From a virus, in IMG/VR virus record IMGVR_UViG_3300037847_002819, positions 1-64,000 of that record: a DNA stretch of 64,000 nt; one strand, written 5' to 3'. How positions within the stretch are numbered: position 1 is the stretch's first letter; each line of letters begins with the position of its first letter. Both the position numbers and the translations under genes were made by a program. Shown here one piece after another: positions 1 through 64,000 of this stretch. Below the pieces are notes generated by a model, which did no database searches, was not told the origin of the DNA, and was given only the letters and a program-made list of their open reading frames with translations.

Positions 1-248
1 AACTCAAAGTTATGGAATTCGTTTTCATAAATAATTGGTCTGTATGACCTCTTTACTTTATCATCAACAATACCTTCTATGTTTTTGATAATAGCACCGA
101 CTTGTGCTTGAGAAGGATATGTGGAAGAAGAAAATGCTGGAACTTGTAGCATATCAGAAACGGCATCCTTATCTGTATAAAATCCATTACCTGTTGAATA
201 GTCAACATTGATTGCGGTATAGTCACTAGGGGAGGATGCTACGGGCAT
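1..248 (-). CDS. Partial structural protein, possible head-tail connector
   Basis: Only the N-terminal 82 codons are in the window; the gene runs off the left edge. It starts MPVASSPSDYTAINVDYS and its ATG overlaps the TAA of the upstream gene (TAATG). A helical stretch, VGAIIKNIEGIVDDKVKRSYR, resembles the first helices of small head-tail adaptor proteins, which recognise the portal in HK97-type virions. Its position downstream of the capsid and decoration genes fits that role. The connector call is inference; that it is a real late gene is well supported by the operon. Confidence 0.55.
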   Translation of the reverse strand, partial: MPVASSPSDYTAINVDYSTGNGFYTDKDAVSDMLQVPAFSSSTYPSQAQVGAIIKNIEGIVDDKVKRSYRPIIYENEFHNFE

Positions 249-2071
249 TATATCACTAACTCCAATTCTTTTAATTTCTTATTAATTCTTTTAGCAAACA
301 AATTAATATCTTTTTTGACTTCATAATCCTTTTTACCGGAATAAGAAACTCTTGATTTTGGCTTTTTATCATCCGTTGCTTGCGGGGCTTTCCTTGTTCT
401 AGGTTTTGCCCTAAATGGTGCAACTTGCGAACCTCCGCCTGTTCCTTTAGGGACAACCGGAGGAACTAATTCTTCTTCTAACATTATGTAAAAACTATTA
501 ACATTGTAAGTAGTAACCATTGTCATTTTACCATCTTTCTTTTTTCGTTTATCTTCTTTAGTTACTCTCAGATATATTCTGTAATTATTTTTCAAATCAT
601 TCAATGCCCTTTTAACCATATTATTCTTTTTAACGAATGCCTTTGGGTTAGTAAACGCTTCTTTTTGTTCTGCGGCAGTTAAATTAGAAATAGGAGATTT
701 TATTCCTAGTTTTTCTTCAAACTCTTTATTCAACTCATTTCCTTTCTTTTGATATTCTTCTAACCAATTTTTCATTTTTGTCATGGCTTCGTTATCATAA
801 GCGTCTGTTGCTTCATCAAATATTTCTAAAAAGTATTCGGCTCTAGTAAGACCTGCATCTTTAGCGGCCTGTGATTCCTTTGTTGTTTTATACAGTTTTA
901 GGTATTCATCTTTGAATGTAAAATCATTATCTCTTCCTTTTCCTTTTATTAAATTAGTAGGAACAAAATTTAATTCTTCATCAGTTAATCTTTTACCTGC
1001 TTCAATTTTATTTCTGATAACATCGTATTTATCATCAAAGTCATTATATACATCTGTAAAGTCTTTAATTTCTTTTCTTAAACTAGCAGTTAAACTCATA
1101 TATTTTCTCGCTCTTTCTAACGATTCGTTTAAACTTTTTAATAATTTAGTTGAGTCCTCTAATTTTTTTTGCTGGCGTTCTTTATCTTCTTTTGAAGAAA
1201 CAGATTTTAAATCTCTAATTAACTCTTTAGTGTTATTAATTAATTCTTTAGTATTAGATACTTTATTTTCTAAAGACTCTTTCATCTCTTCTGCAAAATA
1301 AAGACTTCTAGTAAAAACATAAGGTAAGTCAAAACCTTGTTTTACTTCTCCTTTGGTATTTAATTTAACCCTGCTATAAAATTTATCATAAGATTGCATT
1401 AAATCCGAGGGAATTAACTTTCCTCTTTCTAACCCAAACTTCATAGATGTATCAATAGGTTTTAGTAAATTTATTTTACGACCTACCCGTTCAGCGTAAA
1501 TATAATCAAAGCCTAAACTATTAAGTTTTTCAGTTTTAGTTTTAGGTTTTCCTTTGTTTGGCAATTGTGACACTACATTTCTTTCATCGAATTCTAAAAC
1601 TTTAATTTCTTTTTTTCTTTCTGTTTTTTCTTTTATGCCATTTTTTTCTGCCTTTGAAAGAAAATTAAAATAATTATCAATATCTGCCCATCCCATTTCT
1701 ATTTCTTCTTCGAAATCAATGCGGCTAGTTTCACCTGTTATATCATCTAGGACTCTATCAGTTCCTAAATCCTGAATAGTGTAATTACCTACCTTATCTA
1801 AAAAATATATTTTGAAATCCATATCCAATTCTTTGATTTTGGTTTCTTTTATCTTTTTAATAGCGGCTTCGTTAATCGAATCAAATTCTTTTTTATCAAA
1901 ATTATCATTTATTTTAGGAATGCTTTCAATATAATCATCAATATCATTATAGTCCTTTTTCCTAGTTTCTAAATATTTACTACCGAAAATGAATTTCTTC
2001 ATTTCGTTTGTGGCGTATTTGGTAGTCCAATTGATAGCCCTACCGCCAGCACCACTGTAAATAATTTCCAT
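248..2071 (-). CDS. Large charged late protein of unknown function
   Basis: 607 residues, rich in Lys, Glu and Asn, with long predicted helices and a coiled coil around residues 265-325. The last 90 residues change to a Pro/Gly/basic linker (PPVVPKGTGGGSQ) followed by a short helical end. I recognise no enzymatic motif. It follows a 217-residue protein by 11 bases. The position between head and connector genes suggests a virion or assembly protein. It lacks the MSW-type N-terminal peptide carried by many late proteins here. Confidence 0.75.
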   Translation of the reverse strand: MEIIYSGAGGRAINWTTKYATNEMKKFIFGSKYLETRKKDYNDIDDYIESIPKINDNFDKKEFDSINEAAIKKIKETKIKELDMDFKIYFLDKVGNYTIQDLGTDRVLDDITGETSRIDFEEEIEMGWADIDNYFNFLSKAEKNGIKEKTERKKEIKVLEFDERNVVSQLPNKGKPKTKTEKLNSLGFDYIYAERVGRKINLLKPIDTSMKFGLERGKLIPSDLMQSYDKFYSRVKLNTKGEVKQGFDLPYVFTRSLYFAEEMKESLENKVSNTKELINNTKELIRDLKSVSSKEDKERQQKKLEDSTKLLKSLNESLERARKYMSLTASLRKEIKDFTDVYNDFDDKYDVIRNKIEAGKRLTDEELNFVPTNLIKGKGRDNDFTFKDEYLKLYKTTKESQAAKDAGLTRAEYFLEIFDEATDAYDNEAMTKMKNWLEEYQKKGNELNKEFEEKLGIKSPISNLTAAEQKEAFTNPKAFVKKNNMVKRALNDLKNNYRIYLRVTKEDKRKKKDGKMTMVTTYNVNSFYIMLEEELVPPVVPKGTGGGSQVAPFRAKPRTRKAPQATDDKKPKSRVSYSGKKDYEVKKDINLFAKRINKKLKELELVI

Positions 2072-2082
2072 TGTGAATCAAC

Positions 2083-2736
2083 TCACATTAGCCATTTAGC
2101 CCAAGCCGCACCTTTTTGTATTGCTGAACCTAATCCTAATCCCGAAGAAGGTGGTTCGTAACTCATTTGACCATTAGCATCAATCCAATATGGGCGACCA
2201 TATCCATCTGTTCCATTTGGAGGAATAGGATAGCCCGAACCGTTATTTACTGCACTATTCACTTGATTATACTGTTGCATATTACCTGTTACACCAGCAA
2301 TTGCCGCACCAGCAGAAACCTGTGTATTTGGTGTTGAGAAGCCTTGAGATTCTAGGTATTGTTGTTTTGCCATCTTTCTTTGATTGATAACTTCTGTATT
2401 GATTGCTGAATCTAATAGTCTTGTTAAATCTAAATCAATGTTTTCTTTTGTAATTCTTTCAAATTCTGCCAAAGCACCGGATTGTAATTTCATTGTCCCT
2501 GATGTTGAATCTTGAACAAATACTAATTGCGTTAACATTTGACTAACTGACCTTGCTACTACATCTTCCATTAACTGTTCTAATGCAGCAAAAAATTGCT
2601 GACCATGATATTGGAAAAACTCTTCAACATGATTTTCTTGTAATGAAAGCAAATTACTAACATTTTTGAATTGTTGTTCTGATTGTGCTTGAACCGCACC
2701 CATTACTGCTCCATTACTTGTTCCAAACATTCCCAT
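2083..2736 (-). CDS. Late protein, Gln-rich helical N-terminus, Gly/Pro C-terminus
   Basis: 217 residues. Residues 15-130 are predicted helical and Gln-rich, with amphipathic heptads. Residues 135-217 are low-complexity (Ser, Gly, Asn, Pro, Tyr) with the segment YPIPPNGTDGYGRPYW. This layout of an oligomerising helix plus a flexible aromatic tail suits a virion component, but I do not recognise the family. It lies two bases after the zinc-site protein upstream, so the two are translated together. Confidence 0.72.
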   Translation of the reverse strand: MGMFGTSNGAVMGAVQAQSEQQFKNVSNLLSLQENHVEEFFQYHGQQFFAALEQLMEDVVARSVSQMLTQLVFVQDSTSGTMKLQSGALAEFERITKENIDLDLTRLLDSAINTEVINQRKMAKQQYLESQGFSTPNTQVSAGAAIAGVTGNMQQYNQVNSAVNNGSGYPIPPNGTDGYGRPYWIDANGQMSYEPPSSGLGLGSAIQKGAAWAKWLM

Positions 2737-2738
2737 AA

Positions 2739-3419
2739 TTATTCCTCCTTATTGTTGCTACTTAACAGATAATTTAATCTTTCCGTTGATAATCCTATTT
2801 CAACAACCAAACGGACAATTTCCGCCATAGTCGTTTCACTATCCGCTAAGGTGGGCGGTTTAATAAGCCATCCGGTTGAAGTAAGACTAGCAACATCTTC
2901 TTTGCTTAGGGTTACAAGAGGAGTTTTCTTCATAAGTTGAGGAGTTTTTAATTTAGGAATAAACGCTTTGAAGTCTAAGCCGTGTTCATCAGCAAGGATT
3001 TGTTGTTGTAGCATTTCCATTTGCTTATGAATTGCTGCGTGTTTAGGACAATAAGTGCCTCTCATCGGTCTTCCTTTAGTGACTTTATCTAAAGGAATAG
3101 GGGGTCTTAGAAAATCTCCAGCCTCCCAAACATGATGTGTTCCACAAACAATACATACATCTTTGAAATTAAACTTATGACCGTATTTTAGTTTCAGAAA
3201 ACTTTTCTTTTCTGGTAATAGAATCTTTTTTATTTCTTTTAATTGTTTTTTAGGTTTAATAGCATCGTATTTGTATTCTGTTATATTTCCACCTGCTCTA
3301 AATTGTTGTAGTTTAGGTAAAAACTTATTCATAGAAAATGAATTTAATTGACTTGGGTTGCTTGAATTAGGAGTTATTGAAACATTAGTTCCTATTAAGT
3401 TCGGTTGTTGATATGCCAT
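2739..3419 (-). CDS. Late protein with a Cys/His zinc site
   Basis: 226 residues. A CIVCGTHHVWEAG stretch near residue 87 and a second set, YCPKHAAIHK, near residue 128 could together bind one zinc through Cys and His. The N-terminal 45 residues are Asn/Ser/Gln-rich and probably disordered. The C-terminal 60 residues are helical. It follows the small GTPase gene by nine bases and may work with it. Function unknown. Confidence 0.72.
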   Translation of the reverse strand: MAYQQPNLIGTNVSITPNSSNPSQLNSFSMNKFLPKLQQFRAGGNITEYKYDAIKPKKQLKEIKKILLPEKKSFLKLKYGHKFNFKDVCIVCGTHHVWEAGDFLRPPIPLDKVTKGRPMRGTYCPKHAAIHKQMEMLQQQILADEHGLDFKAFIPKLKTPQLMKKTPLVTLSKEDVASLTSTGWLIKPPTLADSETTMAEIVRLVVEIGLSTERLNYLLSSNNKEE

Positions 3420-3428
3420 ATTTATTCC

Positions 3429-4133
3429 TCAATAATCTTTTATCATTGTAGTGATTCCTTTATACACCATTTCGGGGTCTGATTTTGCTGATACTATGTA
3501 TTTGAATGTCGGTATTCCTTTATCATTTAGTTGCCTCATTCCGTATTTGAAAGGTTCAAAAATTTCATGTTTTTCAATAGACTTTTCTGATTTATGTTTT
3601 TCTCCCCATATATCATATTTATTAGCCCATATTCCTACTGCTAAAGGATAATCTTTTTCTTTTTTCTTTTTACCATTCGGCCATCTATCACTAATAATAA
3701 CATCAACTAAAAACTTCCACGCTACTTGGTGGTCTAAATTAACTCCGCTATCTAAGTGCCTATGGTCTATCATGAAAATAATGTATTTAGGTTTTCTCAT
3801 TCTCATATCTTTAGCCCATTCTTTCCAATATATCGCTTCTCCTCCTATATCAGAACTTCTTATAGTGTGCATATCCCCGTCTATCTTAATTGTTTTTCTT
3901 GTTGGTCTATGTAATCCAACAGTCCTTTCATTAATTTGCTGCACTTCTCCTCTTGTTCTTAATTGGTGACTTAATGTTGTTTTGCCTACCATTGTTGCTC
4001 CATAAACTCCGAAATTGATTGCGTGTATTTTTTTCCAAAAACCTATCATCGCTTCGCCGACAAGAATAGCGAAACCTGTCATCACTGACAAGATTAAACC
4101 TCCCAAGAATGCCAAAGGTTGTCTAATATCCAA
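3429..4133 (-). CDS. Membrane-anchored small GTPase (Ras/Arf/SR-beta-like)
   Basis: 234 residues. One hydrophobic helix (about 8-33) is followed by a GTPase core. Visible motifs are the P-loop GATMVGKT (45-52), DIGGE for switch II (95-99), ANKYD for the guanine-specific N/TKxD motif (170-174) and SAK (215-217). The order and spacing are those of Ras-superfamily proteins. The N-terminal anchor recalls SR-beta and other membrane-tethered members. It overlaps the preceding membrane-protein gene by 40 bases. Binding and hydrolysis of GTP at a membrane is expected from the motifs; its role in the virus is unknown. Confidence 0.8.
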   Translation of the reverse strand: MDIRQPLAFLGGLILSVMTGFAILVGEAMIGFWKKIHAINFGVYGATMVGKTTLSHQLRTRGEVQQINERTVGLHRPTRKTIKIDGDMHTIRSSDIGGEAIYWKEWAKDMRMRKPKYIIFMIDHRHLDSGVNLDHQVAWKFLVDVIISDRWPNGKKKKEKDYPLAVGIWANKYDIWGEKHKSEKSIEKHEIFEPFKYGMRQLNDKGIPTFKYIVSAKSDPEMVYKGITTMIKDY

Positions 4134-4309
4134 CCAACAACATTTATGTCAAAGACACCTAATATATTTCCTAGAAAGAAAAAGGATAAAGAGGCACAAG
4201 TGACCCAAAACCACATTCTCATTTTCATAAAAAACATATCAGCAGAATGCGCCCTGCTTTGATTATAAACATAGTCGGTTTCTGTAAAACCCATTATGTC
4301 ATTAAACAT
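4094..4309 (-). CDS. Small membrane protein
   Basis: 71 residues. A hydrophobic stretch WFWVTCASLSFFFLGNILGVF (about 33-53) is a clear membrane helix and a weaker amphipathic segment (VVGWILDNLWHSW) follows. The gene lies between another membrane protein and the membrane-anchored GTPase and overlaps the latter, so the three are probably made together and may form a complex in the host membrane. Confidence 0.72.
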   Translation of the reverse strand: MFNDIMGFTETDYVYNQSRAHSADMFFMKMRMWFWVTCASLSFFFLGNILGVFDINVVGWILDNLWHSWEV

Positions 4310-4318
4310 TTAACCACC

Positions 4319-4708
4319 TCATTGTAGTTTAGCCAAAAAGTCATTTGAAATTGTGTTTTCGGTTTCATACATTGTGGTGCTAGGTGCAATAACTGATGTA
4401 TTGTATTGCTTCATAGTTTCTTGAAGTTTTTGTCTTTGTTGCTCATCCCTCGCCCTGCGTTCCCAATAAGCATTGATTCTTCTATCTAACAATCTTAATT
4501 CAATCTTATCGTTAAGTGATAAATCGAAGATTGCTTTCAAACACATGATACCTCCAACGGTAATTAATCCGAACAAGGTAGCATGGGCTAATGTAGTGTA
4601 AGGGAAATTAATCCCGTAGTTAGCATAAAAATATACATTAGCACCGCTAACAGTGCCAACGAATAGTATAGTCATAATTAGTCTAGTATCTTGATTTAGT
4701 GCCGCCAT
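4319..4708 (-). CDS. Two-helix membrane protein with a coiled-coil tail
   Basis: 129 residues. Two membrane helices (about 10-29 and 39-62) are followed by an Arg/Gln/Glu-rich coiled coil (70-105) and a polar tail. It is the first of three membrane proteins in a row that end with the small GTPase. The topology suggests a hairpin in the membrane with a cytoplasmic coiled coil. No family recognised; a role in the virion, lysis or membrane remodelling is possible. Confidence 0.72.
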   Translation of the reverse strand: MAALNQDTRLIMTILFVGTVSGANVYFYANYGINFPYTTLAHATLFGLITVGGIMCLKAIFDLSLNDKIELRLLDRRINAYWERRARDEQQRQKLQETMKQYNTSVIAPSTTMYETENTISNDFLAKLQ

Positions 4709-4717
4709 CCGACCACC

Positions 4718-5017
4718 TCAGTTAAATTCAACAGAAACATTAGCGGTGGATGAACCTGTTTCAACCACTTCTAAGAATAATCCTGTATTGCACAAAACTC
4801 CATGCATATCATATTCATAATTATAATAGCCTGTTGTTGAATGCTCTATCATGGCAATTTTAGTTCCTGTATTATCAGTGCCATCATAGACATTGATAGT
4901 TACTGCCCCATTACTCACAATTTTAATAGCCGCATGAATACTAACTAATTTCGTTCTTCCTGTGACAATTAATTTATCAGCACCTAAAACACCGCTTGAC
5001 CTGCTTGAATATCCCAT
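4718..5017 (-). CDS. Small beta-rich virion protein
   Basis: 99 residues. Alternating hydrophobic strands (KLVSIHAAIKIVS, AVTINVYDGTDN, LFLEVVETG, ANVSVEFN) indicate a beta sandwich, as in decoration or receptor-binding jelly-roll domains. It belongs to the run of four small genes after the capsid protein. The exact role cannot be told from sequence alone. Confidence 0.7.
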   Translation of the reverse strand: MGYSSRSSGVLGADKLIVTGRTKLVSIHAAIKIVSNGAVTINVYDGTDNTGTKIAMIEHSTTGYYNYEYDMHGVLCNTGLFLEVVETGSSTANVSVEFN

Positions 5018-5072
5018 AGTATCACCTGTTTCAATTGAGGGAGACTACGCCTCTCTATTAATACTACCGATA

Positions 5073-5417
5073 TTATTCAGTAGTTAGAGAGGACTTAGTA
5101 GTAGTCTTCCTCGTAGTTTTCTTTGGTGTAGTCTTTTTAGGCACTACCTTTTTCTTAGGTAGTAGCGTTTCAACCAATTCTTTAGCAGTCACTTCTTTTC
5201 TTAGACCGATAGAAGCACTAGCCAATAGTTTTTCATCAGCACTTTCCAAATCAGAACGGTCACATTCTTCAAAAGTAAATAGATAGTTAGGGTCGCCAAT
5301 GCGATTAATCGCAAAGGCAACGCTAACTTCTATTTCTTTTTCTCTTGTGATTTCTTGTGTTGGTGTAACTTTTAATTTTGCTATTGATGAATTAGGGGTT
5401 AATTTAAGTTTAACCAA
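5073..5417 (-). CDS. Small late protein with a Lys/Thr-rich tail
   Basis: 114 residues. The first 80 residues contain beta strands and the segment PNYLFTFEECDRSDLESADE. The last 35 are a Lys/Thr/Ser tail (KKTTPKKTTRKTTTKSS), probably disordered and able to bind nucleic acid. It sits two genes after the capsid protein among decoration-like proteins. Function unknown. Confidence 0.68.
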   Translation of the reverse strand: MVKLKLTPNSSIAKLKVTPTQEITREKEIEVSVAFAINRIGDPNYLFTFEECDRSDLESADEKLLASASIGLRKEVTAKELVETLLPKKKVVPKKTTPKKTTRKTTTKSSLTTE

Positions 5418-5427
5418 TTAATTCACC

Positions 5428-5778
5428 TCAAATCAGTCCGTAAACTCTTACTCTAACGATTCCCAAATCAGAATTACCCGATTCAGCACCCGAAGAAGCA
5501 GTAGTCCCTACTAGAGCAAAAGACGATGTGCTTTCATAATCGCCATCACTGTTCAATTCCACAACAAATCTTTCAAGAGCAACACCGGAAGCAACTTCCG
5601 CACCGGTAATTACAACCGCAGTAATTGTGCTTAATCCCAAAGAAGAAGCGGTGATTATTTCACCATCTTCGGTATATGAAGTAATGTTGATATTCGCATC
5701 AACCATATATTCATCACCAACAACTCTCGGTCTTGTGTAGCCTTTATGGTCGGCTAACAATGTTACTGTATGTGTCAA
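5428..5778 (-). CDS. Probable capsid decoration or minor head protein
   Basis: 116 residues, predicted all-beta, Val/Ile/Ser/Thr/Gly-rich with few Lys, unlike the Lys-rich proteins elsewhere in the operon. The start MTHTVTLLADHKGYTRPRVVGDEY reads like a small head protein whose early strand packs on the capsid. It is the second gene after the capsid protein. The call rests on position and composition. Confidence 0.62.
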   Translation of the reverse strand: MTHTVTLLADHKGYTRPRVVGDEYMVDANINITSYTEDGEIITASSLGLSTITAVVITGAEVASGVALERFVVELNSDGDYESTSSFALVGTTASSGAESGNSDLGIVRVRVYGLI

Positions 5779-5788
5779 TTAAAACACC

Positions 5789-6061
5789 TCACTGTCCGAT
5801 TGCAGTCCAAAAACCATCAGCACCCGCAACAGTTACAATAGTAACATCACCACTTGCCGTCATAGGTAAAGTTTCATTCACAGTAGGCGCAGAAGCGACA
5901 ACTGCCGCACCACTATGAGTTAGACTAATTGTATCAACTCTAGATAGTCCTGTCGCTATATCCCCACCTTCGTCTGAACCACCGTTTGTAAATGTTCCAA
6001 ACACAATCTTTCTGTTTCCTTCTAAATTCATTTCAAATGTAATTGCACTTTCAAAAGCCAT
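5789..6061 (-). CDS. Probable capsid decoration protein next to MCP
   Basis: 90 residues, beta-rich, with repeated strands (KIVFGTFTNGG, GLSRVDTISLTHSG, DVTIVTVAGADGFWTAIG). Proteins with this pattern (GNxKxVxGTxTN, GDIxTGLxRVD) commonly follow the capsid gene in marine phages. That comparison is from memory. It follows the capsid gene by 23 bases, behind a clear GGAGAGGATAAT ribosome site. Confidence 0.65.
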   Translation of the reverse strand: MAFESAITFEMNLEGNRKIVFGTFTNGGSDEGGDIATGLSRVDTISLTHSGAAVVASAPTVNETLPMTASGDVTIVTVAGADGFWTAIGQ

Positions 6062-6084
6062 ATTATCCTCTCCTTATTTTTTCC

Positions 6085-7419
6085 TCACTGTATGTTAGTA
6101 ATTTTTCCTTGACCCTTGAAGAAAGAACAACCGACTTCACCGATTGTTCTATACAAAGCCCTGTTACCTAATGTTCCTACACCGAATGGGTTTCCATTAG
6201 CGATACCATCTTCAAAGTATTGAGTTGGCTTCATAACTGATAGCCATAGATGGTCTGTATCAAGGAATAATAGGTCAGATAGTTGAGTTGAAGCCAATCC
6301 TGTGCTAGTCATGTCTTTTACAGGAATTAGTGGAATATCGTAGTATGTTGCTACTCTAAATCCTACTTCTTGACCCTTTGTTCCACGAACACCGTTCACT
6401 GTTGGAACAATTTCTTTTCTATCCATAAATCTTTCTTGACTTTGCAATAGGTCTGCAATTGCTTGAATAGTGTCATATCCGGTTAGAATAACCTTTGGTG
6501 AACCACCAGCAAGTCTTAGGTTGCGAACCATGTTATTTAGCAAAGTTAGGCTTAGTGGCCTAACATCTGTTGCTGCATAAGAATTACCTTCATCAACTTC
6601 GGCATCAAGGAATGAAGCCGCATCACGGTTTGTTCCGTAAATGTGACTTACATTTGTTGCAGTAGCACTATCAGTCATTAGAGAAGATTGTGCGTCTAGT
6701 TTATCCAATTCATCCTTTGAAGTAATAACCTTCAACAATGAAGTATAATTGTTACCAATGTTAGGCAATAGTGCTGATTCACCATAAAACTCTAGTGGCA
6801 TAACAAGCATCTTGTTTTGGACTTCAGCGTGGTGCTTACCCATATCTTCACGCATTTGCGCTCTAATATCGCCAATTCCATCATCAATTTGTGCCATTTC
6901 CATAGCCAACTCGCTGAAATCAAATTGGTGTGCAACAACTTTAGGACTCATGTTCAATTGAGCATAAGTTGGTGCAATTGGCCCTAATCCATCTTGTGCA
7001 GTTGAAAGTCCAGCATTTTCTGGAACACCACCAATAGAATCTGCTCTAGGTGTATCTGAACCCAATTCTCCCAATGTTAGGGAAACATCTGCTTTATCAA
7101 CAGTAAATAGATTACCGCTACCACCAGCAGGTCTGCTCTTTAATACTCTCCAACCGCTTGAAGTGTATGGCCTCTTTGAAATCATAGACAATGCGTTAAC
7201 TTCACGGTTTAGCATAGACCAAACCTTTTGTCCATAAACGACATTGTATAGTGCTGATACATCAGAAACGGCTGAACCGCTAAATGACGGAGAACCGTCA
7301 TGTCCTGTGTGTATTCCACCAACCATACCTGCTTGCTTTAGCAAGGCATTTCCGGCTGGAAGATTCATTCCGTATGTTTGTGCTTCTAAATCTGCTATTG
7401 TGTTAATATATCCTGTCAT
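6085..7419 (-). CDS. Major capsid protein (HK97-type, inferred)
   Basis: 444 residues from the chosen start. The gene directly follows the protease/scaffold fusion, as in most HK97-type head modules. Its codon use and composition (less Lys, more Gly/Ala/Ser/Leu) differ from its neighbours, as expected of an abundant structural protein. I see no diagnostic motif; the call rests on position, length and a helical segment with Met/Asp/Glu (residues 170-205) that could be the spine helix. I chose the ATG at 7419, 5-6 bases after GAGGTGATT, over a GTG at 7428 that lies inside that ribosome site. Confidence 0.82.
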   Translation of the reverse strand: MTGYINTIADLEAQTYGMNLPAGNALLKQAGMVGGIHTGHDGSPSFSGSAVSDVSALYNVVYGQKVWSMLNREVNALSMISKRPYTSSGWRVLKSRPAGGSGNLFTVDKADVSLTLGELGSDTPRADSIGGVPENAGLSTAQDGLGPIAPTYAQLNMSPKVVAHQFDFSELAMEMAQIDDGIGDIRAQMREDMGKHHAEVQNKMLVMPLEFYGESALLPNIGNNYTSLLKVITSKDELDKLDAQSSLMTDSATATNVSHIYGTNRDAASFLDAEVDEGNSYAATDVRPLSLTLLNNMVRNLRLAGGSPKVILTGYDTIQAIADLLQSQERFMDRKEIVPTVNGVRGTKGQEVGFRVATYYDIPLIPVKDMTSTGLASTQLSDLLFLDTDHLWLSVMKPTQYFEDGIANGNPFGVGTLGNRALYRTIGEVGCSFFKGQGKITNIQ

Positions 7420-7429
7420 CTTAATCACC

Positions 7430-8662
7430 TCAAATATTGTTCACCATTTTGTGAATATCGCTCCAATCCATTGATGCAATATCATCAATTGATGGCATTT
7501 TAATTACTGATTCTTCTTGTGCTTTTAGGATAGTTTCCTTTTCAGCAGTCAAAGACTTTCTTAGTTCGCTAAATTCTTCTTTAATGGAAGCAATTTCAGC
7601 CTGTGCGTCATATTGTGACTTTGCGAGAATGTTCTCACGGTTTGCAACTTCACTGCTAAAGCGAGTTTCAAAAGACTTGCGAAGGTTATCGTATGCTAGT
7701 TCCTCAAGTTTTTCTTGACGGAATGCTTCGTAAGCCTTCTCAATGTTTGCATTTGATAGGTTTAGTGTATCAAATTCATTGTTTTCAAATGCTTTTACAA
7801 CCGGCATATCGGAAGCAGTTGGCTTTCCGTTGTTAATGACGATTCTATCAGCAGGTTCACCAATTTGATTACCTGCACCATCAAGTGTTCTTAGGTATGC
7901 TTTGTCGGCAGAATCATCATAACGAGGGTTTGTTCCTTCTTTCTCATCATCTTCTTCATCACCTTTCATGTAATCGCCTTTGTCCATATCGTCAGCCATT
8001 TCCATGTATTCAGCATTTTCTTCCATCATTTCAGAATTGTTGTCCATAGACTCCTCTTCGTCTCCTTTTAGACTCTCAACTTCTTTTAGAAGAGTGTCTA
8101 ATTCATTTAGTGCTTTTTCTAGTTTATCACTCATTTTTTCATCTCCAATATCTTGTTTCAGAATATCAAACTTCGCTTCGGGATTAATGCCTTTTTCACA
8201 TATTGTTACTTCATGGAGTTCTAATTTACTTATTTCGTTATACTCCCCTAATTCACTGTGGCTTTTCTTTACTTTTTGTAATGCTTGTCCACCTATGCTA
8301 AAAGACCTTAATGTGCCTTTGCGAATACCTCTTCCAACCTCTTTGGCTTTTTCTATGTCATCCCTTAATTTAATTACTACAAAGAACCCTACATCATCAA
8401 CTTCCGATTTCCATAGTTTTCCGGTTTTATCCCTATAAGAGTCCACAACTTCTCCAACTTGAACATTTGAATGATTTGTCATTACATTTCTGAATTTTTT
8501 ATCTTCCATGAATTTTGTAACTGCGGTTTTTAATGCATTTAATGTAATTAAATCGTTTTGTTTATCCACGATTTCAATACTTGCATATCCTCCAATCATT
8601 AAATCATCGCTTTTTAGAATTCTGAAATCATCATTCCTTGTTGCCATGACACTAATGCTCAT
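7430..8662 (-). CDS. Prohead protease fused to scaffold, with a C-terminal MDWSDIHKM tag
   Basis: 410 residues from the ATG at 8662 (a TTG three codons upstream is also possible). Residues 10-165 have the layout of phage prohead proteases of the U35/S78 type: NHSNVQVGEV with the likely catalytic His near 64, and RSFSIGG with the likely Ser near 120. A His-containing strand (LELHEVTIC) follows. Residues 175-385 are acidic and coiled-coil, like a fused scaffold (delta) domain. The last 20 residues contain SMDWSDIHKM, matching the N-terminal peptide of many late proteins. In other viruses the scaffold C-terminus contacts the capsid protein. Confidence 0.85.
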   Translation of the reverse strand: MSISVMATRNDDFRILKSDDLMIGGYASIEIVDKQNDLITLNALKTAVTKFMEDKKFRNVMTNHSNVQVGEVVDSYRDKTGKLWKSEVDDVGFFVVIKLRDDIEKAKEVGRGIRKGTLRSFSIGGQALQKVKKSHSELGEYNEISKLELHEVTICEKGINPEAKFDILKQDIGDEKMSDKLEKALNELDTLLKEVESLKGDEEESMDNNSEMMEENAEYMEMADDMDKGDYMKGDEEDDEKEGTNPRYDDSADKAYLRTLDGAGNQIGEPADRIVINNGKPTASDMPVVKAFENNEFDTLNLSNANIEKAYEAFRQEKLEELAYDNLRKSFETRFSSEVANRENILAKSQYDAQAEIASIKEEFSELRKSLTAEKETILKAQEESVIKMPSIDDIASMDWSDIHKMVNNI

Positions 8663-8708
8663 GTTCTTCAACCCCTTGTAATTTCTTTCACTATATTAAA
8701 GACACGGT

Positions 8709-11234
8709 TCATTTAGGTGGAAGTGGCAATTTTTTATACTTATCTTCGTAAATATTCCATAGTCCAGCATCAGTGTCTTTATCTGCTGGCTTCTGTTTAT
8801 ACCCTGTCCAAGCCAGCCACATTTCCTTTCCATCCACTTCTATTACTCTAAAGTGCAGTTTAGTTTCAAACTTATTACCTCTCAAGAAATATTCGTGATA
8901 GCCTTCTTTCTGAACACCGAGTCCTATTTCTCCAGAATCTATAATTTTCTTCTTGGAAATGTTAGTTGCTATTTGGGCAGGGTATTTATTCGCCTTTCCA
9001 AACAATCTGAATATATCATCGTCTTTTTCTAAGTCTATTAACCAATTAAGTGTTTCATCTTCTAACTTAATTACTAAGTTTAAGTTTTCATCATCCCTTA
9101 GATATAATTTGAAATTACCCTCTTGAAGTTTTTTTGGAGTTTTATATTTTTTAATTTCCTCTTCATCTTGCATAATCTTATCGGGGTCTGCAATTAATTT
9201 CTTTTCTTTCTTATCAAAAGAAATACCATCTCTTTCATCCATCCAATTAGGTAGTCTATTCATTTTACTTTCTAGAATATCTTCATATATTTTAGAATGA
9301 TTTTTTACTAAGAAATCATGTAATTCTTTAGGAGTTTTTGCACCCCTTTCCTTTAGATACTGAAAGGCCGCAACAGTTAATCTAGACTGTTTTGTTTTCA
9401 TTATTGCTTCTGCTTGACTTTTCCATTCATCTAAATTTGCTAAAGCATTTTTAGACATTAAGTTACTTTCATCGAACCCATAAATAGTAAATCCATCCAT
9501 GTCACCTTTAATAATAACATTAGTTTCACCGTGAATATAATCAGTAACACTTACTCCCTTTTCTAATGCTTTTACATCATAATTCAAAGATTTCTTTGTA
9601 TCTTTAGATAACAACTCAAGTGTGACTAACTTATCAGGATATTCCACTTCTGGAACTTCTATTACTTTAGCAGAATAAATTGAATAAGTGTCTCCTTTCT
9701 TTTTTACCTCATCAACTTTTACACGAACAATATCTCCAATATCAACAGATATTTTAGTATTCAATGCTTTTCCTACATTCATATATTTAAGACCATTAAT
9801 TTCTTGTCCTTCATCAGTCGGCCCAGCCCCTAATGTATATGAATACAGTTTAGATTTAGTTTTCTTTTTATCTAACACAATCAAATCTAAATCAACAAAC
9901 TTCTTCCATTTAATCCATTTAGGATTTTTCTTAGTCCCTATGTAATATGTGGAAGTTGAATCTTTAATGACTACACCTTCGGCAGTAGGCATATCCATTA
10001 TTTCTTTTGAATACTGTTCAACTTCTTTAATCGAATCCGCTAATCGAGTATCTTTCTTAGAAGGGAAGTTTAGATATTCACTCGAATGAACAGAATAATT
10101 ATTGAACATTGTGTTCAATCTATCACTCAAAGGTTCATCTGCAATATTTTTGTCATTGTGTCGCATAATGTCAAACATATGCGCTTTTAGTTTAGCATCA
10201 GGATATTTACCCTTAAACACATGAGCAATAGTATCTGCTCTATGTAGTGCATCCTTTCCATCAAATAATATTAATTCACCATCTAGAATACAATCCCCGA
10301 AGTGTTTCTTCTTCATTTCTTCAACGATTTCTTTACACTTATCAGTAATATCTTTTTCATTATAGGAATAAACTTTAATCTTGTTGTCTATTTTATGAAC
10401 CTGTATTCTCATACCGTCATATTTTTCTTGAACAATGTATTCACCGCTAAATCCTTTTAACTCTTCCATGTCTTCAATGTCAAATATTCTATACATAGGT
10501 TTGTTAGGAGTAATAAAATCTGTCTTACCCTTTTCTGTTTCTGATTTTTCAATCATTTTTTTAGGTGTATCAGTTTCCATGTCAATATCTTCTAACTCTT
10601 CCCAATCTTCTTCATTGTGTTTAGAAAAGAATAATAGTTCTAACATAGCCATAGCAGACTTAACTTTCTTTTCCACCTTCTTTGAGTCTTTTCCATCCCC
10701 ATAATGCTCAATAATATAGAGGGGAATATCATCCACTTCTAGGTCAAGTCCCATAAGACCATCCGTAATGGTGTCAGGTTTCATGTCTTTAACGCTGTAA
10801 ATGGATGGATTAAGTGCTTTATTGTCATTTCTCATAGCATAATGCAAGAATTTAACCATTGTTTCCGGTGATTCTAATAACGCTTCAAGAACATTATCTT
10901 TGAAGTGTTTGGCAAAAGGGTCAGAAACCTCATCAGAAGCATATCGAAGTTTTTTCACTGCTTCGTATATCTTTTCAGCAATAGTAGTAGTTACATCGGA
11001 AGCATCTTCATTATTCAAATCCTTATCATCAATGTAGCGTTTCAATTCTTCTCCAAACTTCCCCGAATCATCATATTCCTCTTTGATGTATTCAATAGCA
11101 CTTCTCCATTTTGAACCATACTCTTTCGGGTCGGTTCTTGCAGAAAGATAGGCAACCCTAACTCTTTCAAACAATTGAAGTATTTGATTAGAAGCGTTAC
11201 CCTTCTTCTCAAATAGAAGGCCGGATTTAGGCAT
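8709..11234 (-). CDS. ATP-dependent DNA ligase fusion protein in the late operon
   Basis: 841 residues, well above the size of a minimal ligase. Residues 1-235 are helical and unrecognised. Residues 240-545 are an ATP-dependent ligase core: EKYDGMR with adenylated Lys271, LDGE (317-320), EGVVIK (419-424), WIKWKK (440-445), then an OB-fold region. Residues about 615-841 end in a beta-rich part (LNLVIKLEDETLNWLIDL ... EYFLRGNKFETKLHFRVI) that recalls the 3'-phosphoesterase domain of LigD; this match is tentative and the catalytic residues are not obvious. It lies between scaffold and portal genes, so it may be packaged. A second ligase lies at 59895-61424. Confidence 0.85.
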   Translation of the reverse strand: MPKSGLLFEKKGNASNQILQLFERVRVAYLSARTDPKEYGSKWRSAIEYIKEEYDDSGKFGEELKRYIDDKDLNNEDASDVTTTIAEKIYEAVKKLRYASDEVSDPFAKHFKDNVLEALLESPETMVKFLHYAMRNDNKALNPSIYSVKDMKPDTITDGLMGLDLEVDDIPLYIIEHYGDGKDSKKVEKKVKSAMAMLELLFFSKHNEEDWEELEDIDMETDTPKKMIEKSETEKGKTDFITPNKPMYRIFDIEDMEELKGFSGEYIVQEKYDGMRIQVHKIDNKIKVYSYNEKDITDKCKEIVEEMKKKHFGDCILDGELILFDGKDALHRADTIAHVFKGKYPDAKLKAHMFDIMRHNDKNIADEPLSDRLNTMFNNYSVHSSEYLNFPSKKDTRLADSIKEVEQYSKEIMDMPTAEGVVIKDSTSTYYIGTKKNPKWIKWKKFVDLDLIVLDKKKTKSKLYSYTLGAGPTDEGQEINGLKYMNVGKALNTKISVDIGDIVRVKVDEVKKKGDTYSIYSAKVIEVPEVEYPDKLVTLELLSKDTKKSLNYDVKALEKGVSVTDYIHGETNVIIKGDMDGFTIYGFDESNLMSKNALANLDEWKSQAEAIMKTKQSRLTVAAFQYLKERGAKTPKELHDFLVKNHSKIYEDILESKMNRLPNWMDERDGISFDKKEKKLIADPDKIMQDEEEIKKYKTPKKLQEGNFKLYLRDDENLNLVIKLEDETLNWLIDLEKDDDIFRLFGKANKYPAQIATNISKKKIIDSGEIGLGVQKEGYHEYFLRGNKFETKLHFRVIEVDGKEMWLAWTGYKQKPADKDTDAGLWNIYEDKYKKLPLPPK

Positions 11235-11240
11235 AGGTCA

Positions 11241-11711
11241 TCACAATTTCCCATCAAAACGGCTTGTTCTCTTTTGTTTTTTAAGTGCATCAATCGCTTT
11301 TTTAACCAATGTCTCAATCATTTCTTCTTTATCAAAATACCTTTGCCTTGCCCTTCCTTGAGGTGCTACAAGCGGTAATAAAGATTTAAGGTCAACATCG
11401 TCAAAAGCCTTTCTTATTTCTTCGGCCACTTTATCTAACGCTTTTGTTACTTCATCCGGTAAATTTGATTCAGCCTTTTTGATTTTATGTTCAGTAGTTT
11501 CACCAGCAAGACCATACCCTTCTTTCTTTTGAGTTTGATTCTTAGGTTTTACATTAGTTACTTTAGGTCTTTTAATTTTCTCAACTTCTATTTCATCATC
11601 AAGAGGAAGCCTTTCGTGAACACTTTCTTGTTGCAATAATTCCTTTGCCCTTCTTGCTTTTTCAATCGCAAGACTAACAATTCTTTCTTCTTTAGTTACT
11701 CTTTCTGGCAT
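11241..11711 (-). CDS. Highly charged helical late protein
   Basis: 156 residues, Lys/Glu-rich, with helices at 1-35 and 80-150 and a disordered middle. The start MPERVTKEERIVSLAIEKARR follows the previous stop by overlap. No family recognised. It is the last gene before the ligase fusion and next to a protein with a C-terminal MDWSDIHKM tag, so a role inside the head is possible. Confidence 0.68.
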   Translation of the reverse strand: MPERVTKEERIVSLAIEKARRAKELLQQESVHERLPLDDEIEVEKIKRPKVTNVKPKNQTQKKEGYGLAGETTEHKIKKAESNLPDEVTKALDKVAEEIRKAFDDVDLKSLLPLVAPQGRARQRYFDKEEMIETLVKKAIDALKKQKRTSRFDGKL

Positions 11712-11959
11712 TATTGCCCACCTACCTTTTCCATCATTTTATGAATATCCGACCAATCCATACTTGAAACATCACCAATAGCAGAAGCACTACCAATGGT
11801 ATTATTCATTTTAGGGCTTGGACTTGTTGTAACTACAAGACCGGATTTCATCAAAAGGTTGTCCTTATGATATACGGTCTGCTCTAGTTGTTCTATCTTA
11901 TCAGTTAAGGCTTTCAAAATCGCCAATACATCTTCATTTAATTCACTCATTTTTTCCAC
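11711..11959 (-). CDS. Small coiled-coil protein with a C-terminal MDWSDIHKM tag
   Basis: 82 residues: an N-terminal coiled coil (LNEDVLAILKALTDKIEQLE), a Ser/Thr/Pro/Asn-rich linker, and the C-terminal peptide SSMDWSDIHKMMEKVGG. The core SMDWSDIHKM is identical to that at the end of the protease/scaffold fusion. The short coiled coil plus tag looks like a minimal scaffold or an adaptor. The start MEKMSELNED overlaps the upstream gene; the second Met is also possible. Confidence 0.7.
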   Translation of the reverse strand: MEKMSELNEDVLAILKALTDKIEQLEQTVYHKDNLLMKSGLVVTTSPSPKMNNTIGSASAIGDVSSMDWSDIHKMMEKVGGQ

Positions 11960-12308
11960 CTTTTTTCTTTGGATAAATCATTTCTCGCAATTGACGATAC
12001 AAGGTTTCGTAATCCTTACGGAGTTTGGTAGCAGTGGCTACAATATCAAGGTTGCGCTCATCCATGCTTTTCATGCGTTTGTTGAGTTTTTTGTCCGACT
12101 TCATAAAATCTAAGTCTTTCAGAACATCTATCAACTCACCCATTTTAGTGAAGTCCTGTCCGAAAAATTCAGTAGGTTCTGCCGCTTGTAAAGTCTTTTT
12201 TAGTTTCTTAGTTTGCTTGCTATCTAAACTATTGAGAATAGTTTTTTCCGGAGATTTTTTCTCCTTTAGAATATATTCTTCCTGTTCATCATAATAATCC
12301 CATGTCAT
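11943..12308 (-). CDS. Charged helical late protein
   Basis: 121 residues, Lys/Glu/Leu-rich helices throughout. It begins MTWDYYDEQEEYILKEKK, which shares only the first three residues with the recurrent tag, so I do not count it as tagged; it may be a diverged copy. It overlaps the genes on both sides, consistent with coupled translation. Function unknown. Confidence 0.68.
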   Translation of the reverse strand: MTWDYYDEQEEYILKEKKSPEKTILNSLDSKQTKKLKKTLQAAEPTEFFGQDFTKMGELIDVLKDLDFMKSDKKLNKRMKSMDERNLDIVATATKLRKDYETLYRQLREMIYPKKKGGKNE

Positions 12309-15300
12309 TCTTCTTTCCCCCTAGTTGATTCTTTAATATTTTCAATAGACTTTTTCCATCCTTCGCCTAACTTATCTAATTTTTTGATTTCTTTTTTAAA
12401 GTTAGGAATTAACCTGAGTTTTCTTTTTATGCTTCTTTTAGCATCTTGTATTTTTTCATTATATTCGGCTGCTAATGCTTCCTGTTTTTTGTCAGATAAA
12501 GGTTTTTTAGTTGCTCCTGATATAAACCCTTTCTTCTGTGCTTTTTCAAACAATTCTATAAAAGCCTCAATTTCAACTTCTATTATTCCGATTTGTCTCA
12601 TAGTTTTATCTATTAATTCATCATATTCATAGATTTTATCTTCTATTTCATTTAATTCTCTTGTTGCAATATAAAAATTACTTGCGGTTTGAGTCTTTGG
12701 TCTAGGTTTTCCGAATTTTGGAGTTTGTGGCCCTTTACCTCCAGATACTCGAACTGTTGGAGATTCTTTTATTTCTGCATCTAATTTTTCAGATATTTTT
12801 TTCCATGCATCAAATAACTTCTTTTCAGTTTCACTTAATTCATTACTAAATTTCTCCGACATTTGAACAAAATTATTTGCTCTATCAATATCAATATCAA
12901 ATTCTGGCATTTTTCCTTCGATTGGAAATGGTTTTGGTGTTGCTTGAAATATATTATAGAAATATTTTTTAAGTTTTATTCCTTCTTGCTTGAATTTTAA
13001 TTTTAATAATCTAGGAATTTCAAAATCAGTCTTTTTTTGGTTTTGTATATCTCTAATTGTTGATTCTTTAATTTCTTTCATAGTGTCAGCAATTCTTTGT
13101 TTTTTCTTAGAAACTAAAGCACCTGCTTGTTTATTGTAAATTTTTCTTCCAAGTTTATTAATAACATCTAAAATCTTTGTCTCTTCACCATTATACATCA
13201 TGGTTTTATTCAAAAATTTCATTATCGTTTTGTATGAATCCTCAATATCAGAAAATCCTGTATCGCTATCATCATAAGAAAAAGGTCTTAAACCAATCCC
13301 TGTATTGGTTTTATCAATCCAAGCAAATAAATCAGCATCCATAACAGTCTTTGCTTCACTGAAATATTTATCAAATTCGTCTGTTTTTATTTTATTCATC
13401 TGCTCTCGAAGTTTTTTATAGTTAGTAAACATAATGTCTTTATGTTTTCTTCCAATATCTTTAGCCCTTCTTTTCATAGCCTCTTTATTGCTACCTATTG
13501 GCTTATTTCTAGTCGTTGGACTATCATCAAATAAGGAAGAGAGTGCGGCTAATTCTTTAGGAACATATGACTTTTTAACCTTCCCACTACCAATATTTGA
13601 TTTAGGTTTCTTTTTAGGTTCTTCCCATTCTTTTGTTTTATCATTCCAAACCAACGGTTTTTCGGGGTTTACGCCAGCATATGTTGAAGGTCTTCTCATT
13701 CCTATTTCTTCCTTCTTTTGTTTTTTAGGTTTTTGAATAATGACTTTTCTTTTAGGCAAGGGTTTAGGATTTCTTTTTGTTTGTAGTAAATTAACAACAT
13801 CAATAAAGTATAATTCGTTAGAAGCAATAAATTTACTGAAGTCTTTATCCGGATTTTTAGATTTACTAAACACTTCTAATTTATCTGCAAAATTTTTCCA
13901 CATTGATTTTGTTGCAGCAGCAACTTTAGTTTCTGATTGTGGTAGTGCAGATTTAACTTTACTCTTTATATTTCCTTTATCTAATAATTCAGGGTCACTA
14001 AATAAAACTTCATATATTGCAGTCAATTCAAATTTTTCATTTTCCTTTCTTTGCTCATCAGTTAATTGAGAATCTTTTCCGGTTCTTCTTAAAGAAGTTC
14101 CTCTTTCTCTCTTTGTTTCTTCGGCTTCTTTCTTATCCTGTTCCCAATTCTTCATATTGAATCTTTTAGCAAGAGTGTTAATAACAGAAGTAATATTATC
14201 AATTTTTCTTCTAATTGCCGTATTACTTTCCATTTTAGAATATTTATTTTTAAGAGCCTTTAAGTTCTTGAGTATTCTTTGATAACTGTCTTGGAATTTT
14301 CTTTTGTTTTGTAATTCCCATGTATTCTTTTGTTTTTCTGACAAATCATCCCATTTCACTTCTTCATAAGTGCCGGTTTCATCATTATACATTTTAGGAA
14401 TTGGATATTTTACTTTTTTAAGAGACTCGAAGAAAGTTTTCATTTCTTCATCTTGTAATAAACTCTTTAGTTCCTTTAATTCAGATTCTCCTTCTAAATT
14501 ACCATATACTTCCATAAAAGAAATAGTATTCTTTTTATCAACAGGAGCAGGTTTATTTTCTAAAGCATTTTTTAATTTTTCATCTGCTTCTTTTGTTAGA
14601 ATAGCCCACTTCTCATCGAAGTATTGCAAGTCATCTTTTTTAAGAGATTCTAGCATTTTAATATTAAACTTTTTGACTGCCTCACGGAATTTTGTTTTTC
14701 CACCGGAACTAGAATAAAGTTTTCCTTCTGGTATTCTATATTCATCTTTGTCTTTTTTAAGTTCCTTTAACGCCAATATTTGACCTTTAATGCTTCTAAC
14801 AAATCCATTATAGTATTTATTAACTAAATCCTCAAAAGAGTCGTTACTAGTATCTAAATCAAAAAGTAATTTTTTGTAAGTTGAAATATCTAATTCTTTC
14901 ATTTTTTTACTCGACCTATTATGTAGTTCTAGTTTATTTTTCTTTCTTTGTGCAATATCTTCAGGTTTTATTAAATCCTCTAATTCTTTAATTTTTTCGG
15001 GAATATCTTTTCCAGCAAGAATATATCTTTCTTGCCAACCACTTTCAGGAGTTAAATTACCGAACATATCCGGACTAAAAGAAATGCCTAAATCTTCTAA
15101 TATTTTTTTAGTTTTCTCATTAACTGTTTTTATAGCACCTTTAGGAGCAAGACCTTTTTCCTTTCCAATGCCTTCTATAATTTCTAAATTCCAAAATCTA
15201 TTTTTATCTAACCATTCTTTACTTAATTCAAAATTAGTTAGTTTGTTACTTTTTTCTTTTTTTATTAGACCATCATAATATGCGACTATGTTTCTTCTTA

Positions 15301-15634
15301 GGTCGTCTCTAATTTCTCTAGACGCAGTATCTTCTATTTTACCTGCTTCTTTGCCTTTTCCCATCATTTGAGAAGCAACATACATTTGTGCTAACTGTTG
15401 CCATGATACTCTTTGTTCGGGTTTTTCTAATTTTAACCCTTTGAAAGTTCGTAGCAGTTCAGAATATGCTTTAGCCTCTTTTTCTAAACCTTTTAGCGGC
15501 TTTCCATTATCGTCTAGATAAGGATTGTTTTGTTGCTTTACCTTTTCCATCGCCTTTTCTATATCAGTCACTAACGACTTCAATAAAAAAGAAGGGTCAT
15601 CTTCTCGACCCGATAGAACCGCTTTCCATGACAT
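12305..15634 (-). CDS. Giant coiled-coil late protein with an MSW tag
   Basis: 1109 residues, the largest protein in the window, Lys/Glu-rich and almost wholly helical, with several coiled coils (about 225-300, 455-515, 1010-1105) and short Pro-rich linkers near 650-700 and 990. It starts MSWKAVLSGRED, a variant of the recurrent N-terminal peptide. No catalytic motif seen. Size, composition and the place next to portal suggest an internal head or ejection protein, by analogy with the large inner proteins of other tailed viruses; this is inference. Confidence 0.78.
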   Translation of the reverse strand: MSWKAVLSGREDDPSFLLKSLVTDIEKAMEKVKQQNNPYLDDNGKPLKGLEKEAKAYSELLRTFKGLKLEKPEQRVSWQQLAQMYVASQMMGKGKEAGKIEDTASREIRDDLRRNIVAYYDGLIKKEKSNKLTNFELSKEWLDKNRFWNLEIIEGIGKEKGLAPKGAIKTVNEKTKKILEDLGISFSPDMFGNLTPESGWQERYILAGKDIPEKIKELEDLIKPEDIAQRKKNKLELHNRSSKKMKELDISTYKKLLFDLDTSNDSFEDLVNKYYNGFVRSIKGQILALKELKKDKDEYRIPEGKLYSSSGGKTKFREAVKKFNIKMLESLKKDDLQYFDEKWAILTKEADEKLKNALENKPAPVDKKNTISFMEVYGNLEGESELKELKSLLQDEEMKTFFESLKKVKYPIPKMYNDETGTYEEVKWDDLSEKQKNTWELQNKRKFQDSYQRILKNLKALKNKYSKMESNTAIRRKIDNITSVINTLAKRFNMKNWEQDKKEAEETKRERGTSLRRTGKDSQLTDEQRKENEKFELTAIYEVLFSDPELLDKGNIKSKVKSALPQSETKVAAATKSMWKNFADKLEVFSKSKNPDKDFSKFIASNELYFIDVVNLLQTKRNPKPLPKRKVIIQKPKKQKKEEIGMRRPSTYAGVNPEKPLVWNDKTKEWEEPKKKPKSNIGSGKVKKSYVPKELAALSSLFDDSPTTRNKPIGSNKEAMKRRAKDIGRKHKDIMFTNYKKLREQMNKIKTDEFDKYFSEAKTVMDADLFAWIDKTNTGIGLRPFSYDDSDTGFSDIEDSYKTIMKFLNKTMMYNGEETKILDVINKLGRKIYNKQAGALVSKKKQRIADTMKEIKESTIRDIQNQKKTDFEIPRLLKLKFKQEGIKLKKYFYNIFQATPKPFPIEGKMPEFDIDIDRANNFVQMSEKFSNELSETEKKLFDAWKKISEKLDAEIKESPTVRVSGGKGPQTPKFGKPRPKTQTASNFYIATRELNEIEDKIYEYDELIDKTMRQIGIIEVEIEAFIELFEKAQKKGFISGATKKPLSDKKQEALAAEYNEKIQDAKRSIKRKLRLIPNFKKEIKKLDKLGEGWKKSIENIKESTRGKEE

Positions 15635-15643
15635 ATTATCACA

Positions 15644-15922
15644 TCAGAAAGGTATGTTCTCTTTTTTTCCTCTTTTATGCTTTGGTAAGAGAACCACATC
15701 AGGAACATCGTTAGATGAATTAATCGGTTTATGCGAAGTGTCCGGTGGAAGTCCACCAATGGAATAATCACGGCTAACTGTTGCCTTTCGATTATCTGCC
15801 GCATTCTGCGCTCTAACCTTTGCTAGTTCTTTTTTCAATCTCATTTCTTTTTGTTTCAAATCTTCTGTCATATCAACCAACTCTCCTTTCGGTTCTTTTA
15901 TCCACATTTTCATTACCCGCAT
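15644..15922 (-). CDS. Small charged protein overlapping the portal gene
   Basis: 92 residues. A helical segment (MTEDLKQKEMRLKKELAKVRAQ) is followed by a polar, basic tail (LLPKHKRGKKENIPF). Its start lies 50 bases inside the 3' end of the portal gene in another frame. A second in-frame Met at codon 4 or 18 would reduce that overlap. Function unknown. Confidence 0.6.
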   Translation of the reverse strand: MRVMKMWIKEPKGELVDMTEDLKQKEMRLKKELAKVRAQNAADNRKATVSRDYSIGGLPPDTSHKPINSSNDVPDVVLLPKHKRGKKENIPF

Positions 15923-17522
15923 CTTTAGGTAATCCTGACATTCGCTTATCTGGCCCTACATTCATTGAGGCTTTATTCCTTGTGGCTGGAGGATTTTCCT
16001 GTGGTTTAGAACCTCCCGCTAATGCTTGTTCTTGCATTTGTCCTAATTGTGATGCATCAATATTTGTTCCCGCATATGGGTCTTTTTCAGCCGGTTTATC
16101 TTCTTTACCGCCTTCTCCCATTTCACCTTCAACGGGTTCTGGTTTTTCAAAGGTAAAGTTACCTTCTTCATCCATATCAACTTCAAATCCTAAATTCTTA
16201 ATAGAAGCCGCAATATTGACTTCTATTTCTCTTTTTCTTAATTCAGCAATTTCATCTTCTTCTTCTGATGGAGGGAGTTTTAGAACCCAATCTGTTATTC
16301 CAAATTGCTTAACTAAGTATGGAAATACATAATTATTATACACATTCTGCGCCATTTGAACTGCACGATTAGTAACTAGAATCTGCATACCTTCATTGTT
16401 CAAACCACCGCTTGTAGTGTTATCAGCCATGAAAACTTTACTGACACCATAGAATGCTGAAATCCTATCTCTTAAATCATCCTTTACAGACATATAATCC
16501 ATTTCTTTTAGACTGTCCATAAACTTAATCCATTCAATAGCACCTTTACCGCCACTATCTGATTCAACACCCATAACAGGAATAAAGTGAGGGTCGGACT
16601 CCATCTTCTCTTTAACACCACGCCAAAAGGCTCTCATTGAATCTAAATTACGAGTTTGAACCGCCAATAATCCTCTTGGCATTCTGCTCTTAGTATATGC
16701 TGAATTAACATAATTTTCCATAGCAATAAGAGTCATAATATGATTGTATAATGTAATTACAGGAGAGAAACCATAAAGTCGGCTAGGACTGTATTTACTA
16801 AAGTGTAATACTTCGCCTTCTAGGAAATATTGGTCGTCACCATTCGCTCTATTAACATAATGAACAGGGTATAGATTACCTCCACACTGTTCACAAGTAT
16901 GATGGGGTTCTGTATGTAATACATCTCTATGATTAATACAAGTAAATCCTTTTGTTCCCTTTACTCCATCTTCATCTGCATAGATAAACATGGTTACAGG
17001 GTCGCCTCTAAATATTTCTTTGATACGGTGCATTCTAATTTTACCATTACCGTCAATAAAGTATTCTTTGACAAGAACAATATATGCATCATCCATAGTA
17101 TTCAAATCGTCTTCTAATTCTTTCAATACATCTATGAATAATTGTTCTGATGGGTTAACATATCCTTCTAGGAACTTTTCAGCATATTCTAATTGCTTTA
17201 CATCGGGCATCTTCAAATCTTCTGAACCACATCTTGAGCATTGAGTTACAGGTCTGTTGTGTTTTTTACCACAACTTTTGCATATAGAATCGTATGCCTT
17301 TTCCCAAACATATCCTCTTCTATACACTTCTTGTTTTAATTGAGTAATACAGGTTCTAACAATAACTGATTGCTGAACCATAGAATAAATGATAGGCGCA
17401 GTCATCATGTAGTTATTCTGTCTTTCTTGAATACCCATGTTGAATATCTGCCTATCAGCAGGTTTAGGAGTGGAACGCCTAAATAATTGCCTAAACGAAA
17501 ATCGCCTCTTGCCATCAGCCAT
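15873..17522 (-). CDS. Portal protein with two inserted zinc ribbons
   Basis: 549 residues. The core reads as an HK97/SPP1-type portal: an N-terminal membrane-like start (YMMTAPIIYSMVQQSVIVRTCI), a wing, and the stem/crown segment FYGVSKVFMADNTTSGGLNNEGMQ followed by a helix (VTNRAVQMAQNVYNNY). The portal forms the ring through which DNA is packed by TerL. Unusual are two Cys-rich inserts: C81-x2-C84 with C95-x2-C98, and a Cys/His cluster near 195-220 (TCINHRD, TCEQCGG). The C-terminal 100 residues are acidic, then Pro/Gly/Asn-rich. The portal call is firm from family pattern and position. Confidence 0.85.
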   Translation of the reverse strand: MADGKRRFSFRQLFRRSTPKPADRQIFNMGIQERQNNYMMTAPIIYSMVQQSVIVRTCITQLKQEVYRRGYVWEKAYDSICKSCGKKHNRPVTQCSRCGSEDLKMPDVKQLEYAEKFLEGYVNPSEQLFIDVLKELEDDLNTMDDAYIVLVKEYFIDGNGKIRMHRIKEIFRGDPVTMFIYADEDGVKGTKGFTCINHRDVLHTEPHHTCEQCGGNLYPVHYVNRANGDDQYFLEGEVLHFSKYSPSRLYGFSPVITLYNHIMTLIAMENYVNSAYTKSRMPRGLLAVQTRNLDSMRAFWRGVKEKMESDPHFIPVMGVESDSGGKGAIEWIKFMDSLKEMDYMSVKDDLRDRISAFYGVSKVFMADNTTSGGLNNEGMQILVTNRAVQMAQNVYNNYVFPYLVKQFGITDWVLKLPPSEEEDEIAELRKREIEVNIAASIKNLGFEVDMDEEGNFTFEKPEPVEGEMGEGGKEDKPAEKDPYAGTNIDASQLGQMQEQALAGGSKPQENPPATRNKASMNVGPDKRMSGLPKDAGNENVDKRTERRVG

Positions 17523-17533
17523 AAATTACACCC

Positions 17534-17683
17534 CTAGTTTTCATTAGATTTGGACTCTCTTATAGATGCTTTCATGTGTTTGGGGCGACCATGCTTTATC
17601 CAACATGATTCACAGAAACCGTATGGCCTATCATTCCGTTCACAATAACAACGACCACACCATTGGTAGTCTTTGTATTTCAT
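17534..17683 (-). CDS. Zinc-ribbon microprotein
   Basis: 49 residues: MKYKDYQWCGRCYCERNDRP then FCESCWIKHGRPKH. Four Cys in two CxxC pairs (CGRC, CESC) plus an extra Cys and His suggest one zinc site. Its ATG overlaps the TGA of the upstream gene (ATGA), which supports it as a real gene. It lies immediately before the portal gene. Function unknown. Confidence 0.72.
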   Translation of the reverse strand: MKYKDYQWCGRCYCERNDRPYGFCESCWIKHGRPKHMKASIRESKSNEN

Positions 17684-18159
17684 CTCATGTCCTCCATTTT
17701 TTGTAAGAACCTTTTAATTTCTCGACCCTCTCTAATTAGAGAGTTACTTGACATTAATAACTCACTGACTAATTTAGAATCCCTCAACCATTTATCATAT
17801 ATCTTTTCTATTTTATCTGATGTAGTATCTTTGTAGTCTGCTTTATCTTCAAACGATTCTAAAATCTTCTTTACATCATCTGTTCTAATATGTTGCAAAT
17901 TTAAAGTTCCATAAGAATGTCTTTTCCAATATCCCTTTCTGAACAAAGCGGCTAATTGTGCATACACATATTCTTTATTCATTCCTTCGGGAACTTTAAT
18001 TCCTATGTTGTATTTACCTTGAACCTCACTAAATTTTCTCATGGGTTTTCCGACATTCTGTTCAGAACCTCTTTTTTGTAGCCAAAAATCCGCTTCGGGG
18101 TAATTTGTTTTAACAACAAAATTAGCCTTTAGCAAATCTTCCCACATTAACAATTCCAC
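17680..18159 (-). CDS. Late protein with a MWEDLLK tag variant
   Basis: 159 residues. It begins MELLMWEDLLKANFVVK, so the tag-like MWEDLLK lies at residue 5 and lacks the residue between Met and Trp. The following domain (NYPEADFWLQKRGSEQNVGKP ... IGIKVPE) reads as a conserved globular module that I have seen described only as a domain of unknown function in marine phages. A helical C-terminus follows. It overlaps the genes on both sides by a few bases. Confidence 0.72.
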   Translation of the reverse strand: MELLMWEDLLKANFVVKTNYPEADFWLQKRGSEQNVGKPMRKFSEVQGKYNIGIKVPEGMNKEYVYAQLAALFRKGYWKRHSYGTLNLQHIRTDDVKKILESFEDKADYKDTTSDKIEKIYDKWLRDSKLVSELLMSSNSLIREGREIKRFLQKMEDMR

Positions 18160-18638
18160 CTTCTTCTAGCGGCCTTTGCTTTTTCACTGTATGTCCCATC
18201 ATCACGCTTAAATCCTCTTGACCTTGAACAGAAGTTCTTGCGCCTTTTCCATGCTTTACTACCACGCTTCAATTTACTTGGTTTAGTAGTAACAGGGGCT
18301 TTTAGATTAGAGCCTTGTTCACGCTTAAACTTAGCACGACCTTTAGCACTTAGTCCACCTGTTCTTGCATGAATCTTTTTATTATAACCCTTGAACGGCT
18401 TCTTTTTCAAAATTTCTTGCCATTTTAGCATCGCTTCAGGCACATTCCTACTTCTGTCAAAATCACTTCCAGAAGTTGAAAAAGCCCTATATTTTCTTTT
18501 TAATTCATTAATAATTTGTTGTTCCGATTTGATGTTCATTCTGTTATTAATTTCTTTTTCAAATTCTAAAACCGCTTTATCGGGTAAATTTCCTAACTCA
18601 AAACTCTGTCGCAAATTTTTTATTCTAGAACTAGTCAT
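18147..18638 (-). CDS. DUF6321-like basic protein
   Basis: 163 residues. The C-terminal half, ARTGGLSAKGRAKFKREQGSN, APVTTKPSK and RKNFCSRSRGF, then RRRWNC, matches my memory of the DUF6321 pattern (RTGGLxxKGRxxYxR..LKxPVT..RKxFCxR..W..C) in marine phages. The N-terminal half is helical. Very basic, so binding to packaged DNA is plausible. It has no MSW tag, unlike its downstream and upstream neighbours. Confidence 0.75.
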   Translation of the reverse strand: MTSSRIKNLRQSFELGNLPDKAVLEFEKEINNRMNIKSEQQIINELKRKYRAFSTSGSDFDRSRNVPEAMLKWQEILKKKPFKGYNKKIHARTGGLSAKGRAKFKREQGSNLKAPVTTKPSKLKRGSKAWKRRKNFCSRSRGFKRDDGTYSEKAKAARRRWNC

Positions 18639-19036
18639 TGTTTTTCCCTCTTCATTTGATTCTTTTTGGATTTCTCATCCTTTGTAATCGGGCCACCTTT
18701 AGCCCATGTATAACAAGTCCTATCTTCATGGCATTTGAAATCGTGCATCCAACAATAACCTAATCCGCCTTTTACATCTTCAATTGGCATACAATCTTTC
18801 ATTCTTGGACTAATATCAAAAGCAATACAATTAGAACACTTTGATTTTTTGGCTACTTTAACTGATGTATTCCAATGCTCCGCAACATCTTCCCAATATT
18901 TTTCATCATCTAAATTAAGTGGCCCATATCGAATATCTTCGTCTTTAATGGCAGCATTTCTATTCTTAGTGTTTAATTTAAGATTCTTAGTTGCCGCAGG
19001 GCAAGTTAATTGTTTGAGGATAATTTCCCAACTCAT
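18635..19036 (-). CDS. MSW-tagged Cys-rich protein
   Basis: 133 residues. Tag MSWEIILKQ, then a Cys-rich domain: KCSNCIAFDISPRMKDCM, GYCWMHDFKCHEDRTC and TWAKGGPI. Seven Cys and a His in this order, ending W-x-x-GGP, form a pattern found in small phage proteins; iron-sulfur or zinc binding are both possible. The metal is not decidable here. It overlaps adjacent genes by 2-4 bases. Confidence 0.75.
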   Translation of the reverse strand: MSWEIILKQLTCPAATKNLKLNTKNRNAAIKDEDIRYGPLNLDDEKYWEDVAEHWNTSVKVAKKSKCSNCIAFDISPRMKDCMPIEDVKGGLGYCWMHDFKCHEDRTCYTWAKGGPITKDEKSKKNQMKREKQ

Positions 19037-19353
19037 ATAATTTCCCTCTTTTGTCCTTTTCCTTTGCCTTTTACTTCATCAGCAGGTAATGTTTTTATTT
19101 TGCTTTTTTGTTCTTCTATTTCTTTTTTTATTTCTATAAGAACATCTTGCAATTCCTTAACCATTTTCATTTGTTTATCAAAACCGTATATATCTCTCGT
19201 TGTGCTTGTTGAAGATGCAATCAACTCAGAATGAACATCTTCATACCTTTTTTCTAACTCGCTCAATAGCCTGTTAATGGGCTTATTGTGCCTTTCAATA
19301 AATTTCCTTCGGCGGTAACTTTTTCCTCTTTTAATTACATTTTCCCAACTCAT
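19033..19353 (-). CDS. MSW-tagged coiled-coil protein
   Basis: 106 residues. Tag MSWENVIKRGK followed by a basic stretch (YRRRKFIERHNK), then a long coiled coil (about 30-95). Basic ends and a rod-like middle suggest binding to DNA or to other head proteins. Translation is coupled to both neighbours by short overlaps. Confidence 0.72.
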   Translation of the reverse strand: MSWENVIKRGKSYRRRKFIERHNKPINRLLSELEKRYEDVHSELIASSTSTTRDIYGFDKQMKMVKELQDVLIEIKKEIEEQKSKIKTLPADEVKGKGKGQKREII

Positions 19354-19745
19354 GCAGTAAATCCTCTCCCTCGACTTGGTTTGTGTGTGTAAATATCTCC
19401 GTCACTGTGTCGGTATATTACTTTCTTTCTTTGCATAGCACCCAATATTCTTAGTAATTCTTTTCTAGGTGCAATTCCTCTTAGGTTTTTCATTCCTAAT
19501 GCTCCGCCTTCTTTTTTAATTTCTGCAAGTATTTCTCTTTCTATTTGAGAATCAGATTTCATTTTCTTAGCGACCTTTTTATCTCTAAGTAATTTGAAAT
19601 CCTCTCCGCTAATTTCACCATCATTATTAGCGTCAATTTCTTTTTGCCTACCTGTTAATTTTTCAAAGGTAGGTTTATCTTCATCATCTAATTTTTCTGA
19701 ACCGCAGTGTGCTTTTTCTGCTTTTAGAATATCTTTCCAACTCAT
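19350..19745 (-). CDS. MSW-tagged protein with an EF-hand
   Basis: 131 residues. Tag MSWKDILKAEK; an EF-hand calcium loop DANNDGEISGEDF (about 38-50) preceded by LTGRQKEI; then a winged-helix-like region (IEREILAEIKKEGGALGMKN ... VIYRHSDGDIYTH). Asp, Asn, Asp, Glu and Glu sit at the expected loop positions. An EF-hand preceded by LTxxQKxID recurs in marine phage structural proteins. The tag, the calcium site and a possible DNA-binding domain are joined in one small protein. Confidence 0.78.
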   Translation of the reverse strand: MSWKDILKAEKAHCGSEKLDDEDKPTFEKLTGRQKEIDANNDGEISGEDFKLLRDKKVAKKMKSDSQIEREILAEIKKEGGALGMKNLRGIAPRKELLRILGAMQRKKVIYRHSDGDIYTHKPSRGRGFTA

Positions 19746-20083
19746 GCTCTCATCCTCTTTGTTTTTTCTTTACTAGATTCTTTTCTTGCTAAAGCGACTT
19801 TGTGTGCAGCATTTAATCTCTTTTTTGTTTCTGGATTTTTTGCTCTTTTAGCCGCTACTCTTGCTCTTTGTTCAACTAAATTAATTATTTGTGATTGTCT
19901 TTTATGTGGCTTGTTCTTGAATGCCGAACTATTGAATGTTTCTCTCACATCGCTTGCGGTCTTAAACTTAACGGGAACAGTGTCTTTCGGGTTTTCATCA
20001 GTGTATAATCTTCTATCAGAACCTTTTGGTTTTTTACCCGTTCCTTTCTTGGGGTCTTTTTTTAGAACTTTTCGCCAACCCAC
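19742..20083 (-). CDS. Tagged basic DUF protein
   Basis: 113 residues, very basic. Tag variant MGWRKVLKKD. The body DENPKDTVPVKFKTASDVRE ... HKRQSQIINLVEQRARVAA matches a pattern I know from pelagic phages (DxxxTVxIKFATxxDAxxT ... RKIQILTVxEQRA), function unknown. The C-terminus is a Lys/Arg/Ala helix. Probably a DNA-associated internal protein. Confidence 0.73.
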   Translation of the reverse strand: MGWRKVLKKDPKKGTGKKPKGSDRRLYTDENPKDTVPVKFKTASDVRETFNSSAFKNKPHKRQSQIINLVEQRARVAAKRAKNPETKKRLNAAHKVALARKESSKEKTKRMRA

Positions 20084-20473
20084 TTAATCACCTAAAAAAT
20101 CACCTAGATTCATTCCTCTTTCTCTTTTTCTGTTACTCTTAGGACTGTATCTTTTTGAGCCTTTCCAATCTTGTTCAATCGCTTCGTTCATATATTGAGC
20201 AAGAAGACCTTCATGAAACTCTATCCATTTTGGAGTAGGTTTGAAGTTATCATCATTCTGTATTCTTTTGATAGTTCTTTCTTCGAACCTTTTTAGTTTA
20301 TCACTTGGATAATTGTCTGTAAAATACTTCCAACTAATTTTACCATCCTTAACCATATTGCCCCTAATACTACCATAAGGAAGTTTATCATAGTCCACTT
20401 TCATATGAGGAACAGTCCAATTAGAAGGATTTGTCCAATCTGTCTCTTCTTTTAGTATATCTTTCCATTTCAT
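20084..20473 (-). CDS. Tagged late protein of unknown function
   Basis: 129 residues. Tag variant MKWKDILKEETDW, then a Trp/Tyr/Pro-rich globular part (PSNWTVPHMKVDYDKLPYGS) and a helical region ending in a basic stretch (KRYSPKSNRKRERG). No family recognised. Its start is four bases from the upstream stop. Confidence 0.72.
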   Translation of the reverse strand: MKWKDILKEETDWTNPSNWTVPHMKVDYDKLPYGSIRGNMVKDGKISWKYFTDNYPSDKLKRFEERTIKRIQNDDNFKPTPKWIEFHEGLLAQYMNEAIEQDWKGSKRYSPKSNRKRERGMNLGDFLGD

Positions 20474-20477
20474 ATTA

Positions 20478-20945
20478 TCACTTCTGACTAAACTTCTTTC
20501 CTGTTGGTATGTGTTGCTTACCTCTTTTAGTTCCTTCTCTTTTCTTTTTATCTTGGTAATTTAATGTTGATTGTGAAGTGCTTTGAAACTTTTTCTTAGG
20601 CATAAATCTCCCTGTTGATTTAGGAGGGGGAGTTTCGCCTCTTGCTCTCGCTTTGTGTTGTTTTTGACTTCCCCATTCTTCATCAGTCCATTCGTCTAAA
20701 TCCTCTTGGACTTTTGCTTTGGCTTTTGAAATATCATTTCTAATTTCCTCCAAACTTAATGGTTTAATCATAGCACCTTTTTGCTTTCTTCCTGTTCTAT
20801 CTCCCAAAATAGGATGATATTTTATAAAGCGATATGCCCTTCCTTCTGATATAAATAAATATTTTTTCCCGTTTGATAGAGTCCTTACTCTAGGTTTTTC
20901 TTCCCTTTTCAATATACTACGCCAATTAATCCCGATAGCCACCAC
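20478..20945 (-). CDS. Basic late protein with an internal NWRSILK tag
   Basis: 155 residues as drawn (MVAIGINWRSILKREEK); the tag-like INWRSILK starts at residue 6, so a shorter product from an alternative start is possible. The segment WTDEEWGSQKQHKARARGE followed by PKSTGRFMPKKK resembles the EWGTKSGKxSxETGxRYLPKxA module of other phages. Very basic C-terminus. The gene overlaps the DUF5872-like gene by 20 bases. Confidence 0.7.
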   Translation of the reverse strand: MVAIGINWRSILKREEKPRVRTLSNGKKYLFISEGRAYRFIKYHPILGDRTGRKQKGAMIKPLSLEEIRNDISKAKAKVQEDLDEWTDEEWGSQKQHKARARGETPPPKSTGRFMPKKKFQSTSQSTLNYQDKKKREGTKRGKQHIPTGKKFSQK

Positions 20946-21132
20946 CCGCCCGTTTATACGCTTGTGCTAACATTTGTGCTTTTCTTGCAGACCATTGACC
21001 AGCCGCACCACCCTTAGTTCCCGCTTTTATTCGTTGAAATATTCTCTTACGCATAGCAGGTTTAGTATAATTACCTGCTTGATTAACAGTTGACTTTTTC
21101 TTTTTCTTTTTCAAAACTTCTTCCCAAGTCAT
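20926..21132 (-). CDS. Tagged DUF5872-like small basic protein
   Basis: 68 residues. Tag MTWEEVLKKKKKKS joined directly to KPAMRKRIFQRIKAG and QWSARKAQMLAQAYKRAGGGY, the DUF5872 pattern (KPxLRxRIxxRIKAGxKGGxxGQWSARKAQLLAxxYKxxGGGY) seen in phages and large viruses. Very basic; DNA binding likely. This is the shortest clear fusion of the tag to a known module and shows that the tag is separable from its cargo. Confidence 0.82.
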   Translation of the reverse strand: MTWEEVLKKKKKKSTVNQAGNYTKPAMRKRIFQRIKAGTKGGAAGQWSARKAQMLAQAYKRAGGGYRD

Positions 21133-21134
21133 AA

Positions 21135-22784
21135 TTATTCCTCCTCATATTCTGGAAAATCTTCCGGTTGCATTACTTTACCATTCTCATCAACATAGTG
21201 CCACATAAACCCTTTAGCAGTGTAACCTGTTTCATCTTCTAAAAAGTTATTTATTGCATCATCTATGTATTCTTGTGTCATAGCCCAATCATCGGGAAAG
21301 CCCAAATCAGCAATAGGAACGGCCATGTATGTTGGTAAATCGCTTTCATCTAATCTAACAGATTCACCTTCGATATATTCTGCATCATCCCAATCAACTT
21401 CTGTAATTACAAATGTCTTTACTTGTTGTTTAGCAATAATTCCTCCGATGCCTTCTAACTCATCCATAAGGCTCATTTTACAATTGCCTTGTAATTTAGA
21501 AATATCATCAACATATATTCCCTCTTTGGAAAAGTCAAACCCAACATGGTCTTTGTGGTTCTCCCACTTCATCAGTTTGAATATTTCTTCACACCTGCCC
21601 TTATACCAATCAGCCTTCTTGTATGACTTCTTCATGCGGATTAATTCTAGCAACAATTCAGCATTACCCTTCTTCATTCTAAAGTGTGGCAAGCACTTTG
21701 TCAATAGGTTATACACATCATCTTGCGAATAAAAGTTAAGGCGATTTACAGGTCTTGTATCTTGTGGGGATTTTTGGTCTAAGTGTAATTTACCAAAACC
21801 AATAGACTTGTGCATTTCATTCATAAACACCTTGCCTCTCTCTCCTGTTGCCACTAACCCTACTCTTGGATTATGGTTTCTATCCATAGTAATGTAGCCG
21901 TCTGAATCAATAAATGCGGCAGTATAAGCCCATACATTTTTCTTTAATTCACTAGGTAATTTGTAATATGACCCATCATAATGACCTACTTCTAATTTTT
22001 TAATCATCTTAGAAATAGTGTTTGATGAATTCATTTTGTGTAATTGATTCGGCATTTTATCATGTATGCTTAATAGCCCAATTCCCGGATTTTCACATAT
22101 TGCTTTCATAATAAAGTCTAATGTTCTTTCTTTCTTTGATTTAACTAAAGATTGGTCACTAACCTTTTTTAATTCTTCTCTAAACTCTTTCTTTGCTAAT
22201 CTAGATTCTTTCTCTAATTTAGCATATTCAGGACTAAAAGCCATTCCTTCCTTTTTCAAATCAATTTCCCATAATTTACAAAGAGAGTCAACAACAACTC
22301 TTCTCTCTTTAACTTCTGAAATTTTATTTAATTTAGATAAATCTTTTTCGTTGAATCTCATCTTTAATAGCGGAACTTTGTAGGGTTTAATCCAATAAAT
22401 AGAATCAATGCATTTATTGATGTGGTCTGCATAACCATCAATAACGGTATCAATTGCTTCAGACATTCTAATTCTAGAATCGCCTTTTAATTTCCTTCTT
22501 GCTTTACGCATCTTTCTAACTAAATCTGGAATGTTTTGTCCATCAACAACATATTCAGACGGGAAGGTGGATAACCTTTTTCTAGCATCAGTGGCATTTA
22601 TGTTAAGATTCTTTGAAAGAGTAGTTACCGCTTCATAATCTGACATGACATAATCAGAAACGCCTGTCAATTTAATATTCAAATCACTTTCAACTTGAGT
22701 GACTTCTTCTTCCTTTTCACGCTCTAATTCAGCAAGACGCTTCATTCTTTCTGCGGCTTCATCGTATTCATCTGCTGATACCAT
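21135..22784 (-). CDS. LAGLIDADG-like protein between TerL and the small-gene block
   Basis: 549 residues. The N-terminal 220 residues are charged and helical. A winged-helix-like part (about 225-285) is followed by AYTAAFIDSDGYITM, a LAGLIDADG variant, and a fold that continues to about 420 (YSQDDVYNLLTKCLPHFRMKKGNAELLLELI). An acidic C-terminus follows. LAGLIDADG proteins are homing endonucleases or DNA-binding derivatives. The second motif copy is not obvious, so a regulatory or packaging role is as likely as homing. It lies 10 bases downstream of TerL. Confidence 0.7.
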   Translation of the reverse strand: MVSADEYDEAAERMKRLAELEREKEEEVTQVESDLNIKLTGVSDYVMSDYEAVTTLSKNLNINATDARKRLSTFPSEYVVDGQNIPDLVRKMRKARRKLKGDSRIRMSEAIDTVIDGYADHINKCIDSIYWIKPYKVPLLKMRFNEKDLSKLNKISEVKERRVVVDSLCKLWEIDLKKEGMAFSPEYAKLEKESRLAKKEFREELKKVSDQSLVKSKKERTLDFIMKAICENPGIGLLSIHDKMPNQLHKMNSSNTISKMIKKLEVGHYDGSYYKLPSELKKNVWAYTAAFIDSDGYITMDRNHNPRVGLVATGERGKVFMNEMHKSIGFGKLHLDQKSPQDTRPVNRLNFYSQDDVYNLLTKCLPHFRMKKGNAELLLELIRMKKSYKKADWYKGRCEEIFKLMKWENHKDHVGFDFSKEGIYVDDISKLQGNCKMSLMDELEGIGGIIAKQQVKTFVITEVDWDDAEYIEGESVRLDESDLPTYMAVPIADLGFPDDWAMTQEYIDDAINNFLEDETGYTAKGFMWHYVDENGKVMQPEDFPEYEEE

Positions 22785-22794
22785 TTAATTCACC

Positions 22795-24228
22795 TCAGAA
22801 GTTCATTCCCAAAAAGCCGTTAGTCTTCGCATACTTGTTAGTTTTAACCGGCTCAAATAAGCCCAAGTCATCCAGCAGTATGAATGTTTCACTCATAGTA
22901 TGTGTTGCGGCATTTGCTAATGCTAGACTCATCACCATATCGTCATGCGCTCCAATACCCTCAAACTTTCCTTTATCAGTAATAGCAAACATTGACAATT
23001 CTTCTATCAGTGTCATAGTAACTCTTCGGCTTTCTTCATTACCATAAGGTAGTCGAATCTTCTCGTTTTCAAAATTCATTTGAAGGCTAAGAATAATTTC
23101 TTCCTTTCGTTTTCTAGTGGTATTGAAATCATGCACATTCAAATCAGACACATTCCTTAACTCCTGTGTAAATGATTTAGCAAAGGTGTTTGTTTCAAAG
23201 AGGACTACTTCGGGATGGAACATTTTTCCTATTAGACGAACCTTTTCTATGTTCTCTCTAAACTCAACATTCTTTGAACGGTCAACAAATACTATTGTCT
23301 TATTGTCATGTTCATCAACTTCTAATACAGTAATTACATTGTAGTCTCCATCTGTTGAAATAGCAGGGTCAACTCCAACATAATACTTGAATCCCTCTCG
23401 TCTTTGAGGCTTCAAAACATAATCTTTGTTCTTGGCTTTCTCTAAATAATCCGGATTGAATAGAGAAGTTCCTGTTGAAATAGGCACACACATATATTCT
23501 CTTGTGAACATAAGCGAACCTACTTCCGCCTTTCTCGCCATTAACGCATCATAATTCCATCTCTCCGGCCATAACGGTTCATTCAAAGAATTAAGACATG
23601 GGTATGTTCTAACAGTGTAAGCATCGTTTTCTGATAACTGTTGGTAAATATCTGTATAACTAAATGGAGTTCCAATTACTCTTAGAGAAGCGGTGTGGTG
23701 AAGTGTCGGAATCATATCACCATAAAACCAATCTGTAACCTTCTGAATACCTGTCATACTAAACTCTTTCAAAGGGTCGTCAATTACTATTTCTTGAGGG
23801 TGCAATCCACGAATCTGTGAACCTACTGAACGCTCTAAGATTTGATTACCATTAGTTAGTGTAATGTTTCCAATAGCCCATCCCCTAGCAGGTTTGTATT
23901 TCTTTAACATGGGATGGTTAAACATCTTGTCAATATCTCTCATGTGAACCAATGTCTGTTTTTGGTTAGATGAAATGTAAAGCATTTGATATGGTGGCTC
24001 TTCGAAAATTAATTTCCAAACAACCCAACTGTGCATAAATACAGATTTTCCGTGGTCACGACTACAAATAATAACTGTTCTTTGAGTTTCATTCATTAGG
24101 TCATGCCATTCACTAATATAAGAAGGAAAGTCAAAACCTAATACATTCTGAAAGAAGTATGGAAAAGAGTTTTTGGATAACTCCATATCCATCTGATGTT
24201 CAAAATTAAAAGGTTCTAATTCTGTCAT
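22795..24228 (-). CDS. terL: Terminase large subunit
   Basis: 477 residues, typical length. ATPase: CSRDHGKS (55-62) as Walker A, EIVIDD (146-151) as Walker B plus catalytic acid, and the coupling motif IGTPFS near 185. Nuclease, RNase H-like: VGVDP (Asp287), VLFETN (Glu345) and AHDDMVMSLALA (Asp429/430). It cuts concatemeric DNA and pumps it through the portal. It directly follows, with a four-base overlap, the GNAT-like gene. Family assignment is firm. Confidence 0.95.
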   Translation of the reverse strand: MTELEPFNFEHQMDMELSKNSFPYFFQNVLGFDFPSYISEWHDLMNETQRTVIICSRDHGKSVFMHSWVVWKLIFEEPPYQMLYISSNQKQTLVHMRDIDKMFNHPMLKKYKPARGWAIGNITLTNGNQILERSVGSQIRGLHPQEIVIDDPLKEFSMTGIQKVTDWFYGDMIPTLHHTASLRVIGTPFSYTDIYQQLSENDAYTVRTYPCLNSLNEPLWPERWNYDALMARKAEVGSLMFTREYMCVPISTGTSLFNPDYLEKAKNKDYVLKPQRREGFKYYVGVDPAISTDGDYNVITVLEVDEHDNKTIVFVDRSKNVEFRENIEKVRLIGKMFHPEVVLFETNTFAKSFTQELRNVSDLNVHDFNTTRKRKEEIILSLQMNFENEKIRLPYGNEESRRVTMTLIEELSMFAITDKGKFEGIGAHDDMVMSLALANAATHTMSETFILLDDLGLFEPVKTNKYAKTNGFLGMNF

Positions 24229-24998
24229 TCAATACTGCCTCCTAAACTCTCAACCTTTTGTTTTAATTTCTGAGCCTTTTTATGTAATTGGTATCTAAGT
24301 AATTGTTGATAATAAGCAGCAAGAGCCTTTTGTTTAGCGTGAGTGAATGGATGAGAAACAATTTCTTTGAACATTCGGTCATACTCATTTAATATTTCCA
24401 TTTGCATATTTCTTAAAGTGCTTTCATTTCTTGCTTGTGTTACAGGAGGATATTTGCTTAAAGGATTCCAAACTTTCAATAAAACAAACCATGTGTCTGA
24501 ATTTTTCAAATATATTTTTCTGACTATTGTTCCGCCTCTATCTTTAGCGGCTTCTAAAGCAGATTTTACTTCTGTTGGCACATCTTCATTACCTTGAATT
24601 AATCCATTCTTCACTTCTATTGGTTTGAATTTTAATTTATTCAATAGTTTTACTCCTTGCTTACTTGCGCCATTTGCTAAAATCGGCCTATCACCATGTT
24701 TGTCCACAACATATTTTGTAACGAAACTACCTGCACCTTTTTTGTAACTCACTGCTCCTAAAGATAAATACACTCCCTCGAATCTTCCTATCCCATATGA
24801 ACCAACAGGTTTTCCTTCAAAATATGCAATCCACCATTCACCATCCACTTCTTCAAATATAGTGTTCTTTAGTTGTTTGTATCTTTCTGCTCTTGTTTGC
24901 CAATCAATTCCAGCATCAGCAAATATTTTCTTTGTCTCGCTTTCACTAAAACTTCTATCGCTAATAGTGTATTTAAAGCGTTTAGTCAAATAAATCAC
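24225..24998 (-). CDS. GNAT-like N-terminal domain with a helical tail
   Basis: 257 residues. Residues 20-130 resemble a GNAT acetyltransferase fold: WWIAYFEGKPVGSYGIGRF (strand pair), a central strand, KKGAGSFVTKYVV in place of the acetyl-CoA loop, and GVKLLNKLKFKPIE at the end. The canonical Q/RxxGxG/A is weak, so catalysis is uncertain. The last 90 residues are helical with basic patches. It is the gene directly before TerL, where small packaging proteins often lie; an alternative to TerS is possible. Confidence 0.68.
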   Translation of the reverse strand: MIYLTKRFKYTISDRSFSESETKKIFADAGIDWQTRAERYKQLKNTIFEEVDGEWWIAYFEGKPVGSYGIGRFEGVYLSLGAVSYKKGAGSFVTKYVVDKHGDRPILANGASKQGVKLLNKLKFKPIEVKNGLIQGNEDVPTEVKSALEAAKDRGGTIVRKIYLKNSDTWFVLLKVWNPLSKYPPVTQARNESTLRNMQMEILNEYDRMFKEIVSHPFTHAKQKALAAYYQQLLRYQLHKKAQKLKQKVESLGGSIE

Positions 24999-27649
24999 CT
25001 AAAGTTTGCTTTAATAACATAAATATGTTCAGTGCTTATTCCATAAGATTTACTGATTGAGTCAAAAGAATCTATATCATTAACTATGCTAGACATTTCA
25101 CTTGCGCTAATATCTAAATTATATTCCTTTTCCATTTTGTTAATCATTTCTTCCATATGTTCTATATTGTCAATTCTTTTTCTAGAATAAAATACAGGTT
25201 GATTTTTAATTAGTCTTATAGCATCGTGGACAGATAGAATCTTTGTTATTATTTCACTCTTCTTAATTTCTTTCAAATCTTCTAAAAGTTTCTTTCTTTG
25301 GTTTTCATCAGGAATGGCGTTCTCTCCATGCTTACTCTCTAATAAATCAATAATTGTTTTTAGAACAGTAATGTCTTCAAAACTATCTTTTTTAGATTTT
25401 CTATAAGAATCCATAATGCCGATATTATTTCCCCATTCACTGTTCATAAATGTCTCTTCTGTTCTTCCTGAAATACTTTTAATAGAACCTAATATTGCTG
25501 CTACATCTCTTTGAATGCTTTCTTTCATTTCATTATTCAATTTCTTATCTTTAGGGTCTATGCTTCTAGCAGTTTTGTATAATGCTTTAGAAAACCTAAC
25601 TGCTTCGCTTTTTATATCATTGAAGTTTTGTAGGGCATCTCCCTGTGTTAAAAGATTAGGAAAAGCGGTTAATCTAGGAATATCTTCTTCATCAACAAAT
25701 GCCTCTTTTGTGGTTAAGAACTTTTTATTGATGGCTTGGAATATTTTGAATTTAGGGTCTAATTTTTTAGTTGCGGCAATATATCGCATAGCATAGTTTC
25801 CTTTGAATGGTAATTTAATTCCGGCATCTAAATGCGATTGTTGCGGAGTAATGAAAACCTTTGCCATTAAGTCAACCAATTCATTTATTTTTCTATTTAC
25901 TTCTTTGTTCTTTTTCTTCAATGTTGTAAAGTTTTGTCTAGGAGAACCTGTCCTTCCAGCAACATTTCTGTAATATTTGAAATATTGAATTTTTGTAGGG
26001 TCACGGATTCTTCCTCCTTCATCAAACTTTGATGGAGTAGTAGTTCCAGCACCCATCATATCAAGACCTATGCTTATCGGTTGCGTTCCCTTTTCCTCTT
26101 GAAGCAAGTTAGCAAACAATTCTAAAAATCTATCAATGTCTGATGATACCTTACCTGCTTTGCTTTTCAATTCAGTATAGTGAATCCTCATTACTTCGTT
26201 ATTAGCCGCAAAAATAGGCAGGTGAAATGTCTTTTCTCCCTTCGCTAAACTTTCTATTGTTTCTAATTCATCTAAGAATGTCTCGAAAAGGGCTTCTTCA
26301 TCATCTTCGCTAATGTCTAGAAGAGTTCTCTTTTCCTTTAGGTAATCTATAATTTCACTTTGTTCTCCCCTCAAAGCCATTAGTCCATCTAAATCATCCT
26401 TTACTACTAGAATTCCTAGAGGGTCATACGCCATCTTTTCTGCGTGTTCTATTAATTCTTTTACCTCGCTAACATCAAAAACATCTCTTAATGATTTATC
26501 CTGTATTGATAACCTATCTGCTCTATCTGCTCTTTTGCTTTGGGGGTCAATTGCGGTTTCAGTTTGAGTTCCTTCATCTTCTTGCGTTACCAATGAATCC
26601 TTTCCTTCTTCTCCCGCATCATCATCATCATCACCGAATTGCTTATCTTCGTCTTTTATTTCTTGTCCTAAAAACTTCACATCATAATTGAATATTTTTA
26701 TAAATTTCATTAGGAATTCATATGACCTAGCCTTAATGTCAGAAAATCCTATTTGCTTACTCTCGAAAGGAAAAACATATTCTAAATCCGGTTCGTCTGA
26801 ACCCGCCATAAATTCAATAAACTTTCTAACATCTTTATCTGCTTTATCTAACTCAGGATTTCCTTCTTTCAATAATTCGACCAACTCTTCTAATTTATCA
26901 ATCATCATATCTTGGTCTTTTGCTACGCTTTTCCAAAATTTGTATGTAGCCCTTCTTGTCTTTGCATCTCTCGCTCGCTGCGTATCGCTGCCAAAAATCT
27001 TCTTCAAATGAATTTCATGTCTATGAATCTTAAATCTAGTAGTTCCTCTTTTGGATAGCATTCTAAGTCTATCAGCCATAGCATTAATGTTATTTCTAAT
27101 TGTGTCAGGTATTGGCATACCTTCAATGAAAACATATGTTTTGAAGTCTGATTCTAAATCATTAACATCAACCTTTTTCCCATCTCCTATTGAAAGAAGG
27201 TCGGCAGAAAATTGATTTGATAAAATATCTTGAACAGTTAATTTAGAACCATCATATCTTACAAATTTCAAATCTTCAAGAATATCACCAATGGTATCTC
27301 TCAAATGTTCTTGAAGGTTGATTGTTTTTGAACTAGCCCCTCTTTCTTTTGCGGCATCTTTTGTTTCTAATTCCATTAGATACTCTTTAACTTCCTGTCT
27401 CATTTTTGACATGATTTCTCTTCTTTGTTTCAAAGAAGGAGTTTCACCATTTTTATTCTTATACTCTTCACTAATAGATTTCTTATATGTTCTAATCTTA
27501 GTTTTAATATCTTCATCTATTCTTTCTGCGGCTTGCTTCTTTGCAGTTTTTCCACTACCACGAACAATTCTTCTAAATTCTTTTTCAGCAGCATTTAGAA
27601 TTGTTGAAACAACATTAGCCTTCAAATATTCTTTCAAAGTTTCTGTCAT
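24995..27649 (-). CDS. Large helical late protein
   Basis: 884 residues, Lys/Glu/Asp-rich. It starts MTETLKEYLKANVVSTILN without the Trp tag. An acidic low-complexity segment (EDKQFGDDDDDAGEEG) lies near 350. Mostly helices before and after; the end SISKSYGISTEHIYVIKANFR looks like a small HTH. No enzyme motif seen. It overlaps the 695-residue gene by four bases; the two probably work together, perhaps inside the head. Confidence 0.75.
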   Translation of the reverse strand: MTETLKEYLKANVVSTILNAAEKEFRRIVRGSGKTAKKQAAERIDEDIKTKIRTYKKSISEEYKNKNGETPSLKQRREIMSKMRQEVKEYLMELETKDAAKERGASSKTINLQEHLRDTIGDILEDLKFVRYDGSKLTVQDILSNQFSADLLSIGDGKKVDVNDLESDFKTYVFIEGMPIPDTIRNNINAMADRLRMLSKRGTTRFKIHRHEIHLKKIFGSDTQRARDAKTRRATYKFWKSVAKDQDMMIDKLEELVELLKEGNPELDKADKDVRKFIEFMAGSDEPDLEYVFPFESKQIGFSDIKARSYEFLMKFIKIFNYDVKFLGQEIKDEDKQFGDDDDDAGEEGKDSLVTQEDEGTQTETAIDPQSKRADRADRLSIQDKSLRDVFDVSEVKELIEHAEKMAYDPLGILVVKDDLDGLMALRGEQSEIIDYLKEKRTLLDISEDDEEALFETFLDELETIESLAKGEKTFHLPIFAANNEVMRIHYTELKSKAGKVSSDIDRFLELFANLLQEEKGTQPISIGLDMMGAGTTTPSKFDEGGRIRDPTKIQYFKYYRNVAGRTGSPRQNFTTLKKKNKEVNRKINELVDLMAKVFITPQQSHLDAGIKLPFKGNYAMRYIAATKKLDPKFKIFQAINKKFLTTKEAFVDEEDIPRLTAFPNLLTQGDALQNFNDIKSEAVRFSKALYKTARSIDPKDKKLNNEMKESIQRDVAAILGSIKSISGRTEETFMNSEWGNNIGIMDSYRKSKKDSFEDITVLKTIIDLLESKHGENAIPDENQRKKLLEDLKEIKKSEIITKILSVHDAIRLIKNQPVFYSRKRIDNIEHMEEMINKMEKEYNLDISASEMSSIVNDIDSFDSISKSYGISTEHIYVIKANFR

Positions 27650-29733
27650 AGTTCTCGCCTCTTCATTAATGCATAACTAACTAATTTAGCAGTATATTTA
27701 GGTGAATCGTAAATAGTAGGATAATTAATAGGTTTTTCTGCAATATCATCTAATGTATTTTTTAGTGCTTCTTCGAAATTATTCTTAAATAATTGCAAGT
27801 TTGTTTGCATCTTGGTTGCGAAGTCCCTAACTGCTTGTAGCAAGGACTCGTTTTCCACTGTTAAACCTTTCTTCGCTTCTTTGTCTATTTTCTGCGCTTC
27901 GGTGATAAGAGAACCCGACATGGAATTGCAGATATGGTAAAATACAGACAGGGCTTCTTTGATGCTATTGCCCTTTGTATTCAGTGCATCTTTTAGTTTT
28001 ATGTCTTGGAAATGATTCCTCAATTTATCTTCATCTTCTTTAGAAGTAGCCAATATACTGTATATGGTTTTCACGACTTCTGATTCACCTTGTAAAAACT
28101 TCTGTTCTTCATTTAATTTAATCGTTAATTTTCTTCTTCTGTAAAAAGAAGTATCGAAAGAGTATTTGTTTTCTTTCAACCATTCCTTATATTCTTCTTG
28201 AGCATCTTCGGCTTCTTCTTCGGCTTCTTCTTTCGTTTGGCCTTCCGAGGGAATACCGAGAAGAGTGTTTAATTCCTCTTGAACCTTTTCACCCAATTTT
28301 GTTTCAGTAAAAATAGCCTTTTGGGATTCTTTAGCCTGTTTAGGATTAATTATTGTGTAGTCCACTCCTTCCTTAGCATTCAAACCTTCTTCTTCTATCA
28401 AGTATTCTATAAAAATTACTGCGGCTGAATTGACAAGTGCTTCACGATACTCTTGTTCAAATGCCTGTCTTTCTTCCGTGTCCGGTGCTTTTTTAGCATC
28501 TAATTCAATAGCCTGTTTTTGTTTTTTTGTTTTTGCCGATTGCTTTTTCCACGCTAATAAATCATTTCTAGTTAAAATTGTTTCAGAAGACATTTCTTTC
28601 ATAACTCTTTCAAACAAATTACTGTCTATTGGTAACTCTAACAGTTTGCGAATGTAAAAGGAAGGCGTATGTTTGCTAGAATTCTCTTTTCCACTTAAAA
28701 TTCTCCCATACATAGACTTACCATTAATCTTAAAATTAGTAATTTCTTTCATAAAATTAGTATCTCTAGAATCTCCGGTTTTTGCACCTTCCATCACCAA
28801 TTTGAACCAATTTTCTATTTCTTCACTATCAATAGTGCCGAAACTTTCTAACAATTTAGTTGCTAATGCCTTTATTCTTGAAGAACCGCCTATATTTACA
28901 AAAGATGAGTCAGTTTCATACAATAATCTTCTTAAATCAGGGGAAATACTACGCATTTTAACATCTTCAGTGGATGCTAGAGAAAATAATGATGGCAATT
29001 GGTCACTAATAAGTTTTTTAATGTCTTTTTGTGTTACTTTTCGTTGAAATTTAACTATTTTTCTTAAAATCACTAAATTTCCACTCATTTCAGTCTCCCA
29101 ATTAGACTTTTTAGCCTCATCATCCAATGTCTTTTCATTAATTTCACTTGAAGCGGCACGAATTTCAATTAAAACTCTAGTCAAATTGATTAATTTCTCG
29201 TTATAGAAGTCTTTTGGAGTAAAATTTCTCTTTTTAGACTCTTTTTTCTCAATAACTTCTATTAATTTTGCTCTATTTTCAGGATTTAAGTATCTTTTCT
29301 TCATTAATTTTAATTTATTATCAGTCGAATCCTTTAGAAAAACATTCAAGGCAACAATATTAGCCTTAGATTGGGAATCATCTGCTAAAATTCCATTTAG
29401 AAGTCTTAGTGTCTTATCTCTAGATTTTCTCTGACCTAAACCTTCAATAAGTTTTTCTAAATTCTTAGCAATATTTTGCCTTATTTCTATTTTTTCTTGT
29501 TTTGTTTTATTGCGAAGAAGATTTGTAACAAGATTTTTTTCTTCCATAAAATCATAAACAGAACTTATATCAATTTCTTGTTCTTTGAAATGATTTACCA
29601 TTTCATCAAAGTTAGGATTAGTAATTGATGTTTTGCTTTTAGGGTCGCTTTTAATATTAAACAAAATTTCTGCCGTTGTATCGTCTGAAAGCATTTGAAA
29701 CAGACTAAGAAAATCAGCAGGGAAGGCTTTCAT
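27646..29733 (-). CDS. Large helical late protein
   Basis: 695 residues, Lys/Glu/Leu-rich, helical throughout, with coiled coils about 80-110 and 395-520 (a Glu/Ala run, KEEAEEEAEDAQEEYKEW). It starts MKAFPADFLSLFQMLSDDTT. No recognisable domain. Partner by position of the 884-residue protein downstream. Both resemble in composition the 1109-residue MSW-tagged protein near the portal. Confidence 0.75.
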   Translation of the reverse strand: MKAFPADFLSLFQMLSDDTTAEILFNIKSDPKSKTSITNPNFDEMVNHFKEQEIDISSVYDFMEEKNLVTNLLRNKTKQEKIEIRQNIAKNLEKLIEGLGQRKSRDKTLRLLNGILADDSQSKANIVALNVFLKDSTDNKLKLMKKRYLNPENRAKLIEVIEKKESKKRNFTPKDFYNEKLINLTRVLIEIRAASSEINEKTLDDEAKKSNWETEMSGNLVILRKIVKFQRKVTQKDIKKLISDQLPSLFSLASTEDVKMRSISPDLRRLLYETDSSFVNIGGSSRIKALATKLLESFGTIDSEEIENWFKLVMEGAKTGDSRDTNFMKEITNFKINGKSMYGRILSGKENSSKHTPSFYIRKLLELPIDSNLFERVMKEMSSETILTRNDLLAWKKQSAKTKKQKQAIELDAKKAPDTEERQAFEQEYREALVNSAAVIFIEYLIEEEGLNAKEGVDYTIINPKQAKESQKAIFTETKLGEKVQEELNTLLGIPSEGQTKEEAEEEAEDAQEEYKEWLKENKYSFDTSFYRRRKLTIKLNEEQKFLQGESEVVKTIYSILATSKEDEDKLRNHFQDIKLKDALNTKGNSIKEALSVFYHICNSMSGSLITEAQKIDKEAKKGLTVENESLLQAVRDFATKMQTNLQLFKNNFEEALKNTLDDIAEKPINYPTIYDSPKYTAKLVSYALMKRREL

Positions 29734-29743
29734 TTAGGCCACC

Positions 29744-29962
29744 TCATTGTAATTCCTTTTTTAGTTTTTTAAGACCTTCTGAAAAAGTATCTAGGACTCT
29801 ATTCAGATTTTCTTTTTTATCAGCGTATTGGGGTTGTTTTCTCATTTCCCTTACCATTTCTATTATTCCTTTATATTCTTCAATAAGGTTAGGAAGATTT
29901 TCCTTATGTTTTCTTCTCGCTCTAACTCTTTTCATTCTAGCAATATTCGGGTGTTCTCTCAT
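29744..29962 (-). CDS. Small basic helical protein
   Basis: 72 residues, one or two helices, rich in Arg/Lys at the N-terminus (MREHPNIARMKRVRARRKHK). No tag. It overlaps the stop of the upstream tagged gene by four bases. The basic start could bind nucleic acid. Function unknown. Confidence 0.68.
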   Translation of the reverse strand: MREHPNIARMKRVRARRKHKENLPNLIEEYKGIIEMVREMRKQPQYADKKENLNRVLDTFSEGLKKLKKELQ

Positions 29963-30165
29963 TTTAATTCCTCCTTTATAGTTTGAATATTATATTCGAT
30001 AAACTCTATCAATTGCGGAATATTAGGATTAGGTTTTTTCAATTCTTCTAATACCTTTTCCATGTAAAATAATGATTGTTGAAAAGCAATTAAGGATTCA
30101 TCAGCATCTAGGTCGCCCCTTGCCGTATCTTTCCAATCCTGTTTGATAATGCTTTTCCAACTCAT
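29959..30165 (-). CDS. MSW-tagged small helical protein
   Basis: 68 residues. Tag MSWKSIIKQDWK, a short acidic linker, and two helices (LIAFQQSLFYMEKVLEEL and IPQLIEFIEYNIQTIKEEL) that could form a hairpin. A ribosome site AGAGGGATTACA lies just before the ATG. Function unknown. Confidence 0.72.
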   Translation of the reverse strand: MSWKSIIKQDWKDTARGDLDADESLIAFQQSLFYMEKVLEELKKPNPNIPQLIEFIEYNIQTIKEELK

Positions 30166-30181
30166 TGTAATCCCTCTTGTA

Positions 30182-30610
30182 TTATTCTCTCGTCAATTCT
30201 AAATACAATTTCCCATCATGAAAATCCACAATTTCAAAATCTAGAGTCACTTTTTCACCTACCGGAATATCAACGCTAAAATCTTCCATGATTATTTCAT
30301 CTTCCTTGAAAGTATATACCGGAGCGATAGTATCTTCGGAATTATAAATACTAATTTTTCCTTTAGGTTTAACTGTGATAGTAATGTCAAAGGAATCAAT
30401 ATCTGCGGAAATATCTAAGTCTAAATAATCATAATCTTCTTCATATTGAATCTTATCCCCATCTTCGTCTTTTTCAGGTAGTCCTAATCCTTTAACTATC
30501 TCTTCCATTAAACTACCATCAATTACACTATACTTTGCCCCGCCTCTTCTCATAAATCCTCTCTTTTGATAGTTCGGTGTAGGTGCTTTTACTATTTCTT
30601 TCCAACTCAT
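30182..30610 (-). CDS. MSW-tagged beta-rich protein
   Basis: 142 residues. Tag MSWKEIVKAPTPN, a basic linker (RGFMRRGGAKY), then an acidic beta-rich domain (YDYLDLDISADIDSFDITIT, FDFEIVDF-like strands, KLYLELTRE). The tag is thus attached to all-beta as well as helical cargo. The last base of the stop region lies 16 bases from the next gene. Confidence 0.72.
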   Translation of the reverse strand: MSWKEIVKAPTPNYQKRGFMRRGGAKYSVIDGSLMEEIVKGLGLPEKDEDGDKIQYEEDYDYLDLDISADIDSFDITITVKPKGKISIYNSEDTIAPVYTFKEDEIIMEDFSVDIPVGEKVTLDFEIVDFHDGKLYLELTRE

Positions 30611-31263
30611 TGTAATTTCTCCTGCATTTTCTTTTTAATTTCAAGCCAAATCTCAGGATTGTTTTGTGCAAGCACTTCTTGAACAATCTGCATTTGTGCG
30701 ACAATAATAGTATCTTGTCTCTTATGAACAAGTTTGCCTTTGAATTCTAAAAGATACCTCAAAGACTCTCTAACTTCTTTTGCAAGTTTAGTCAAACTAT
30801 CTATCTCTCTTGGTTCTAGTTCTGTATTTCTGAACAACTCATCTAACTTAGAATCTAATCTTTGTATGTTAGCACTTAGCAAATCAATTTCATTTACTTC
30901 CTTTTTTGCTATCATTGTGGCAGCAGATTGCTGCACCAATGGGGCTAAGTGGTGCTTCATGTGTCTTTGCACCTGCTCTTTAGTAACTTCAAGAGCCTGT
31001 GAAACTCCCTCAACGGTAATATTACCTTCTGAAAGTGCCTGTTCGTAATGCTTCCTCATTGGGTCTGTGCATAATTTACATTTTGGATTACTACTGTTGG
31101 TATAATCCCCCATGTGATTTCTCATGTGTTGGGCTGATGAACCGCTTCGCCAATTATATCTTTTATCCATATCATCACAAGAAGTAAATCCACCTTCTAA
31201 TGCGGCTTCAATTTCTTCTCTATCGTCATGTTGACAAACAGAACATCGTTTGCGGGTTATCAT
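30607..31263 (-). CDS. Twin zinc-finger/HTH protein, candidate small terminase subunit
   Basis: 218 residues. Two similar Cys/His modules: RCSVCQHDDREEIEAALEGG ... HMRNHM (about 6-51) and KCKLCTDPMRKHYEQALSEG ... HMKHHL (about 61-106). The Zn-finger plus HTH pattern CxxCxHxxRxxIExxL is common in small terminase subunits of other phages. A helical C-terminus (150-218) could form the oligomer ring and bind TerL. TerL lies several genes downstream, not adjacent, so this is a candidate only. Confidence 0.62.
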   Translation of the reverse strand: MITRKRCSVCQHDDREEIEAALEGGFTSCDDMDKRYNWRSGSSAQHMRNHMGDYTNSSNPKCKLCTDPMRKHYEQALSEGNITVEGVSQALEVTKEQVQRHMKHHLAPLVQQSAATMIAKKEVNEIDLLSANIQRLDSKLDELFRNTELEPREIDSLTKLAKEVRESLRYLLEFKGKLVHKRQDTIIVAQMQIVQEVLAQNNPEIWLEIKKKMQEKLQ

Positions 31264-31264
31264 T

Positions 31265-32389
31265 TTACCACCTCAAAATGTCTTGCCATGATTTTTTAAT
31301 ATCCTTCCATGTATCAGAAGGAGGGTCTGACAATCCTCTTAATCTCAAATAGTAACCATTTCTAACTTTAATGTTTTCTTGGCGACCTCTTGCGATTACT
31401 TCTTTAATGAGAGTTCCCATAACTTGATTGCTTATTTGACCTATTCTGTATTCTTTAATATCTTGAGCAAATTCCATCTTTTTATTTGTAGCAGCATAGA
31501 TAAGTAATTTTTGTTCTTTCTCACTAGCAACTGTGAATGTTTCTGCTTTTAGTGCATTTGCTATTGCTCCAAGATTTATTTTACCACTATTCTCCGGATA
31601 GAATCTAGGGTTCTTTATATTATTAGTTACCCATTTTCTAATTCCTCCCATCAATGCCAACGCACCTGCCCTTCTGACTCCAATAGTGTATAGGTCAATA
31701 CTTTCTTTTTTCAACTCTTCAATAGCACCATCAACAATATCAATAAGACCTTTCTCAATTCCTAAATCTCCACCACCAAATAATGCCTGTGCTAATGGAG
31801 GATTTGCCGTATTCATCGTTTTACTATGCCAGCCATCTTTAACTTTATATCCCTTTTCTGGATATTTAGCAACAAAGTATTTATCAACATAATGACCATA
31901 AATAGGTTCTTCGTCATCGCTTGCAACAACAACCTTTTTTCCTCCTCTTTTAACTTCATCAAATGAAGTAGGAGTATGGAAAAGAATATTTCTAGGATTT
32001 AATTTACTTTTAGGTTGTTCGAAAATTGCTAATTTATCTTGTATTTTTTCCAAGTCTTCAAGATTGTCTTTTGTTAAAACCTTCTTTCCTTTAATAGCCT
32101 TAGCAATATCTTTCAAAACTTCAAATACTCCTTTATCTCCTTTATTACGAGAATTAGGCCGCCTATACGCAGAAGTAACATGTTGTTCTAATTGACCAAA
32201 TAAAGTATTAGGAACTGCTTTTTTTCCTTGTTTTGTTTTTCTTCCTTCTGATTGAATATCTTTATCGCTAATCCCTTTACATTTAGTTTCCCATGCAATA
32301 TAATCAGCAATAAAATCTAATGTAGGACTATCAACGGTATTGCCGAAACCATCACTTGTTCGTGCTTTCTTCTTACTCGGCATCTTCAT
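31265..32389 (-). CDS. Late protein with a double C-terminal tag
   Basis: 374 residues. The N-terminus is basic and polar; the middle is mixed alpha/beta (residues 150-330, ESIDLYTIGVRRAGALALMG). The C-terminus reads SDTWKDIKKSWQDILRW, two copies of the recurrent motif in tandem (TWKDIKK, SWQDILR). It is one of three proteins with the motif at the C-terminus. It overlaps the next upstream gene by 17 bases. Function unknown. Confidence 0.75.
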   Translation of the reverse strand: MKMPSKKKARTSDGFGNTVDSPTLDFIADYIAWETKCKGISDKDIQSEGRKTKQGKKAVPNTLFGQLEQHVTSAYRRPNSRNKGDKGVFEVLKDIAKAIKGKKVLTKDNLEDLEKIQDKLAIFEQPKSKLNPRNILFHTPTSFDEVKRGGKKVVVASDDEEPIYGHYVDKYFVAKYPEKGYKVKDGWHSKTMNTANPPLAQALFGGGDLGIEKGLIDIVDGAIEELKKESIDLYTIGVRRAGALALMGGIRKWVTNNIKNPRFYPENSGKINLGAIANALKAETFTVASEKEQKLLIYAATNKKMEFAQDIKEYRIGQISNQVMGTLIKEVIARGRQENIKVRNGYYLRLRGLSDPPSDTWKDIKKSWQDILRW

Positions 32390-32744
32390 CTTCCTCCTTC
32401 TTTTTGTGTGAATATCTTAAATTTATTATGTTGGGTGTGGCAGTGCTAACCGCCCCTGCTTCTCTTAGGAGAACATCGGTATAAGAAGATTCTTGCTTTT
32501 TAATTTCTGACATTACCTGTTGTAATAATTCACCTAGACTATATGCTTCAAGAGTTTTTTTACCGTCAACAGTAACGAAGTATTTACCTCCGCCTTTTTG
32601 ACGAACCTTGACATATCCTGTATCATGGTGCAAAGACATATTAGTTCCGCCTTTGCCGACACCGCCTTTAATGTCACCTTCTAAACCTAATGCTTCTAGA
32701 AACTCTCTAGGAGTCATCATTTTGAGAATGTTAAACCAATTCAT
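32373..32744 (-). CDS. Tagged late protein (MNWFNILK)
   Basis: 123 residues. Tag variant MNWFNILKMMTPREFL, a Gly-rich segment (GDIKGGVGKGGTNMS), a beta-rich part (YVKVRQKGGGKYFVTVDGKK) and a helix. The end is Lys/Glu/Asp-rich. No family recognised. Four-base overlap with the upstream gene. Confidence 0.7.
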   Translation of the reverse strand: MNWFNILKMMTPREFLEALGLEGDIKGGVGKGGTNMSLHHDTGYVKVRQKGGGKYFVTVDGKKTLEAYSLGELLQQVMSEIKKQESSYTDVLLREAGAVSTATPNIINLRYSHKKKEEDEDAE

Positions 32745-33037
32745 TCATTGTCCTCCTGTAACATTCCCCAAGCCATTCCCTGTTCTTCTTGGTATGAATC
32801 ATCCATCATTTGAATAGTAGTTTTCAAATCGTTTATAGCACCTAATAATTCATTAATTGTTTTATTAATTTCTGTATCTCCGGCTTTATTATCCTTAGAA
32901 AAATATATGTCTCTTAATTTCCTACTGATATAACTTAGCGAATTCTGTATTTCTTCGTGGTCTTCTAATACATCTGTTAATCTAGCCATTCCTGAAAAAC
33001 TAGTAATTTCCTTTTTCAGAATGGTTTGCCAAGACAT
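32741..33037 (-). CDS. MSW-tagged helical protein
   Basis: 98 residues. Tag MSWQTILKKEITS then two helices (LEDHEEIQNSLSYISRKL and INKTINELLGAINDLKTTIQ) separated by a polar loop. Acidic end. The ATG follows TTGAGGGGAAACA. Function unknown. Confidence 0.72.
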   Translation of the reverse strand: MSWQTILKKEITSFSGMARLTDVLEDHEEIQNSLSYISRKLRDIYFSKDNKAGDTEINKTINELLGAINDLKTTIQMMDDSYQEEQGMAWGMLQEDNE

Positions 33038-33046
33038 TGTTTCCCC

Positions 33047-33364
33047 TCAAATATTTTCATCAATAAATTTAACGCTATCATCAGGGTTTCCAGCAAACAT
33101 TTGCGCTCTTTCGACTAACTCTAAAGCAAGCCTAGCAGTTTTTTGAAATTCTTTAGAAGTGTTTTTTAATTTAGCAGTTAACTTACTCCATTCATTCTTT
33201 TCTTCATCTGATAACATATTATAAGTTCTTCCTCTTGTCATCAAACCTAATTTAAGACTGATACTTTCAGTTTCATTTCTCAACTTTTCTAAATGCTCCC
33301 CTGCTTCTAATATTTCTTCTGTTATGGATTCATAATCCTTTTTTACAATATCAAACCAACTCAT
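33047..33364 (-). CDS. MSW-tagged helical protein
   Basis: 105 residues from the ATG at 33364, giving MSWFDIVKKDYES; an ATG three codons upstream (33373) is possible but adds MIK before the tag and lies in the ribosome site GAGAGATGATT. The rest is a long helical hairpin with acidic and Leu-rich faces. Overlaps nothing on this start; the upstream stop is adjacent. Confidence 0.72.
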   Translation of the reverse strand: MSWFDIVKKDYESITEEILEAGEHLEKLRNETESISLKLGLMTRGRTYNMLSDEEKNEWSKLTAKLKNTSKEFQKTARLALELVERAQMFAGNPDDSVKFIDENI

Positions 33365-33365
33365 T

Positions 33366-33728
33366 TTAATCATCTCTCAAATGCGATAAATATTCTATTT
33401 CGGGGTCTAAAGCATCTTCTATTGCTTCTGGGAAATCAATATCTTTGAAATTGAATCCATGTAATTCAAGTCTTTTTGTGAATCTTTCATCCCTTTCTAA
33501 TCTATCCGGTATTTCATCATTTAACATTTCTCTAATTTCTTTATCTGATTTACCTTCTCTCATAGCATCAGCGATTAAATCCAATGCGTGTCGTCTAAAA
33601 CCCATACCTGCAAATTTACCATCATAATCATAATTGAGTTCATCTCCAAGATAAATAGCGGTTAGTTCTGTTGCATTAGCAACATCAGTCAACATATTGT
33701 CTTTTTTGATAATATTTTTCCATGACAT
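33366..33728 (-). CDS. MSW-tagged late protein
   Basis: 120 residues from the ATG at 33728 (MSWKNIIKKDNML). A GTG nine bases upstream would add MKK and lies in the ribosome site TTAGGTGA. The body is acidic and helical (RRHALDLIADAMREGKSDKE), ending EIEYLSHLRDD. Function unknown. Confidence 0.72.
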   Translation of the reverse strand: MSWKNIIKKDNMLTDVANATELTAIYLGDELNYDYDGKFAGMGFRRHALDLIADAMREGKSDKEIREMLNDEIPDRLERDERFTKRLELHGFNFKDIDFPEAIEDALDPEIEYLSHLRDD

Positions 33729-33737
33729 TTTTTTCAC

Positions 33738-33986
33738 CTAATCGCCTAGAGAAATACCTAAAGCATCTAAATCTGCTACTTCTTTTGCCTCTAGTATTTT
33801 CTTCTTTTGCTCAATCAACTTTTGCTTTTCATCCACTTCTCGCAACATTTGGTAAAGTTCTTTTTGGGTTTTACGCCTTAGTTTTTCCAACTCTTGTTTT
33901 TTTCTATCCTCAACCATTTGTTGTCCGGCTCTTTCACGATAGTCGAATGTTTGACTTCCAACTTTAATTACATCTTCCCATGTCAT
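33738..33986 (-). CDS. Tagged coiled-coil protein
   Basis: 82 residues from the ATG at 33986 (MTWEDVIKVGSQT); an ATG six codons upstream at 34004 adds MGWMIS. The tag boundary argues for the shorter form. Residues 25-70 form a Lys/Glu/Gln coiled coil; the end is ADLDALGISLGD. Function unknown. Confidence 0.72.
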   Translation of the reverse strand: MTWEDVIKVGSQTFDYRERAGQQMVEDRKKQELEKLRRKTQKELYQMLREVDEKQKLIEQKKKILEAKEVADLDALGISLGD

Positions 33987-33987
33987 A

Positions 33988-34269
33988 CTAATCATCCATC
34001 CCAAATATTTCTCTTAATTCATCACGCAATTGTTCATATCTTTTGGAATCAATTTTACCTTTCATAAACAACCTGCCTATTTTTTCTATTCCTTGTTGAT
34101 AGGTATGCGCCCCTGTTTGTAGTTCGGGCGACCTTGTGGAATAGTCATCCCTTGCTGATGTTGGTTCTTCATAAGAAGGACTCATGCCATATTCTCTAAA
34201 CGATTTAGGGTCTATGTTTCTTTCATTATCAGAAATCTTTCTTCTTTTTATTATGTCTTCCCAACTCAT
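33988..34269 (-). CDS. MSW-tagged late protein
   Basis: 93 residues. Tag MSWEDIIKRRKIS, a polar disordered middle rich in Ser, Thr, Tyr and Glu, and a C-terminal part (GRLFMKGKIDSKRYEQLRDE) with the look of a short SHOCT-like helix pair. Its ATG overlaps the TGA of a 35-residue gene upstream. Confidence 0.72.
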   Translation of the reverse strand: MSWEDIIKRRKISDNERNIDPKSFREYGMSPSYEEPTSARDDYSTRSPELQTGAHTYQQGIEKIGRLFMKGKIDSKRYEQLRDELREIFGMDD

Positions 34270-34373
34270 TTCTTACCACCTGCGATTAAATCTTTTTTGA
34301 GTTCTTTTTCTGCTTTATCTAATTCTTTAGACTTAGCATCAAACCAAGTATCTAGTAATGTGCATCTTGTCAT
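34266..34373 (-). CDS. 35-residue microprotein
   Basis: MTRCTLLDTWFDAKSKELDK followed by a Lys/Glu helix and AGGKK. Start lies one base after the upstream stop and the stop overlaps the next start (ATGA), so the frame is kept open exactly between two genes, the main support. The segment LDTWFDAK vaguely recalls the recurrent Trp peptide but does not match it. Confidence 0.55.
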   Translation of the reverse strand: MTRCTLLDTWFDAKSKELDKAEKELKKDLIAGGKK

Positions 34374-34374
34374 A

Positions 34375-34674
34375 TTAATCACCGTAGTATATTTGGCCTT
34401 TGTCTCTATTCTGATAGGTTACATCAAATAGTAATTTTTGTGAATATTTTAGATTGGTTTTAACGCCTCTAATCCTTTCTTTTAATGTGGATAAGATAAC
34501 CTTCTCTATTTTATCTCTATCATATTCGGGGTAATTATCAAATTCTTGCTTAATGGTGTCCACTACATCATCTAATTCTTTGTATAATTCATCCATAAAT
34601 TGCCTTTGGCTATCATCTAATCTATTAGATATGAAATTTCTATCGCTTTTTTTAATCTCATCTTTCCATGTCAT
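34375..34674 (-). CDS. Tagged helical protein (MTWKDEIK)
   Basis: 99 residues. Tag MTWKDEIKKSDRN, then an amphipathic helical body (QRQFMDELYKELDDVVDTIK) and a Tyr/Gln/Gly end. AGGGGCATTGAT precedes the ATG. Its first eight residues differ from the tag of the 35770-36102 protein by one (Lys for Glu at 4). Function unknown. Confidence 0.72.
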   Translation of the reverse strand: MTWKDEIKKSDRNFISNRLDDSQRQFMDELYKELDDVVDTIKQEFDNYPEYDRDKIEKVILSTLKERIRGVKTNLKYSQKLLFDVTYQNRDKGQIYYGD

Positions 34675-34675
34675 A

Positions 34676-35053
34676 TCAATGCCCCCTAAAACCTGACCCT
34701 TTACTCCCCATTTTAGGAGGTTTATTTCTTCGAGTTAATTCTCTTAACTCTTCTTCGGTTGCCCTTCTTCTTGGTTTTGGCTTATCTTCTTCTTTCATTC
34801 TATGTGGCCTATTTTTTCTTGGAGTTCCGAAAGGCTGCCTATAATCCGTTAAAAGACCTGTTCTTCTTCTTTTTTCCCTTCTCGCATCTCTATGAGACAT
34901 TTCTTCAGCAGCAATATCTGACGATGAAGCCCTTCTCATATATGCTCTATCTTCTTCGGGAAGTTGAGTTAATTCATCTATTGACTCTAATTCTTTTTTT
35001 CGCCTTCGCTTTAATTTAGCCCTGTCTAATTTTAATACTTCCTTCCATGTCAT
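34676..35053 (-). CDS. Tagged, strongly basic protein (MTWKEVLK)
   Basis: 125 residues, about a third Arg or Lys (KLKRRRKKELES, RREKRRRTG, KPKPRRRATEE). No globular domain apparent; probably disordered and DNA-binding. With the DUF5872-like and other basic tagged proteins it would suit a DNA-condensing role inside the capsid. Confidence 0.74.
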   Translation of the reverse strand: MTWKEVLKLDRAKLKRRRKKELESIDELTQLPEEDRAYMRRASSSDIAAEEMSHRDARREKRRRTGLLTDYRQPFGTPRKNRPHRMKEEDKPKPRRRATEEELRELTRRNKPPKMGSKGSGFRGH

Positions 35054-35373
35054 AGTTTCCCCGCCCTTCTGTCTTTTAATTTTTGATACCTTTCTTTTTG
35101 GTCTGCGATTAATTTACCCATTTTACTCCGTTCAGTGTCCATCATAGAATCAACTTTTTCTCTTTTCGCTCTCTCTTTCCTTTGCCTCTTCATTTCTTTT
35201 GCTCTTTTACCTGCATCGGGAGCAAAGGGGTCAAATGGTTTTTTAGAAGGAGGCGGTAATTCCTTTTCGGGTTTAGGTTCAATATCAACCTCATCCTTTT
35301 CTCTAGGATTACGCCTTCTATCTTTATCTCTAATTCTTCTCATATCATCTTTTAGTATATCTTTCCATGTCAT
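35050..35373 (-). CDS. Tagged, charged protein (MTWKDILK)
   Basis: 107 residues from the ATG at 35373; another ATG four codons upstream adds MVII before the tag. Tag MTWKDILKDDMRR, mixed-charge repeats (RIRDKDRRRNPREKDE), a Pro-rich linker (ELPPPSKKPFDPFAP) and a basic helix. Likely extended. Four-base overlap with the gene downstream. Confidence 0.72.
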   Translation of the reverse strand: MTWKDILKDDMRRIRDKDRRRNPREKDEVDIEPKPEKELPPPSKKPFDPFAPDAGKRAKEMKRQRKERAKREKVDSMMDTERSKMGKLIADQKERYQKLKDRRAGKL

Positions 35374-35378
35374 AATAA

Positions 35379-35768
35379 TCACCAATCTTCAGGGTCATTC
35401 ATCCAACCATCACTTTCAACATTAAGATAGATTTCTAGACCCATACTTTCTGCTACTGATTTTATTTCTTGTGCGTTTGGTTCTTTAATCATTTCAATTC
35501 TAGATGGGTCTTCTCTAAACTTAGCATATTTATTGAAAAATGCTACAAGAGGGGAATTAGGATGTTTATCAAAAACATTTCTTTTAAAACTACTATTTTC
35601 CCTCATTCGTGCTTCAAGACCATTATCCCAATCGTTACTATAAAATGTTAGCCAATACTTATCACTATCTCCTATATTTGGGTCATATACATAAATATCC
35701 CCCACTACCGGAAATCCGTGTTCTCGCTGCGTTGGTATGTTTTGTTTTAATATATCTTTCCAAGTCAT
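35379..35768 (-). CDS. Tagged globular protein (MTWKDILK)
   Basis: 129 residues. Tag MTWKDILKQNIPTQ followed by an aromatic-rich, apparently folded domain (VVGDIYVYDPNIGDSDKYWL, YLNVESDGWMNDPEDW). Its tag is identical over eight residues to the 35050-35373 protein although the remainder differs completely. Function unknown. Confidence 0.73.
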   Translation of the reverse strand: MTWKDILKQNIPTQREHGFPVVGDIYVYDPNIGDSDKYWLTFYSNDWDNGLEARMRENSSFKRNVFDKHPNSPLVAFFNKYAKFREDPSRIEMIKEPNAQEIKSVAESMGLEIYLNVESDGWMNDPEDW

Positions 35769-35769
35769 A

Positions 35770-36102
35770 TTAATCCCCTCTCAATTCTAATAATTTTTCT
35801 AATTCAGCCTTTCTTTTCCTATAATCATCATCCATAGCGGTTTCTAATTTTTTAAGACTAACAGTTGTTTGATTAAGTAATTTTAGAGTATTATTCACAT
35901 ATCCCTTAAACATCGTGTTTTTATATCTTGATAATTCTTTTTCAGCATCCCTTATACTATCCTCTAAATCATCAAAGTCAGCCTTTTCCAAAAACTTCAA
36001 ATATCCTTCTAATGAACGAACATGGCTTTTATTTGCATTCTTAGTTTCTCCAAATACTTTTGTAGTAACTCTTTTCTTTTTAATCTCATCTTCCCATGTC
36101 AT
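35770..36102 (-). CDS. Tagged helical protein (MTWEDEIK), first gene of the late operon
   Basis: 110 residues. Tag MTWEDEIKKKRVT, then helical bundle (YLKFLEKADFDDLEDSIRDA) and a coiled-coil end. The 137 noncoding bases upstream probably hold the main late promoter. AAAAGGGTTATT precedes the ATG. Function unknown. Confidence 0.73.
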   Translation of the reverse strand: MTWEDEIKKKRVTTKVFGETKNANKSHVRSLEGYLKFLEKADFDDLEDSIRDAEKELSRYKNTMFKGYVNNTLKLLNQTTVSLKKLETAMDDDYRKRKAELEKLLELRGD

Positions 36103-36239
36103 AATAACCCTTTTCCTGTTTATTGCTTAAAATAAAAACGATTTTTCAAAAAATGTGGCGGAATTTTTTTGGCACTAGCGTCAACTTTTTTTTATTAATT
36201 AATGTATTCCCAGAATAAAATCTTAATCATTTAATATAA
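36103..36239 (-). promoter_or_regulatory. Candidate late-operon promoter and upstream terminator
   Basis: This 137-base gap is the only sizeable one on the minus strand before the 36 kb run of late genes. Read on the minus strand it holds an A8 tract (a T-run would end plus-strand transcripts) followed by TTTTTGAAAAATCG and TTTTTATTTTAAG, a possible TATA region 35-45 bases before the first ATG. It has no ACCATATGGT palindrome or CTTTG element, unlike the units at 36.6-40.1 kb, so it may be a different promoter class. Confidence 0.45.
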
Positions 36240-36464
36240 TCATTTAATATTTAATGTAGTTTGTCTTGTATTTGGTGAATAAACATCTGCTAATTTAGAT
36301 TTAATCTCTTTAAGTTTCTTTGCTATTTCTTTTAATTTAACCTTGTTATCTTCAGTGGTTTGTATGTTCTTTTTACTTGTATTTGATTTAATATCCGAAA
36401 CTATTTCTGTTATTTGTTGATTAATACCTTGTATCATGCTTTGTATGTCATCAGCACTAGTCAT
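36240..36464 (-). CDS. Small helical protein, possibly regulatory
   Basis: 74 residues, MTSADDIQSMIQGINQQITE then Lys-rich coiled coil, ending NTRQTTLNIK. No tag and set apart from the late operon by 137 bases. It is transcribed divergently from the 36781 gene. It may be an early regulator or a small structural protein; no family recognised. Confidence 0.65.
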   Translation of the reverse strand: MTSADDIQSMIQGINQQITEIVSDIKSNTSKKNIQTTEDNKVKLKEIAKKLKEIKSKLADVYSPNTRQTTLNIK

Positions 36465-36780
36465 GTATATCTCGGATTAGGCGAGGGTTGTAAAACATAT
36501 AATAATGCCGGTTTAATGGCGAAATAATTAACCTTCAAATGTTAATATTGGTTAATTAACCGTTAAATACAGGCATTTTAATGTTAATATAAAAAATAAA
36601 AAATTTGGACAAAGCCATATGGTTGTATAAATAATAATATCAGCCAATTAATGTTAAAAGCATATGGTAGCAACTTTGGTAATGAGGAACGAATGGCTAC
36701 CTTATATGAAGTCCGAGGTCGAATAGTAGTGGCTTCGGGGATTGAAGCATTAATCTAACACATTTAGGAGTTGATTAAAA
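36465..36780. promoter_or_regulatory. Divergent promoter region between minus and plus modules
   Basis: Contains two CATATGG copies (36615-36622 and 36661-36667). The right one starts a plus promoter: inverted repeat GGTAGC (36666-36671)/GCTACC (36696-36701) enclosing ACTTTG, then TATA box TTATATGAA (36702-36710) and a leader GAATAGTAGTGGCT shared with the 37.5 kb promoter. The left copy faces the minus strand with GGCTTTGTCC. Near 36495-36506 a minus-strand ATTATTATATG box could drive the 36240-36464 gene. Several TTAATTAAC/GTTAAT repeats lie at 36528-36590. Confidence 0.65.
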
Positions 36781-37269
36781 ATGGAAATAGAAAAATGGAA
36801 TGATAAAGTTGCCATGATTATTGCATGGTTAAAGGAAAATGACGCAGGTGCTATGGGACAGGTTATTCAAGTTAATATTGAAGCCGGTAATGAAGCACAA
36901 ACAGATGAAGATAGGAATAGATTTTGGGAGGCAGTTAGAGCCTTGTGTAAAACACTTCCAAATAGCCCTATTAAGAAAGGTCGTGGTTCAACACTACCTA
37001 ATGAAGTCCAAGCGGTTTTAGATTCAATATCTGATGAAGTCGCTCAAGCCGCTAGTGATTTTTTTGCTATTGGTGACATGAATATGCTTCTTTTGAAGCA
37101 TGGAAAGAGTGGCGGTGGTTTATTCACTGCTGACGAGTATTCTGCATATATGTCACAAACAGTAGTTAATTCTCTCAAGAGGAGATACAAAGACAAAATT
37201 TGGGATGGTAGTCGTCAAGGACTATTAACCCAAGCATTCCCCGTTGAGGAGGTTGACGAGGAAGAATGA
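36781..37269 (+). CDS. Early protein, HGKSGGG/WDG paralogue family, copy 1
   Basis: 162 residues, start preceded by AGGAGTTGATTAAAA. Helical, with NDAGAMGQVIQVNIEAG near 20, a conserved DEDRNRFWEAVRALCKTLPN (42-61), PIKKGRGSTL, then LLKHGKSGGG and WDGS near the end, and an acidic tail. Paralogue of the 37549 gene (about half identical by eye) and more distantly of the 41102 gene. Each copy has its own promoter and terminator, a sign of strong independent expression. Function unknown; host takeover is a guess. Confidence 0.8.
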   Translation: MEIEKWNDKVAMIIAWLKENDAGAMGQVIQVNIEAGNEAQTDEDRNRFWEAVRALCKTLPNSPIKKGRGSTLPNEVQAVLDSISDEVAQAASDFFAIGDMNMLLLKHGKSGGGLFTADEYSAYMSQTVVNSLKRRYKDKIWDGSRQGLLTQAFPVEEVDEEE

Positions 37270-37302
37270 TTGATGCTTTAATCCCCAAGCCCCAGATTCA
37301 CC

Positions 37303-37391
37303 AAATAACCCGCATAGGACTGATAATTCCGATTCTTATATTTATTATCTGTATGATTAATCAGCCTATGCGGGTTATGCCTTATTTTTTT
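37303..37391 (+). terminator. Terminator of the first paralogue gene
   Basis: Twelve-base inverted repeat AACCCGCATAGG / CCTATGCGGGTT with an inner ACTGATAAT/ATTAATCAG pairing, followed by ATGCCTTATTTTTTTATTTT. The T-run on the plus strand fits an intrinsic-type archaeal terminator. Confidence 0.75.
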
Positions 37392-37398
37392 ATTTTAG

Positions 37399-37500
37399 GG
37401 TAGTAAAACCAAAGTGTATTCATTACATGAATATTTATTACCATATGGTTGTATCTTTGAGCAACCCTACATATAGTAGCACATCGAATAGTAGTGGCTC
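37399..37500. promoter_or_regulatory. ACCATATGGT promoter unit before the second paralogue
   Basis: Palindrome ACCATATGGT at 37440-37449. Right arm GGTTG (37446-37450)/CAACC (37462-37466) encloses TCTTTGAG and is followed by TATA box ACATATAGTA (37469-37478) and the leader TCGAATAGTAGTGGCT also present before the 36781 gene. Left arm GGTAGTAA (37399-37406)/TTATTACC (37435-37442) encloses CAAAG, the same element inverted. A start of transcription near AGTAGTGG would be about 25 bases after the TATA box. Confidence 0.7.
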
Positions 37501-37548
37501 AAAGGGATTGAGTCGGTATTGATGGAGTCAATACAGGAGATGAAAAGA

Positions 37549-38079
37549 ATGGAACAAGAAAAGTGGATAACAAAGTCTAACGAAATTAGAGCATGGCTTG
37601 AGCATAATGATGCAGGGGCTATGGGAGCAGTAATAACAGTAAATCTAGATGCTGGCGATTCAGCCGCATCCGATGAAGACAGAAATCGTTTTTGGGAAGC
37701 AGTTCGGGCATTATGCAAGACCCTCCCAAACTCGCCAATAAAGAAAGGTCGTGGCTCAACGCTAGACCCAGCAATTCAAGCCGTTGTGGATTCTGTGAGC
37801 AATCGCATTCAAAATGCTTTTGTCACAATTTCTGACGCTGAATTGCTACTTGAAGTAATGCTACCACATGGTAAAACAGGTGGCGCATACGCTAACATTG
37901 AAGCATTGGCTTCTGATATGGCAACAAAGGCTGTAAGAGTCCTAAAGGCGGCATTGAAAGATGGTCGCTGGGATGGAACAATGAGCGATAGTGGACTAAC
38001 AGGCATGACTCCGCCTATGAAGTCTGATTCCTCTAACGAGGAAGCAACGGAAGAATCCCAAGAGGAGGAAACCGTCTGA
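37549..38079 (+). CDS. Early protein, HGKSGGG/WDG paralogue family, copy 2
   Basis: 176 residues from the ATG at 37549, which aligns with the start of copy 1 (MEQEKW / MEIEKW) and follows AGGAGATGA; an upstream TTG would add ten residues. Shares NDAGAMGAVI, DEDRNRFWEAVRALCKTLPN, KKGRGSTL, LPHGKTGG and RWDGT with copy 1. The C-terminus adds an acidic tail (SSNEEATEESQEEETV). Likely the product of gene duplication together with its promoter. Confidence 0.8.
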   Translation: MEQEKWITKSNEIRAWLEHNDAGAMGAVITVNLDAGDSAASDEDRNRFWEAVRALCKTLPNSPIKKGRGSTLDPAIQAVVDSVSNRIQNAFVTISDAELLLEVMLPHGKTGGAYANIEALASDMATKAVRVLKAALKDGRWDGTMSDSGLTGMTPPMKSDSSNEEATEESQEEETV

Positions 38080-38170
38080 TACCGATTCAATCCCTTTAAG
38101 CCCCATACGATTCCTACGGGCATCCGGTAACACCTGTTAAAATTACAATTGAATCTGAACATAGGTCAAT

Positions 38171-38252
38171 GCGGAAGAGTAGGAAAGGGGAAACAGTGAG
38201 AAAACCAAAGGACACTCACTGTTTCCCCTTCCGCCCACTATTTTTTTTAATA
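38171..38252 (+). terminator. Strong terminator of the second paralogue
   Basis: Fourteen-base perfect inverted repeat GGGGAAACAGTGAG / CTCACTGTTTCCCC around a 14-base loop, extended outward by GCGGAA/TTCCGC, followed by CCACTATTTTTTTT. One of the most stable hairpins in the window. Confidence 0.85.
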
Positions 38253-38253
38253 G

Positions 38254-38335
38254 GGTTGTGTCAAATACTGCGTATTACCAAAGTATGACACAACCATATG
38301 GTAGCGACTTTGTGCTACCTTATCTGTTAAAAAAA
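38254..38335. promoter_or_regulatory. ACCATATGGT unit at 38.3 kb
   Basis: Palindrome 38293-38302. Left arm GGTTGTGTCA (38254-38263)/TGACACAACC (38286-38295), a 10-base repeat with CCAAAG in the loop (ACTTTGG on the minus strand). Right arm GGTAGC (38300-38305)/GCTACC (38314-38319) with ACTTTG in the loop, then TTATCTGTTAAAAAAATAAAG. No plus gene follows within 700 bases, so either the right side is inactive or it makes an RNA. Confidence 0.6.
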
Positions 38336-38390
38336 TAAAGATGGATTTTTATACAGAATCCTAACTGTTGCCGCCATCTCAGGCTCAGGC
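38336..38390 (-). terminator. Terminator of the 39.0-38.5 kb minus operon
   Basis: On the minus strand GATGG ... CCATC brackets a loop and is followed by TTTATTTTTTT. Just before it, GACTATAC/GTATAGTC (38397-38416) makes a second hairpin. Together they lie downstream of the last minus gene (stop at 38468). Confidence 0.55.
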
Positions 38391-38467
38391 TTAGGCGACT
38401 ATACCACCGTATAGTCTCGTTACATTTTGTCCGGTGGGGAACGCATAAAACCACATTCTTTGGACTA

Positions 38468-38626
38468 TCATACATATCTTCTTTTAGAAGTCAAGGGTTT
38501 ATCCGGATTTAAAGCACACCCAATGGCAACTTTATCTTTATTCCGTTCATTCATTTTAGCGACATAACCTGCCCACCAAACTTCTCCAGCCCTAATTTCT
38601 GCTCTCATTTTACTTCTTCTATTCAT
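38468..38626 (-). CDS. 52-residue protein
   Basis: MNRRSKMRAEIRAGEVWWAG then YVAKMNERNKDKVAIGCALN and a basic end. The start lies next to the stop of the zinc microprotein upstream, and it ends before a terminator. Aromatic pair WW and charged helix; no family recognised. Confidence 0.68.
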   Translation of the reverse strand: MNRRSKMRAEIRAGEVWWAGYVAKMNERNKDKVAIGCALNPDKPLTSKRRYV

Positions 38627-38776
38627 TTAATCATCTCCATAATTATCCGGTTCATTATCCTTAACATAAGTATCATACAACATAACCCATTCACAGTCGT
38701 TACAACAAATGAAAACACTACCTGCATAACTCTCTTCTAATTCAGTATTTGCACTACCGCAAGCATCACAAGTCAT
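38627..38776 (-). CDS. Zinc-ribbon microprotein
   Basis: 49 residues: MTCDACGSANTELEESYAGS, then FICCNDCEWV and an acidic end. Two CxxC pairs (CDAC and CNDC) form a classic zinc ribbon. ATGA overlap with the upstream gene. Middle gene of a three-gene minus operon. Confidence 0.75.
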   Translation of the reverse strand: MTCDACGSANTELEESYAGSVFICCNDCEWVMLYDTYVKDNEPDNYGDD

Positions 38777-39009
38777 TCTTCCTCATCCCCCATATATTCT
38801 AGGTATTCTTCAAACTGCACATATGATACGGTTGCAATCGTTAATGCGTTAATGTTCATTGTATGTGAAGTATTAGGATTCTGATAACCTTCATTACGCC
38901 TCTTCCATACATGAAACATTATTTCTTTATCCTCGAAATAACTAACCACTCGCTTTTCAATCGTATTGTCCGGATGGACTATTGTTCCCCACTTTACTTT
39001 GGTTTCCAT
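38773..39009 (-). CDS. Small acidic early protein, probably leaderless
   Basis: 78 residues from the ATG at 39009 (METKVKWGTIVHPDNTIEKR). A TTG 13 codons upstream is open but would place the TATA box TTACATATAGTCG (minus strand of 39026-39038) inside the gene. With that box the transcript should begin near the ATG. Contains a Trp/Arg-rich strand (FHVWKRRNEGYQN) and ends GDEEE. Function unknown. Confidence 0.68.
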   Translation of the reverse strand: METKVKWGTIVHPDNTIEKRVVSYFEDKEIMFHVWKRRNEGYQNPNTSHTMNINALTIATVSYVQFEEYLEYMGDEEE

Positions 39010-39025
39010 GTTGTTACAAATTAAA

Positions 39026-39100
39026 CGACTATATGTAAGGTTTGACAAAGTTCAAACCATATGGTTGAGTAATGGTTCTTTTGAATTAATGGATAACCAT
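39026..39100. promoter_or_regulatory. ACCATATGGT unit facing the minus operon
   Basis: Palindrome 39056-39065. On the minus strand GGTTTGA/TCAAACC with ACTTTG in the loop is followed by TTACATATAGTCG, nearly the same series as the plus promoter at 37.44-37.48 kb. On the plus side GGTT (39063-39066)/AACC (39095-39098) encloses CTTTTG and is followed by ATAAAAAAAATTT, which may be a TATA element or, on the other strand, the T-run of a terminator. Confidence 0.68.
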
Positions 39101-39165
39101 AAAAAAAATTTAGGCGAATCCAGCGAGAGAGATAGCCACCGGCTTAGTTTTCGACTCTCTCGCTG
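39101..39165 (-). terminator. Terminator hairpin of a minus-strand RNA
   Basis: Eleven-base repeat CAGCGAGAGAG (39121-39131)/CTCTCTCGCTG (39155-39165). Read on the minus strand it is followed by GATTCGCCTAAATTTTTTTT. It ends a transcript that comes from the 39.5 kb promoter side. Confidence 0.7.
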
Positions 39166-39500
39166 AATTCTAAAGGGTGTCAGCCTAGAAGATACCGTTT
39201 CCGGTTCTAGGAAGGTGAGTGGATTATCTTGCACCACTAAGTTTGTAACTCAATTTACTGCTTGTTCAATTGAGGGTCACACAACCTTCTAATGTATTCA
39301 TCAATTGGTGATTGATGCCCTTTTGGGGAACATACGCTTCAAGAACCACTACCATACTATCCAATAGGACTTCCGATAATGGGTGAAACCCGCACCACAC
39401 GGTTAAGAAGTGCATTACGCCGCTACTAGCGTTGTTCTGCCACTGACTATCCAGCAAAGGTAGCGAACCCTTGCTGAACAATACTATATTCATCAATACT
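39101..39500 (-). ncRNA. Candidate noncoding RNA between promoter and terminator
   Basis: The interval has no convincing gene. It runs from a minus-facing promoter unit (TATA-like CTAGATAAAG near 39500-39510) to the terminator at 39101-39165. Local pairings include CTAGAA/TTCTAG (39186-39217) and several GC-rich segments, and its base composition is more GC-rich than neighbouring coding DNA. A 76-codon open frame at 39266-39496 has poor composition. RNA of about 370-380 bases is inferred from the flanking signals, not from a known family. Confidence 0.4.
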
Positions 39501-39580
39501 TTATCTAGGGTTTATTCAAAAGACTCAACCATATGGTAAGATGTGCGAATCTTTTGATGCTTCGCAGATATTACCATAAA
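39500..39580. promoter_or_regulatory. ACCATATGGT unit at 39.5 kb
   Basis: Palindrome 39528-39537. Right arm GGTAA (39535-39539)/TTACC (39571-39575) contains an inner TGCGAA/TTCGCA stem with CTTTTGA in the loop and is followed by ATAAAAAAAATAGG. Left arm GGTT/AACC encloses TCAAAAGA (CTTTTG on the minus strand) and is followed on that strand by CTAGATAAAG, a TATA candidate for the noncoding RNA to the left. Confidence 0.62.
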
Positions 39581-39617
39581 AAAAATAGGTGATGGCCGAT
39601 TTTACTCGGCCACCACC
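39581..39617 (-). terminator. Terminator overlapping the end of a minus gene
   Basis: GGTGATGGCCGA (39588-39599)/TCGGCCACCACC (39606-39617). On the minus strand the hairpin is followed by TATTTTTTTT. The upstream arm is part of the coding sequence: the last codons and stop of the 39602-39991 gene lie in the stem. Confidence 0.8.
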
Positions 39618-39991
39618 ATTAATCCATGACTAGGTAGTGTTTTCAACAATCCCCAAATTGCCTCCAAATATCTAGGGTGTAATTGTTCCTTCCACAAACT
39701 AACAGTAAATTGGACTACATCATACAGATTGCTTTCATACACAATCCGATAATCAATCACATTATCAATTCCTTCGTTTATAACTCTGATTTTGAATTTG
39801 GTCATAGAATCCTCATTTGTTTGTTCCTCTTCGTATCTGCTTGGAATACCTTGTTCTGCACGATTACATTCACCACAGGTAGCGATGATTTCATAATCTG
39901 CATATTCATCTTCACAATCACCTAGTCCATAGTGACCTATTGATATTGATTCTCCACAGTTGTTCTTGCATGATATATTTGTCCATGTCAT
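39602..39991 (-). CDS. Cys-rich early protein, probably leaderless
   Basis: 129 residues. N-terminal metal-binding part MTWTNISCKNNCGESISIGH ... IIATCGECNRAEQG with CxxxC and CxxC pairs, then an alpha/beta region. The first three residues echo the late tag but the rest does not, and the gene belongs to the early zone. A TATA box TTATGATAAAG on the minus strand (40011-40021) would start RNA at about the ATG. Single-gene unit with its own terminator. Confidence 0.74.
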   Translation of the reverse strand: MTWTNISCKNNCGESISIGHYGLGDCEDEYADYEIIATCGECNRAEQGIPSRYEEEQTNEDSMTKFKIRVINEGIDNVIDYRIVYESNLYDVVQFTVSLWKEQLHPRYLEAIWGLLKTLPSHGLMVVAE

Positions 39992-40010
39992 ATTAATATC
40001 AATTCAATTA

Positions 40011-40105
40011 CTTTATCATAAGGTAAGTTTCAAAGACTTACCATATGGTTGTAACTTTGAGGATTAGCGTAGCCAACCCTATATGAAATAGGGTAATTCA
40101 TAGTA
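40011..40105. promoter_or_regulatory. ACCATATGGT bidirectional promoter unit at 40.04 kb
   Basis: The clearest two-way unit. Palindrome 40040-40049. Left: GGTAAGT (40022-40028)/ACTTACC (40036-40042) with CTTTG on the minus strand, then TTATGATAAAG, leading to the 39991 start. Right: GGTTG (40046-40050)/CAACC (40074-40078) with ACTTTGAG, then CTATATGAAA (40079-40088) and AGTATTGG, leading to the 40115 start. Genes exist on both sides at the expected distances. Confidence 0.75.
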
Positions 40106-40114
40106 TTGGTTCTT

Positions 40115-40384
40115 ATGGGATTAAGCATAGAAATTGAATTAGAGAACGGGCAGTGGAGTGGGACTCTCACTATGTCTGCTTGTGAAGCCGCAAAAAACTA
40201 CCAACCAGAAGTTTTACGATTTTTGGCAAAAGAGTTGAAGAAGAATAGAAGCCTAGTTATCACAACAATGCATATGCGTGATAGCAGAATTCGAGTAAAC
40301 GGAGTTTGGAATTCAGCGCAGTTGAACAGATTCTCCCGTTTCCACGACCAAATGTTTAGAGAATACAACAAAAACGAGTCGTGA
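40115..40384 (+). CDS. Small early protein
   Basis: 89 residues from the ATG at 40115 (MGLSIEIELENGQWSGTLTM); a TTG three codons upstream is less likely. Beta-rich N-terminus, helical middle (LRFLAKELKKNRSLVITTM), a strand with RIRVNGVWN, and an amphipathic end. Very short leader by the promoter position. Function unknown. Confidence 0.72.
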   Translation: MGLSIEIELENGQWSGTLTMSACEAAKNYQPEVLRFLAKELKKNRSLVITTMHMRDSRIRVNGVWNSAQLNRFSRFHDQMFREYNKNES

Positions 40385-40394
40385 AATTAAGAAT

Positions 40395-40457
40395 TAGGGG
40401 TGTCGAATCCGGAGTTAGTTGTTTTATCCGGATTCGGCATCCCGCACCATTTTTTTA
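40395..40457 (+). terminator. Terminator of the 40.1 kb gene
   Basis: GGTGTCGAATCCGG pairs with CCGGATTCGGCATCC (40428-40442) with one G-T pair and a small internal mismatch, followed by CGCACCATTTTTTT. Confidence 0.75.
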
Positions 40458-41030
40458 GGGTTCTCGTTCTTCACTTCGTTACCCCAAAGTCCCACTATCA
40501 CCAAGAAAGATACTATTAGAGAGCGATTAGTTGAAGGTGATTTATTGATTCTAAAATATCAACACATTATTTTGGATTGTTTTCAATTGACCGTATAAGA
40601 AATATGTATAGTCATAAAATACTCATATGATATACCATATAATATATGATGCAAAAAATGTTTCCACTCAATTTTCCAACCGGAATCGGAAATAAAAATT
40701 AAGAAACTTAGGGGTTGTGCAACATAACCCCTAAGAAATTAATATTATTCTATTATTCCATTATTCCATACCATACATACACAATCCTACCCCCTCTCTT
40801 TGATTTGCCCTCTCTCTCTATGAGATAGTGACCCCCCATTTTGAGTGGAATAATGGAATAATGCCAAACCCTCTAGAAACTCAAGGGTTGTGCAACATAA
40901 CCTTGAAGTTTCTAATTCCATTATTTTTCCGAATAATTTTCCGGTGGAATAATGTATTTGAGTGAAAATTAATTATCGCTTATTAAACACTAATTCTGAA
41001 CAGGTTCGCAAGTAGCCGAAAATACAGATA
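40458..41030. repeat. Noncoding inverted-repeat region, possible replication origin
   Basis: About 570 bases without a gene. Core at 40661-40970: two imperfect arms in opposite orientation. Perfect part ATTATTCCATTATTCCA (40752-40768)/TGGAATAATGGAATAAT (40846-40862). Further matches are TTCCACTCAA (40662-40671)/TTGAGTGGAA (40841-40850) and CCGGAA/TTCCGG. Each arm has its own hairpin with the loop GTGCAACAT: CTTAGGGGTT...AACCCCTAAG (40707-40735) and GAAACT..AAGGGTT...AACCTT..AGTTTC (40876-40912). The centre is C/T-rich then C6. The dyad, AT-richness and place at the strand switch are typical of an origin, but no initiator site is known. Confidence 0.55.
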
Positions 41031-41032
41031 AT

Positions 41033-41101
41033 TGACTCCCTTTATATGGTGTTAGCATATGGAGAGTCTGCCCCCAAAATGGCGGGGTAGGATATGATAA
41101 T
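41033..41101 (+). promoter_or_regulatory. Promoter shared with the Ubl gene (TGACTCCCTTTATATG)
   Basis: TGACTCCCTTTATATG at 41033-41048 followed by GTGTTAGCATATGGAGAG. The same 16 bases and most of the next 17 recur at 47772-47804. TTTATATG is the TATA box; GCATATGGA lies about 25 bases on. A CCCC/GGGG pairing (CCCCCAAAATGGCGGGG) follows before the start codon. Confidence 0.65.
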
Positions 41102-41578
41102 ATGGATGATGTAAAGTGGGACAGTATCGTTATTGAAACGAATGAATACCTAGAAACAGATGCGATTGATGGTGCGTTGAAACAAGTGGTTCAACTACAC
41201 CTTGAAGTCGGTCAAAATAACCCGAATGAAAGAGATGCTGCGGCAAATGCGCTAAAGGCACTATTGAAAGGCCGTGATGGTTCACCATTTGGCCGCAAAG
41301 GTGCAAAGAGCGCAGTTCCAACAAGTGTTAGAGTAGTAATTGACCGCATTTGCGGTGTCGTTGAAGAAGCGGCAGTTAACTACTACAACCATGATGGAAT
41401 TATGGCGGCTCTTTGTCTTCGTCATGCTAAATCCGGTGGAGGACAATATGAGTCTGCTGAAGATTATGCAAAGGCACAGGCAAAGAAAGCACGAACCCAA
41501 CTAAGTAAGATGTTCAAAGAACAAACTTGGGATGGGAGCGTTGAGTCGCTTTTGTCAAGTGAATCTTCTGAAGAATGA
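41102..41578 (+). CDS. Early protein, HGKSGGG/WDG paralogue family, divergent copy 3
   Basis: 158 residues. Same order of elements as copies 1 and 2: N-terminal KWDSIV, a long helix, GRDGSPFGRKGAKSAVPT, a second helix region, LRHAKSGGGQYESAEDYAKA and WDGSVESL near the acidic C-terminus. Overall identity is low by eye. It has a different promoter class from the other copies and its own terminator. Function unknown. Confidence 0.78.
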   Translation: MDDVKWDSIVIETNEYLETDAIDGALKQVVQLHLEVGQNNPNERDAAANALKALLKGRDGSPFGRKGAKSAVPTSVRVVIDRICGVVEEAAVNYYNHDGIMAALCLRHAKSGGGQYESAEDYAKAQAKKARTQLSKMFKEQTWDGSVESLLSSESSEE

Positions 41579-41626
41579 ATTTAATTTAATTCTGAAAGAT
41601 TTGGTTTAACCCTAATGGGTCTTTTG

Positions 41627-41665
41627 CCCCTCACAGGAGTTCGCTCTTGTGGGGGGCTTTTTTTA
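41627..41665 (+). terminator. Terminator of the third paralogue
   Basis: CCCCTCACAGGAG pairs with CTCTTGTGGGG around TTCG, followed by GGCTTTTTTT. A tight tetraloop-type hairpin with a T7 run. Confidence 0.85.
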
Positions 41666-41694
41666 TTGTATGATAAGAGGCAATAGATTCAGAT

Positions 41695-41895
41695 TAATTT
41701 ATTAAAAAACGGACTTCGGGCGACCTGACCCTCACTATAAGTAGTCCGGCCACCCTAGACAACGGTGAAAAGGGTTGTCGCACTAATCGCTCTTGACAAG
41801 CAATTGTGTGACATTCTTTCATTATGGAAGAAGTTGAGAGACATGGGGCTTTAGGAGAATATGTCTGATTTATCAGATTGTCTCTCCTTCTTCCG
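41695..41895 (-). ncRNA. Candidate structured RNA next to the tRNA
   Basis: About 200 bases without a convincing gene. On the minus strand: a hairpin made by GGAGA..TCTGAT/ATCAGA..TCTCC (about 41852-41886), a small hairpin GACAAC/GTTGTC, and CGGACT/AGTCCG followed by TTTTTTAATAA near 41700, which looks like a terminator. Strand is chosen from that T-run. I see no promoter, and no known RNA family is recognised. Confidence 0.3.
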
Positions 41896-41899
41896 CTTT

Positions 41900-42061
41900 G
41901 GGCTATTGGCGCAGTCAGGTAGCGCAACGGGCTTTTAATGAGGTTTTATCGAAGTAATAAATGAGGACTTGCTCAATTTTCGATTATGTGTTATACTTTC
42001 TCATAACTCATTTTCCTCAAAAGATACCCGTTGGTCGTGGGTTCGAACCCCACATAGCCCG
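41900..42061 (+). tRNA. tRNA-Lys(UUU) with an 88-base intron
   Basis: Acceptor GGGCTAT/ATAGCCC, D-stem GCGC/GCGC with GG in the loop, anticodon stem ACGGG/CCCGT, T arm GTGGG-TTCGAAC-CCCAC, discriminator G, no encoded CCA. The loop becomes CTTTTAA (anticodon TTT at 41934-41936) when 41938-42025 is removed, an intron at the canonical 37/38 position. CTTTT pairs with AAAAG and GAGG with CCTC, leaving three-base bulges AAT and ATA, a bulge-helix-bulge form (five pairs in the centre instead of four). The splice point is uncertain by one base because both give the same product. It would read AAA, a frequent codon here. Confidence 0.9.
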
Positions 42062-42070
42062 CTTATTCAA

Positions 42071-42112
42071 GTGTAAATTTTTACACATTTTCACCGCCTA
42101 AGAAATTGGGCG
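42071..42112 (+). promoter_or_regulatory. Palindrome and hairpin after the tRNA
   Basis: GTGTAAATTTTTACAC (42071-42086) is a near-perfect palindrome, then CGCC/GGCG (42095-42112) followed by TTTTC. They lie between the tRNA and the helicase gene and may end the tRNA transcript or act as an operator. Confidence 0.45.
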
Positions 42113-42152
42113 TTTTCACATTCCCTAAAAATAACAATAGGAGGAAATAAAA

Positions 42153-43586
42153 ATGATAACAGGAACAAAAGAGCAAGAAGCAATTTGGAATGAAATAGCA
42201 AATGGCACAAGTCACATTATTGTTGACGCAGGTGCAGGTGTTGGTAAAACATTTACAATTGTTGAAGGAGCAAATAGAGACAATGGACAAAAGAAAGCAT
42301 TTTTGTGTTTTAATAAATCCATTCAGAAAGAATTAGCAGAAAGACTGCCAGATGATGTGGAAGCAAAGACTTTCCATGCATTAGGTTTTGCTGCATTAAG
42401 AAGTGCTGGAATTAGAACTAAGGTCAATAATTTCAAATTGAGAAATATTATTGATGATATGCTTGGTCGTGATTTTTACGCACAACCATTAACTAAACTA
42501 ATTAGTTTGATTAAAGGTTCAATGGTTGACGGTGACGATAAGAAGTCTATTTACAGATTGATTGATGAATATAATATTGAATTCAAATCAGACCGTGAAG
42601 AGTTAATCGCTATTGATAGTATTCCAGCCATTCTTAATCAATGCAAGAGAAATACTGCTATGATTGATTTTGATGACATGATTTGGCTACCTTTAGTATT
42701 AGATATGCCATTACCTGTTTTTGATACATTATATGTTGATGAAGCGCAAGATTTCAATGAAATGCAAAGAGAATTGATTTCTAGATGTGTTGCAAACGGC
42801 AGATGTATTATTGTGGGCGACCCTAATCAAGCAATTTATGGTTTCCGAGGAGCAGATTCAAATTCAATGGATATGTTTGTCAAGAGGCTAGAAAAAGGTG
42901 ATAGAGAAATCAAGCGTTTTTCTTTGAGTTTGACTTGGAGATGTCCTAAAACAGTCGTTGCAGAAGCAAACAGATATGTCAAGAATTTTACTTGCCGTTC
43001 TGATGCAATAGATGGAATGGTTGTTGAGAATGCACCGTTTAATCCACAGGCAAACGATATGGTTCTATGCAGATATAATGCACCTTTGGTTTCAGCGTTT
43101 TACGATTTAATTTTACAGGGCAAGTCTGCCTATGTTCTAGGTCGTGACATGACTAAAGGACTGATTAATGCAGTTAGAAAAATTACTAAGAATGATAATA
43201 TGGGTTCAGAAGAGTTTTCTGAATTACTAGCACAAGACTTCAAATTTACTTATGATAAGTTGGTTGCGGCTGATAAGGTCAATCAAGCAAACAACCTTGA
43301 AGATAAGTATGAATGTTTGAAGATTTTTGCTTCTATGGCTACTACTGTTGGTGGAATTGTAAATGAAATCAAGAGAGTATTCGATAATAATGAAGAAGGA
43401 GAGATTATGCTTTCCACTGTTCACAAGGCTAAAGGTCTTGAGGCTGATAATGTATATATCTTGGCTACGGACAGAATGCCTCATCCAAAGGCATCTAATC
43501 CTAGAGAAGAAAGAAACATTTGCTATGTAGCAATTACAAGAGCCAAAAGAAATTTGTTTTATTGTGGGCCAAAACCAAAGAATTGA
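42153..43586 (+). CDS. SF1 (UvrD/Rep-like) DNA helicase
   Basis: 477 residues. Motifs in order: AGAGVGKT (26-33, Walker A), FCFNKS-like Ia, YVDEAQD (194-200, Walker B), GDPNQAIYGFRGA (motif III), LTWRCP (IV), STVHKAKGLEADNV (V) and YVAITRAKRNLF (VI). It unwinds DNA with ATP; the short length suggests a compact 1A/2A core with small insertions, as in phage Dda-like or UvrD-like helicases. Ribosome site AGGAGGAAATAAAA. First of the plus-strand replication genes. Confidence 0.93.
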   Translation: MITGTKEQEAIWNEIANGTSHIIVDAGAGVGKTFTIVEGANRDNGQKKAFLCFNKSIQKELAERLPDDVEAKTFHALGFAALRSAGIRTKVNNFKLRNIIDDMLGRDFYAQPLTKLISLIKGSMVDGDDKKSIYRLIDEYNIEFKSDREELIAIDSIPAILNQCKRNTAMIDFDDMIWLPLVLDMPLPVFDTLYVDEAQDFNEMQRELISRCVANGRCIIVGDPNQAIYGFRGADSNSMDMFVKRLEKGDREIKRFSLSLTWRCPKTVVAEANRYVKNFTCRSDAIDGMVVENAPFNPQANDMVLCRYNAPLVSAFYDLILQGKSAYVLGRDMTKGLINAVRKITKNDNMGSEEFSELLAQDFKFTYDKLVAADKVNQANNLEDKYECLKIFASMATTVGGIVNEIKRVFDNNEEGEIMLSTVHKAKGLEADNVYILATDRMPHPKASNPREERNICYVAITRAKRNLFYCGPKPKN

Positions 43587-43597
43587 GGTGAATAAAA

Positions 43598-43798
43598 ATG
43601 AGTAAATATGGAATAATGACAAAAGCACTAGATGAATGGAGTATAACAAAGGAGGTGTTGTGGGATAGTCTGAAGAAAAGAGTAATCTTTTTGACAGACG
43701 AAACCACTGACCTTTCTAAGATTAATACAGATTATGTTGTAACTTTTACTAGTTATGCAGATTGGGCTGGGAAGTTTATGAATGGTGATTTAAGATGA
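43598..43798 (+). CDS. Small protein of unknown function
   Basis: 66 residues, MSKYGIMTKALDEWSITKEV then an alpha/beta part ending DWAGKFMNGDLR. Ribosome site TTGAGGTGAATAAAA. Stop overlaps the next start (ATGA). No family recognised. Confidence 0.7.
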   Translation: MSKYGIMTKALDEWSITKEVLWDSLKKRVIFLTDETTDLSKINTDYVVTFTSYADWAGKFMNGDLR

Positions 43799-43935
43799 AT
43801 GGAAGAGAAGTAAGAATAATGCTTATGACTTGTAAAGGATGCGAAGCAACGGCAAGATACAATATTCATAGTAGTGTTGCTTTTGTTGATGCTAGTCGTG
43901 CTTTGAAAGCAAAATGCACTTGTAAGGAGGAATAA
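43795..43935 (+). CDS. 46-residue Cys-rich microprotein
   Basis: MNGREVRIMLMTCKGCEATA, then a short helix, and CTCKEE at the end. CxxC and CxC together can bind a zinc. ATGA overlap with the gene before, and its end carries AAGGAGGAATAAAT for the next gene. Confidence 0.72.
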   Translation: MNGREVRIMLMTCKGCEATARYNIHSSVAFVDASRALKAKCTCKEE

Positions 43936-43937
43936 AT

Positions 43938-44378
43938 ATGGGATATAGAAGTGAAGTAAGTATAGTAACAAGAAAGGACAATAAAGAATTGTGTGACATA
44001 TTAAAAGCAGAATACGAGCAAGACAAGGATTTGTGGGATATATTCGAAGAAGGCACTATTAAAATGTATAATGGACAAAAGGAAGAAATTTTGTATGTCC
44101 AATGCGATTATGTTAAATGGTATGATGGATATAAAACAGTTGATGATATTATGTCTGCAATTAGCCGTATTGAAGATGAAGAAAGTTATGGATTCGTTAG
44201 AATAGGAGAAGAATGGAATGATGTTGAAACAATGGGTTATCCTTATGACTATGGTTTAACTATTCATAGATATGCTGAATTCAGTGCTAATTTTTTAACA
44301 GATGAAGAAATCTGTATATGTAACAACCTAGACCATCAAACATTAAATGTTGATTGTCCGGTAAATAAGGAGGAATAA
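43938..44378 (+). CDS. MGYRSEV-type conserved phage protein
   Basis: 146 residues. The start MGYRSEVSIVTRKDNKELCD and the mixed alpha/beta layout match a family common in phages, always beginning MGYRS; function unknown. Cys near the end (EEICICNNLDHQTLNVDCP) may be incidental. Confidence 0.75.
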   Translation: MGYRSEVSIVTRKDNKELCDILKAEYEQDKDLWDIFEEGTIKMYNGQKEEILYVQCDYVKWYDGYKTVDDIMSAISRIEDEESYGFVRIGEEWNDVETMGYPYDYGLTIHRYAEFSANFLTDEEICICNNLDHQTLNVDCPVNKEE

Positions 44379-44380
44379 AT

Positions 44381-44629
44381 ATGGTAGGATTATGGAATAT
44401 GGAAAGTAAAAGACCGGTATGTGCTTATTGTAAAATACAATCAGTAACGGATTGTGATAAAACAGGTGCGCCAATATGTTCAAAACATTCGGCAATAGTG
44501 CCTAATGGTGCAGAAGTTAATGTTTATGCAAGAAAACACGCACCAAGAAGTCACAAAAAGAAGATGGAAGCCTTAGCAATTAAGAGAGGTTTATTTAATC
44601 CGGAGGATGGTGAGCAATTTGAGTTTTGA
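44381..44629 (+). CDS. Small zinc-finger protein
   Basis: 82 residues. VCAYCKIQSVTDCDKTGAPICSKH gives CxxC then C and CxxH, like a B-box/ZPR zinc finger. Basic end (RKHAPRSHKKKME). Overlaps the MazG-like gene by 23 bases. Confidence 0.72.
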   Translation: MVGLWNMESKRPVCAYCKIQSVTDCDKTGAPICSKHSAIVPNGAEVNVYARKHAPRSHKKKMEALAIKRGLFNPEDGEQFEF

Positions 44630-44945
44630 AAAAGAATGGAATAAGAAGGCGAAGAAGATTTACAAGAACGCAGTTAATCATGGTTTTTGGAAAGATGAAG
44701 TAAATGATGGTGAAAGAATGGCATTGATTCATGCTGAAATTTCAGAAGCATTAGAGGCTTTGCGTGAAGGTAATCCTTCTTCGAATAAGATTATGGAGTT
44801 TAGTAATCTTGAAGAAGAATTAGCAGATGCGGTAATCCGAATCATGGATTATGCTTTTGGTAAAGACTTAGATGTTGCAGGTGCTATTGTTGCTAAGATG
44901 GAATATAACGAAAGCCGTGAATTTATGCATGGTAAGACTTTTTGA
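44607..44945 (+). CDS. MazG-like nucleotide pyrophosphohydrolase
   Basis: 112 residues. ERMALIHAEISEALEALREG, then LEEELADAVIRIMDYAF: the ExxE ... EExxD metal-binding helices of the MazG/dUTPase superfamily. It probably hydrolyses a (d)NTP or ppGpp-like nucleotide. The start is uncertain: GGAGG lies directly before the ATG at 44607, and a GTG (44610) or TTG (44619) are alternatives. Confidence 0.85.
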   Translation: MVSNLSFEKEWNKKAKKIYKNAVNHGFWKDEVNDGERMALIHAEISEALEALREGNPSSNKIMEFSNLEEELADAVIRIMDYAFGKDLDVAGAIVAKMEYNESREFMHGKTF

Positions 44946-44954
44946 GGTGATATT

Positions 44955-45098
44955 ATGCATAAATTACACAAAGAGTATTTAATTGAATGGGCTTCACAAT
45001 ATATTGATGATGTTACTGATTTAGAAATAAAAGGTGATGTTGTAAGATTGATTGTGGGCGGTAAATTGGTGGGTATTATTACCTATCAAAAAATATGA
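44955..45098 (+). CDS. 47-residue protein
   Basis: MHKLHKEYLIEWASQYIDDV followed by two strands (LEIKGDVVRLIVGGKLVGII). Ribosome site TTGAGGTGATATT. Folded-looking small protein; no family recognised. Confidence 0.68.
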   Translation: MHKLHKEYLIEWASQYIDDVTDLEIKGDVVRLIVGGKLVGIITYQKI

Positions 45099-45392
45099 GT
45101 CCATATTCTCTCGGACTTATGTTCGGTGGGCGGATAGTAATATGAGAGAATAAGGTCACAGGGGGTTTGCTAATAAAAAGAAGACATTTAGCGATGCATC
45201 TATCTCGTTTATTGTTGATGAAGGAGTTTAGTCAAGGGTTTTCATACATACTTCGGTATTCCTTGACTCTAGCCGTATAAGCAACACAATCTTCTTTTCC
45301 CCCGATAGCAGGTTTTCTAAGTAATAACAAGAAGTTTAATTCTATTTAGATAGTGGTAATATTACCATGACTTGTTCCCTGCGCCTTTTAGG
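45099..45392 (+). ncRNA. Noncoding gap with RNA-like structure
   Basis: About 290 bases without a gene in an otherwise tight operon. Pairings: GTCC/GGAC (45099-45116), ATTCTCTC (45105-45112)/GAGAGAAT (45144-45151) as an alternative, GTCAAGG (45231-45237)/CCTTGAC (45261-45267), and a long-range AAAAAGAAGA (about 45175)/TCTTCTTTT (about 45290) that encloses the last hairpin. GGTAATATTACC (45356-45367) is a palindrome just before the next gene. Could be a leader RNA or riboswitch-like element; no known family. Confidence 0.4.
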
Positions 45393-45400
45393 TGATACTA

Positions 45401-45622
45401 ATGAAAATAATAGATTTTTTTAGAAGATTAAGAAAAGAGCCGGTAATACCTGTTCCTAAATGTAGTAGGTGTGGTTTAGCATCATCCTACGAAATGATGA
45501 CTTCTTTCGTGCATAGCGGAGAAGTTATTGAATTCAAACTATGCGAAAGTTGTTTAGAAGAATACAACGCAAAATATAATTCGAGGTGGATTCCACCACC
45601 CATAACAAAAAGGGAGGAATAA
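45401..45622 (+). CDS. Zinc-ribbon protein
   Basis: 73 residues from the ATG at 45401 (MKIIDFFRRLRKEPVIPVPK); a GTG three codons upstream lies in the ribosome site AGGTGATACTA. CSRCG ... LCESC forms a zinc ribbon. The end (PPPITKREE) carries the ribosome site of the next gene. Confidence 0.74.
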   Translation: MKIIDFFRRLRKEPVIPVPKCSRCGLASSYEMMTSFVHSGEVIEFKLCESCLEEYNAKYNSRWIPPPITKREE

Positions 45623-45624
45623 AA

Positions 45625-45846
45625 ATGAATATAGAAATAGAATATGGAAATACAATATACAATAATGATAAGATAGCAAAATACACTAAGTTTCAATTCG
45701 ACACACTGAATGACTTAGAACAATTTTGGGTAATTAGAACAGATGAAGGCGATTGGAAGGCTGATTTGAAAAGTTTAGTAATTACTCATCAAATGTGGGT
45801 TGATTCAAAAGAGTTTTTTATGGAAGCGGGGCGTGAAGAAGAATGA
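45625..45846 (+). CDS. Small acidic protein
   Basis: 73 residues from the ATG after GGGAGGAATAAAA (MNIEIEYGNTIYNNDKIAKY). Alpha/beta composition with FQFDTLNDLEQFWVIRTDEG; the C-terminus GREEE comes from the repeated junction GTGAAGAAGAATGA. No family recognised. Confidence 0.7.
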   Translation: MNIEIEYGNTIYNNDKIAKYTKFQFDTLNDLEQFWVIRTDEGDWKADLKSLVITHQMWVDSKEFFMEAGREEE

Positions 45847-46148
45847 GTGAATGTTTAGAATGTCAAGGTAAAGGGTATGTTATTGAACCCGACCATCAGC
45901 ACGATTGCATGATTAAGCGAGAATGTATAACTTGCATGATGGATGATAATTATAGAGAACACTTAGCCTTTGAAATGGCAAAGTTGATTAGTGGCTTGAG
46001 CAATCAGAAACTAGCGCAAACAGTGGCTAGTCTATTGGTTAATCATAGCAAATATATTAGTAACTCACAAGATTTCTTGCATGATATTGAGAATTATATT
46101 GCTCATAAGAATGTAAGTAACTTGTTTGCATTAGCGGGAGGAATTTGA
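45843..46148 (+). CDS. Protein with an N-terminal zinc ribbon
   Basis: 101 residues. MSECLECQGKGYVIEPDHQH ... DCMIKRECITCMM: CxxC, His, and CxxC as in DnaJ-type or rubredoxin-like knuckles, followed by a helical domain (EMAKLISGLSNQKLAQTVAS). Start overlaps the previous stop. Confidence 0.74.
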   Translation: MSECLECQGKGYVIEPDHQHDCMIKRECITCMMDDNYREHLAFEMAKLISGLSNQKLAQTVASLLVNHSKYISNSQDFLHDIENYIAHKNVSNLFALAGGI

Positions 46149-46400
46149 ATGAAAACGAATGTTGAATTTAGAATAGTAAATACAAGTGAATTACCACCGA
46201 TTGTAATTTCACAGAATGAAAATGATGAGCCGAAAGTTGTATTGAATACCTATCATAGAATATGGATTAGTCTTAATAGAAAGATTATTGCAGGTATTAT
46301 AGATAACTTACCGGAGAAGATAGATATGATACTAACAGGCTATCTTCAAGAACAAAGACAGTTTGAAAAAGACGATTTAGAGATGATGAATGATGGTTGA
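46149..46400 (+). CDS. Small protein of unknown function
   Basis: 83 residues, MKTNVEFRIVNTSELPPIVI, beta-rich start, then a helix and Gln/Glu-rich end. Preceded by GGGAGGAATTTG. Overlaps the next gene by 11 bases. Confidence 0.7.
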   Translation: MKTNVEFRIVNTSELPPIVISQNENDEPKVVLNTYHRIWISLNRKIIAGIIDNLPEKIDMILTGYLQEQRQFEKDDLEMMNDG

Positions 46401-47661
46401 AACAATAGTAGCAAAGAGAAGTTTAGGACAAGGCCGTTGGGATAGAAAACTAATGGAAAGAATGGTTGAATTATCTGTTGCTGATAATTATGAAGAAGCA
46501 AAAGAAGAATGGATTGCCACAGGTTCAGTTTGGTGGGGCGGTGATGAAGATGCTCCCGAATGGGTTAGAAACTCACAAATGGGAAGAGGTAAATGTCTTT
46601 GCGGTCATAGTGTAGTTTATCATTTTGAAATTGTTAATACTGAAAATGGTATTGTTGAATGTGTTGGTTCAGACCATATCAATACTTATCTAATTATGAA
46701 AGAAATTGCTAACAGAACCGGAAGAGATATTGAAGATATTACAGAAGGTGAAATTGATACTTGGATTCAAGAGCGAACAAAAACAATGATGGCTAAAGCA
46801 TGGATGCACCAAAACGGTGAACAGTTTAATATGATATATGAAAAAATCAAAGAGGCTGATATTCTAATTAATGTTAAAGGACAACCTAATTTGTTTTGGG
46901 ATAGTAACGATAACCGTTACAGATATACTTCTGCCCTTAGAAAAAAGGGAGTTGGTTCACCAACAGATAGGTATTATCAAATGGCTTCTATTGTTTGGCG
47001 TTGGGAACACCCTAACAACAAAAGGGCGCAATCAAGAACAAGAGGCTATCCAACAGATAAGTTGTGGCAAGATATGATTATTTTTGATGCTATGTTCACT
47101 ATTAAACACAAAGAAAGGTTTGATAGTTTAATGAACCATGCTCAAGAAAGAACAGAACATTATCTTAGACAACAGGAAATAAGAAGGCAAAGAGAAGCCC
47201 AAAGGCGATTAGAATTAGAAGAAAGACAAAGAGCGTGGGAAGCCGGAAGAGAAGAAAGAGAGCGTCAAGCCGAAATCGCTAGACAAGATAGAGAAAGGCG
47301 ACAAAAGGAACAAGAAAGAAAAGCAACCGAAAGGGCTAAACTAATCCTAAGCACATCAGCAAATGAAACATTTATGCAAATGTGTATGTATTATGGTTTA
47401 AGACCTTTTGATGTATCTTTGGCAGAAACCGCTTGGGAATATAAATTCTTATCCAGCGTTAAAACACAATTGTCCGAGAGAAGAGAATTAACAGGAAGTC
47501 AATTATCTTCATTAAAAGGAATTTGTGATAAAATGATAACTCCAGCCCAAATCAAATACTTGGAAGATTTGGGCTATTGCCCCGAAGAAAATTCGGAATG
47601 GAGAACGGGATTAACCCGAAAAGAGGCAAGTAATGAAATAGAAAGAATGAAAGAGGAATGA
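46390..47661 (+). CDS. Zinc-site and coiled-coil protein with a C-terminal TPAQIKYLxDLGY module
   Basis: 423 residues. N-terminal half has CLCGHSVVYHFEIVN ... GIVECVGSDHI, a Cys/His zinc site seen in phage proteins. Residues 255-320 are an Arg/Glu/Gln coiled coil (RRQREAQRRLELEERQRAW). The end, TPAQIKYLEDLGYCPE with TRKEASNEIERM, is a small module that many phages attach to DNA-metabolism proteins. Function not established; interaction with DNA or replication proteins is likely. Confidence 0.78.
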   Translation: MMVETIVAKRSLGQGRWDRKLMERMVELSVADNYEEAKEEWIATGSVWWGGDEDAPEWVRNSQMGRGKCLCGHSVVYHFEIVNTENGIVECVGSDHINTYLIMKEIANRTGRDIEDITEGEIDTWIQERTKTMMAKAWMHQNGEQFNMIYEKIKEADILINVKGQPNLFWDSNDNRYRYTSALRKKGVGSPTDRYYQMASIVWRWEHPNNKRAQSRTRGYPTDKLWQDMIIFDAMFTIKHKERFDSLMNHAQERTEHYLRQQEIRRQREAQRRLELEERQRAWEAGREERERQAEIARQDRERRQKEQERKATERAKLILSTSANETFMQMCMYYGLRPFDVSLAETAWEYKFLSSVKTQLSERRELTGSQLSSLKGICDKMITPAQIKYLEDLGYCPEENSEWRTGLTRKEASNEIERMKEE

Positions 47662-47663
47662 AT

Positions 47664-47774
47664 ATGGGATTATTGAAAGAATTAGTAGTAGGAACAATAG
47701 CCGTAGTAGCGGCTTCAACAATGATTTGGCCTTTGGCCGCTTTAGCAATAGGGGGAGACGAGAATGAAGAATGA
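47664..47774 (+). CDS. 36-residue membrane peptide
   Basis: MGLLKELVVGTIAVVAASTM followed by IWPLAALAIGG and an acidic tail. A single hydrophobic helix covers most of it. Start is two bases after the previous stop behind AAAGAGGAATGAAT. A lysis, signalling or membrane-modifying role is possible. Confidence 0.6.
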   Translation: MGLLKELVVGTIAVVAASTMIWPLAALAIGGDENEE

Positions 47775-47825
47775 CTCCCTTTATATGCAGTCAGCACATG
47801 GAAAGAATAAGACGGAGATGATAGA
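47772..47825 (+). promoter_or_regulatory. Promoter of the Ubl gene
   Basis: TGACTCCCTTTATATG at 47772-47787 overlaps the stop codon of the membrane peptide and is followed by CAGTCAGCACATGGAAAG. It repeats the promoter at 41033. The TATA box TTTATATG and the distance to the start codon (about 45 bases) fit an independent promoter inside the operon. GGAGATGATAG is the ribosome site. Confidence 0.65.
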
Positions 47826-48026
47826 ATGATTAAGTTAACAATTTTGAACGAAACAGGACACACAGAATTAGTTATGGCTTCCGAAGAAGTCATTGAGCAG
47901 ATTGATACACACCCTACACATTGGGTTTTCATCAATGGTGAAATGATGGCTAGAGAAGAAATAGCAGGTATTAATTGGGACACTGTTGAGTCAGTTGATT
48001 TAACGCCAGCAATCGTTGGCGGTTGA
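47826..48026 (+). CDS. Ubiquitin-like/ThiS-MoaD-SAMP-type protein ending in Gly-Gly
   Basis: 66 residues, beta-grasp by pattern: strand IKLTILNET, strand HTELVMA, helix ASEEVIEQI, strand WVFINGEMM, and a final strand TVESVDLTPAIVGG. The end VDLTPAIVGG is the C-terminal pattern of ThiS, MoaD and archaeal SAMPs (V-x-L-x-P-x-V/A-G-G), in which the free Gly-Gly is adenylated and then thiolated or joined to Lys. It has its own promoter and terminator, so it is probably made in large amount. An E1-like enzyme and a JAMM protease are encoded 6-8 kb downstream. Confidence 0.82.
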   Translation: MIKLTILNETGHTELVMASEEVIEQIDTHPTHWVFINGEMMAREEIAGINWDTVESVDLTPAIVGG

Positions 48027-48056
48027 TTTTATTAACCCGACTATATTTGCGACATT

Positions 48057-48100
48057 TGGGGGGAGAATGGGGCTTAGTGCCTTGTTCTCTCCCCTTTTTG
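48057..48100 (+). terminator. Terminator of the Ubl gene
   Basis: GGGGAGAA..GGC (48060-48073) pairs with GCC..TTCTCTCCCC (48079-48094), followed by TTTTT. It isolates the Ubl gene from the RNR genes downstream. Confidence 0.8.
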
Positions 48101-48113
48101 CAGTGTGGTTAAT

Positions 48114-48485
48114 ATGAATTTGAAACATTTTATGTCTCCCGATGCTCTTAAAATTTTATTTGAACTGAATGGTTGGAATTTGACAAAACCATTCATCCGT
48201 GATGAAGTAGCGGTTTTTACACCGGACTTCTATCCCGAAGGTTATGTTATTGGTCGTGGTAAATACGGCCAAATATACGCTTCGGGTGAAACAAAAATTC
48301 TATTCAAGGATAAGGAATATTCTTCTGTAAGTATTTTATTAGAAGAATATCCTTTCGCAGTTAATAACTTTGATGAGTGGGAATTCATCATTGAGAAAGA
48401 GTGGGTAATTAGTAAAAAAGGTGAGTGGCTTTCATCCTTTTCAACTCTATTTGAATTACCTAAAGCCAGCAAATATAGGTGTTAA
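48114..48485 (+). CDS. Small protein upstream of RNR
   Basis: 123 residues from the ATG at 48114 (MNLKHFMSPDALKILFELNG); a GTG three codons upstream is possible. Alpha/beta, with aromatic-rich strands (VIGRGKYGQIYASGETKILF). Only three bases separate it from the RNR start, so it is probably co-translated. No family recognised. Confidence 0.7.
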   Translation: MNLKHFMSPDALKILFELNGWNLTKPFIRDEVAVFTPDFYPEGYVIGRGKYGQIYASGETKILFKDKEYSSVSILLEEYPFAVNNFDEWEFIIEKEWVISKKGEWLSSFSTLFELPKASKYRC

Positions 48486-48487
48486 AG

Positions 48488-50350
48488 ATGTCAAATACAG
48501 CAATAGAAACATTGTCTGATATTACAGTGCATATGAAATATGCAAGGTATTTACCAGCAAAGAAAAGAAGAGAAACTTGGAATGAAATAGTTGAAAGAAA
48601 CAGAAATATGCATATTAAAAAATATCCAGAATTAACAGAAGAAATAGGTGAAATATATGAAAAATTCGTCAAAACAAAGAAAATCCTCCCTTCTATGCGG
48701 TCTATGCAATTTGGGGGCAAACCTATCGAAATTAGTCCAAATAGGGTTTATAATTGCGCTTATATGCCTATTGATTCCCTTTTATCTTTTAGCGAGGCTA
48801 TGTTCCTACTTCTCGGTGGAACGGGGGTTGGATATTCAGTCCAACGCCATCATATTGAGCAATTACCGGAAATCATTCAACCTAATCCCGAAAGAAAACG
48901 CAGGTATCTTATTAGTGATTCTATTGAAGGATGGGCTGATTCAATTAAAATCCTTTTGGAGTGTTATACCGGAAATAGGAGTAGTAGTCCTATTTTTGAT
49001 TATTCTGATATTAGACCAAAAGGAAGCCTATTAAGGACTAGTGGCGGAAAAGCGCCGGGTTTTCAGCCATTAAGGGAATGTTTAGTTAAAATAGAAGGAA
49101 TGCTTCAAAATAAAAATAATGGCTCTAAATTAGATTCAATTGAAGCACATGATATTATGTGTTATTTAGCAGATGCAGTATTAGCAGGTGGTATTAGGAG
49201 AGCCGCTATGATTAGTTTATTTAGTGCAGATGATTCTAAAATGATTAGTTGTAAGTCTGGTAATTGGTGGGAAAATAATCCACAAAGAGGTCGTGCAAAT
49301 AATTCAGCAGTTATTCTTAGACATAGAGTGACTAAAGACTTCTTTATGGGTCTATGGGAAAGAATACAACATAGTGGTAGTGGTGAACCGGCAGTTTATT
49401 TCAGTAATGATAAAGATTGGGGAACAAACCCATGTTGTGAAATTGCTTTGCGACCATATCAGTTTTGTAATCTAACAGAAGTAAATGCTTCTGATATTAC
49501 AGACCAAGCAGATTTAGAAGCAAGAGTAAAAGCGGCTTCATTCATAGGAACGCTTCAAGCAGGTTATACTGATTTCCATTACCTTAGAGAAATATGGAAA
49601 AAGAACACTGAAAAAGATTCTTTGCTCGGTGTATCTATGACAGGTATTGCTTCTAATGTTGTTGAACCTTTAGATTTAGAAATGGCTTCGTTTGCCGCTA
49701 AACAGGAAAACAAGAGGATTTCTAAAATCATTGGTGTAAAACCTGCGGCTAGAATTACTTGTGTAAAACCTGCTGGAACTACTTCTCTCGTTTTAGGAAC
49801 AAGTAGTGGTATTCATGCTTGGCACGACAATTATTACATTCGAAGAATTAGAGTAGGTAAGAATGAAGCAATCTATTCTTATCTATCATCTAATCATCCG
49901 GAATTGGTTGAAGATGAATACTTCAATCCGGAGGAACAAGCAGTTATTTCTATTCCTCAAAAGTCTCCCGATGATGCTATCACAAGACATGAATCAGTAT
50001 TTGATTTATTGGAGCGTGTTAAGAATTTTAGTATTCGTTGGGTTAGAACAGGCCATATTGATGGTTTGAATAGCCATAATGTGTCTGCAACAATATCTGT
50101 TAAAGATGATGAATGGGATGATGTTGGCGAATGGTTATGGATGAATAGACACTACTACAATGGTTTGTCTGTATTACCTTATGATGGAGGAACATACAAA
50201 CAAGCACCATTTGAAACAATAGATAAGGAAACATATGATGAAATGATGTTAGCCTTAACTAAGATTGATTTAACTAAAATTACCGAAGAACAAGACGATA
50301 CTAACTTAACAGGCGAATTGGCTTGTGCTGGTGGGGCTTGTGAAATCTAG
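48488..50350 (+). CDS. Ribonucleotide reductase, probably class II (adenosylcobalamin)
   Basis: 620 residues from the ATG at 48488 after AGGTGTTAAAG. NRVYNCAYMP gives the first redox Cys (about 90); NPCCEIALRPYQFCNLTEVN (about 318-337) is the finger-loop with the N-x-C-x-E active site; the C-terminal pair is CAGGAC. Single-chain layout with no small subunit gene nearby, no ATP cone, and the RPYQxCNLTEV form all fit class II enzymes, which use vitamin B12 and need no oxygen. It makes deoxynucleotides for virus replication. Confidence 0.9.
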   Translation: MSNTAIETLSDITVHMKYARYLPAKKRRETWNEIVERNRNMHIKKYPELTEEIGEIYEKFVKTKKILPSMRSMQFGGKPIEISPNRVYNCAYMPIDSLLSFSEAMFLLLGGTGVGYSVQRHHIEQLPEIIQPNPERKRRYLISDSIEGWADSIKILLECYTGNRSSSPIFDYSDIRPKGSLLRTSGGKAPGFQPLRECLVKIEGMLQNKNNGSKLDSIEAHDIMCYLADAVLAGGIRRAAMISLFSADDSKMISCKSGNWWENNPQRGRANNSAVILRHRVTKDFFMGLWERIQHSGSGEPAVYFSNDKDWGTNPCCEIALRPYQFCNLTEVNASDITDQADLEARVKAASFIGTLQAGYTDFHYLREIWKKNTEKDSLLGVSMTGIASNVVEPLDLEMASFAAKQENKRISKIIGVKPAARITCVKPAGTTSLVLGTSSGIHAWHDNYYIRRIRVGKNEAIYSYLSSNHPELVEDEYFNPEEQAVISIPQKSPDDAITRHESVFDLLERVKNFSIRWVRTGHIDGLNSHNVSATISVKDDEWDDVGEWLWMNRHYYNGLSVLPYDGGTYKQAPFETIDKETYDEMMLALTKIDLTKITEEQDDTNLTGELACAGGACEI

Positions 50351-50358
50351 GTGATTAG

Positions 50359-50703
50359 ATGAAAACTCGCAGGATTCGGCCTATCCGTCATTTGAGTTTT
50401 GATGACTTTGTAAGAGTCATTATTTCTTATGATGATGTATGGTCTAATTCTGCGAAAAAGAAGATTAAATTAGCACTTGACGCTTGTGCAGGTTTAGAAG
50501 ATGAAACAGACAAAAAGTATAGACTTTGGCAGACTGTTAAAATAGTATTATGGGAAATACCCGAAGCGGTGGAAAGAGGCTTTGCTGACTATGCTAGAAA
50601 AGCATTTGCAGAAAGACATGAAGCCCTTCAATACCATAATAAAAACCAAACTGATTTCTATAATAATTATATTTACGGAATAATGAAAGGGTGGTATAAA
50701 TGA
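50359..50703 (+). CDS. Small helical protein
   Basis: 114 residues, MKTRRIRPIRHLSFDDFVRV, Arg-rich start, then helices with LALDACAGLEDETDKKYRLW. It follows RNR by eight bases and overlaps the next gene. A regulator of RNR or unrelated; not recognised. Confidence 0.7.
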   Translation: MKTRRIRPIRHLSFDDFVRVIISYDDVWSNSAKKKIKLALDACAGLEDETDKKYRLWQTVKIVLWEIPEAVERGFADYARKAFAERHEALQYHNKNQTDFYNNYIYGIMKGWYK

Positions 50704-50867
50704 AAGAAAAAGACCCCGAATATACAAAGAGTCATTGGTCGTATAAAAAAAGAGTCGCTACTAAATGTAGGATTTGTGGAGGCCAACTGCTTTTACCGGA
50801 AGATATGAAAAAAGAAATTCACAAAGAATGTGTTAATAATATAAATGATAATAGTTATATGATGTGA
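50700..50867 (+). CDS. 55-residue zinc-finger microprotein
   Basis: MKEKDPEYTKSHWSYKKRVA then KCRICGGQLLLPEDM ... IHKECVNN. CxxC with H-x3-C makes a zinc finger like those in short phage DNA-binding proteins. Start overlaps the upstream stop. Confidence 0.73.
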   Translation: MKEKDPEYTKSHWSYKKRVATKCRICGGQLLLPEDMKKEIHKECVNNINDNSYMM

Positions 50868-50871
50868 TAAA

Positions 50872-52119
50872 ATGAATGAATTAAAAATAAGAATACGAAG
50901 ACCTGACGATTCCCAAGAATTTTGGAGAACAACGATTAAAAGTAATTTGATTAAATCGGCATACGATGTTCAAATTCAATCTAATAGAAATGCGAAAGAC
51001 CCTGTTCATTCTGCTATTACGACTTTCTTTTCTAGTAACTTAAAATCTTCAAGAGGATATTATAATAGACACTATAAATATATGAGATTACCTTCACAGG
51101 ACTTCAACGAAGTTATTGATATTGGAGGTTGTTTGATAGCATTAGGAAGAAGGGGTAATAGATATACTCTAAATGGTAAAACGGAAAGTTTGCATACTAT
51201 TGCTTCTGCTTTGGCTAGAGTTACTTTCAAGTCCTGTTTTGAAAAAGATGTGGCTAAACTAATGAAAGGACTGTATGCTACTCTAAGTATTCCCGAAGAT
51301 GTAAAGTATTGTTTAGAGAATAGAGTGCCATTTCATTTCTTCGATAATTTTCAGAAAACCGAAGTTAGATTGAATTGTCAACAGATTAGCGATAGCGAAG
51401 TTGCAATTGAAGTTAGTGATGGAGTTTGGGGAACAATGACTAATAAAGAATTAGAATCCTTCTGTGCTTTTTATCTTCATGGTAAAAAGAGAAGTAAAAA
51501 ATGGATGTTTTGTTCTCCTGAGATTCTTTATGAAAGAACAGTAGGAGTTAAACCAAAAATTTCAGATAGAAAACTAATGATTGAATTTCTAAAGCAAAAT
51601 AGACAACAGGATATTGTCGAAGATAGGGCTAAGTTATTGGTTAAAGAAACGGCAGAAAAATATCCCGACAGAATCAAAGTCGTTTATGATGATGATAAAG
51701 AAGTATCAGCCATGTATGTTCGTGGAAAAGGTTGGGATTGGAAACTTACTAACACTAAATTCAAATCAGATATTCAGATGGTTTCGACATTTGTTTACTC
51801 AACACCCGATACTGATGAATACTTCGCACAAAGAATTGAGAAGTGGGAAGAAGAATGTTTGGGAATTAATAATGATGCTGTTAATAATGGTTCTGAAGAA
51901 GAAATTAAATTACCGCCAAAACCAACTAATGAACCTCAATGGAAAGGGCCGATTTGTATTGATAATATGTCTGGTGGTTCTTCTTTAGGCGACCAATTTG
52001 TAGCAAGAGCATTAGCACTTCTTAATGATACTTTAACAGTAAAAATAGTTAACACGATTAAAAGGTATATATGTAATGATGAAAATAGTATAAGAGTTGA
52101 TTTTGATGAAATGCAGTGA
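50872..52119 (+). CDS. Protein of unknown function upstream of TFB
   Basis: 415 residues. The N-terminal 120 residues are basic with aromatic motifs (YYNRHYKYMRLPSQDFNE) and a strand-rich part (IDIGGCLIALGRRGNRYTLN). The C-terminal 100 residues are acidic (EEECLGINNDAVNNGSEEE). I find no motif I can name. The stop lies inside the next gene, so translation is coupled to TFB, which suggests a role in transcription or replication. Confidence 0.75.
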   Translation: MNELKIRIRRPDDSQEFWRTTIKSNLIKSAYDVQIQSNRNAKDPVHSAITTFFSSNLKSSRGYYNRHYKYMRLPSQDFNEVIDIGGCLIALGRRGNRYTLNGKTESLHTIASALARVTFKSCFEKDVAKLMKGLYATLSIPEDVKYCLENRVPFHFFDNFQKTEVRLNCQQISDSEVAIEVSDGVWGTMTNKELESFCAFYLHGKKRSKKWMFCSPEILYERTVGVKPKISDRKLMIEFLKQNRQQDIVEDRAKLLVKETAEKYPDRIKVVYDDDKEVSAMYVRGKGWDWKLTNTKFKSDIQMVSTFVYSTPDTDEYFAQRIEKWEEECLGINNDAVNNGSEEEIKLPPKPTNEPQWKGPICIDNMSGGSSLGDQFVARALALLNDTLTVKIVNTIKRYICNDENSIRVDFDEMQ

Positions 52120-53005
52120 ATGTGGTTGTTTAGTCTTTAATTATAATGAAAGACTAGGAGAGACAGAATGTAGTGATTGCGGATTAGTAATCGTAACAGA
52201 TTTGTTTGAAGAAAGTGTCAGAATGATAGATGATGGAAAGGTTGTCCATTCTGCTGAAAGGGGAGAATTAGGTTCTGTAATAACAGGAAAGGGTTCGTTT
52301 AAGTTTAATAGAAGAGGTAACAATAATGTTATTCCTAGACATATTACTGCTGGTTTGCAGACTTGTAATATGATTCTATCTTCTATCCAAATAAACCATC
52401 CTCTTAAAGATAGAGTTAAGGAATGTTACTTAGAAGCACAAAAGAAAGGTTTGTTTGGAAAAATCAAACTAGAGGCTAGATGCACTGCTACTGTCTTCTA
52501 TGTTCTGAAAGAAAATAGAACACCTGTTCCTATGAAAAAATTATGTTCTGAATATTCGTGTTCAACTAAAGTAGTGAATAGATTAGTGCGGAAAATGATT
52601 CACCACTTCAAAAGTAAGAATATACTTTATGGAGCAGACCCCTCTTTTATGTTAAAGCAGACCTGTTCTAGAATAACAGATGATGTAATGTTTTATTCTA
52701 ATGCTATGGATTTGATGTTAAAGTTAGAACCTATCATAGAAGACCATTGTTATCATAAATCAAAGGCATATTACGCAAGTGTATGTTGGGTGGCGACAAA
52801 TATGTTTAGATATTATGGTGTAACTAAGAATGATATTTCTGAAAGCACAGATATTTCCTTATCAGCAATAGGAAAGACAAGTAAAAAATTAATCCAAATG
52901 TTAGGATTCGATAAAATGTCCGAAATTAAAGGGCGAGATATAATAGAATATGGTGATATAAATGACAATAAGAATGAGAGATGTAATACCGACAAGCGAG
53001 CATAG
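52106..53005 (+). CDS. tfb: Transcription factor B (TFIIB homologue)
   Basis: 299 residues from the ATG at 52106 (MKCSECGCLVFNYNERLGET). N-terminal zinc ribbon C3-x2-C6 ... C22-x2-C25, a B-finger/linker region, then two cyclin-like repeats (about 95-190 and 195-285), as in archaeal TFB. TFB binds the BRE beside the TATA box and recruits RNA polymerase. A virus copy could redirect host polymerase to the palindrome-linked promoters of this genome; that link is inference. A TTG three codons upstream is an alternative start. Confidence 0.92.
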   Translation: MKCSECGCLVFNYNERLGETECSDCGLVIVTDLFEESVRMIDDGKVVHSAERGELGSVITGKGSFKFNRRGNNNVIPRHITAGLQTCNMILSSIQINHPLKDRVKECYLEAQKKGLFGKIKLEARCTATVFYVLKENRTPVPMKKLCSEYSCSTKVVNRLVRKMIHHFKSKNILYGADPSFMLKQTCSRITDDVMFYSNAMDLMLKLEPIIEDHCYHKSKAYYASVCWVATNMFRYYGVTKNDISESTDISLSAIGKTSKKLIQMLGFDKMSEIKGRDIIEYGDINDNKNERCNTDKRA

Positions 53006-53141
53006 ATATTGGAAAAAGGATTTTCTAAATACTTATGTGACTACCAATAATAAAAGAAAAGAGTATTGTAAATATCAAACTCTTTTGGGTCGTAAAGACT
53101 CGTTTAAGATATATGAAGAAGCAAGGAGGAAGTTTAAGTGA
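52962..53141 (+). CDS. 59-residue basic protein
   Basis: MTIRMRDVIPTSEHRYWKKD then TTNNKRKEYCKYQTLLGRKD and a Lys/Arg end. It starts 44 bases inside the end of the tfb gene in another frame and its stop overlaps the next start. Basic; possibly nucleic-acid binding. Confidence 0.62.
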   Translation: MTIRMRDVIPTSEHRYWKKDFLNTYVTTNNKRKEYCKYQTLLGRKDSFKIYEEARRKFK

Positions 53142-53773
53142 ATATATTTGCACTATCAAGAAATCCGCAAGAAGCGGCACTAGAAATGTTAGACAAGCAC
53201 ATAGTTAAAATGCCAACGGAAACTTGCCAAATGTTACATACAAATGTTTTGTATTTTGACTACATTGAACATTATGGTGAAGAACCTACTTTAGCGCAAG
53301 TAAAGCAGTTTCATAGAGATATTAATTCAAAACTAATGAAACCTGCTATGTTGAATCATCCTTCAACAATATGGGCTAGACAGAACCCTCATAATACTCG
53401 ATGGTTATATGAGCATGGTAAAGCATTATGTGAAGAATATACCTATCGCTACGGCAAGGTTCATGGTTCGCAATCTAGAATATTAGATATAGCATATACG
53501 ATTGATGAAGATTCTAATTGGTCGTTTGCTACACCTGTAACTATTGCTATGGATGATAAGTATAGATTAGTCAAAGATAACAGGATTCCCGATTGGGACT
53601 TCGTAATTAATAGTTACAGACATTATTACCTTCAAGGTAAATGGAGGTTTGCTGAATGGAGGGCAAATAGAATGCCAACATGGTGGCCTAAAGACCACTA
53701 CAAAAACAAATACAATGAAGGAATAGACAATTATAATAAAAGATGGAATGCAAAATTGGAGAGATTAGAATGA
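53138..53773 (+). CDS. Conserved phage protein, DKHxxKM type
   Basis: 211 residues, GTG start after AAGGAGGAAGTTTAA. MNIFALSRNPQEAALEMLDK with DKHIVKMPTETCQML, then HPSTIWARQNPHNTRWLYEH and LCEEYTYRYGKVHGS match a family widespread in phages; I know it only as uncharacterised. Invariant His, Lys and Trp/Arg residues suggest an enzyme. It ends in the middle of the operon leading to the E1-like gene, which overlaps it by four bases. Confidence 0.8.
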   Translation: MNIFALSRNPQEAALEMLDKHIVKMPTETCQMLHTNVLYFDYIEHYGEEPTLAQVKQFHRDINSKLMKPAMLNHPSTIWARQNPHNTRWLYEHGKALCEEYTYRYGKVHGSQSRILDIAYTIDEDSNWSFATPVTIAMDDKYRLVKDNRIPDWDFVINSYRHYYLQGKWRFAEWRANRMPTWWPKDHYKNKYNEGIDNYNKRWNAKLERLE

Positions 53774-54330
53774 AGAGAAAAATATTGATTATAGGAGTGG
53801 GTGGTATTGGGAGTTTCCTAGTGCCACTATTAGATAAAGTAGGAATGTATGATATTTCAGTGGCAGACCCCGATAAGGTCGAAACTAAGAATTTAACATA
53901 TCAAAACTTTACAGAAGAAGATGTTAATTTTCACAAAGTAAGTAGGATGAATGCTCGATATAATAGTGTTAATAATGCGAGCAAATTTCCTATCCTAACT
54001 TCTAAACAAATGCAAGGATATGATTTAGTCGTATGTTGTGTTGATAATTTATCAGTTAGAAGAACCTTGTATAATTCAAATATTAAATGGTTGGATTTAA
54101 GAGCGCAAGGTCGTAATGGGGCTTTCGTTACTTCTGATGCAGACCCTAAAATGTATGATTCTTTATTAGCAGGGCCAGATGGTTCATTTTCTTGTCAAGG
54201 AAATTCATGGGATGGTAGCAATAGTGGCGTTCATTTCATGCAAGTTGTTATTGCAGGTATTGGCGCACAATGGATTCAAAGATGGTTTAACAAAGAAGAT
54301 GTAAAATCCTTTATGGTAATTAATGTATAG
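53770..54330 (+). CDS. ThiF/MoeB/E1-like adenylating enzyme
   Basis: 186 residues from the ATG that overlaps the previous stop. Rossmann-type ATP-binding GVGGIG (10-14), DPDKVETKNLTYQ (33-45) equal to the DxDxVxxxNLxRQ motif, Arg59/Asn61 for ATP, VDN (91-93, the Asp that binds Mg-ATP), and LRAQGRNGAF. A single Cys142 in SFSCQG could be the thiol acceptor. It lacks the zinc CxxC pairs of MoeB and is shorter than family members (usually about 240), so it is a minimal adenylation domain. Its expected role is to adenylate the C-terminal Gly of the Ubl. Confidence 0.88.
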   Translation: MKRKILIIGVGGIGSFLVPLLDKVGMYDISVADPDKVETKNLTYQNFTEEDVNFHKVSRMNARYNSVNNASKFPILTSKQMQGYDLVVCCVDNLSVRRTLYNSNIKWLDLRAQGRNGAFVTSDADPKMYDSLLAGPDGSFSCQGNSWDGSNSGVHFMQVVIAGIGAQWIQRWFNKEDVKSFMVINV

Positions 54331-54341
54331 GAGGAATAAAA

Positions 54342-55421
54342 ATGAAAGGAGAGAAATGGACAACAGGACAAATAATGAGAGGCGCATATTTGCGCTTAGT
54401 GGAAAAAAGAACTTGGCCGCAAATTAAAACACAGATGGAAAAAGAAGGCTTTCCTGTTAGAAGTGTTGATAATTATGGTGCTACAATTAGAAGATGTATC
54501 AATCAATATAACATATCTTTTGATGATGAACCTAAAACAAGTGATTGGAGAAGTGACCCTGCCACAAGAAAACAATGCAGGTATATTGCTTCTATGACAC
54601 TACCCGATGGTAAAAATAGCGAAATCACTAAATTAACAAATGAGTTAATAGAAGCCTCAAAGCGTGGTGAATTTGATAAAGAGGCCGCTAATGAGCAGAT
54701 TAAACTATTAGAAACTACTCTATTAGAGGCTCAATCTTTCAATGTTAAAGCGAAGAATAATACTAACTTGTTATACAGTGGTGTTGCTACCCGTTGGACT
54801 CCAAAAGAAGATGCTCTTTTGGTTAATTGGATGAATGAGCATAAAGACGGAGAACAGGGTTTTCCTCCTAATCTGAATAGAACCCCTAGAGCGTGTCGTG
54901 AAAGATGGTTGAGAAGCCTAAAACATCTAACTCCTTCTATTAAGACTGTTAGAAAGAATGGCACATATACTCTTCAAGATGAAACACCTTTGGAGCAAAC
55001 ATTGGTGTATTATGAAGAACCTAAGAATACAAGTAAAAGACCTAAAAATTGGACTCGCTTGAATAATGAAAGTATTGAATATCCTAATACTAACAAACCG
55101 TGGACATATGATGAATCATTAGAAGCATTGGTAATGTGGCATTCTATGTCAATTGATGATGCGAGAGAAAAGTTTGGTCGCCCATATTGGGTGATAGCAA
55201 AACATATCGAGAAGCATTTTGATTTTACATATGCTGAAAGTAAATCGTTGCTTATGGAGGCCGCAGGTATCAAGAATCAATTAGAGGCTAATAAGTTAGC
55301 AGAAAAGAAACCTTCGCTTAGGAAGCGTTGGAGAGACAAGAGAAACGCTAAAAAGCAAAGGCGACTAGAGAAGAAACTAGCAAAGACCCAAAGAAAATTG
55401 GAGAAGATGGAGTTGGAATAA
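54342..55421 (+). CDS. Myb/SANT-like DNA-binding protein
   Basis: 359 residues. Three Myb-like segments: WTTGQIMRGAYLRLVEKRTW (about 6-50), WTPKEDALLVNWMNEHKDGE with ACRERWLRSLKH (about 150-195), and WTYDESLEALVMWHSM (about 250-290). The C-terminus is an extremely basic coiled coil (KRWRDKRNAKKQRRLEKKLA). Trp at the start of each repeat and RERW in the recognition helix fit sequence-specific DNA binding. It lies between the E1-like and JAMM genes, so it is probably an operon partner by expression only. Start after GGAGGAATAAAA. Confidence 0.82.
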   Translation: MKGEKWTTGQIMRGAYLRLVEKRTWPQIKTQMEKEGFPVRSVDNYGATIRRCINQYNISFDDEPKTSDWRSDPATRKQCRYIASMTLPDGKNSEITKLTNELIEASKRGEFDKEAANEQIKLLETTLLEAQSFNVKAKNNTNLLYSGVATRWTPKEDALLVNWMNEHKDGEQGFPPNLNRTPRACRERWLRSLKHLTPSIKTVRKNGTYTLQDETPLEQTLVYYEEPKNTSKRPKNWTRLNNESIEYPNTNKPWTYDESLEALVMWHSMSIDDAREKFGRPYWVIAKHIEKHFDFTYAESKSLLMEAAGIKNQLEANKLAEKKPSLRKRWRDKRNAKKQRRLEKKLAKTQRKLEKMELE

Positions 55422-55910
55422 ATGAATGGTAAATTTAATACAGTAATGAAAAGAATAGATTTAGAAGCAAATAGATTAAAGGCTGAATTATACATAGATG
55501 CTTATTATGAACAAGGTATGGAAATAAAAGATTTATTTGAACATATTTGGTTTGCTTCAACAGAAATACTGAATGGTTTAGAGGTTCAAGTTGTTATTGA
55601 TTCTAATGACGCTATTCATATTTCGTCAGGTTCAGCAGGTTATGTTGATTTTCAAATTGACCCTGTTGGAATGAAATTACCGATTAAGTGCTGGATTCAC
55701 ACACACCCATTCGGTAGTGCTTATTTCAGTGGAACTGATATTAGAACAGTTAGTATTTGGCAACCATTAATGAAGACTGCTTATGTGTTAGGTGGAGATG
55801 GGCATTATGGTTCTTGGAATCAAAAAGAACCTTATCTATTAGATATATACCGTAACCATGAATATGAAAGAACACAAGTTTGGGTTAGAAAAGGAGATGA
55901 AGAAGAATGA
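55422..55910 (+). CDS. JAMM/MPN+ metalloprotease (Ubl-processing candidate)
   Basis: 162 residues. WIHTHPFGSAYFSGTD gives the JAMM zinc motif HxHP(x6)SxxD with H93, H95, S103 and D106; the partner Glu is probably among Glu41, Glu48 or Glu54. JAMM proteins cut isopeptide or linear bonds after ubiquitin-like proteins, or trim Ubl precursors. With the E1-like gene 1.1 kb upstream and the Gly-Gly Ubl at 47.8 kb, it is a likely deconjugase. Stop overlaps the next start through GATGAAGAAGAATGA. Confidence 0.88.
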   Translation: MNGKFNTVMKRIDLEANRLKAELYIDAYYEQGMEIKDLFEHIWFASTEILNGLEVQVVIDSNDAIHISSGSAGYVDFQIDPVGMKLPIKCWIHTHPFGSAYFSGTDIRTVSIWQPLMKTAYVLGGDGHYGSWNQKEPYLLDIYRNHEYERTQVWVRKGDEEE

Positions 55911-56221
55911 GATTTAGAAGAATTAAAAGTGGAAATAATGCAATTAGACAATACAAAGGAAAGCCGTTCAATAAAGAAACGCAGTATGGCGAATCGGATG
56001 CTAAGGCAGTCGCTAGAATAACTCTAAGTGAAAGAAAGCGAAGACATATGTCAAAACACCCTAATGATGAAAATACTACTAATCCAAACAAGGGAGTTTA
56101 TTGGGGCAAGAAAGGTAAGTCTCACAAAGACTTAATGGAATTCCATAAGAATCATATTTGGACATATATTGATGCTGATATGAATAAGGGATGGGTTAAC
56201 ATCAGTGGTGAAGAAGAATGA
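55907..56221 (+). CDS. Basic protein of unknown function
   Basis: 104 residues, Lys/Arg/Asn-rich (MRFRRIKSGNNAIRQYKGKP) and YWGKKGKSHKDLMEFHKNH. Ends SGEEE through the repeated junction. Possibly nucleic-acid binding; not recognised. Confidence 0.7.
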   Translation: MRFRRIKSGNNAIRQYKGKPFNKETQYGESDAKAVARITLSERKRRHMSKHPNDENTTNPNKGVYWGKKGKSHKDLMEFHKNHIWTYIDADMNKGWVNISGEEE

Positions 56222-56490
56222 TACAATGGATGCTTAGGAAGACAATATGGTTTATGGGTCTTGTTTATGTTACATTAGACAAGTTTGTAAAATATGAAGA
56301 TAGTGATAAAATCTTAGGTATTAAGATTGATGATGATTTTCAAAGAATGACAAGAAGAGAATTATGTAATTATGTCGAATTTAAGTTTGGCTGGGATGAA
56401 GGTTCTTTTTGGGGATTGCAGTCCACACAGAAAATTAGAGTATGTTGCCAAGTGGCAAGAAATAATAGATTCAAAGGTGAAGAAGAATGA
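56218..56490 (+). CDS. Small protein, hydrophobic N-terminus
   Basis: 90 residues. MIQWMLRKTIWFMGLVYVTL could be a weak membrane anchor; the rest is charged with EFKFGWDEGSFWGL and CC near the end. Ends KGEEE through the repeated junction. Function unknown. Confidence 0.7.
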   Translation: MIQWMLRKTIWFMGLVYVTLDKFVKYEDSDKILGIKIDDDFQRMTRRELCNYVEFKFGWDEGSFWGLQSTQKIRVCCQVARNNRFKGEEE

Positions 56491-56666
56491 ATACAAAAGT
56501 AAAGGCAGAAGTGTTAGATGAAATAATAAGTTATTTGGATATTATGAGAGAGAACAGTCAACATCATCAAGATGAATATGACGCTATTCAGTTTTTGCTA
56601 AATAACAGAACAAAAACAATTTGGCAGTTGCCATTTGAAATAACCCCTTTAGGTGATGCGGAATGA
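56487..56666 (+). CDS. 59-residue helical protein
   Basis: MNTKVKAEVLDEIISYLDIM then HHQDEYDAIQFLLNNRTKTI. It overlaps the previous stop and the next start, filling the interval exactly. It precedes the GroES-like gene. No family recognised. Confidence 0.7.
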   Translation: MNTKVKAEVLDEIISYLDIMRENSQHHQDEYDAIQFLLNNRTKTIWQLPFEITPLGDAE

Positions 56667-56878
56667 AAGCAGTAGGAGAATATGTAATTGTAAAAATAGA
56701 AGAAACAAAAAGCGAAAGTGGTATTTTAACTAAAGCCGCTAATCAAGGAAGAGTGATAGATTGTAAGGTTGATACTAGCCTTAGAGATAAGATTGTTCTT
56801 TTTAACGATAAGAGAGACTATACAAGACAAAACGATATTTTGTTTATTCCCTATGAGTTTATCTTGGCGGTGGTATAA
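56663..56878 (+). CDS. Short GroES-like co-chaperonin
   Basis: 71 residues, shorter than the usual 90-110. MKAVGEYVIVKIEETKSESG ILTK resembles the start of Cpn10 with a truncated mobile loop (SESGILTK, cf. SAGGIVLT), and DILFIPYEFILAV is the C-terminal strand. The roof hairpin is missing. It lies two genes before GroEL, as in group I operons. It would cap the viral chaperonin. Confidence 0.78.
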   Translation: MKAVGEYVIVKIEETKSESGILTKAANQGRVIDCKVDTSLRDKIVLFNDKRDYTRQNDILFIPYEFILAVV

Positions 56879-57027
56879 TGTGCGATAATTGCGGTCAAAA
56901 TGCAACTAGATACAAAGCGTTTGGTGCTACCGGCTGGAGATATTTTTGTAGTGAAAGATGCTACGCTAGATTTAATGCTATGCCTATTCAAGAAGAAGGA
57001 TATTATGGATTGGAGAGATTAGAATGA
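56878..57027 (+). CDS. Zinc-finger microprotein between GroES-like and GroEL
   Basis: 49 residues: MCDNCGQNATRYKAFGATGW then YFCSERCYARFNA. CxxC and CxxxC with a spacing like TRASH/MYM zinc fingers. Start shares bases with the previous stop (TAATG) and its end overlaps the GroEL start, so the three genes are coupled. Confidence 0.75.
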   Translation: MCDNCGQNATRYKAFGATGWRYFCSERCYARFNAMPIQEEGYYGLERLE

Positions 57028-58541
57028 TAATTAATGGAGAAGAAGTAAAAGAGAAATTAAAAGAAGGGATTGATTTAGTAGCAAATACTGTTAAACCAAC
57101 ATTAGGGCCACAAGCAAAAACAGTTATTTTGCAAGGTAATCCTCCTGTTATAATTAATGACGGAGTTACAATTACTAAGTATGTATCAAGTAATGACCCT
57201 TATGTTCAAATGGGAGTCCAAATGGTGCAAAACTTAGCAAGTAAAGCACAGGATAATTCGGGCGATGGAACAACAACGGCCTGTATTATTGCTCAAGCAC
57301 TTGTTGAGAATATTCAGAAACAAGAGAATTATAACATTAGAGTGCTTCAAAATGAATTACAAGAGGCTCAAGAAATTATTGCGTCTTATCTGATAGATAA
57401 CGCAATACCTATTCTTGATGATGATATTCTGAATGTTGCTACTATTGCGGCTAATAATGATGATGAGTTAGGTTCTCTAATTCAAGAGGCTATCAATGCG
57501 GTAGGTCGTGACGGTATCATTACAGTTGAAGAATCCAAAACTCATAAGACACAAATAGTTACAAGAAGTGGTTTAGAGTTTGATGAAGGTTATCTAAGTC
57601 ATATGATGTGTAATGGAGATGATGGTAAAGTAACATTTGATAATCCCGTTATCTTTTCATCTAATCTAAACATTAGACACTTTCAAGAAATACTTCCGTT
57701 GCTAGAATTATGTGCTAAGAATAAGAAACCATTGGTAATCATTTGTCGTGGTATGGAAGGCACTGCACTAAGTAATGTAATTATGAATGTTCTTCAAAAG
57801 ACAATTGAAGTAGCAGTGGTAAAAGCACCAAACTTCGGTGATGCTCAATTAGATGAGTTAGACGATATTGTAACTGTTTGTGGCGGTAAAATGTTTAACG
57901 AAGAAAGTAAAGATGAGCCGTCTATGGCTACTTTGGATGAGTTAGGAACTGCTGATAAAATAATCATATCTAAAGATAATACTGTTATTATTGGTGGAGG
58001 TAATGCTGGTTCTGATTCAAAAGAACAGAAGGTTTCCTCTCTAAAAGAATTGTATGAATCAACTGATGATAGGTATGACAAGATGCGCTACAAAAAGCGA
58101 ATAGCAAGATTGAATGGCGGTATTGCTACTATTCAAGTTGGTGCATCTTCACAAATGGAAATGCGTGAAACTAAAGAAAGATTAGATGATGCGCTTAATG
58201 CTACTAAAGCAGCACTTGACGAAGGTATTGTTATTGGTGGAGGTAAGGCACTTCTTAATGCTAGAGATTCTTTAGATGTAGCAAAGAAGGGTCATCATGT
58301 AGTGTATGAATCGTTAATTGCCCCGTTTATGACTTTATGTGATAACAGTAGTGTTGATGATTTGCATTATCTTCCTTTAGAAACAAATGAATCAATAAAT
58401 GCTATGACGGGTGAAGTAGGAAATATGTTTGAATTGGGTATTGTTGACCCTGTAAAGGTAACTAGAAACAGTTTCCTTGCGGCTATGTCAATAGCAAAAC
58501 TTTTCCTAACTACCGAAGTAGCAGTTTTGAGAGAGGAATGA
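57024..58541 (+). CDS. groL: Group I-type chaperonin (GroEL/Hsp60)
   Basis: 505 residues, about 40 shorter than bacterial GroEL. TLGPQAKTV, NDGVTITK (Asp46), NSGDGTTTA (80-85, Asp81), an apical region with NPVIFSSNLNIRHFQEILPL, and GGGKALLNA of the equatorial domain are all present. The GGM tail is absent (ends AVLREE). It is GroEL-like rather than thermosome-like (archaeal group II). It likely folds capsid or other viral proteins. Hsp60 genes are reported in magroviruses. Confidence 0.93.
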   Translation: MIINGEEVKEKLKEGIDLVANTVKPTLGPQAKTVILQGNPPVIINDGVTITKYVSSNDPYVQMGVQMVQNLASKAQDNSGDGTTTACIIAQALVENIQKQENYNIRVLQNELQEAQEIIASYLIDNAIPILDDDILNVATIAANNDDELGSLIQEAINAVGRDGIITVEESKTHKTQIVTRSGLEFDEGYLSHMMCNGDDGKVTFDNPVIFSSNLNIRHFQEILPLLELCAKNKKPLVIICRGMEGTALSNVIMNVLQKTIEVAVVKAPNFGDAQLDELDDIVTVCGGKMFNEESKDEPSMATLDELGTADKIIISKDNTVIIGGGNAGSDSKEQKVSSLKELYESTDDRYDKMRYKKRIARLNGGIATIQVGASSQMEMRETKERLDDALNATKAALDEGIVIGGGKALLNARDSLDVAKKGHHVVYESLIAPFMTLCDNSSVDDLHYLPLETNESINAMTGEVGNMFELGIVDPVKVTRNSFLAAMSIAKLFLTTEVAVLREE

Positions 58542-58543
58542 AT

Positions 58544-58945
58544 ATGAAGAAAAGAGCCGTAACTGTAACTTTACCTGCTCCTCATGCGGCAGAAGTTAAA
58601 TGTCCTATTTGTGAAGGTAACAAGTGTAAAGTTTGCAAAATGACAGGAAAGTTATCTATTCAAGTAGCACCAAAGATACCTATTCAAAGAGCGCATATTA
58701 TCAAATATGTCATTGAGAATATACATGATGTTGCTAACGAAATAACTAGAAATTATGGCTTAGTCCCAGAAGTAAATACTATTGAGGTCATTGAAATAAA
58801 TGAAGGCCAATACGAAATAGTGCAAGTATCATCACTAGGCGGTGCTTGTTGGGTAGTAAATCGTTTAGATGAATTAGATACACCAAGATACTTTACTTCA
58901 AGAAAGGAGTTAGAGAAATTCAAGGAGGGATGGTTCAGTGAGTGA
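58544..58945 (+). CDS. Small zinc-motif protein after GroEL
   Basis: 133 residues from the ATG at 58544 after GAGAGGAATGA; another ATG six bases upstream overlaps the GroEL stop. VKCPICEGNKCKVCKMTGKL has CPIC and CKVC, like a DnaJ-type zinc repeat, followed by an alpha/beta domain. Possibly a cofactor of the chaperonin or a transcription protein. Confidence 0.72.
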   Translation: MKKRAVTVTLPAPHAAEVKCPICEGNKCKVCKMTGKLSIQVAPKIPIQRAHIIKYVIENIHDVANEITRNYGLVPEVNTIEVIEINEGQYEIVQVSSLGGACWVVNRLDELDTPRYFTSRKELEKFKEGWFSE

Positions 58946-59135
58946 GCCAATGGAAATAAAAGGAAGGATTGTTAGAAATGCCAACGATGAAGTCCTTGTT
59001 AAAAGAGGAATTTATTGGAACATAGAAGTTATGGATATTAGATGGTATAAGAATGACAAACCAACAAAAGGTATTCGTCTAAATATAGAGGAAGCCAAAA
59101 CATTACTGAACATATTAAAGAGGGAATTAGAATGA
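58938..59135 (+). CDS. PC4/Sub1-like ssDNA-binding protein
   Basis: 65 residues, GTG start after AAGGAGGGATGG. GIYWNIEVMDIRWYKNDKPT followed by KGIRLNIEEAKTLLNILKRE fits the PC4 domain (strands, then (V)DIRxYxxxxKPTKKGI and the C-terminal helix). PC4-like proteins bind ssDNA as dimers and act in transcription or replication in phages and some archaea. Confidence 0.8.
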   Translation: MSEPMEIKGRIVRNANDEVLVKRGIYWNIEVMDIRWYKNDKPTKGIRLNIEEAKTLLNILKRELE

Positions 59136-59413
59136 AATTTAGAATTAGTGAAGTGCAAGCGAAAGCGAGTGTTAGAAAAGCGAATAAGCATAGGCAATTT
59201 GAAATGGGTGCTTTAGATAGACATAGAAGATATTCAACTGAATTGATTGATTTGTGGTCTGCATTCATAGAATTAGAAATGCCCGTTGGTGCGGGTGAAG
59301 GAAGAGGTTCAAGAGTAACTAAGGAACATATTGATAAATCTTGGAGTAAGTTTCAAGGTCATATGTTGAAATTATTATTATTGAATAGACTGTTTGGAGA
59401 TGAAGAAGAATGA
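59132..59413 (+). CDS. Small basic helical protein
   Basis: 93 residues, MKFRISEVQAKASVRKANKH, basic helix, then a helical region (STELIDLWSAFIELEM). Ends GDEEE with the repeated junction. No family recognised. Confidence 0.7.
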   Translation: MKFRISEVQAKASVRKANKHRQFEMGALDRHRRYSTELIDLWSAFIELEMPVGAGEGRGSRVTKEHIDKSWSKFQGHMLKLLLLNRLFGDEEE

Positions 59414-59778
59414 ATTTGAATAAGATATTTTTAGATGTAACGAATGATAAAAGATTTGTTGAATGGGCAAAAGCGATGAAAAAGAAAATTAAGAACAACC
59501 CTGCGGCATTGGCTCATTTTGAGCAAAATTATGCCGTAGTTAGGAATGGTATGTTCTTACCAAGAGCATCATTTGTGATGTATTGGGAAATGTTTAATTC
59601 CGACAATTTGGCTAGATTAGCACCTGCTATCAGTCAAGCCTCGATGATTCATATGCTACATCGTTTAATGGAACAAAATAAAAATGAAGAGTCAGCAGTA
59701 ATGCAGACTATGATGATTAATTATGTTAGAATGATGAACAGTATAGAACAAGGGGCGGCTTCTGATGAAGAAGAATGA
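59410..59778 (+). CDS. Helical protein of unknown function
   Basis: 122 residues, Met-rich and helical (MFNSDNLARLAPAISQASMI, MQTMMINYVRMMNS). Ends SDEEE with the repeated junction. It precedes the ligase gene. Function unknown. Confidence 0.7.
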   Translation: MNLNKIFLDVTNDKRFVEWAKAMKKKIKNNPAALAHFEQNYAVVRNGMFLPRASFVMYWEMFNSDNLARLAPAISQASMIHMLHRLMEQNKNEESAVMQTMMINYVRMMNSIEQGAASDEEE

Positions 59779-59998
59779 ATGGATTTACTTAGCAAATGCT
59801 ATGTGGACTTATGCTGAAAAGCATGAAGGTAAAATTAGCCGCCTTCTAAAAGAATTGGTTAAAATAGTAAATAAAAATATGGAGATGATTATAAATGACA
59901 ATGAACAGACTAGCGAGACTATTAGAAAGCACAGACCAGAAAACACCAACACAACAAGTTTCGATGATAACGGAACAAGTGGGAACATTCAAGAATAA
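59765..59998 (+). CDS. Small gene overlapping the ligase start
   Basis: 77 residues. The first 42 (MKKNEWIYLANAMWTYAEKH ...) look coding and helical; the last 35 lie in another frame inside the ligase gene and are polar. The start overlaps the previous stop by 14 bases. It may be a real overlapping gene; the C-terminal part may be incidental. Confidence 0.5.
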   Translation: MKKNEWIYLANAMWTYAEKHEGKISRLLKELVKIVNKNMEMIINDNEQTSETIRKHRPENTNTTSFDDNGTSGNIQE

Positions 59999-61424
59999 AC
60001 CAGCACTATTCGCAATTTTGGCTAGAGAATATCCTAATAATAACATAGGATTATCAAGAGCGAAAAAGTGGATGGCTAAGATATACGATGTTTTTGAAGA
60101 TGAAATAGAAATTGAATACAAAGCACATGATGATTTAGGAGATGCTATCTATTACTTGGATATATCAGCAGAAACAAAAGAACAAACTCCGCTATCAAGT
60201 GTATTGAGTTTGCTTTCTATGGATTGTGATGGTATCAAAACTGAATCTTTCAAAACTATACAACACGCTATTATTAATATGAGTGCATTAGAATGTCGTT
60301 GGTTTATCCGCTATTGGCTAAAGACACCACGCAACGGAATCAATAGTGGTATTGTTAAGAAAGTAATAGCAAAACACTACAACAAGAAGGTATCAGAAGT
60401 TAAGAAGCATTGTAACTTTAACACTATTTCTGATGTGGTAAGATATTATGAATCTAATTCTGAACCACCTACTAATCTAGAACATGGGTCTTTTGTAGCA
60501 CCTATGTTAGCAAAAGAAATACCTATGAACAAATGGCCTGTTAATAGAATCGTTGATTACAAATATGATGGTAATAGGTATCAGATTCACAAAGAAGGAG
60601 ACAGTGTAATTATCTTTAACCGCAAAGGAAATATTGTTACTCCGCAGTTTCAAGATGTAGTCGAACAAGTTAGAAAATACAATGTTCACACTTGTATTCT
60701 TGATGGGGAAATATATCCTATTAATGAAGATGGTTCACCTGCTGAACATAAACTAATGGGAACAAGAGTCCATTCTAAGAATCACGAAGAAGCAAGAGAA
60801 AGGGTCAAAGTAAAATGGGTTATTTTCGATTGCCTAAAGTTTGGTAAGGACACCATTATGGACTTGCCGTATTCTGATAGATTAATAGCGATTAAAACAT
60901 TACCCGACCAAGCACATAGAATGACAGGAACAGATACCTTAGCATTTTACAATAGAGCAATCAATGACGGCTTTGAAGGCATTATAGTTAAGGATGCCTC
61001 TTTGCCTTATGAATCCGGTAAAAGAAGTGTTGGTTGGGCTAAATACAAACCCCCTAGAATTAATCTAGATGTAGTTGTTCTTAGTGCAAAGTATGGTGAA
61101 GGAAGAAGGGCAAATGTATTTGCTTCATTCGCTATGGGAGTTAGAAGTGAACATGGTGATTATGTTCCTTTAGGTTCTATTGGTAGTGGTTTCAGTGATT
61201 CGCAGTTAGTTAGATTGACAAATGATTTAAGAAGAAATATTGATAGTCATTCTAATGGCACATATCACTTCATCCCAAGAATTGTTCTTGAAGTAACTGC
61301 TGATTTAATTTCACAAGATGCTCAAGGTAATTGGGGATTAAGGTTTCCAAGACTAGTTAGAATTAGAGATGATAAGTTTGTAGCAGATATTAATACATTT
61401 GATGATTTAATGGAGATGGTGTGA
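59895..61424 (+). CDS. lig: ATP-dependent DNA ligase
   Basis: 509 residues; start after GGAGATGATTATAA. N-terminal helical DNA-binding domain (about 1-200) like archaeal/eukaryotic ligase I, then DYKYDGNRYQ with Lys223 as the adenylated residue, ILDGE (motif III), EGIIVKD (motif IV) and GWAKYKP (motif V), and an OB-fold C-terminus. It seals nicks during replication. Distinct from the ligase fusion in the late operon, whose core has the same motif set but a different N-terminus. Confidence 0.93.
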   Translation: MTMNRLARLLESTDQKTPTQQVSMITEQVGTFKNKPALFAILAREYPNNNIGLSRAKKWMAKIYDVFEDEIEIEYKAHDDLGDAIYYLDISAETKEQTPLSSVLSLLSMDCDGIKTESFKTIQHAIINMSALECRWFIRYWLKTPRNGINSGIVKKVIAKHYNKKVSEVKKHCNFNTISDVVRYYESNSEPPTNLEHGSFVAPMLAKEIPMNKWPVNRIVDYKYDGNRYQIHKEGDSVIIFNRKGNIVTPQFQDVVEQVRKYNVHTCILDGEIYPINEDGSPAEHKLMGTRVHSKNHEEARERVKVKWVIFDCLKFGKDTIMDLPYSDRLIAIKTLPDQAHRMTGTDTLAFYNRAINDGFEGIIVKDASLPYESGKRSVGWAKYKPPRINLDVVVLSAKYGEGRRANVFASFAMGVRSEHGDYVPLGSIGSGFSDSQLVRLTNDLRRNIDSHSNGTYHFIPRIVLEVTADLISQDAQGNWGLRFPRLVRIRDDKFVADINTFDDLMEMV

Positions 61425-61858
61425 TGGGTGATGAATATGCAAAGCCGCATGATAAATATGTTGCAGATGAAAAGGGAAATATATTTTCAATAGAACAGTT
61501 AAACAAAAGGCAAACTGAAAGAATGTTGGAGTTATACAAGAAACGAATGAAGATTTCTATTAATAAACTAAGACATTTACATCATAGGATATATGATATT
61601 ATAGGCAAAAAATATCCCAAAGATGCGGCATTCAGAAGGGCAAAAATAGATAAGAAGATTAGTAAAGAGGCTGGTTTTGTATTGAACGATGACCTTCGTA
61701 ATGTTCATGCTAAAATAAAAGAGGCAGATATACAACATCAAGAAATCCTTAGACATAAGACATTTGTTAACATGGCTATTGTTCAATTAGAAAATGGTGC
61801 AGACCATGATTTGATTTTGAACCTGTTAAAACAAACACAAAGGAGTGAACCCGAATGA
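61424..61858 (+). CDS. Basic helical protein of unknown function
   Basis: 144 residues from the ATG at 61424 (a GTG one codon upstream is open). Starts MGDEYAKPHDKYVADEKGNI, then a long Lys/Arg/His-rich coiled coil (RMLELYKKRMKISINKLRHL). Overlaps the ligase stop. Perhaps DNA-binding. Confidence 0.7.
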   Translation: MGDEYAKPHDKYVADEKGNIFSIEQLNKRQTERMLELYKKRMKISINKLRHLHHRIYDIIGKKYPKDAAFRRAKIDKKISKEAGFVLNDDLRNVHAKIKEADIQHQEILRHKTFVNMAIVQLENGADHDLILNLLKQTQRSEPE

Positions 61859-62301
61859 TACAGAAAGGACAATTGACAGTTATTGATATGGAGACATATA
61901 CTTGCATTGATGTAAAGGATGGATATGCTTATTTGAAAAATGTTCTTCACGAACAAGGCAGACCGAAAAAGATGCTTCAACATCTTGTTCCATACTTTAC
62001 AGAAGATGGTGAGTTTATAGAACCTAAACAACCGGAGAAGAAGAAATACTCTTCTAGAATCAGTCTTAAACAATTGATTAATAATAGCACTGAAATGCCG
62101 GTCAGTAGGTCTTTTGTTAGTTTATTGTCTGAATGGTTAGAAAGTGCTATTTCCGATATGGTAGTGTGGGCTGAAGATAATGCGAATGCTAAAAATCATC
62201 AAAGGATTTCAGCGCAACATTTGTATTGGTGGGAGTTGAGTCACACTCAAGAACCTAACGGGCATTGGCCTTCACAGGAAGATTATGTAAAGGAAAGGTG
62301 A
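61855..62301 (+). CDS. Probable histone-fold protein
   Basis: 148 residues. Residues 66-130 read as a histone fold: alpha1 SSRISLKQLINNST, loop EMPVS, long alpha2 RSFVSLLSEWLESAISDMVV-WAEDNANAKN, loop HQRISA and alpha3 QHLYWWEL. The spacing and the A-x-x-x-x-(N/G)-H/R-x-x-I-x-A-x-x-L end of alpha2/alpha3 match archaeal histones. The first 65 residues form an extra domain (VIDMETYTCIDVKDGYAYLK). It could wrap viral DNA or alter host chromatin. Family by pattern only; no profile search was possible. Confidence 0.62.
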   Translation: MIQKGQLTVIDMETYTCIDVKDGYAYLKNVLHEQGRPKKMLQHLVPYFTEDGEFIEPKQPEKKKYSSRISLKQLINNSTEMPVSRSFVSLLSEWLESAISDMVVWAEDNANAKNHQRISAQHLYWWELSHTQEPNGHWPSQEDYVKER

Positions 62302-62305
62302 TTAT

Positions 62306-62662
62306 TTGCTTCAAGATGAACATATCCAAGAATGGATTAAAGAGTATGGAGGAGTTACTTCCTATACTTATCTTGTTTATGGAGAAGTTGATAATAGAGA
62401 TTTAATGATGATTCAACAAGGATTAACTCTTAGGTTAGTGCATAAAGGTCACGACCACATAATGTTATTTATTGAAGAAATAATTGATGAAGAGTTAGCG
62501 AATGCTTTAGGGCAATATAGAGGAACGCAAATCAATGTTGTTTTTCGAGGAGATAATTCAGATGTTGAAGACTTGATAACTTCAACAATTTCAGAAGGAT
62601 TAGAATATTTGAGATTGAAGCATGACTTTGTAGGAGTTATGGGAGCGAATGAATATGTATAG
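62306..62662 (+). CDS. Small alpha/beta protein
   Basis: 118 residues from a TTG start (GGTGATTATTTG). LVYGEVDNRDLMMIQQGLTL, then IMLFIEEIIDEELANALGQY and a C-terminal helix. No motif recognised. Overlaps the next gene by 14 bases. Confidence 0.68.
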   Translation: MLQDEHIQEWIKEYGGVTSYTYLVYGEVDNRDLMMIQQGLTLRLVHKGHDHIMLFIEEIIDEELANALGQYRGTQINVVFRGDNSDVEDLITSTISEGLEYLRLKHDFVGVMGANEYV

Positions 62663-63053
62663 TAAAGATATGATAGTAGGAATTATGTTAAGTGTAGGAA
62701 AACCGGAAATACAAATCATAAGAGATGATAATTCTAACATAGGTTATAGAGTTAGATTGATGGTTAAGTTAAGAGGAAGAGAAAAGTTTGTTGAGGCAGT
62801 GTCGAGAACACTTCTTCAACACGAAATAAAATCTTCTGTAATACAACAGGAATCTAAATCAAGACCTGCACCAATACTAAAAATTGGTGGCATTAAAAAT
62901 ATGTATAGATTGATGGTTTTAATCCATCCTCATCTTATTGATAAGAATGACCTATGGACTCCGTTTAGGAAAGCAGTAGGAATAGTTTCAGATAATAAAC
63001 ACTTAACGCTAGAAGGTATGGAAGAATTATTCCGTATAAAGGGATTGATATAA
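62649..63053 (+). CDS. LAGLIDADG-fold-like small protein
   Basis: 134 residues. MIVGIMLSVGKPEIQIIRDD, then YRVRLMVKLRGREKFVEAVS, SRPAPILKIGGIKNMYRLMV and LLPHL-type helices show the strand-helix order of one LAGLIDADG half, but the acidic catalytic motif is not present (IVGIMLSVG). It may be a DNA-binding remnant or a different fold. Alternative start at 62655. Confidence 0.5.
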   Translation: MNMYSKDMIVGIMLSVGKPEIQIIRDDNSNIGYRVRLMVKLRGREKFVEAVSRTLLQHEIKSSVIQQESKSRPAPILKIGGIKNMYRLMVLIHPHLIDKNDLWTPFRKAVGIVSDNKHLTLEGMEELFRIKGLI

Positions 63054-63904
63054 TGGGTATGAGTAATTTGAATAACAATAGACCAATACTAATAACAGGA
63101 AAAACAGGAACAGGAAAAACAACAAAGGCAAAAGGTATGTTACCCAACGCTTTAGTTGTATATGCAAACGAAATGAACATTCAAGATTTAGGTTCTTTAC
63201 CTAAAGAGAATGGTATTATTATAGAAGATGTGCATTACAAACCTAATAAAGATTCTATTCTCAATGTTATTAGAAGGTATAGAGGTGAAATAGTTTTAAC
63301 TTCGTTAAATGAGAAAGATGTTCCAAAGGAAATCAAGGCTAAGTGCCAAATCAAGAGAGCAGGTTCTCATAATTATTTAGCCGAATCAATCAAAGAATTA
63401 GCACCGCATTGTCAAGAACCGTTTGCTTTAGATATGGACACCTACTCTTTAGTTATGTTCTATCTAAAAGAAACTGATAGAGACATTGTTTCGGAAGTAT
63501 TGAAACACAATAAACCAGCCGACACACAGATTATGTCTTGGCTTGTTGAAAACATTCACCCTAATAAGATATTATTTATTGATGGTGTAGTAAAAAGAAG
63601 ATGGAGTCAAAACTATTTCTATGAGATGTTGGCTTATTGCCATAGCGGTAATGTCTATGGAAGAATCAATATGCCATCAAGAGGTAGTTATTCTAAGATA
63701 CCTAGACTTCTAAAAAGAATAGGTATCAAGAATGGAGATAAAAGAATCTTTACACAAATGAAAAATGATGATGAGTTTGTAAAGTATGTTAAAACTAAGT
63801 TTAACAATGCTGATTGTAGGATTCTTAACTTAGGCGAAAAGAAAAGAAGAAAAAGAAAGGAAAAAATAAAAGTAAAAATGAATACATTGGAGGAATATTT
63901 ATGA
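63053..63904 (+). CDS. AAA+ type P-loop ATPase, possible clamp-loader or helicase-loader
   Basis: 283 residues. GKTGTGKTT Walker A (about 18-26), GIIIEDVH Walker B (about 59-66), VLTSLN sensor 1, and a C-terminal helical domain with many Lys/Arg (KKRRKRKEKIKVK). Small AAA+ proteins with this order load replication clamps or helicases. RFC-like SRC motif is not seen, so the exact role is open. Confidence 0.78.
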   Translation: MGMSNLNNNRPILITGKTGTGKTTKAKGMLPNALVVYANEMNIQDLGSLPKENGIIIEDVHYKPNKDSILNVIRRYRGEIVLTSLNEKDVPKEIKAKCQIKRAGSHNYLAESIKELAPHCQEPFALDMDTYSLVMFYLKETDRDIVSEVLKHNKPADTQIMSWLVENIHPNKILFIDGVVKRRWSQNYFYEMLAYCHSGNVYGRINMPSRGSYSKIPRLLKRIGIKNGDKRIFTQMKNDDEFVKYVKTKFNNADCRILNLGEKKRRKRKEKIKVKMNTLEEYL

Positions 63905-64000
63905 GAAATAAACAGTTAGTAAATTCCTTGTTTTATGTCTTACAAGACAAAGAATTAGGAGTTGGAGAAATTATACATGAATTGAAAGAATACGGTCACA
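63901..64000 (+). CDS. Partial gene at the right edge
   Basis: Begins MRNKQLVNSLFYVLQDKELG and continues past the window. ATGA-type overlap with the AAA+ gene; the ribosome site GGAGGAATATTT lies in the end of that gene. A helical start; function unknown. Confidence 0.65.
   Translation, partial: MRNKQLVNSLFYVLQDKELGVGEIIHELKEYGH

What the first reader, a model, noticed from the sequence alone, without database searches (positions are those of the whole stretch)
3429..4708. Small GTPase with a membrane anchor next to two membrane proteins
A Ras/Arf/SR-beta-like GTPase (GATMVGKT, DIGGE, NKYD, SAK) with an N-terminal membrane helix overlaps a 71-residue membrane protein and follows another with a coiled-coil tail. 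Small GTPases in archaeal viruses are, to my knowledge, hardly described. A GTP-driven membrane step during assembly, entry or exit is possible. Its location in the head operon makes a purely metabolic role unlikely.
Basis: partly seen in the sequence, partly recalled or inferred. Interest (0 to 1): 0.78.

Follow-up and report, generated by a model that had tools for sequence, protein, structure and literature searches.

The report
Magrovirus small GTPase in membrane module
Tailed viruses of abundant ocean archaea carry, next to their capsid genes, a Ras-like molecular switch that always travels with the same two membrane proteins and two soluble partners, suggesting that these viruses control some step at the host cell membrane, perhaps their release, with GTP.

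Summary
The GTPase is real. The window lies in a 95.9-kb magrovirus record (tailed virus of Poseidoniales). The gene encodes a 220-residue Ras-superfamily protein; its conserved start is TTG at 4091, not 4133, so it does not overlap the 71-residue gene. In 190 non-redundant full-length viral relatives (down to 57% identity) the G1-G5 motifs are essentially invariant; G3 is DxGGE (146) or DxGGQ (45). GTPase dN/dS (median 0.037) is lower than that of the major capsid protein (0.10).

The main new result is a fixed five-gene module: TM129 - TM71 - GTPase - zinc-finger protein (o226) - o217, in 284 of 284 loci with enough flank. Presence fits a single gain or loss on a capsid-protein tree. Sister magroviruses lack all five genes and carry a different set of small membrane proteins in their late operon. 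In the window's record the module holds nearly all membrane proteins outside the tape measure.

It is not a known virus family. Subfamily stays open: Ras, SR-beta, Roc and Arf profiles score alike, and MglA is excluded by G3. My best reading is a GTP-controlled late membrane step, most likely egress, working like archaeal ArvA or eukaryotic Arf. The GTPase module is well supported; the egress role is inference (about 0.4).

The parts
3429..4091 (-). small GTPase gene (220 aa, TTG start)
   Evidence: conserved start in 80 loci; SD-like sequence upstream in 159 of 169 distinct relatives; family alignment A3; Ras-fold model
4026..4091 (-). N-terminal membrane-seeking helix, residues 1-22 (MSVMTGFAILVGEAMIGFWKKI), invariant Glu13
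3978..4001 (-). G1 / P-loop GATMVGKT (residues 31-38)
   Evidence: G31, G36, K37, T38 invariant in 191 sequences
3915..3926 (-). switch I RTVG with the G2 Thr57
   Evidence: Thr57 invariant
3837..3851 (-). G3 / switch II DIGGE (residues 81-85); Glu in place of Ras Gln61, Gln in part of the second clade
   Evidence: D81 and G84 invariant; E 146, Q 45
3612..3623 (-). G4 NKYD (residues 157-160), guanine specificity
   Evidence: N, K, D invariant
3483..3491 (-). G5 SAK (residues 201-203)
   Evidence: invariant
4094..4309 (-). TM71: 71-aa membrane protein with invariant RAHSAD motif before the hydrophobic part
   Evidence: in 284/284 loci
4319..4708 (-). TM129: two hydrophobic helices followed by a charged helical tail
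   Evidence: in 284/284 loci
2739..3419 (-). o226: 226-aa protein with invariant CxxC ... CxxH (C89, C92, C124, H127), probable zinc finger
   Evidence: alignment A4; in 284/284 loci
2083..2736 (-). o217: 217-aa protein with conserved LQENHVEEFFQYHG and a Trp-rich C-terminus (AWAKWLM)
   Evidence: alignment A5; in 284/284 loci
6085..7428 (-). major capsid protein (context; not part of the module)
   Evidence: SU10_MCP 5.5e-6, phrog_24667 3.9e-23

Best explanation
The finding is the centre of a five-gene late membrane module of magroviruses. Shown: a Ras-superfamily GTPase with intact nucleotide-binding motifs, a short hydrophobic N-terminal helix, and obligatory linkage to TM129, TM71, o226 and o217. 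Inferred: the GTPase docks on the host cytoplasmic membrane through its N-terminal helix when GTP-bound, as Arf and ArvA are thought to do. It recruits or gates the small membrane proteins, and o226 and/or o217 regulate it, for example as GAP, GEF or effector. Late in infection this switch times or drives a membrane step, most likely release of virions from the host cell by permeabilising or remodelling the membrane.
For: All five genes in the same order and strand in 284/284 loci with flanks. G motifs essentially invariant in 190 non-redundant relatives, with lower dN/dS for the GTPase (median 0.037) than for the MCP (0.10). Pairwise distances correlate better within the module (GTPase-TM71 r 0.87, -TM129 0.80, -o226 0.82, -o217 0.81) than with the MCP (0.73). 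In the window's 95.9-kb record the only likely small membrane proteins are this module plus one 53-aa ORF. Cassette-less sister magroviruses carry another trio of small membrane proteins in the late operon; its 2-TM member is in 3/3 of them and 0/9 cassette-bearing records. No GTPase was found in 12 records that carry that protein. One of the trio has a weak XhlA/hemolysin and holin resemblance (E 0.03-0.09). A working precedent exists: the archaeal GTPase ArvA, Arf-like with an amphipathic N-terminal helix and an operon neighbour with a Zn-ribbon, drives membrane budding (PMC10927574).
Against: No experiment and no expression data. The replacement argument rests on one evolutionary change, so it is one observation, and the alternative trio sits at another place in the operon. 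The holin resemblance is weak, and TM129 is not detectably homologous to the sister 2-TM protein. No detectable homology of o226 or o217 to any Pfam family, including the ArvB/ArvC domains (DUF2073, DUF2072). Genes between the capsid and head-tail adaptor genes usually serve head assembly.
Confidence: 0.4

Rival explanations
1. Assembly at the membrane: the module anchors prohead initiation or a head-completion step to the cytoplasmic membrane. The GTPase licenses release of the finished head, and o226/o217 bridge it to capsid or head-tail joining proteins.
For: The module lies between the small genes after the MCP (possible decoration proteins) and a large coiled-coil protein followed by the head-tail adaptor. 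It co-evolves with the MCP (r 0.73). o226 and o217 are soluble and highly conserved.
Against: Sister magroviruses and druskaviruses build related heads from the same MCP without any of the module genes searched for. None of the partners matches a known head or scaffold family.
Confidence: 0.25
2. Entry: TM129, TM71 and perhaps the GTPase travel in the virion and act on the membrane of the next host during genome delivery.
For: Location in the structural operon. Small membrane proteins can be virion parts in other viruses (general knowledge).
Against: The tape measure protein already has several hydrophobic segments, the usual device for crossing the membrane. The module proteins lack the N-terminal M-x-W-x-x-I-L-K tag shared by many other late proteins, which might mark packaged cargo.
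Confidence: 0.15
3. Host manipulation: the GTPase mimics a host small GTPase or blocks host membrane traffic, vesicle shedding or superinfection.
For: Small GTPases drive vesicle formation in euryarchaea (PMC10927574). Giant-virus Rab homologues are proposed to act on membranes (PMC4569851).
Against: Such genes are usually early, patchy and fast-evolving; this one is in the late operon, universal in its clade and under very strong purifying selection. No close cellular relative was found.
Confidence: 0.12
4. Not a GTPase but another P-loop NTPase, such as a nucleotide kinase, by chance resembling Ras.
For: Single-sequence database scores are weak (Roc 0.004); weak kinase matches in PHROGs and NCBIfam.
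Against: All five G motifs in order, invariant in 190 relatives; TIGR00231 small_GTP in 29/29 members, best 1.8e-7; Foldseek Ras hits with probability 1.00, E 3.7e-7.
Confidence: 0.02

Closest known systems
ArvA (OapA) archaeal vesiculating GTPase with ArvB and ArvC (PMC10927574)
   Same: Archaeal small GTPase; Arf-like features; N-terminal amphipathic helix; fixed operon partners, one with a zinc-binding domain; annotated by the same general profile (PF01926)
   Different: Cellular, not viral; partners ArvB (DUF2073) and ArvC (DUF2072) not detected here; no TM129 or TM71; sequence membership could not be tested
Arf/Arl/Sar1 family (PF00025)
   Same: N-terminal helix directly before beta-1; T-x-G in switch I; DxGGQ in part of the second clade
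   Different: Profile match only in 11/29 members, best 2.6e-4, no better than Ras or SRPRB; Glu in place of the catalytic Gln in most members; long basic insertion before G4
SR-beta (SRPRB, PF09439)
   Same: Membrane-tethered small GTPase; profile match in 25/29 members, best 1e-4
   Different: N-terminal helix too short and too polar in the second clade for a sure membrane span; no SR-alpha/FtsY partner gene seen
MglA and Rup prokaryotic small GTPases (PMC4316618)
   Same: Single-domain Ras-like proteins in prokaryotes; Rup group 1 also lacks the G3 Gln and has a coiled-coil and a membrane neighbour
   Different: MglA lacks the canonical G3 pattern and is coupled to MglB; the viral proteins keep D-x-G-G and no roadblock (MglB) match was seen beside them
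Rab/Ras homologues of giant viruses (e.g. mimivirus Rab, PMC4569851)
   Same: Virus-encoded small GTPase proposed to act on membranes
Phage holin / XhlA-type lysis cassettes
   Same: Two small late membrane proteins, one with two hydrophobic helices and a charged tail
   Different: No holin family match for TM129 or TM71; no endolysin recognised beside them; holin modules have no GTPase

Membership tests
Ras superfamily (TRAFAC small GTPases) | G1-G5 motifs in order | tested here: met
   essentially invariant in 190 relatives plus the window sequence
Ras superfamily (TRAFAC small GTPases) | Ras fold and strand order | tested here: met
   AF2 secondary structure in Ras order; Foldseek KRAS E 3.7e-7, prob 1.00, but model pLDDT only 64.7 and TM 0.45-0.60
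Ras superfamily (TRAFAC small GTPases) | GTP binding and hydrolysis | not testable with these tools
   needs biochemistry
Arf/Sar family | curated Pfam Arf score | tested here: not met
   own record 0 matches; 11/29 members match at best 2.6e-4, not better than other families
Arf/Sar family | N-terminal amphipathic helix with nucleotide-dependent membrane insertion | tested here: inconclusive
   short hydrophobic helix present with invariant Glu13; membrane switching not testable
SR-beta | N-terminal transmembrane helix and SRPRB profile | tested here: inconclusive
   profile 25/29 at best 1e-4, about equal to Ras 5e-5 and Roc 1.5e-4; helix borderline
MglA | non-canonical G3 and a neighbouring MglB (roadblock) gene | tested here: not met
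   D81 and G84 invariant; o226/o217 give no roadblock match
ArvA | sequence clustering with ArvA homologues | not testable with these tools
ArvA | ArvB (DUF2073) and ArvC (DUF2072) next door | tested here: not met
   no such Pfam match for o226 or o217 members; o226 does have an unrelated CxxC/CxxH zinc motif
holin cassette | membership of TM129/TM71 in a holin family | tested here: not met
   no holin PHROG or Pfam hit

The most novel reading that the evidence does not exclude
A tailed virus that releases its virions through, or remodels, the membrane of its archaeal host with its own GTP-driven switch: a five-gene, ArvA/Arf-like machine that replaces a holin-type module.
Probability: 0.3. 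Interest if true: 0.9.

Novelty: new variant of a known kind. Interest (0 to 1): 0.7.

Why it matters
Magroviruses are widespread viruses of marine archaea and none has been cultured; how they leave their host is unknown. A strictly conserved GTPase module, under stronger purifying selection than the capsid protein, gives a first concrete candidate for their membrane biology. It would also be, to my knowledge, the first small GTPase family fixed in a lineage of tailed viruses, and would bear on how membrane-remodelling GTPases spread between viruses, archaea and eukaryotes. The module can be tested by expression in a model archaeon.

Tried and rejected
Single-sequence searches: PDB none, PHROGs none, GenBank phages none; that collection seems to hold no close magrovirus, since MCP hits are only 20-26% identical. 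Genome scan: one hit, a magrovirus contig inside a Maricaulis MAG, taken as contamination because it also carries the MCP and the module. First AF2 model (22 similar sequences) was poor, pLDDT 61.6 with Foldseek rmsd above 12; the second with wider diversity was better but still modest. Homology of TM129 to the sister 2-TM protein or to the druskavirus TM protein at the corresponding place: rejected. Homology of o607 to the roughly 1000-aa protein at the same place in sister viruses: only a 35-residue match at E 0.003 for one pair, not reproduced with a second sequence or a profile, so left open. ArvB/ArvC homology of o226/o217: no match. A tree against SR-beta, MglA and ArvA was not built because no reference sequences could be fetched by tools. 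Glu at the Gln61 position: two open-access papers disagree on Ras Q61E (raised intrinsic activity, PMC2987813; reduced rate, PMC6813200), so no claim on rate is made.

Full report
What the window is. The window is bases 1-64000 of a 95,889-base IMG/VR virus record. It has an SU10-type HK97 major capsid protein (PF17236 5.5e-6; phrog_24667 3.9e-23) whose only relatives in the GenBank phage collection are haloarchaeal druskaviruses and a few methanogen-associated viruses at 20-26% identity. The rightward half reads like a replication and repair module with ATP-dependent ligase, TFB, a GroEL-type chaperonin and a clamp loader (my reading, not searched). This gene content and the two oppositely transcribed halves match the published description of magroviruses, tailed viruses of Poseidoniales (PMC10768690, PMC12999244). 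The head-tail adaptor gene is cut by the record ends (hits at 94926-95888 and 3-278, both minus), so the record is probably a nearly whole, circularly permuted genome.

The GTPase gene. In 80 relatives the conserved start is the codon five before 'GF' in MSxMTGF. In the window that is TTG at 4091, two bases after the TM71 stop. An SD-like sequence precedes the start in 159 of 169 distinct relatives. The protein is thus 220 aa. All five G motifs are present, and in 190 non-redundant full-length relatives, down to 57% identity, the residues that define them are invariant or nearly so. G3 is DxGGE in 146 sequences and DxGGQ in 45. The Gln is the standard catalytic residue, and the Glu variant is the rule in the window's clade. 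dN/dS over close pairs has a median of 0.037 against 0.10 for the MCP, which marks a functional protein under strong constraint rather than a decaying copy.

Family. Curated Pfam cut-offs are not reached by the window protein (Roc 17.9 bits against a cut-off of 27), but the family as a whole is clearly Ras-like. TIGR00231 small_GTP matches 29 of 29 members (best 1.8e-7). MMR_HSR1 matches 28, SRPRB 25, Roc 24, Ras 14 and Arf 11 of 29, all with best E near 1e-4. The AlphaFold2 model from 29 diverse members has Ras-type strand order (pLDDT 64.7) and retrieves Ras structures with probability 1.00 and E 3.7e-7. The model is of modest confidence, so this supports the fold and not a subfamily. MglA is excluded by the canonical G3. 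No PHROG fits. The predicted viral structures (BFVD) held no match at E <= 0.001, though only the poorer first model was searched there.

The N-terminal helix. Residues 1-22 are predicted helical. The hydrophobic stretch is 10-15 residues, with an invariant Glu13 (191/191). In the second clade residues 16-17 are typically N and K, and the 19-residue hydropathy is 1.35-1.49. That is below a usual transmembrane threshold, so an interfacial or amphipathic anchor, as in Arf and ArvA, is at least as likely as an SR-beta-like membrane span.

The module. In 284 of 284 loci that hold the GTPase with enough flank (some loci share contigs), TM129, TM71, GTPase, o226 and o217 follow each other in this order on one strand. 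In 35 and 18 distinct viruses respectively, extra sequence, often an extra gene, is inserted after or before the GTPase, yet the five remain. TM129 has two hydrophobic helices and a charged helical tail. TM71 has an invariant RAHSAD motif. o226 has invariant C89, C92, C124 and H127, a likely zinc site. o217 ends in a conserved Trp-rich AWAKWL segment. None of the four matches a known family convincingly. Pairwise distances of the GTPase correlate more with its module partners (0.80-0.87) than with the MCP (0.73).

Origin. A search seeded with the HVTV-1 capsid protein sampled more distant relatives. A clade of magroviruses (L238, L256, L257, L259, L269, L270) has the MCP and the small genes after it, but no TM129, TM71, GTPase, o226 or o217. 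There the small genes are followed directly by a roughly 1000-aa protein and the head-tail adaptor. Whole-record searches of three such records (94, 87 and 61 kb) found no GTPase, o226, o217 or TM129, as in druskavirus records. On a capsid-protein tree, module presence needs one change (module clade support 89/91; one change in 90% of bootstrap trees). Gain once, with vertical inheritance since, is the simplest account; a single loss in the sister clade plus absence in the outgroup is the alternative.

What replaces it. In the window's record the only plausible small membrane protein outside the module is one 53-aa ORF at the end of the replication module; the tape measure also has hydrophobic segments. 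The cassette-less records carry a different trio in the late operon: a coil with C-terminal TM, a 2-TM protein with a charged tail, and a helix with C-terminal TM. The 2-TM protein is in all three cassette-less records tested and in none of nine cassette-bearing ones. A separate scan found 50 loci with it, none next to a module gene, and 12 of their records of 61-96 kb hold no GTPase. One trio member has a weak XhlA/holin resemblance. This looks like one late membrane system replaced by another, but it is a single evolutionary event and the two sit at different places in the operon.

How it most likely works. Shown: an intact small GTPase, obligate partners, a membrane-seeking N-terminus, and position in the structural operon. 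Inferred: GTP loading exposes the N-terminal helix and docks the GTPase on the cytoplasmic membrane, where TM129 and TM71 are its partners; o226 and o217 regulate or read the switch. The outcome is a late membrane step, most likely egress. The best working analogue is ArvA, the euryarchaeal small GTPase that drives vesicle budding with operon partners, one of them a zinc-ribbon protein (PMC10927574). It works like ArvA in this proposal; that it is an ArvA could not be tested, and its partners are not detectably ArvB or ArvC. Assembly at the membrane, a virion role in entry, and host manipulation remain as rivals.

Novelty. Virus-encoded small GTPases are known from giant viruses of eukaryotes (PMC4569851). 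The open-access magrovirus papers I searched do not mention a GTPase; two key papers (Philosof 2017, Prabhu 2025) were not held, so an annotation line there cannot be excluded. I rate this a new variant of a known kind: a new small-GTPase family, in a new and strictly conserved viral module.

Noticed in passing
window 19036-36102 (minus strand), at least 19 ORFs; also L364 319-14571 in a sister magrovirus: Many otherwise unrelated late proteins share one N-terminal tag, M-[ST]-W-[KE]-x-[IV]-[IL]-K (for example MSWKDILK). Genes inserted around the GTPase in relatives carry MWFNILK/MWKNILK starts. It could be a shared targeting or packaging signal, comparable to the T4 capsid-targeting sequence.
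   Followed up: partly
L364 11194-11439, 11441-11803, 12205-12411 (record G001): Magroviruses without the GTPase module carry a different trio of small membrane proteins in the late operon; the 2-TM member was absent from all nine module-bearing records tested.
   Followed up: yes
L081 (NZMJ01000024.1, Maricaulis MAG): A contig of a Maricaulis metagenome-assembled genome is a magrovirus fragment with MCP and the GTPase module; probably binning contamination.
   Followed up: partly
window 8709-11234 (minus) and 59895-61424 (plus): Two ORFs with ATP-dependent DNA ligase-like motifs (KYDGMR, KYDGNR), one an 841-aa protein inside the head operon next to the prohead protease, the other in the replication module. 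Read from the sequence, not searched.
   Followed up: no
record ends: window 3-278 and record 94926-95888: The head-tail adaptor gene is split between the two ends of the record, so the genome is probably circularly permuted and the record nearly whole.
   Followed up: partly
record 77350-77511 (plus; beyond the window): A 53-aa one-TM ORF ends the replication module; the only other small membrane protein candidate of the virus.
   Followed up: no

What the first reader, a model, noticed from the sequence alone, without database searches (positions are those of the whole stretch)
47826..55910. Ubl, E1-like enzyme and JAMM protease: a virus-encoded protein-tagging or sulfur-carrier pathway
Three genes within 8 kb supply all core parts: a 66-residue beta-grasp protein ending VDLTPAIVGG (47826), a minimal E1-like adenylating enzyme with DxDxVxxxNLxxQ (53770), and a JAMM protease with HTHP(x6)SxxD (55422). 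Archaea use SAMPs with E1 (UbaA) and JAMM1 for protein modification and sulfur transfer. A virus carrying its own set could modify host proteins, mark them for the proteasome, or supply sulfur for tRNA or cofactors. I know of no description of such a set in this kind of virus.
Basis: partly seen in the sequence, partly recalled or inferred. Interest (0 to 1): 0.93.

Follow-up and report, generated by a model that had tools for sequence, protein, structure and literature searches.

The report
Viral ubiquitin-like tagging gene set
A virus of marine archaea, its relatives and some bacterial viruses carry their own miniature ubiquitin-like tagging kit (tag, activating enzyme, tag-removing protease and an unknown fourth protein), suggesting that such viruses tag proteins in infected cells with their own label.

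Summary
Window 47826-48026 encodes a beta-grasp ubiquitin-like protein (Ubl) ending in Gly-Gly, 53770-54330 a minimal E1 and 55422-55910 a JAMM protease. The virus is a magrovirus-type archaeal tailed virus (95.9 kb). AlphaFold2 models of the Ubl and JAMM match ubiquitin/MoaD/ThiS and JAMM deubiquitinases. Gly-Gly, the E1 cysteine and the JAMM zinc-site residues are invariant across roughly 75-100 distinct homologues each. The three genes occur all-or-none, and all 10 capsid-sampled magrovirus records of 80 kb or more have them.

(1) Most magrovirus Ubls carry 1-3 variable residues after Gly-Gly, and one phage Ubl is fused at that Gly-Gly to 160 further residues; yet tailless genomes also keep an intact JAMM. 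So JAMM probably trims precursors and also removes conjugates. (2) A fourth gene, X (50872-52119), belongs to the set. Bacterial phages carry a compact X-Ubl-JAMM-E1 operon homologous to it.

Best reading: a virus-encoded, E2-less Ubl conjugation/deconjugation system. A sulfur-carrier role is not excluded. X has no E2 similarity above background. The E1 alone was reported in archaeal viruses before; I found no description of the set. No activity is shown.

The parts
47826..48026 (+). UBL: 66-aa ubiquitin-like beta-grasp protein ending in Gly-Gly
   Evidence: AF2 pLDDT 93; PDB fold matches ubiquitin/MoaD/ThiS; GG invariant in 85 distinct homologous ORFs; profile match to the phage UBLs, probability 97%, E 5e-11
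50872..52119 (+). X: 415-aa protein of unknown function, proposed fourth component; C-terminal domain with one invariant Cys (C362, 'GPICIDN...GDQ..AR.LALLND...VNTI')
   Evidence: found in 184/184 loci with the three genes; C-terminal domain homologous to the protein directly upstream of the UBL in phages and in an Aenigmatarchaeota contig (hhalign score 38 vs shuffled maximum 17.5)
53770..54330 (+). E1: 186-aa minimal E1/ThiF-like adenylating enzyme, invariant Cys142
   Evidence: Pfam ThiF 3.5e-17; profile matches E1, MoeB, ThiF, Uba5 and Cap2 structures; 'SCQ' in 95 of 95 distinct homologues and in all 14 phage homologues
55422..55910 (+). JAMM metalloprotease, 162 aa
   Evidence: E54, H93, H95, S103 and D106 invariant; 97 of 100 distinct homologues intact, the other three cut by contig ends; AF2 pLDDT 92; closest PDB folds are JAMM deubiquitinases
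52097..53005 (+). TFIIB-like transcription factor, neighbour conserved in 182/184 loci; not in the phage operons, so probably not part of the system

Best explanation
A virus-encoded, E2-less ubiquitin-like conjugation and deconjugation cassette of four proteins. Shown by sequence and structure: a beta-grasp Ubl with an obligatory Gly-Gly; a minimal E1 with an intact nucleotide-binding site and one invariant cysteine; a JAMM protease with an intact zinc site; and a fourth protein, X, that travels with them in both archaeal and bacterial viruses. Inferred mechanism: JAMM cuts after Gly-Gly to expose the Ubl C-terminus where a short tail or fused domain is present. E1 adenylates that terminal glycine and captures it on Cys142. 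The Ubl is then passed, with or without help from X, onto lysines of viral or host proteins. JAMM later removes it, making the modification reversible. Targets are unknown. Because the cassette also occurs in bacteriophages, its general role is more likely to alter or protect virus-relevant proteins than to feed a proteasome.
For: Fold and family of all three parts. Catalytic residues invariant. All-or-none presence: 11 of 20 capsid-sampled magrovirus records have all three, and the nine that lack them also lack X and GroEL, so they miss that genome region; all 10 records of 80 kb or more have the set. Intervening genes come and go (the RNR in 90, the Pyr_excise gene in 119 of 184 loci) while UBL, X, E1 and JAMM stay in 184/184. 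The phage set has 13 distinct X-UBL-JAMM-E1 clusters on one strand, several with another ORF or a short gap before JAMM, plus one with a fused UBL. Precursor logic: tails of 0, 1, 2 or 3 variable residues after GG (15, 9, 50 and 2 of 76 distinct UBLs), at least 6 changes of tail state on the E1 tree (3 forced by well-supported branches); the phage UBL of L432/L434 is fused at its 'LEGG' to 160 further residues, next to the JAMM gene. Deconjugation logic: tailless magroviruses keep 21 distinct intact JAMMs, and 13 tailless phage UBLs also have a JAMM, so JAMM has work other than trimming. JAMMs that trim precursors and remove conjugates are established (CsRpn11, PMC6043591).
Against: No activity, conjugate or target is shown. 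No E2 or E3 was found; X was tested for E2 similarity and does not exceed background. The E1 lacks the CxxC zinc pairs of MoeB/ThiF/UbaA and the residues N-terminal to the Rossmann fold, so catalysis may differ. SAMP-type systems can do both tagging and sulfur transfer, so these data cannot separate the two. The homology of the magrovirus and phage JAMM proteins beyond the motif is weak (score 27 vs shuffled maximum 22).
Confidence: 0.6

Rival explanations
1. Sulfur-carrier system: E1 adenylates the Ubl, a host cysteine desulfurase or rhodanese supplies sulfur, and the Ubl thiocarboxylate thiolates tRNA or a cofactor useful to the virus; JAMM only trims precursors or frees stuck Ubl.
For: ThiF is the closest NCBIfam equivalog of the E1 (9.6e-15); UBL fold matches include MoaD and ThiS; archaeal SAMPs are bifunctional (PMC6043591, PMC2948915).
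Against: No sulfurtransferase, rhodanese, ThiG, MoaE or tRNA thiolase was seen among the genes scanned near the set or by eye in the right-hand 32 kb; JAMM is kept where no trimming is needed; gene X is not a known sulfur acceptor. A host partner could supply the missing steps, so this is not excluded.
Confidence: 0.22
2. Counter-defence: the viral Ubl and JAMM interfere with a host tagging pathway (decoy Ubl plus removal of host tags) rather than running a dedicated pathway.
For: Borg elements are proposed to encode many de-SAMPylases against host tagging (PMC12660748); bacterial hosts use Ubl conjugation against phages (PMC10097602, and Hor et al. 2024 cited in PMC12660748).
Against: A complete matched set with its own E1 and X, inherited all-or-none, is more than a decoy needs. 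No evidence that Poseidoniales have such a defence was obtained here.
Confidence: 0.12
3. Virion assembly or maturation factor: Ubl and JAMM act on virus structural proteins, like the Ub-like TAPI and JAB-containing TAPK of lambda-type tail assembly.
For: Phage Ub-like/JAB pairs in tail-assembly clusters are described (PMC1779556); the phage JAMM of L415 matches PHROG tail-protein JABs (2.8e-12).
Against: The cassette lies in the replication/early arm, on the strand opposite to the capsid, portal and terminase genes; lambda clusters have no E1; X and TFB neighbours are not structural by PHROGs. Virion proteins could still be the conjugation targets.
Confidence: 0.06

Closest known systems
Archaeal SAMP / UbaA / JAMM1 system (Haloferax volcanii)
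   Same: Ubl with terminal Gly-Gly, a single E1, no E2/E3, a JAMM protease
   Different: E1 scores 30 bits against the UbaA model with cut-off 450; UBL has no ThiS/MoaD family match; no zinc CxxC pairs; a fourth protein X; encoded by viruses as a unit
Caldiarchaeum ubiquitin system (CsUb, E1, E2, RING E3, CsRpn11)
   Same: JAMM protease that cuts a precursor after Gly-Gly and removes conjugates (PMC6043591); CsRpn11 is the second PDB fold match
   Different: no E2 or E3 found; E1 is a minimal ThiF-type domain
PRTRC cassette (plasmids; also partly in Acinetobacter phage ME3)
   Same: JAB, ThiF-family E1 and a small Ubl-like protein on mobile elements; the E1 matches PRTRC_ThiF at 1e-10
   Different: far below the PRTRC_ThiF cut-off (41 vs 145 bits); no PRTRC A or C match for JAMM or UBL; no other PRTRC genes seen
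Bacterial anti-phage Ubl systems (type II CBASS Cap2/Cap3, Bil)
   Same: E1 and JAMM relatives; the window E1 matches PADLOC E1-E2 models (1.6e-11) and the phage JAMM matches BilC weakly
   Different: no E2 domain, no cGAS-like enzyme, carried by the virus rather than the defending host
Lambda-type tail assembly TAPI/TAPK (Ub-like plus JAB-NlpC)
   Same: Phage-encoded Ub-like protein and JAB peptidase (PMC1779556)
   Different: no E1; fused to NlpC and tail domains; located in the structural module
Borg de-SAMPylases and SAMP (PMC12660748)
   Same: Virus-like archaeal elements carrying JAMM proteases, one also a SAMP
   Different: multicopy JAMMs; the passages read place the E1 in the host genome; no four-gene unit described
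crAss-like phage gp76/gp77 (ThiF plus JAB)
   Same: Adjacent E1 and Prok-JAB genes near a B12-type RNR
   Different: Much larger E1 (383 aa) and JAB (414 aa) proteins, about 29% identity over 58% of the E1; no Ubl identified

Membership tests
SAMP/UbaA/JAMM1 system | Beta-grasp modifier with C-terminal Gly-Gly | tested here: met
   but most relatives need 1-3 residues removed first
SAMP/UbaA/JAMM1 system | E1 of the UbaA (MoeB-like) family | tested here: not met
   NCBIfam SAMPActivE1UbaA 30.1 bits vs cut-off 450; no CxxC in 95 E1s
SAMP/UbaA/JAMM1 system | JAMM/MPN+ protease with E..HxHx7SxxD | tested here: met
SAMP/UbaA/JAMM1 system | Covalent isopeptide conjugates on proteins | not testable with these tools
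   needs mass spectrometry
ThiS/MoaD sulfur carriers | Match to the ThiS/MoaD family | tested here: not met
   No Pfam or NCBIfam match to the UBL up to E 10 other than an irrelevant one; only the fold agrees
ThiS/MoaD sulfur carriers | Linked sulfur donor or acceptor enzyme | tested here: inconclusive
   None among the genes scanned; a host enzyme could serve
E1 / ThiF superfamily | Rossmann fold with GxGGxG, conserved Asp/Asn/Gln/Lys, and a catalytic Cys | tested here: met
   Pfam ThiF 3.5e-17; G9-G14, D33, D35, N41, Q45, K56, D92, C142 invariant. Catalytic role of C142 inferred, not tested
JAMM/JAB metalloproteases | JAMM zinc-site motif and fold | tested here: met
PRTRC system | PRTRC_ThiF equivalog plus PRTRC A-F | tested here: not met
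   E1 41 bits vs cut-off 145; no other PRTRC protein matched for UBL or JAMM
Eukaryote-like ubiquitination cascade | An E2 (UBC fold) enzyme | tested here: not met
   X vs E2 profile: score 18, within shuffled (up to 19) and other-gene (up to 23) background; no Pfam E2 family match for X
CBASS / Bil anti-phage Ubl systems | E2 or E1-E2 protein with the defence operon | tested here: not met
   PADLOC matches only the E1 domain of E1-E2 models; UBL and X no match

The most novel reading that the evidence does not exclude
X-Ubl-JAMM-E1 is a distinct virus-born Ubl modification system shared by archaeal and bacterial tailed viruses. X, whose C-terminal domain keeps a single cysteine plus Asp, Arg, Asn-Asp and Thr across all lineages, is a new kind of Ubl acceptor or ligase that replaces the E2/E3.
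Probability: 0.35. Interest if true: 0.93.

Novelty: new variant of a known kind. Interest (0 to 1): 0.82.

Why it matters
Viruses are known to exploit host ubiquitin, and bacteria to use Ubl tagging against phages. A complete tag, activating enzyme and protease set inherited as a unit by abundant ocean viruses would mean that prokaryotic viruses run their own tagging pathway. It also gives a very small natural system (66 + 186 + 162 + 415 aa) in which to ask whether conjugation can work without an E2, and what gene X does.

Tried and rejected
Rejected as unsupported, not disproved. A search for Prok-E2_B in related bacterial genomes was uninformative (nothing rang even in controls). Link to the B12-type RNR: only 90 of 184 loci have it between UBL and E1, so it is not part of the set. 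Chance cluster: rejected by all-or-none inheritance. Recent host capture: no Poseidoniales genome was among the best 80 loci of the genome scan with the E1; the closest cellular hits are magrovirus contigs binned into bacterial MAGs and DPANN contigs. That scan is pattern-limited, so it does not settle the origin. INPHARED holds no tblastn match to UBL, JAMM or phage X. PHROGs and PADLOC gave no function for X.
Full report
WHAT THE WINDOW IS. The window is bases 1-64000 of a 95,889-base IMG/VR virus record. It has a terminase, portal, HK97-type protease and capsid gene on the minus strand and, on the plus strand and in the right-hand part, a TFIIB-like factor, GroEL, DNA ligase and, by my reading of the ORFs, clamp loader, clamp and a split family-B polymerase. 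GC is 34%. This matches published descriptions of magroviruses (order Magrovirales, viruses of Poseidoniales; PMC10768690, PMC12999244), which are 90-110 kb with two opposed gene arms, GroEL and TFB. The taxonomic placement is my inference from that gene content.

THE THREE GENES ARE REAL. UBL: no sequence family matches it, but AlphaFold2 with 62 homologues gives pLDDT 93 and strands 2-8, 11-17, helix 19-28, strands 32-36, 39-41, helix 43-46, strand 56-61, then a flexible tail. Of the top 50 PDB fold matches almost all are ubiquitin, SUMO, NEDD8, ISG15, Ubl domains, MoaD or ThiS. E-values are individually weak (0.014 and up), but the agreement is uniform. E1: ThiF Pfam 3.5e-17; the family profile matches E1, Uba5, MoeB, ThiF, Uba4, Cap2 and MccB structures. 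JAMM: sub-threshold Prok-JAB by Pfam, AMSH by profile (E 1.2e-4), JAMM deubiquitinases as the best fold matches.

CONSERVATION. Three searches of 2.9 million viral contigs brought 156 loci. UBL, E1 and JAMM are found together, same strand, in the order UBL-E1-JAMM, in 134 of the 158 sequences searched (157 loci plus the window); I attribute the rest mainly to contig ends and the 10-kb flank limit, without checking each. Many loci are overlapping views of one contig, so counts of distinct proteins matter more: 85 UBL, 97 E1 and 100 JAMM ORFs. GG is invariant; E1 'SCQ' (Cys142) is in 95 of 95; JAMM E54, H93, H95, S103 and D106 in 97 of 100, the other three cut by contig ends.

UNIVERSALITY. To avoid sampling on the cassette itself I fetched magrovirus records through the major capsid protein and searched 20 of them whole. 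Eleven have E1, JAMM and UBL, nine have none. The nine are fragments of 48-78 kb that also lack X and GroEL, i.e. they lack that genome region. All ten records of 80 kb or more carry all three. The 185-kb record has two copies of each and is probably a concatenated or chimeric assembly.

A FOURTH GENE. Between UBL and JAMM, other genes come and go (RNR in 90, Pyr_excise gene in 119, Myb-like in 84 of 184 loci), but X (50872-52119) is in 184 of 184. Independent evidence came from distant relatives. L011 is a bacteriophage contig (sigma factor, DNA polymerase I) with overlapping UBL, JAMM and E1 genes and a 754-aa protein just upstream. A broader search with distant E1s gave further contigs. Fourteen distinct ones carry X-UBL-JAMM-E1 in that order on one strand; several have a short gap or one extra ORF before JAMM, and a sigma factor and/or DNA polymerase follows in the ones I read downstream (L011, L410, L414, L417, L418, L419, L426). 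An Aenigmatarchaeota MAG contig (L162) has X, UBL and E1 in a row beside a tyrosine recombinase; its UBL and E1 frames are broken, and the downstream part of the UBL region reads MVGG-stop in another frame. Magrovirus and phage proteins are homologous by profile comparison: E1 E 3e-46, UBL E 5e-11; X scores 38 against a shuffled maximum of 23; JAMM only 27 against 22. The X C-terminal domain keeps Gly, Cys, Asp, Arg, Asn-Asp and Thr in all 45 sequences aligned, including L162.

MECHANISM CLUES. (i) Only 15 of 76 distinct UBLs of the first sets end exactly in GG (the window's does); 9, 50 and 2 carry 1, 2 or 3 more residues of varied sequence (SL, NC, NY, Q, Y ...). Tail presence changes at least six times on the E1 tree, three of them forced by well-supported branches. 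Such a tail must be removed before an E1 can use the glycine. (ii) In phage L432/L434 the UBL domain ends in LEGG and continues for 160 residues, a natural fusion, next to the JAMM gene. (iii) Tailless magroviruses still have 21 distinct intact JAMMs, and 13 phages with tailless UBLs also have a JAMM. JAMM therefore probably also removes the UBL from conjugates. CsRpn11 shows that one archaeal JAMM can cut both a precursor and conjugates, and CsJAMM cuts SAMP precursors (PMC6043591). These are inferences from anatomy; nothing here shows activity.

WHAT IT IS NOT. The E1 is not UbaA, MoeB, ThiF or PRTRC_ThiF by curated cut-offs. No E2 was found: X was tested and does not exceed background. It is not a known defence system by PADLOC. 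It is not in the tail-assembly module, unlike the lambda TAPI/TAPK pair (PMC1779556).

PRIOR KNOWLEDGE. RaFAH (PMC8276007) reports MoeB/ThiF as one of the most prevalent auxiliary genes of archaeal viruses and links it to ubiquitination. Borgs encode many de-SAMPylase-like JAMMs and one SAMP (PMC12660748). Two magrovirus profiles, the magrovirus functional survey, the archaeal Caudoviricetes paper and the Mediterranean phage paper do not mention a Ubl or JAMM. The original magrovirus paper and a later genome paper were not held, so an annotation in their tables cannot be excluded.

VERDICT. A real, conserved, previously undescribed (as far as I could search) virus-encoded Ubl module with a new fourth partner. 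Confidence is high in the parts and their linkage, about 0.6 in protein modification as the function, about 0.2 in a sulfur-carrier role.

Noticed in passing
41900-42061 (+): Rfam tRNA match (53.6 bits) spanning 162 bases for a 71-position model, i.e. an intron-containing tRNA that ARAGORN missed.
   Followed up: no
45846, 55910, 56221, 56490: Several proteins end in ...EEE; probably because the ribosome-binding site of the next overlapping gene is read in frame. The JAMM family keeps this EEE in about 95% of members, so it should not be taken for a functional motif.
   Followed up: partly
L323:1986-5657 (crAss001) and L319: crAss-like phages have adjacent unknown protein (gp78), Prok-JAB metalloprotease (gp77) and ThiF-type E1 (gp76), near a B12-dependent RNR; possibly a distant relative of the same kind of module.
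   Followed up: partly
L432:4756-5463: Natural UBL fusion: UBL domain ending LEGG followed by 160 residues of unknown family.
   Followed up: partly
L158, L159, L160: Magrovirus contigs binned into MAGs labelled Maricaulis and Altibacter: virus contamination in public bacterial genomes.
   Followed up: no
L058/L061/L115 (IMGVR 3300021958_000021, 184,733 bases): Two copies of the whole cassette in one 185-kb record, likely a concatenated or chimeric magrovirus assembly.
   Followed up: partly
53138-53773: Pyrimidine-dimer DNA glycosylase (Pyr_excise, 4e-8) overlapping the start of the E1 gene by four bases; present in 119 of 184 loci.
   Followed up: no
L162 X residues 424-494; L417 X residues 635-705: Weak, sub-threshold matches of the X C-terminal domain to Pfam DUF7737 (0.0076 and 0.033); a lead to what X is.
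   Followed up: no
L011:3130-6507: The phage RNR ORF (1125 aa) appears to contain an intein or homing-endonuclease-like insertion.
   Followed up: no
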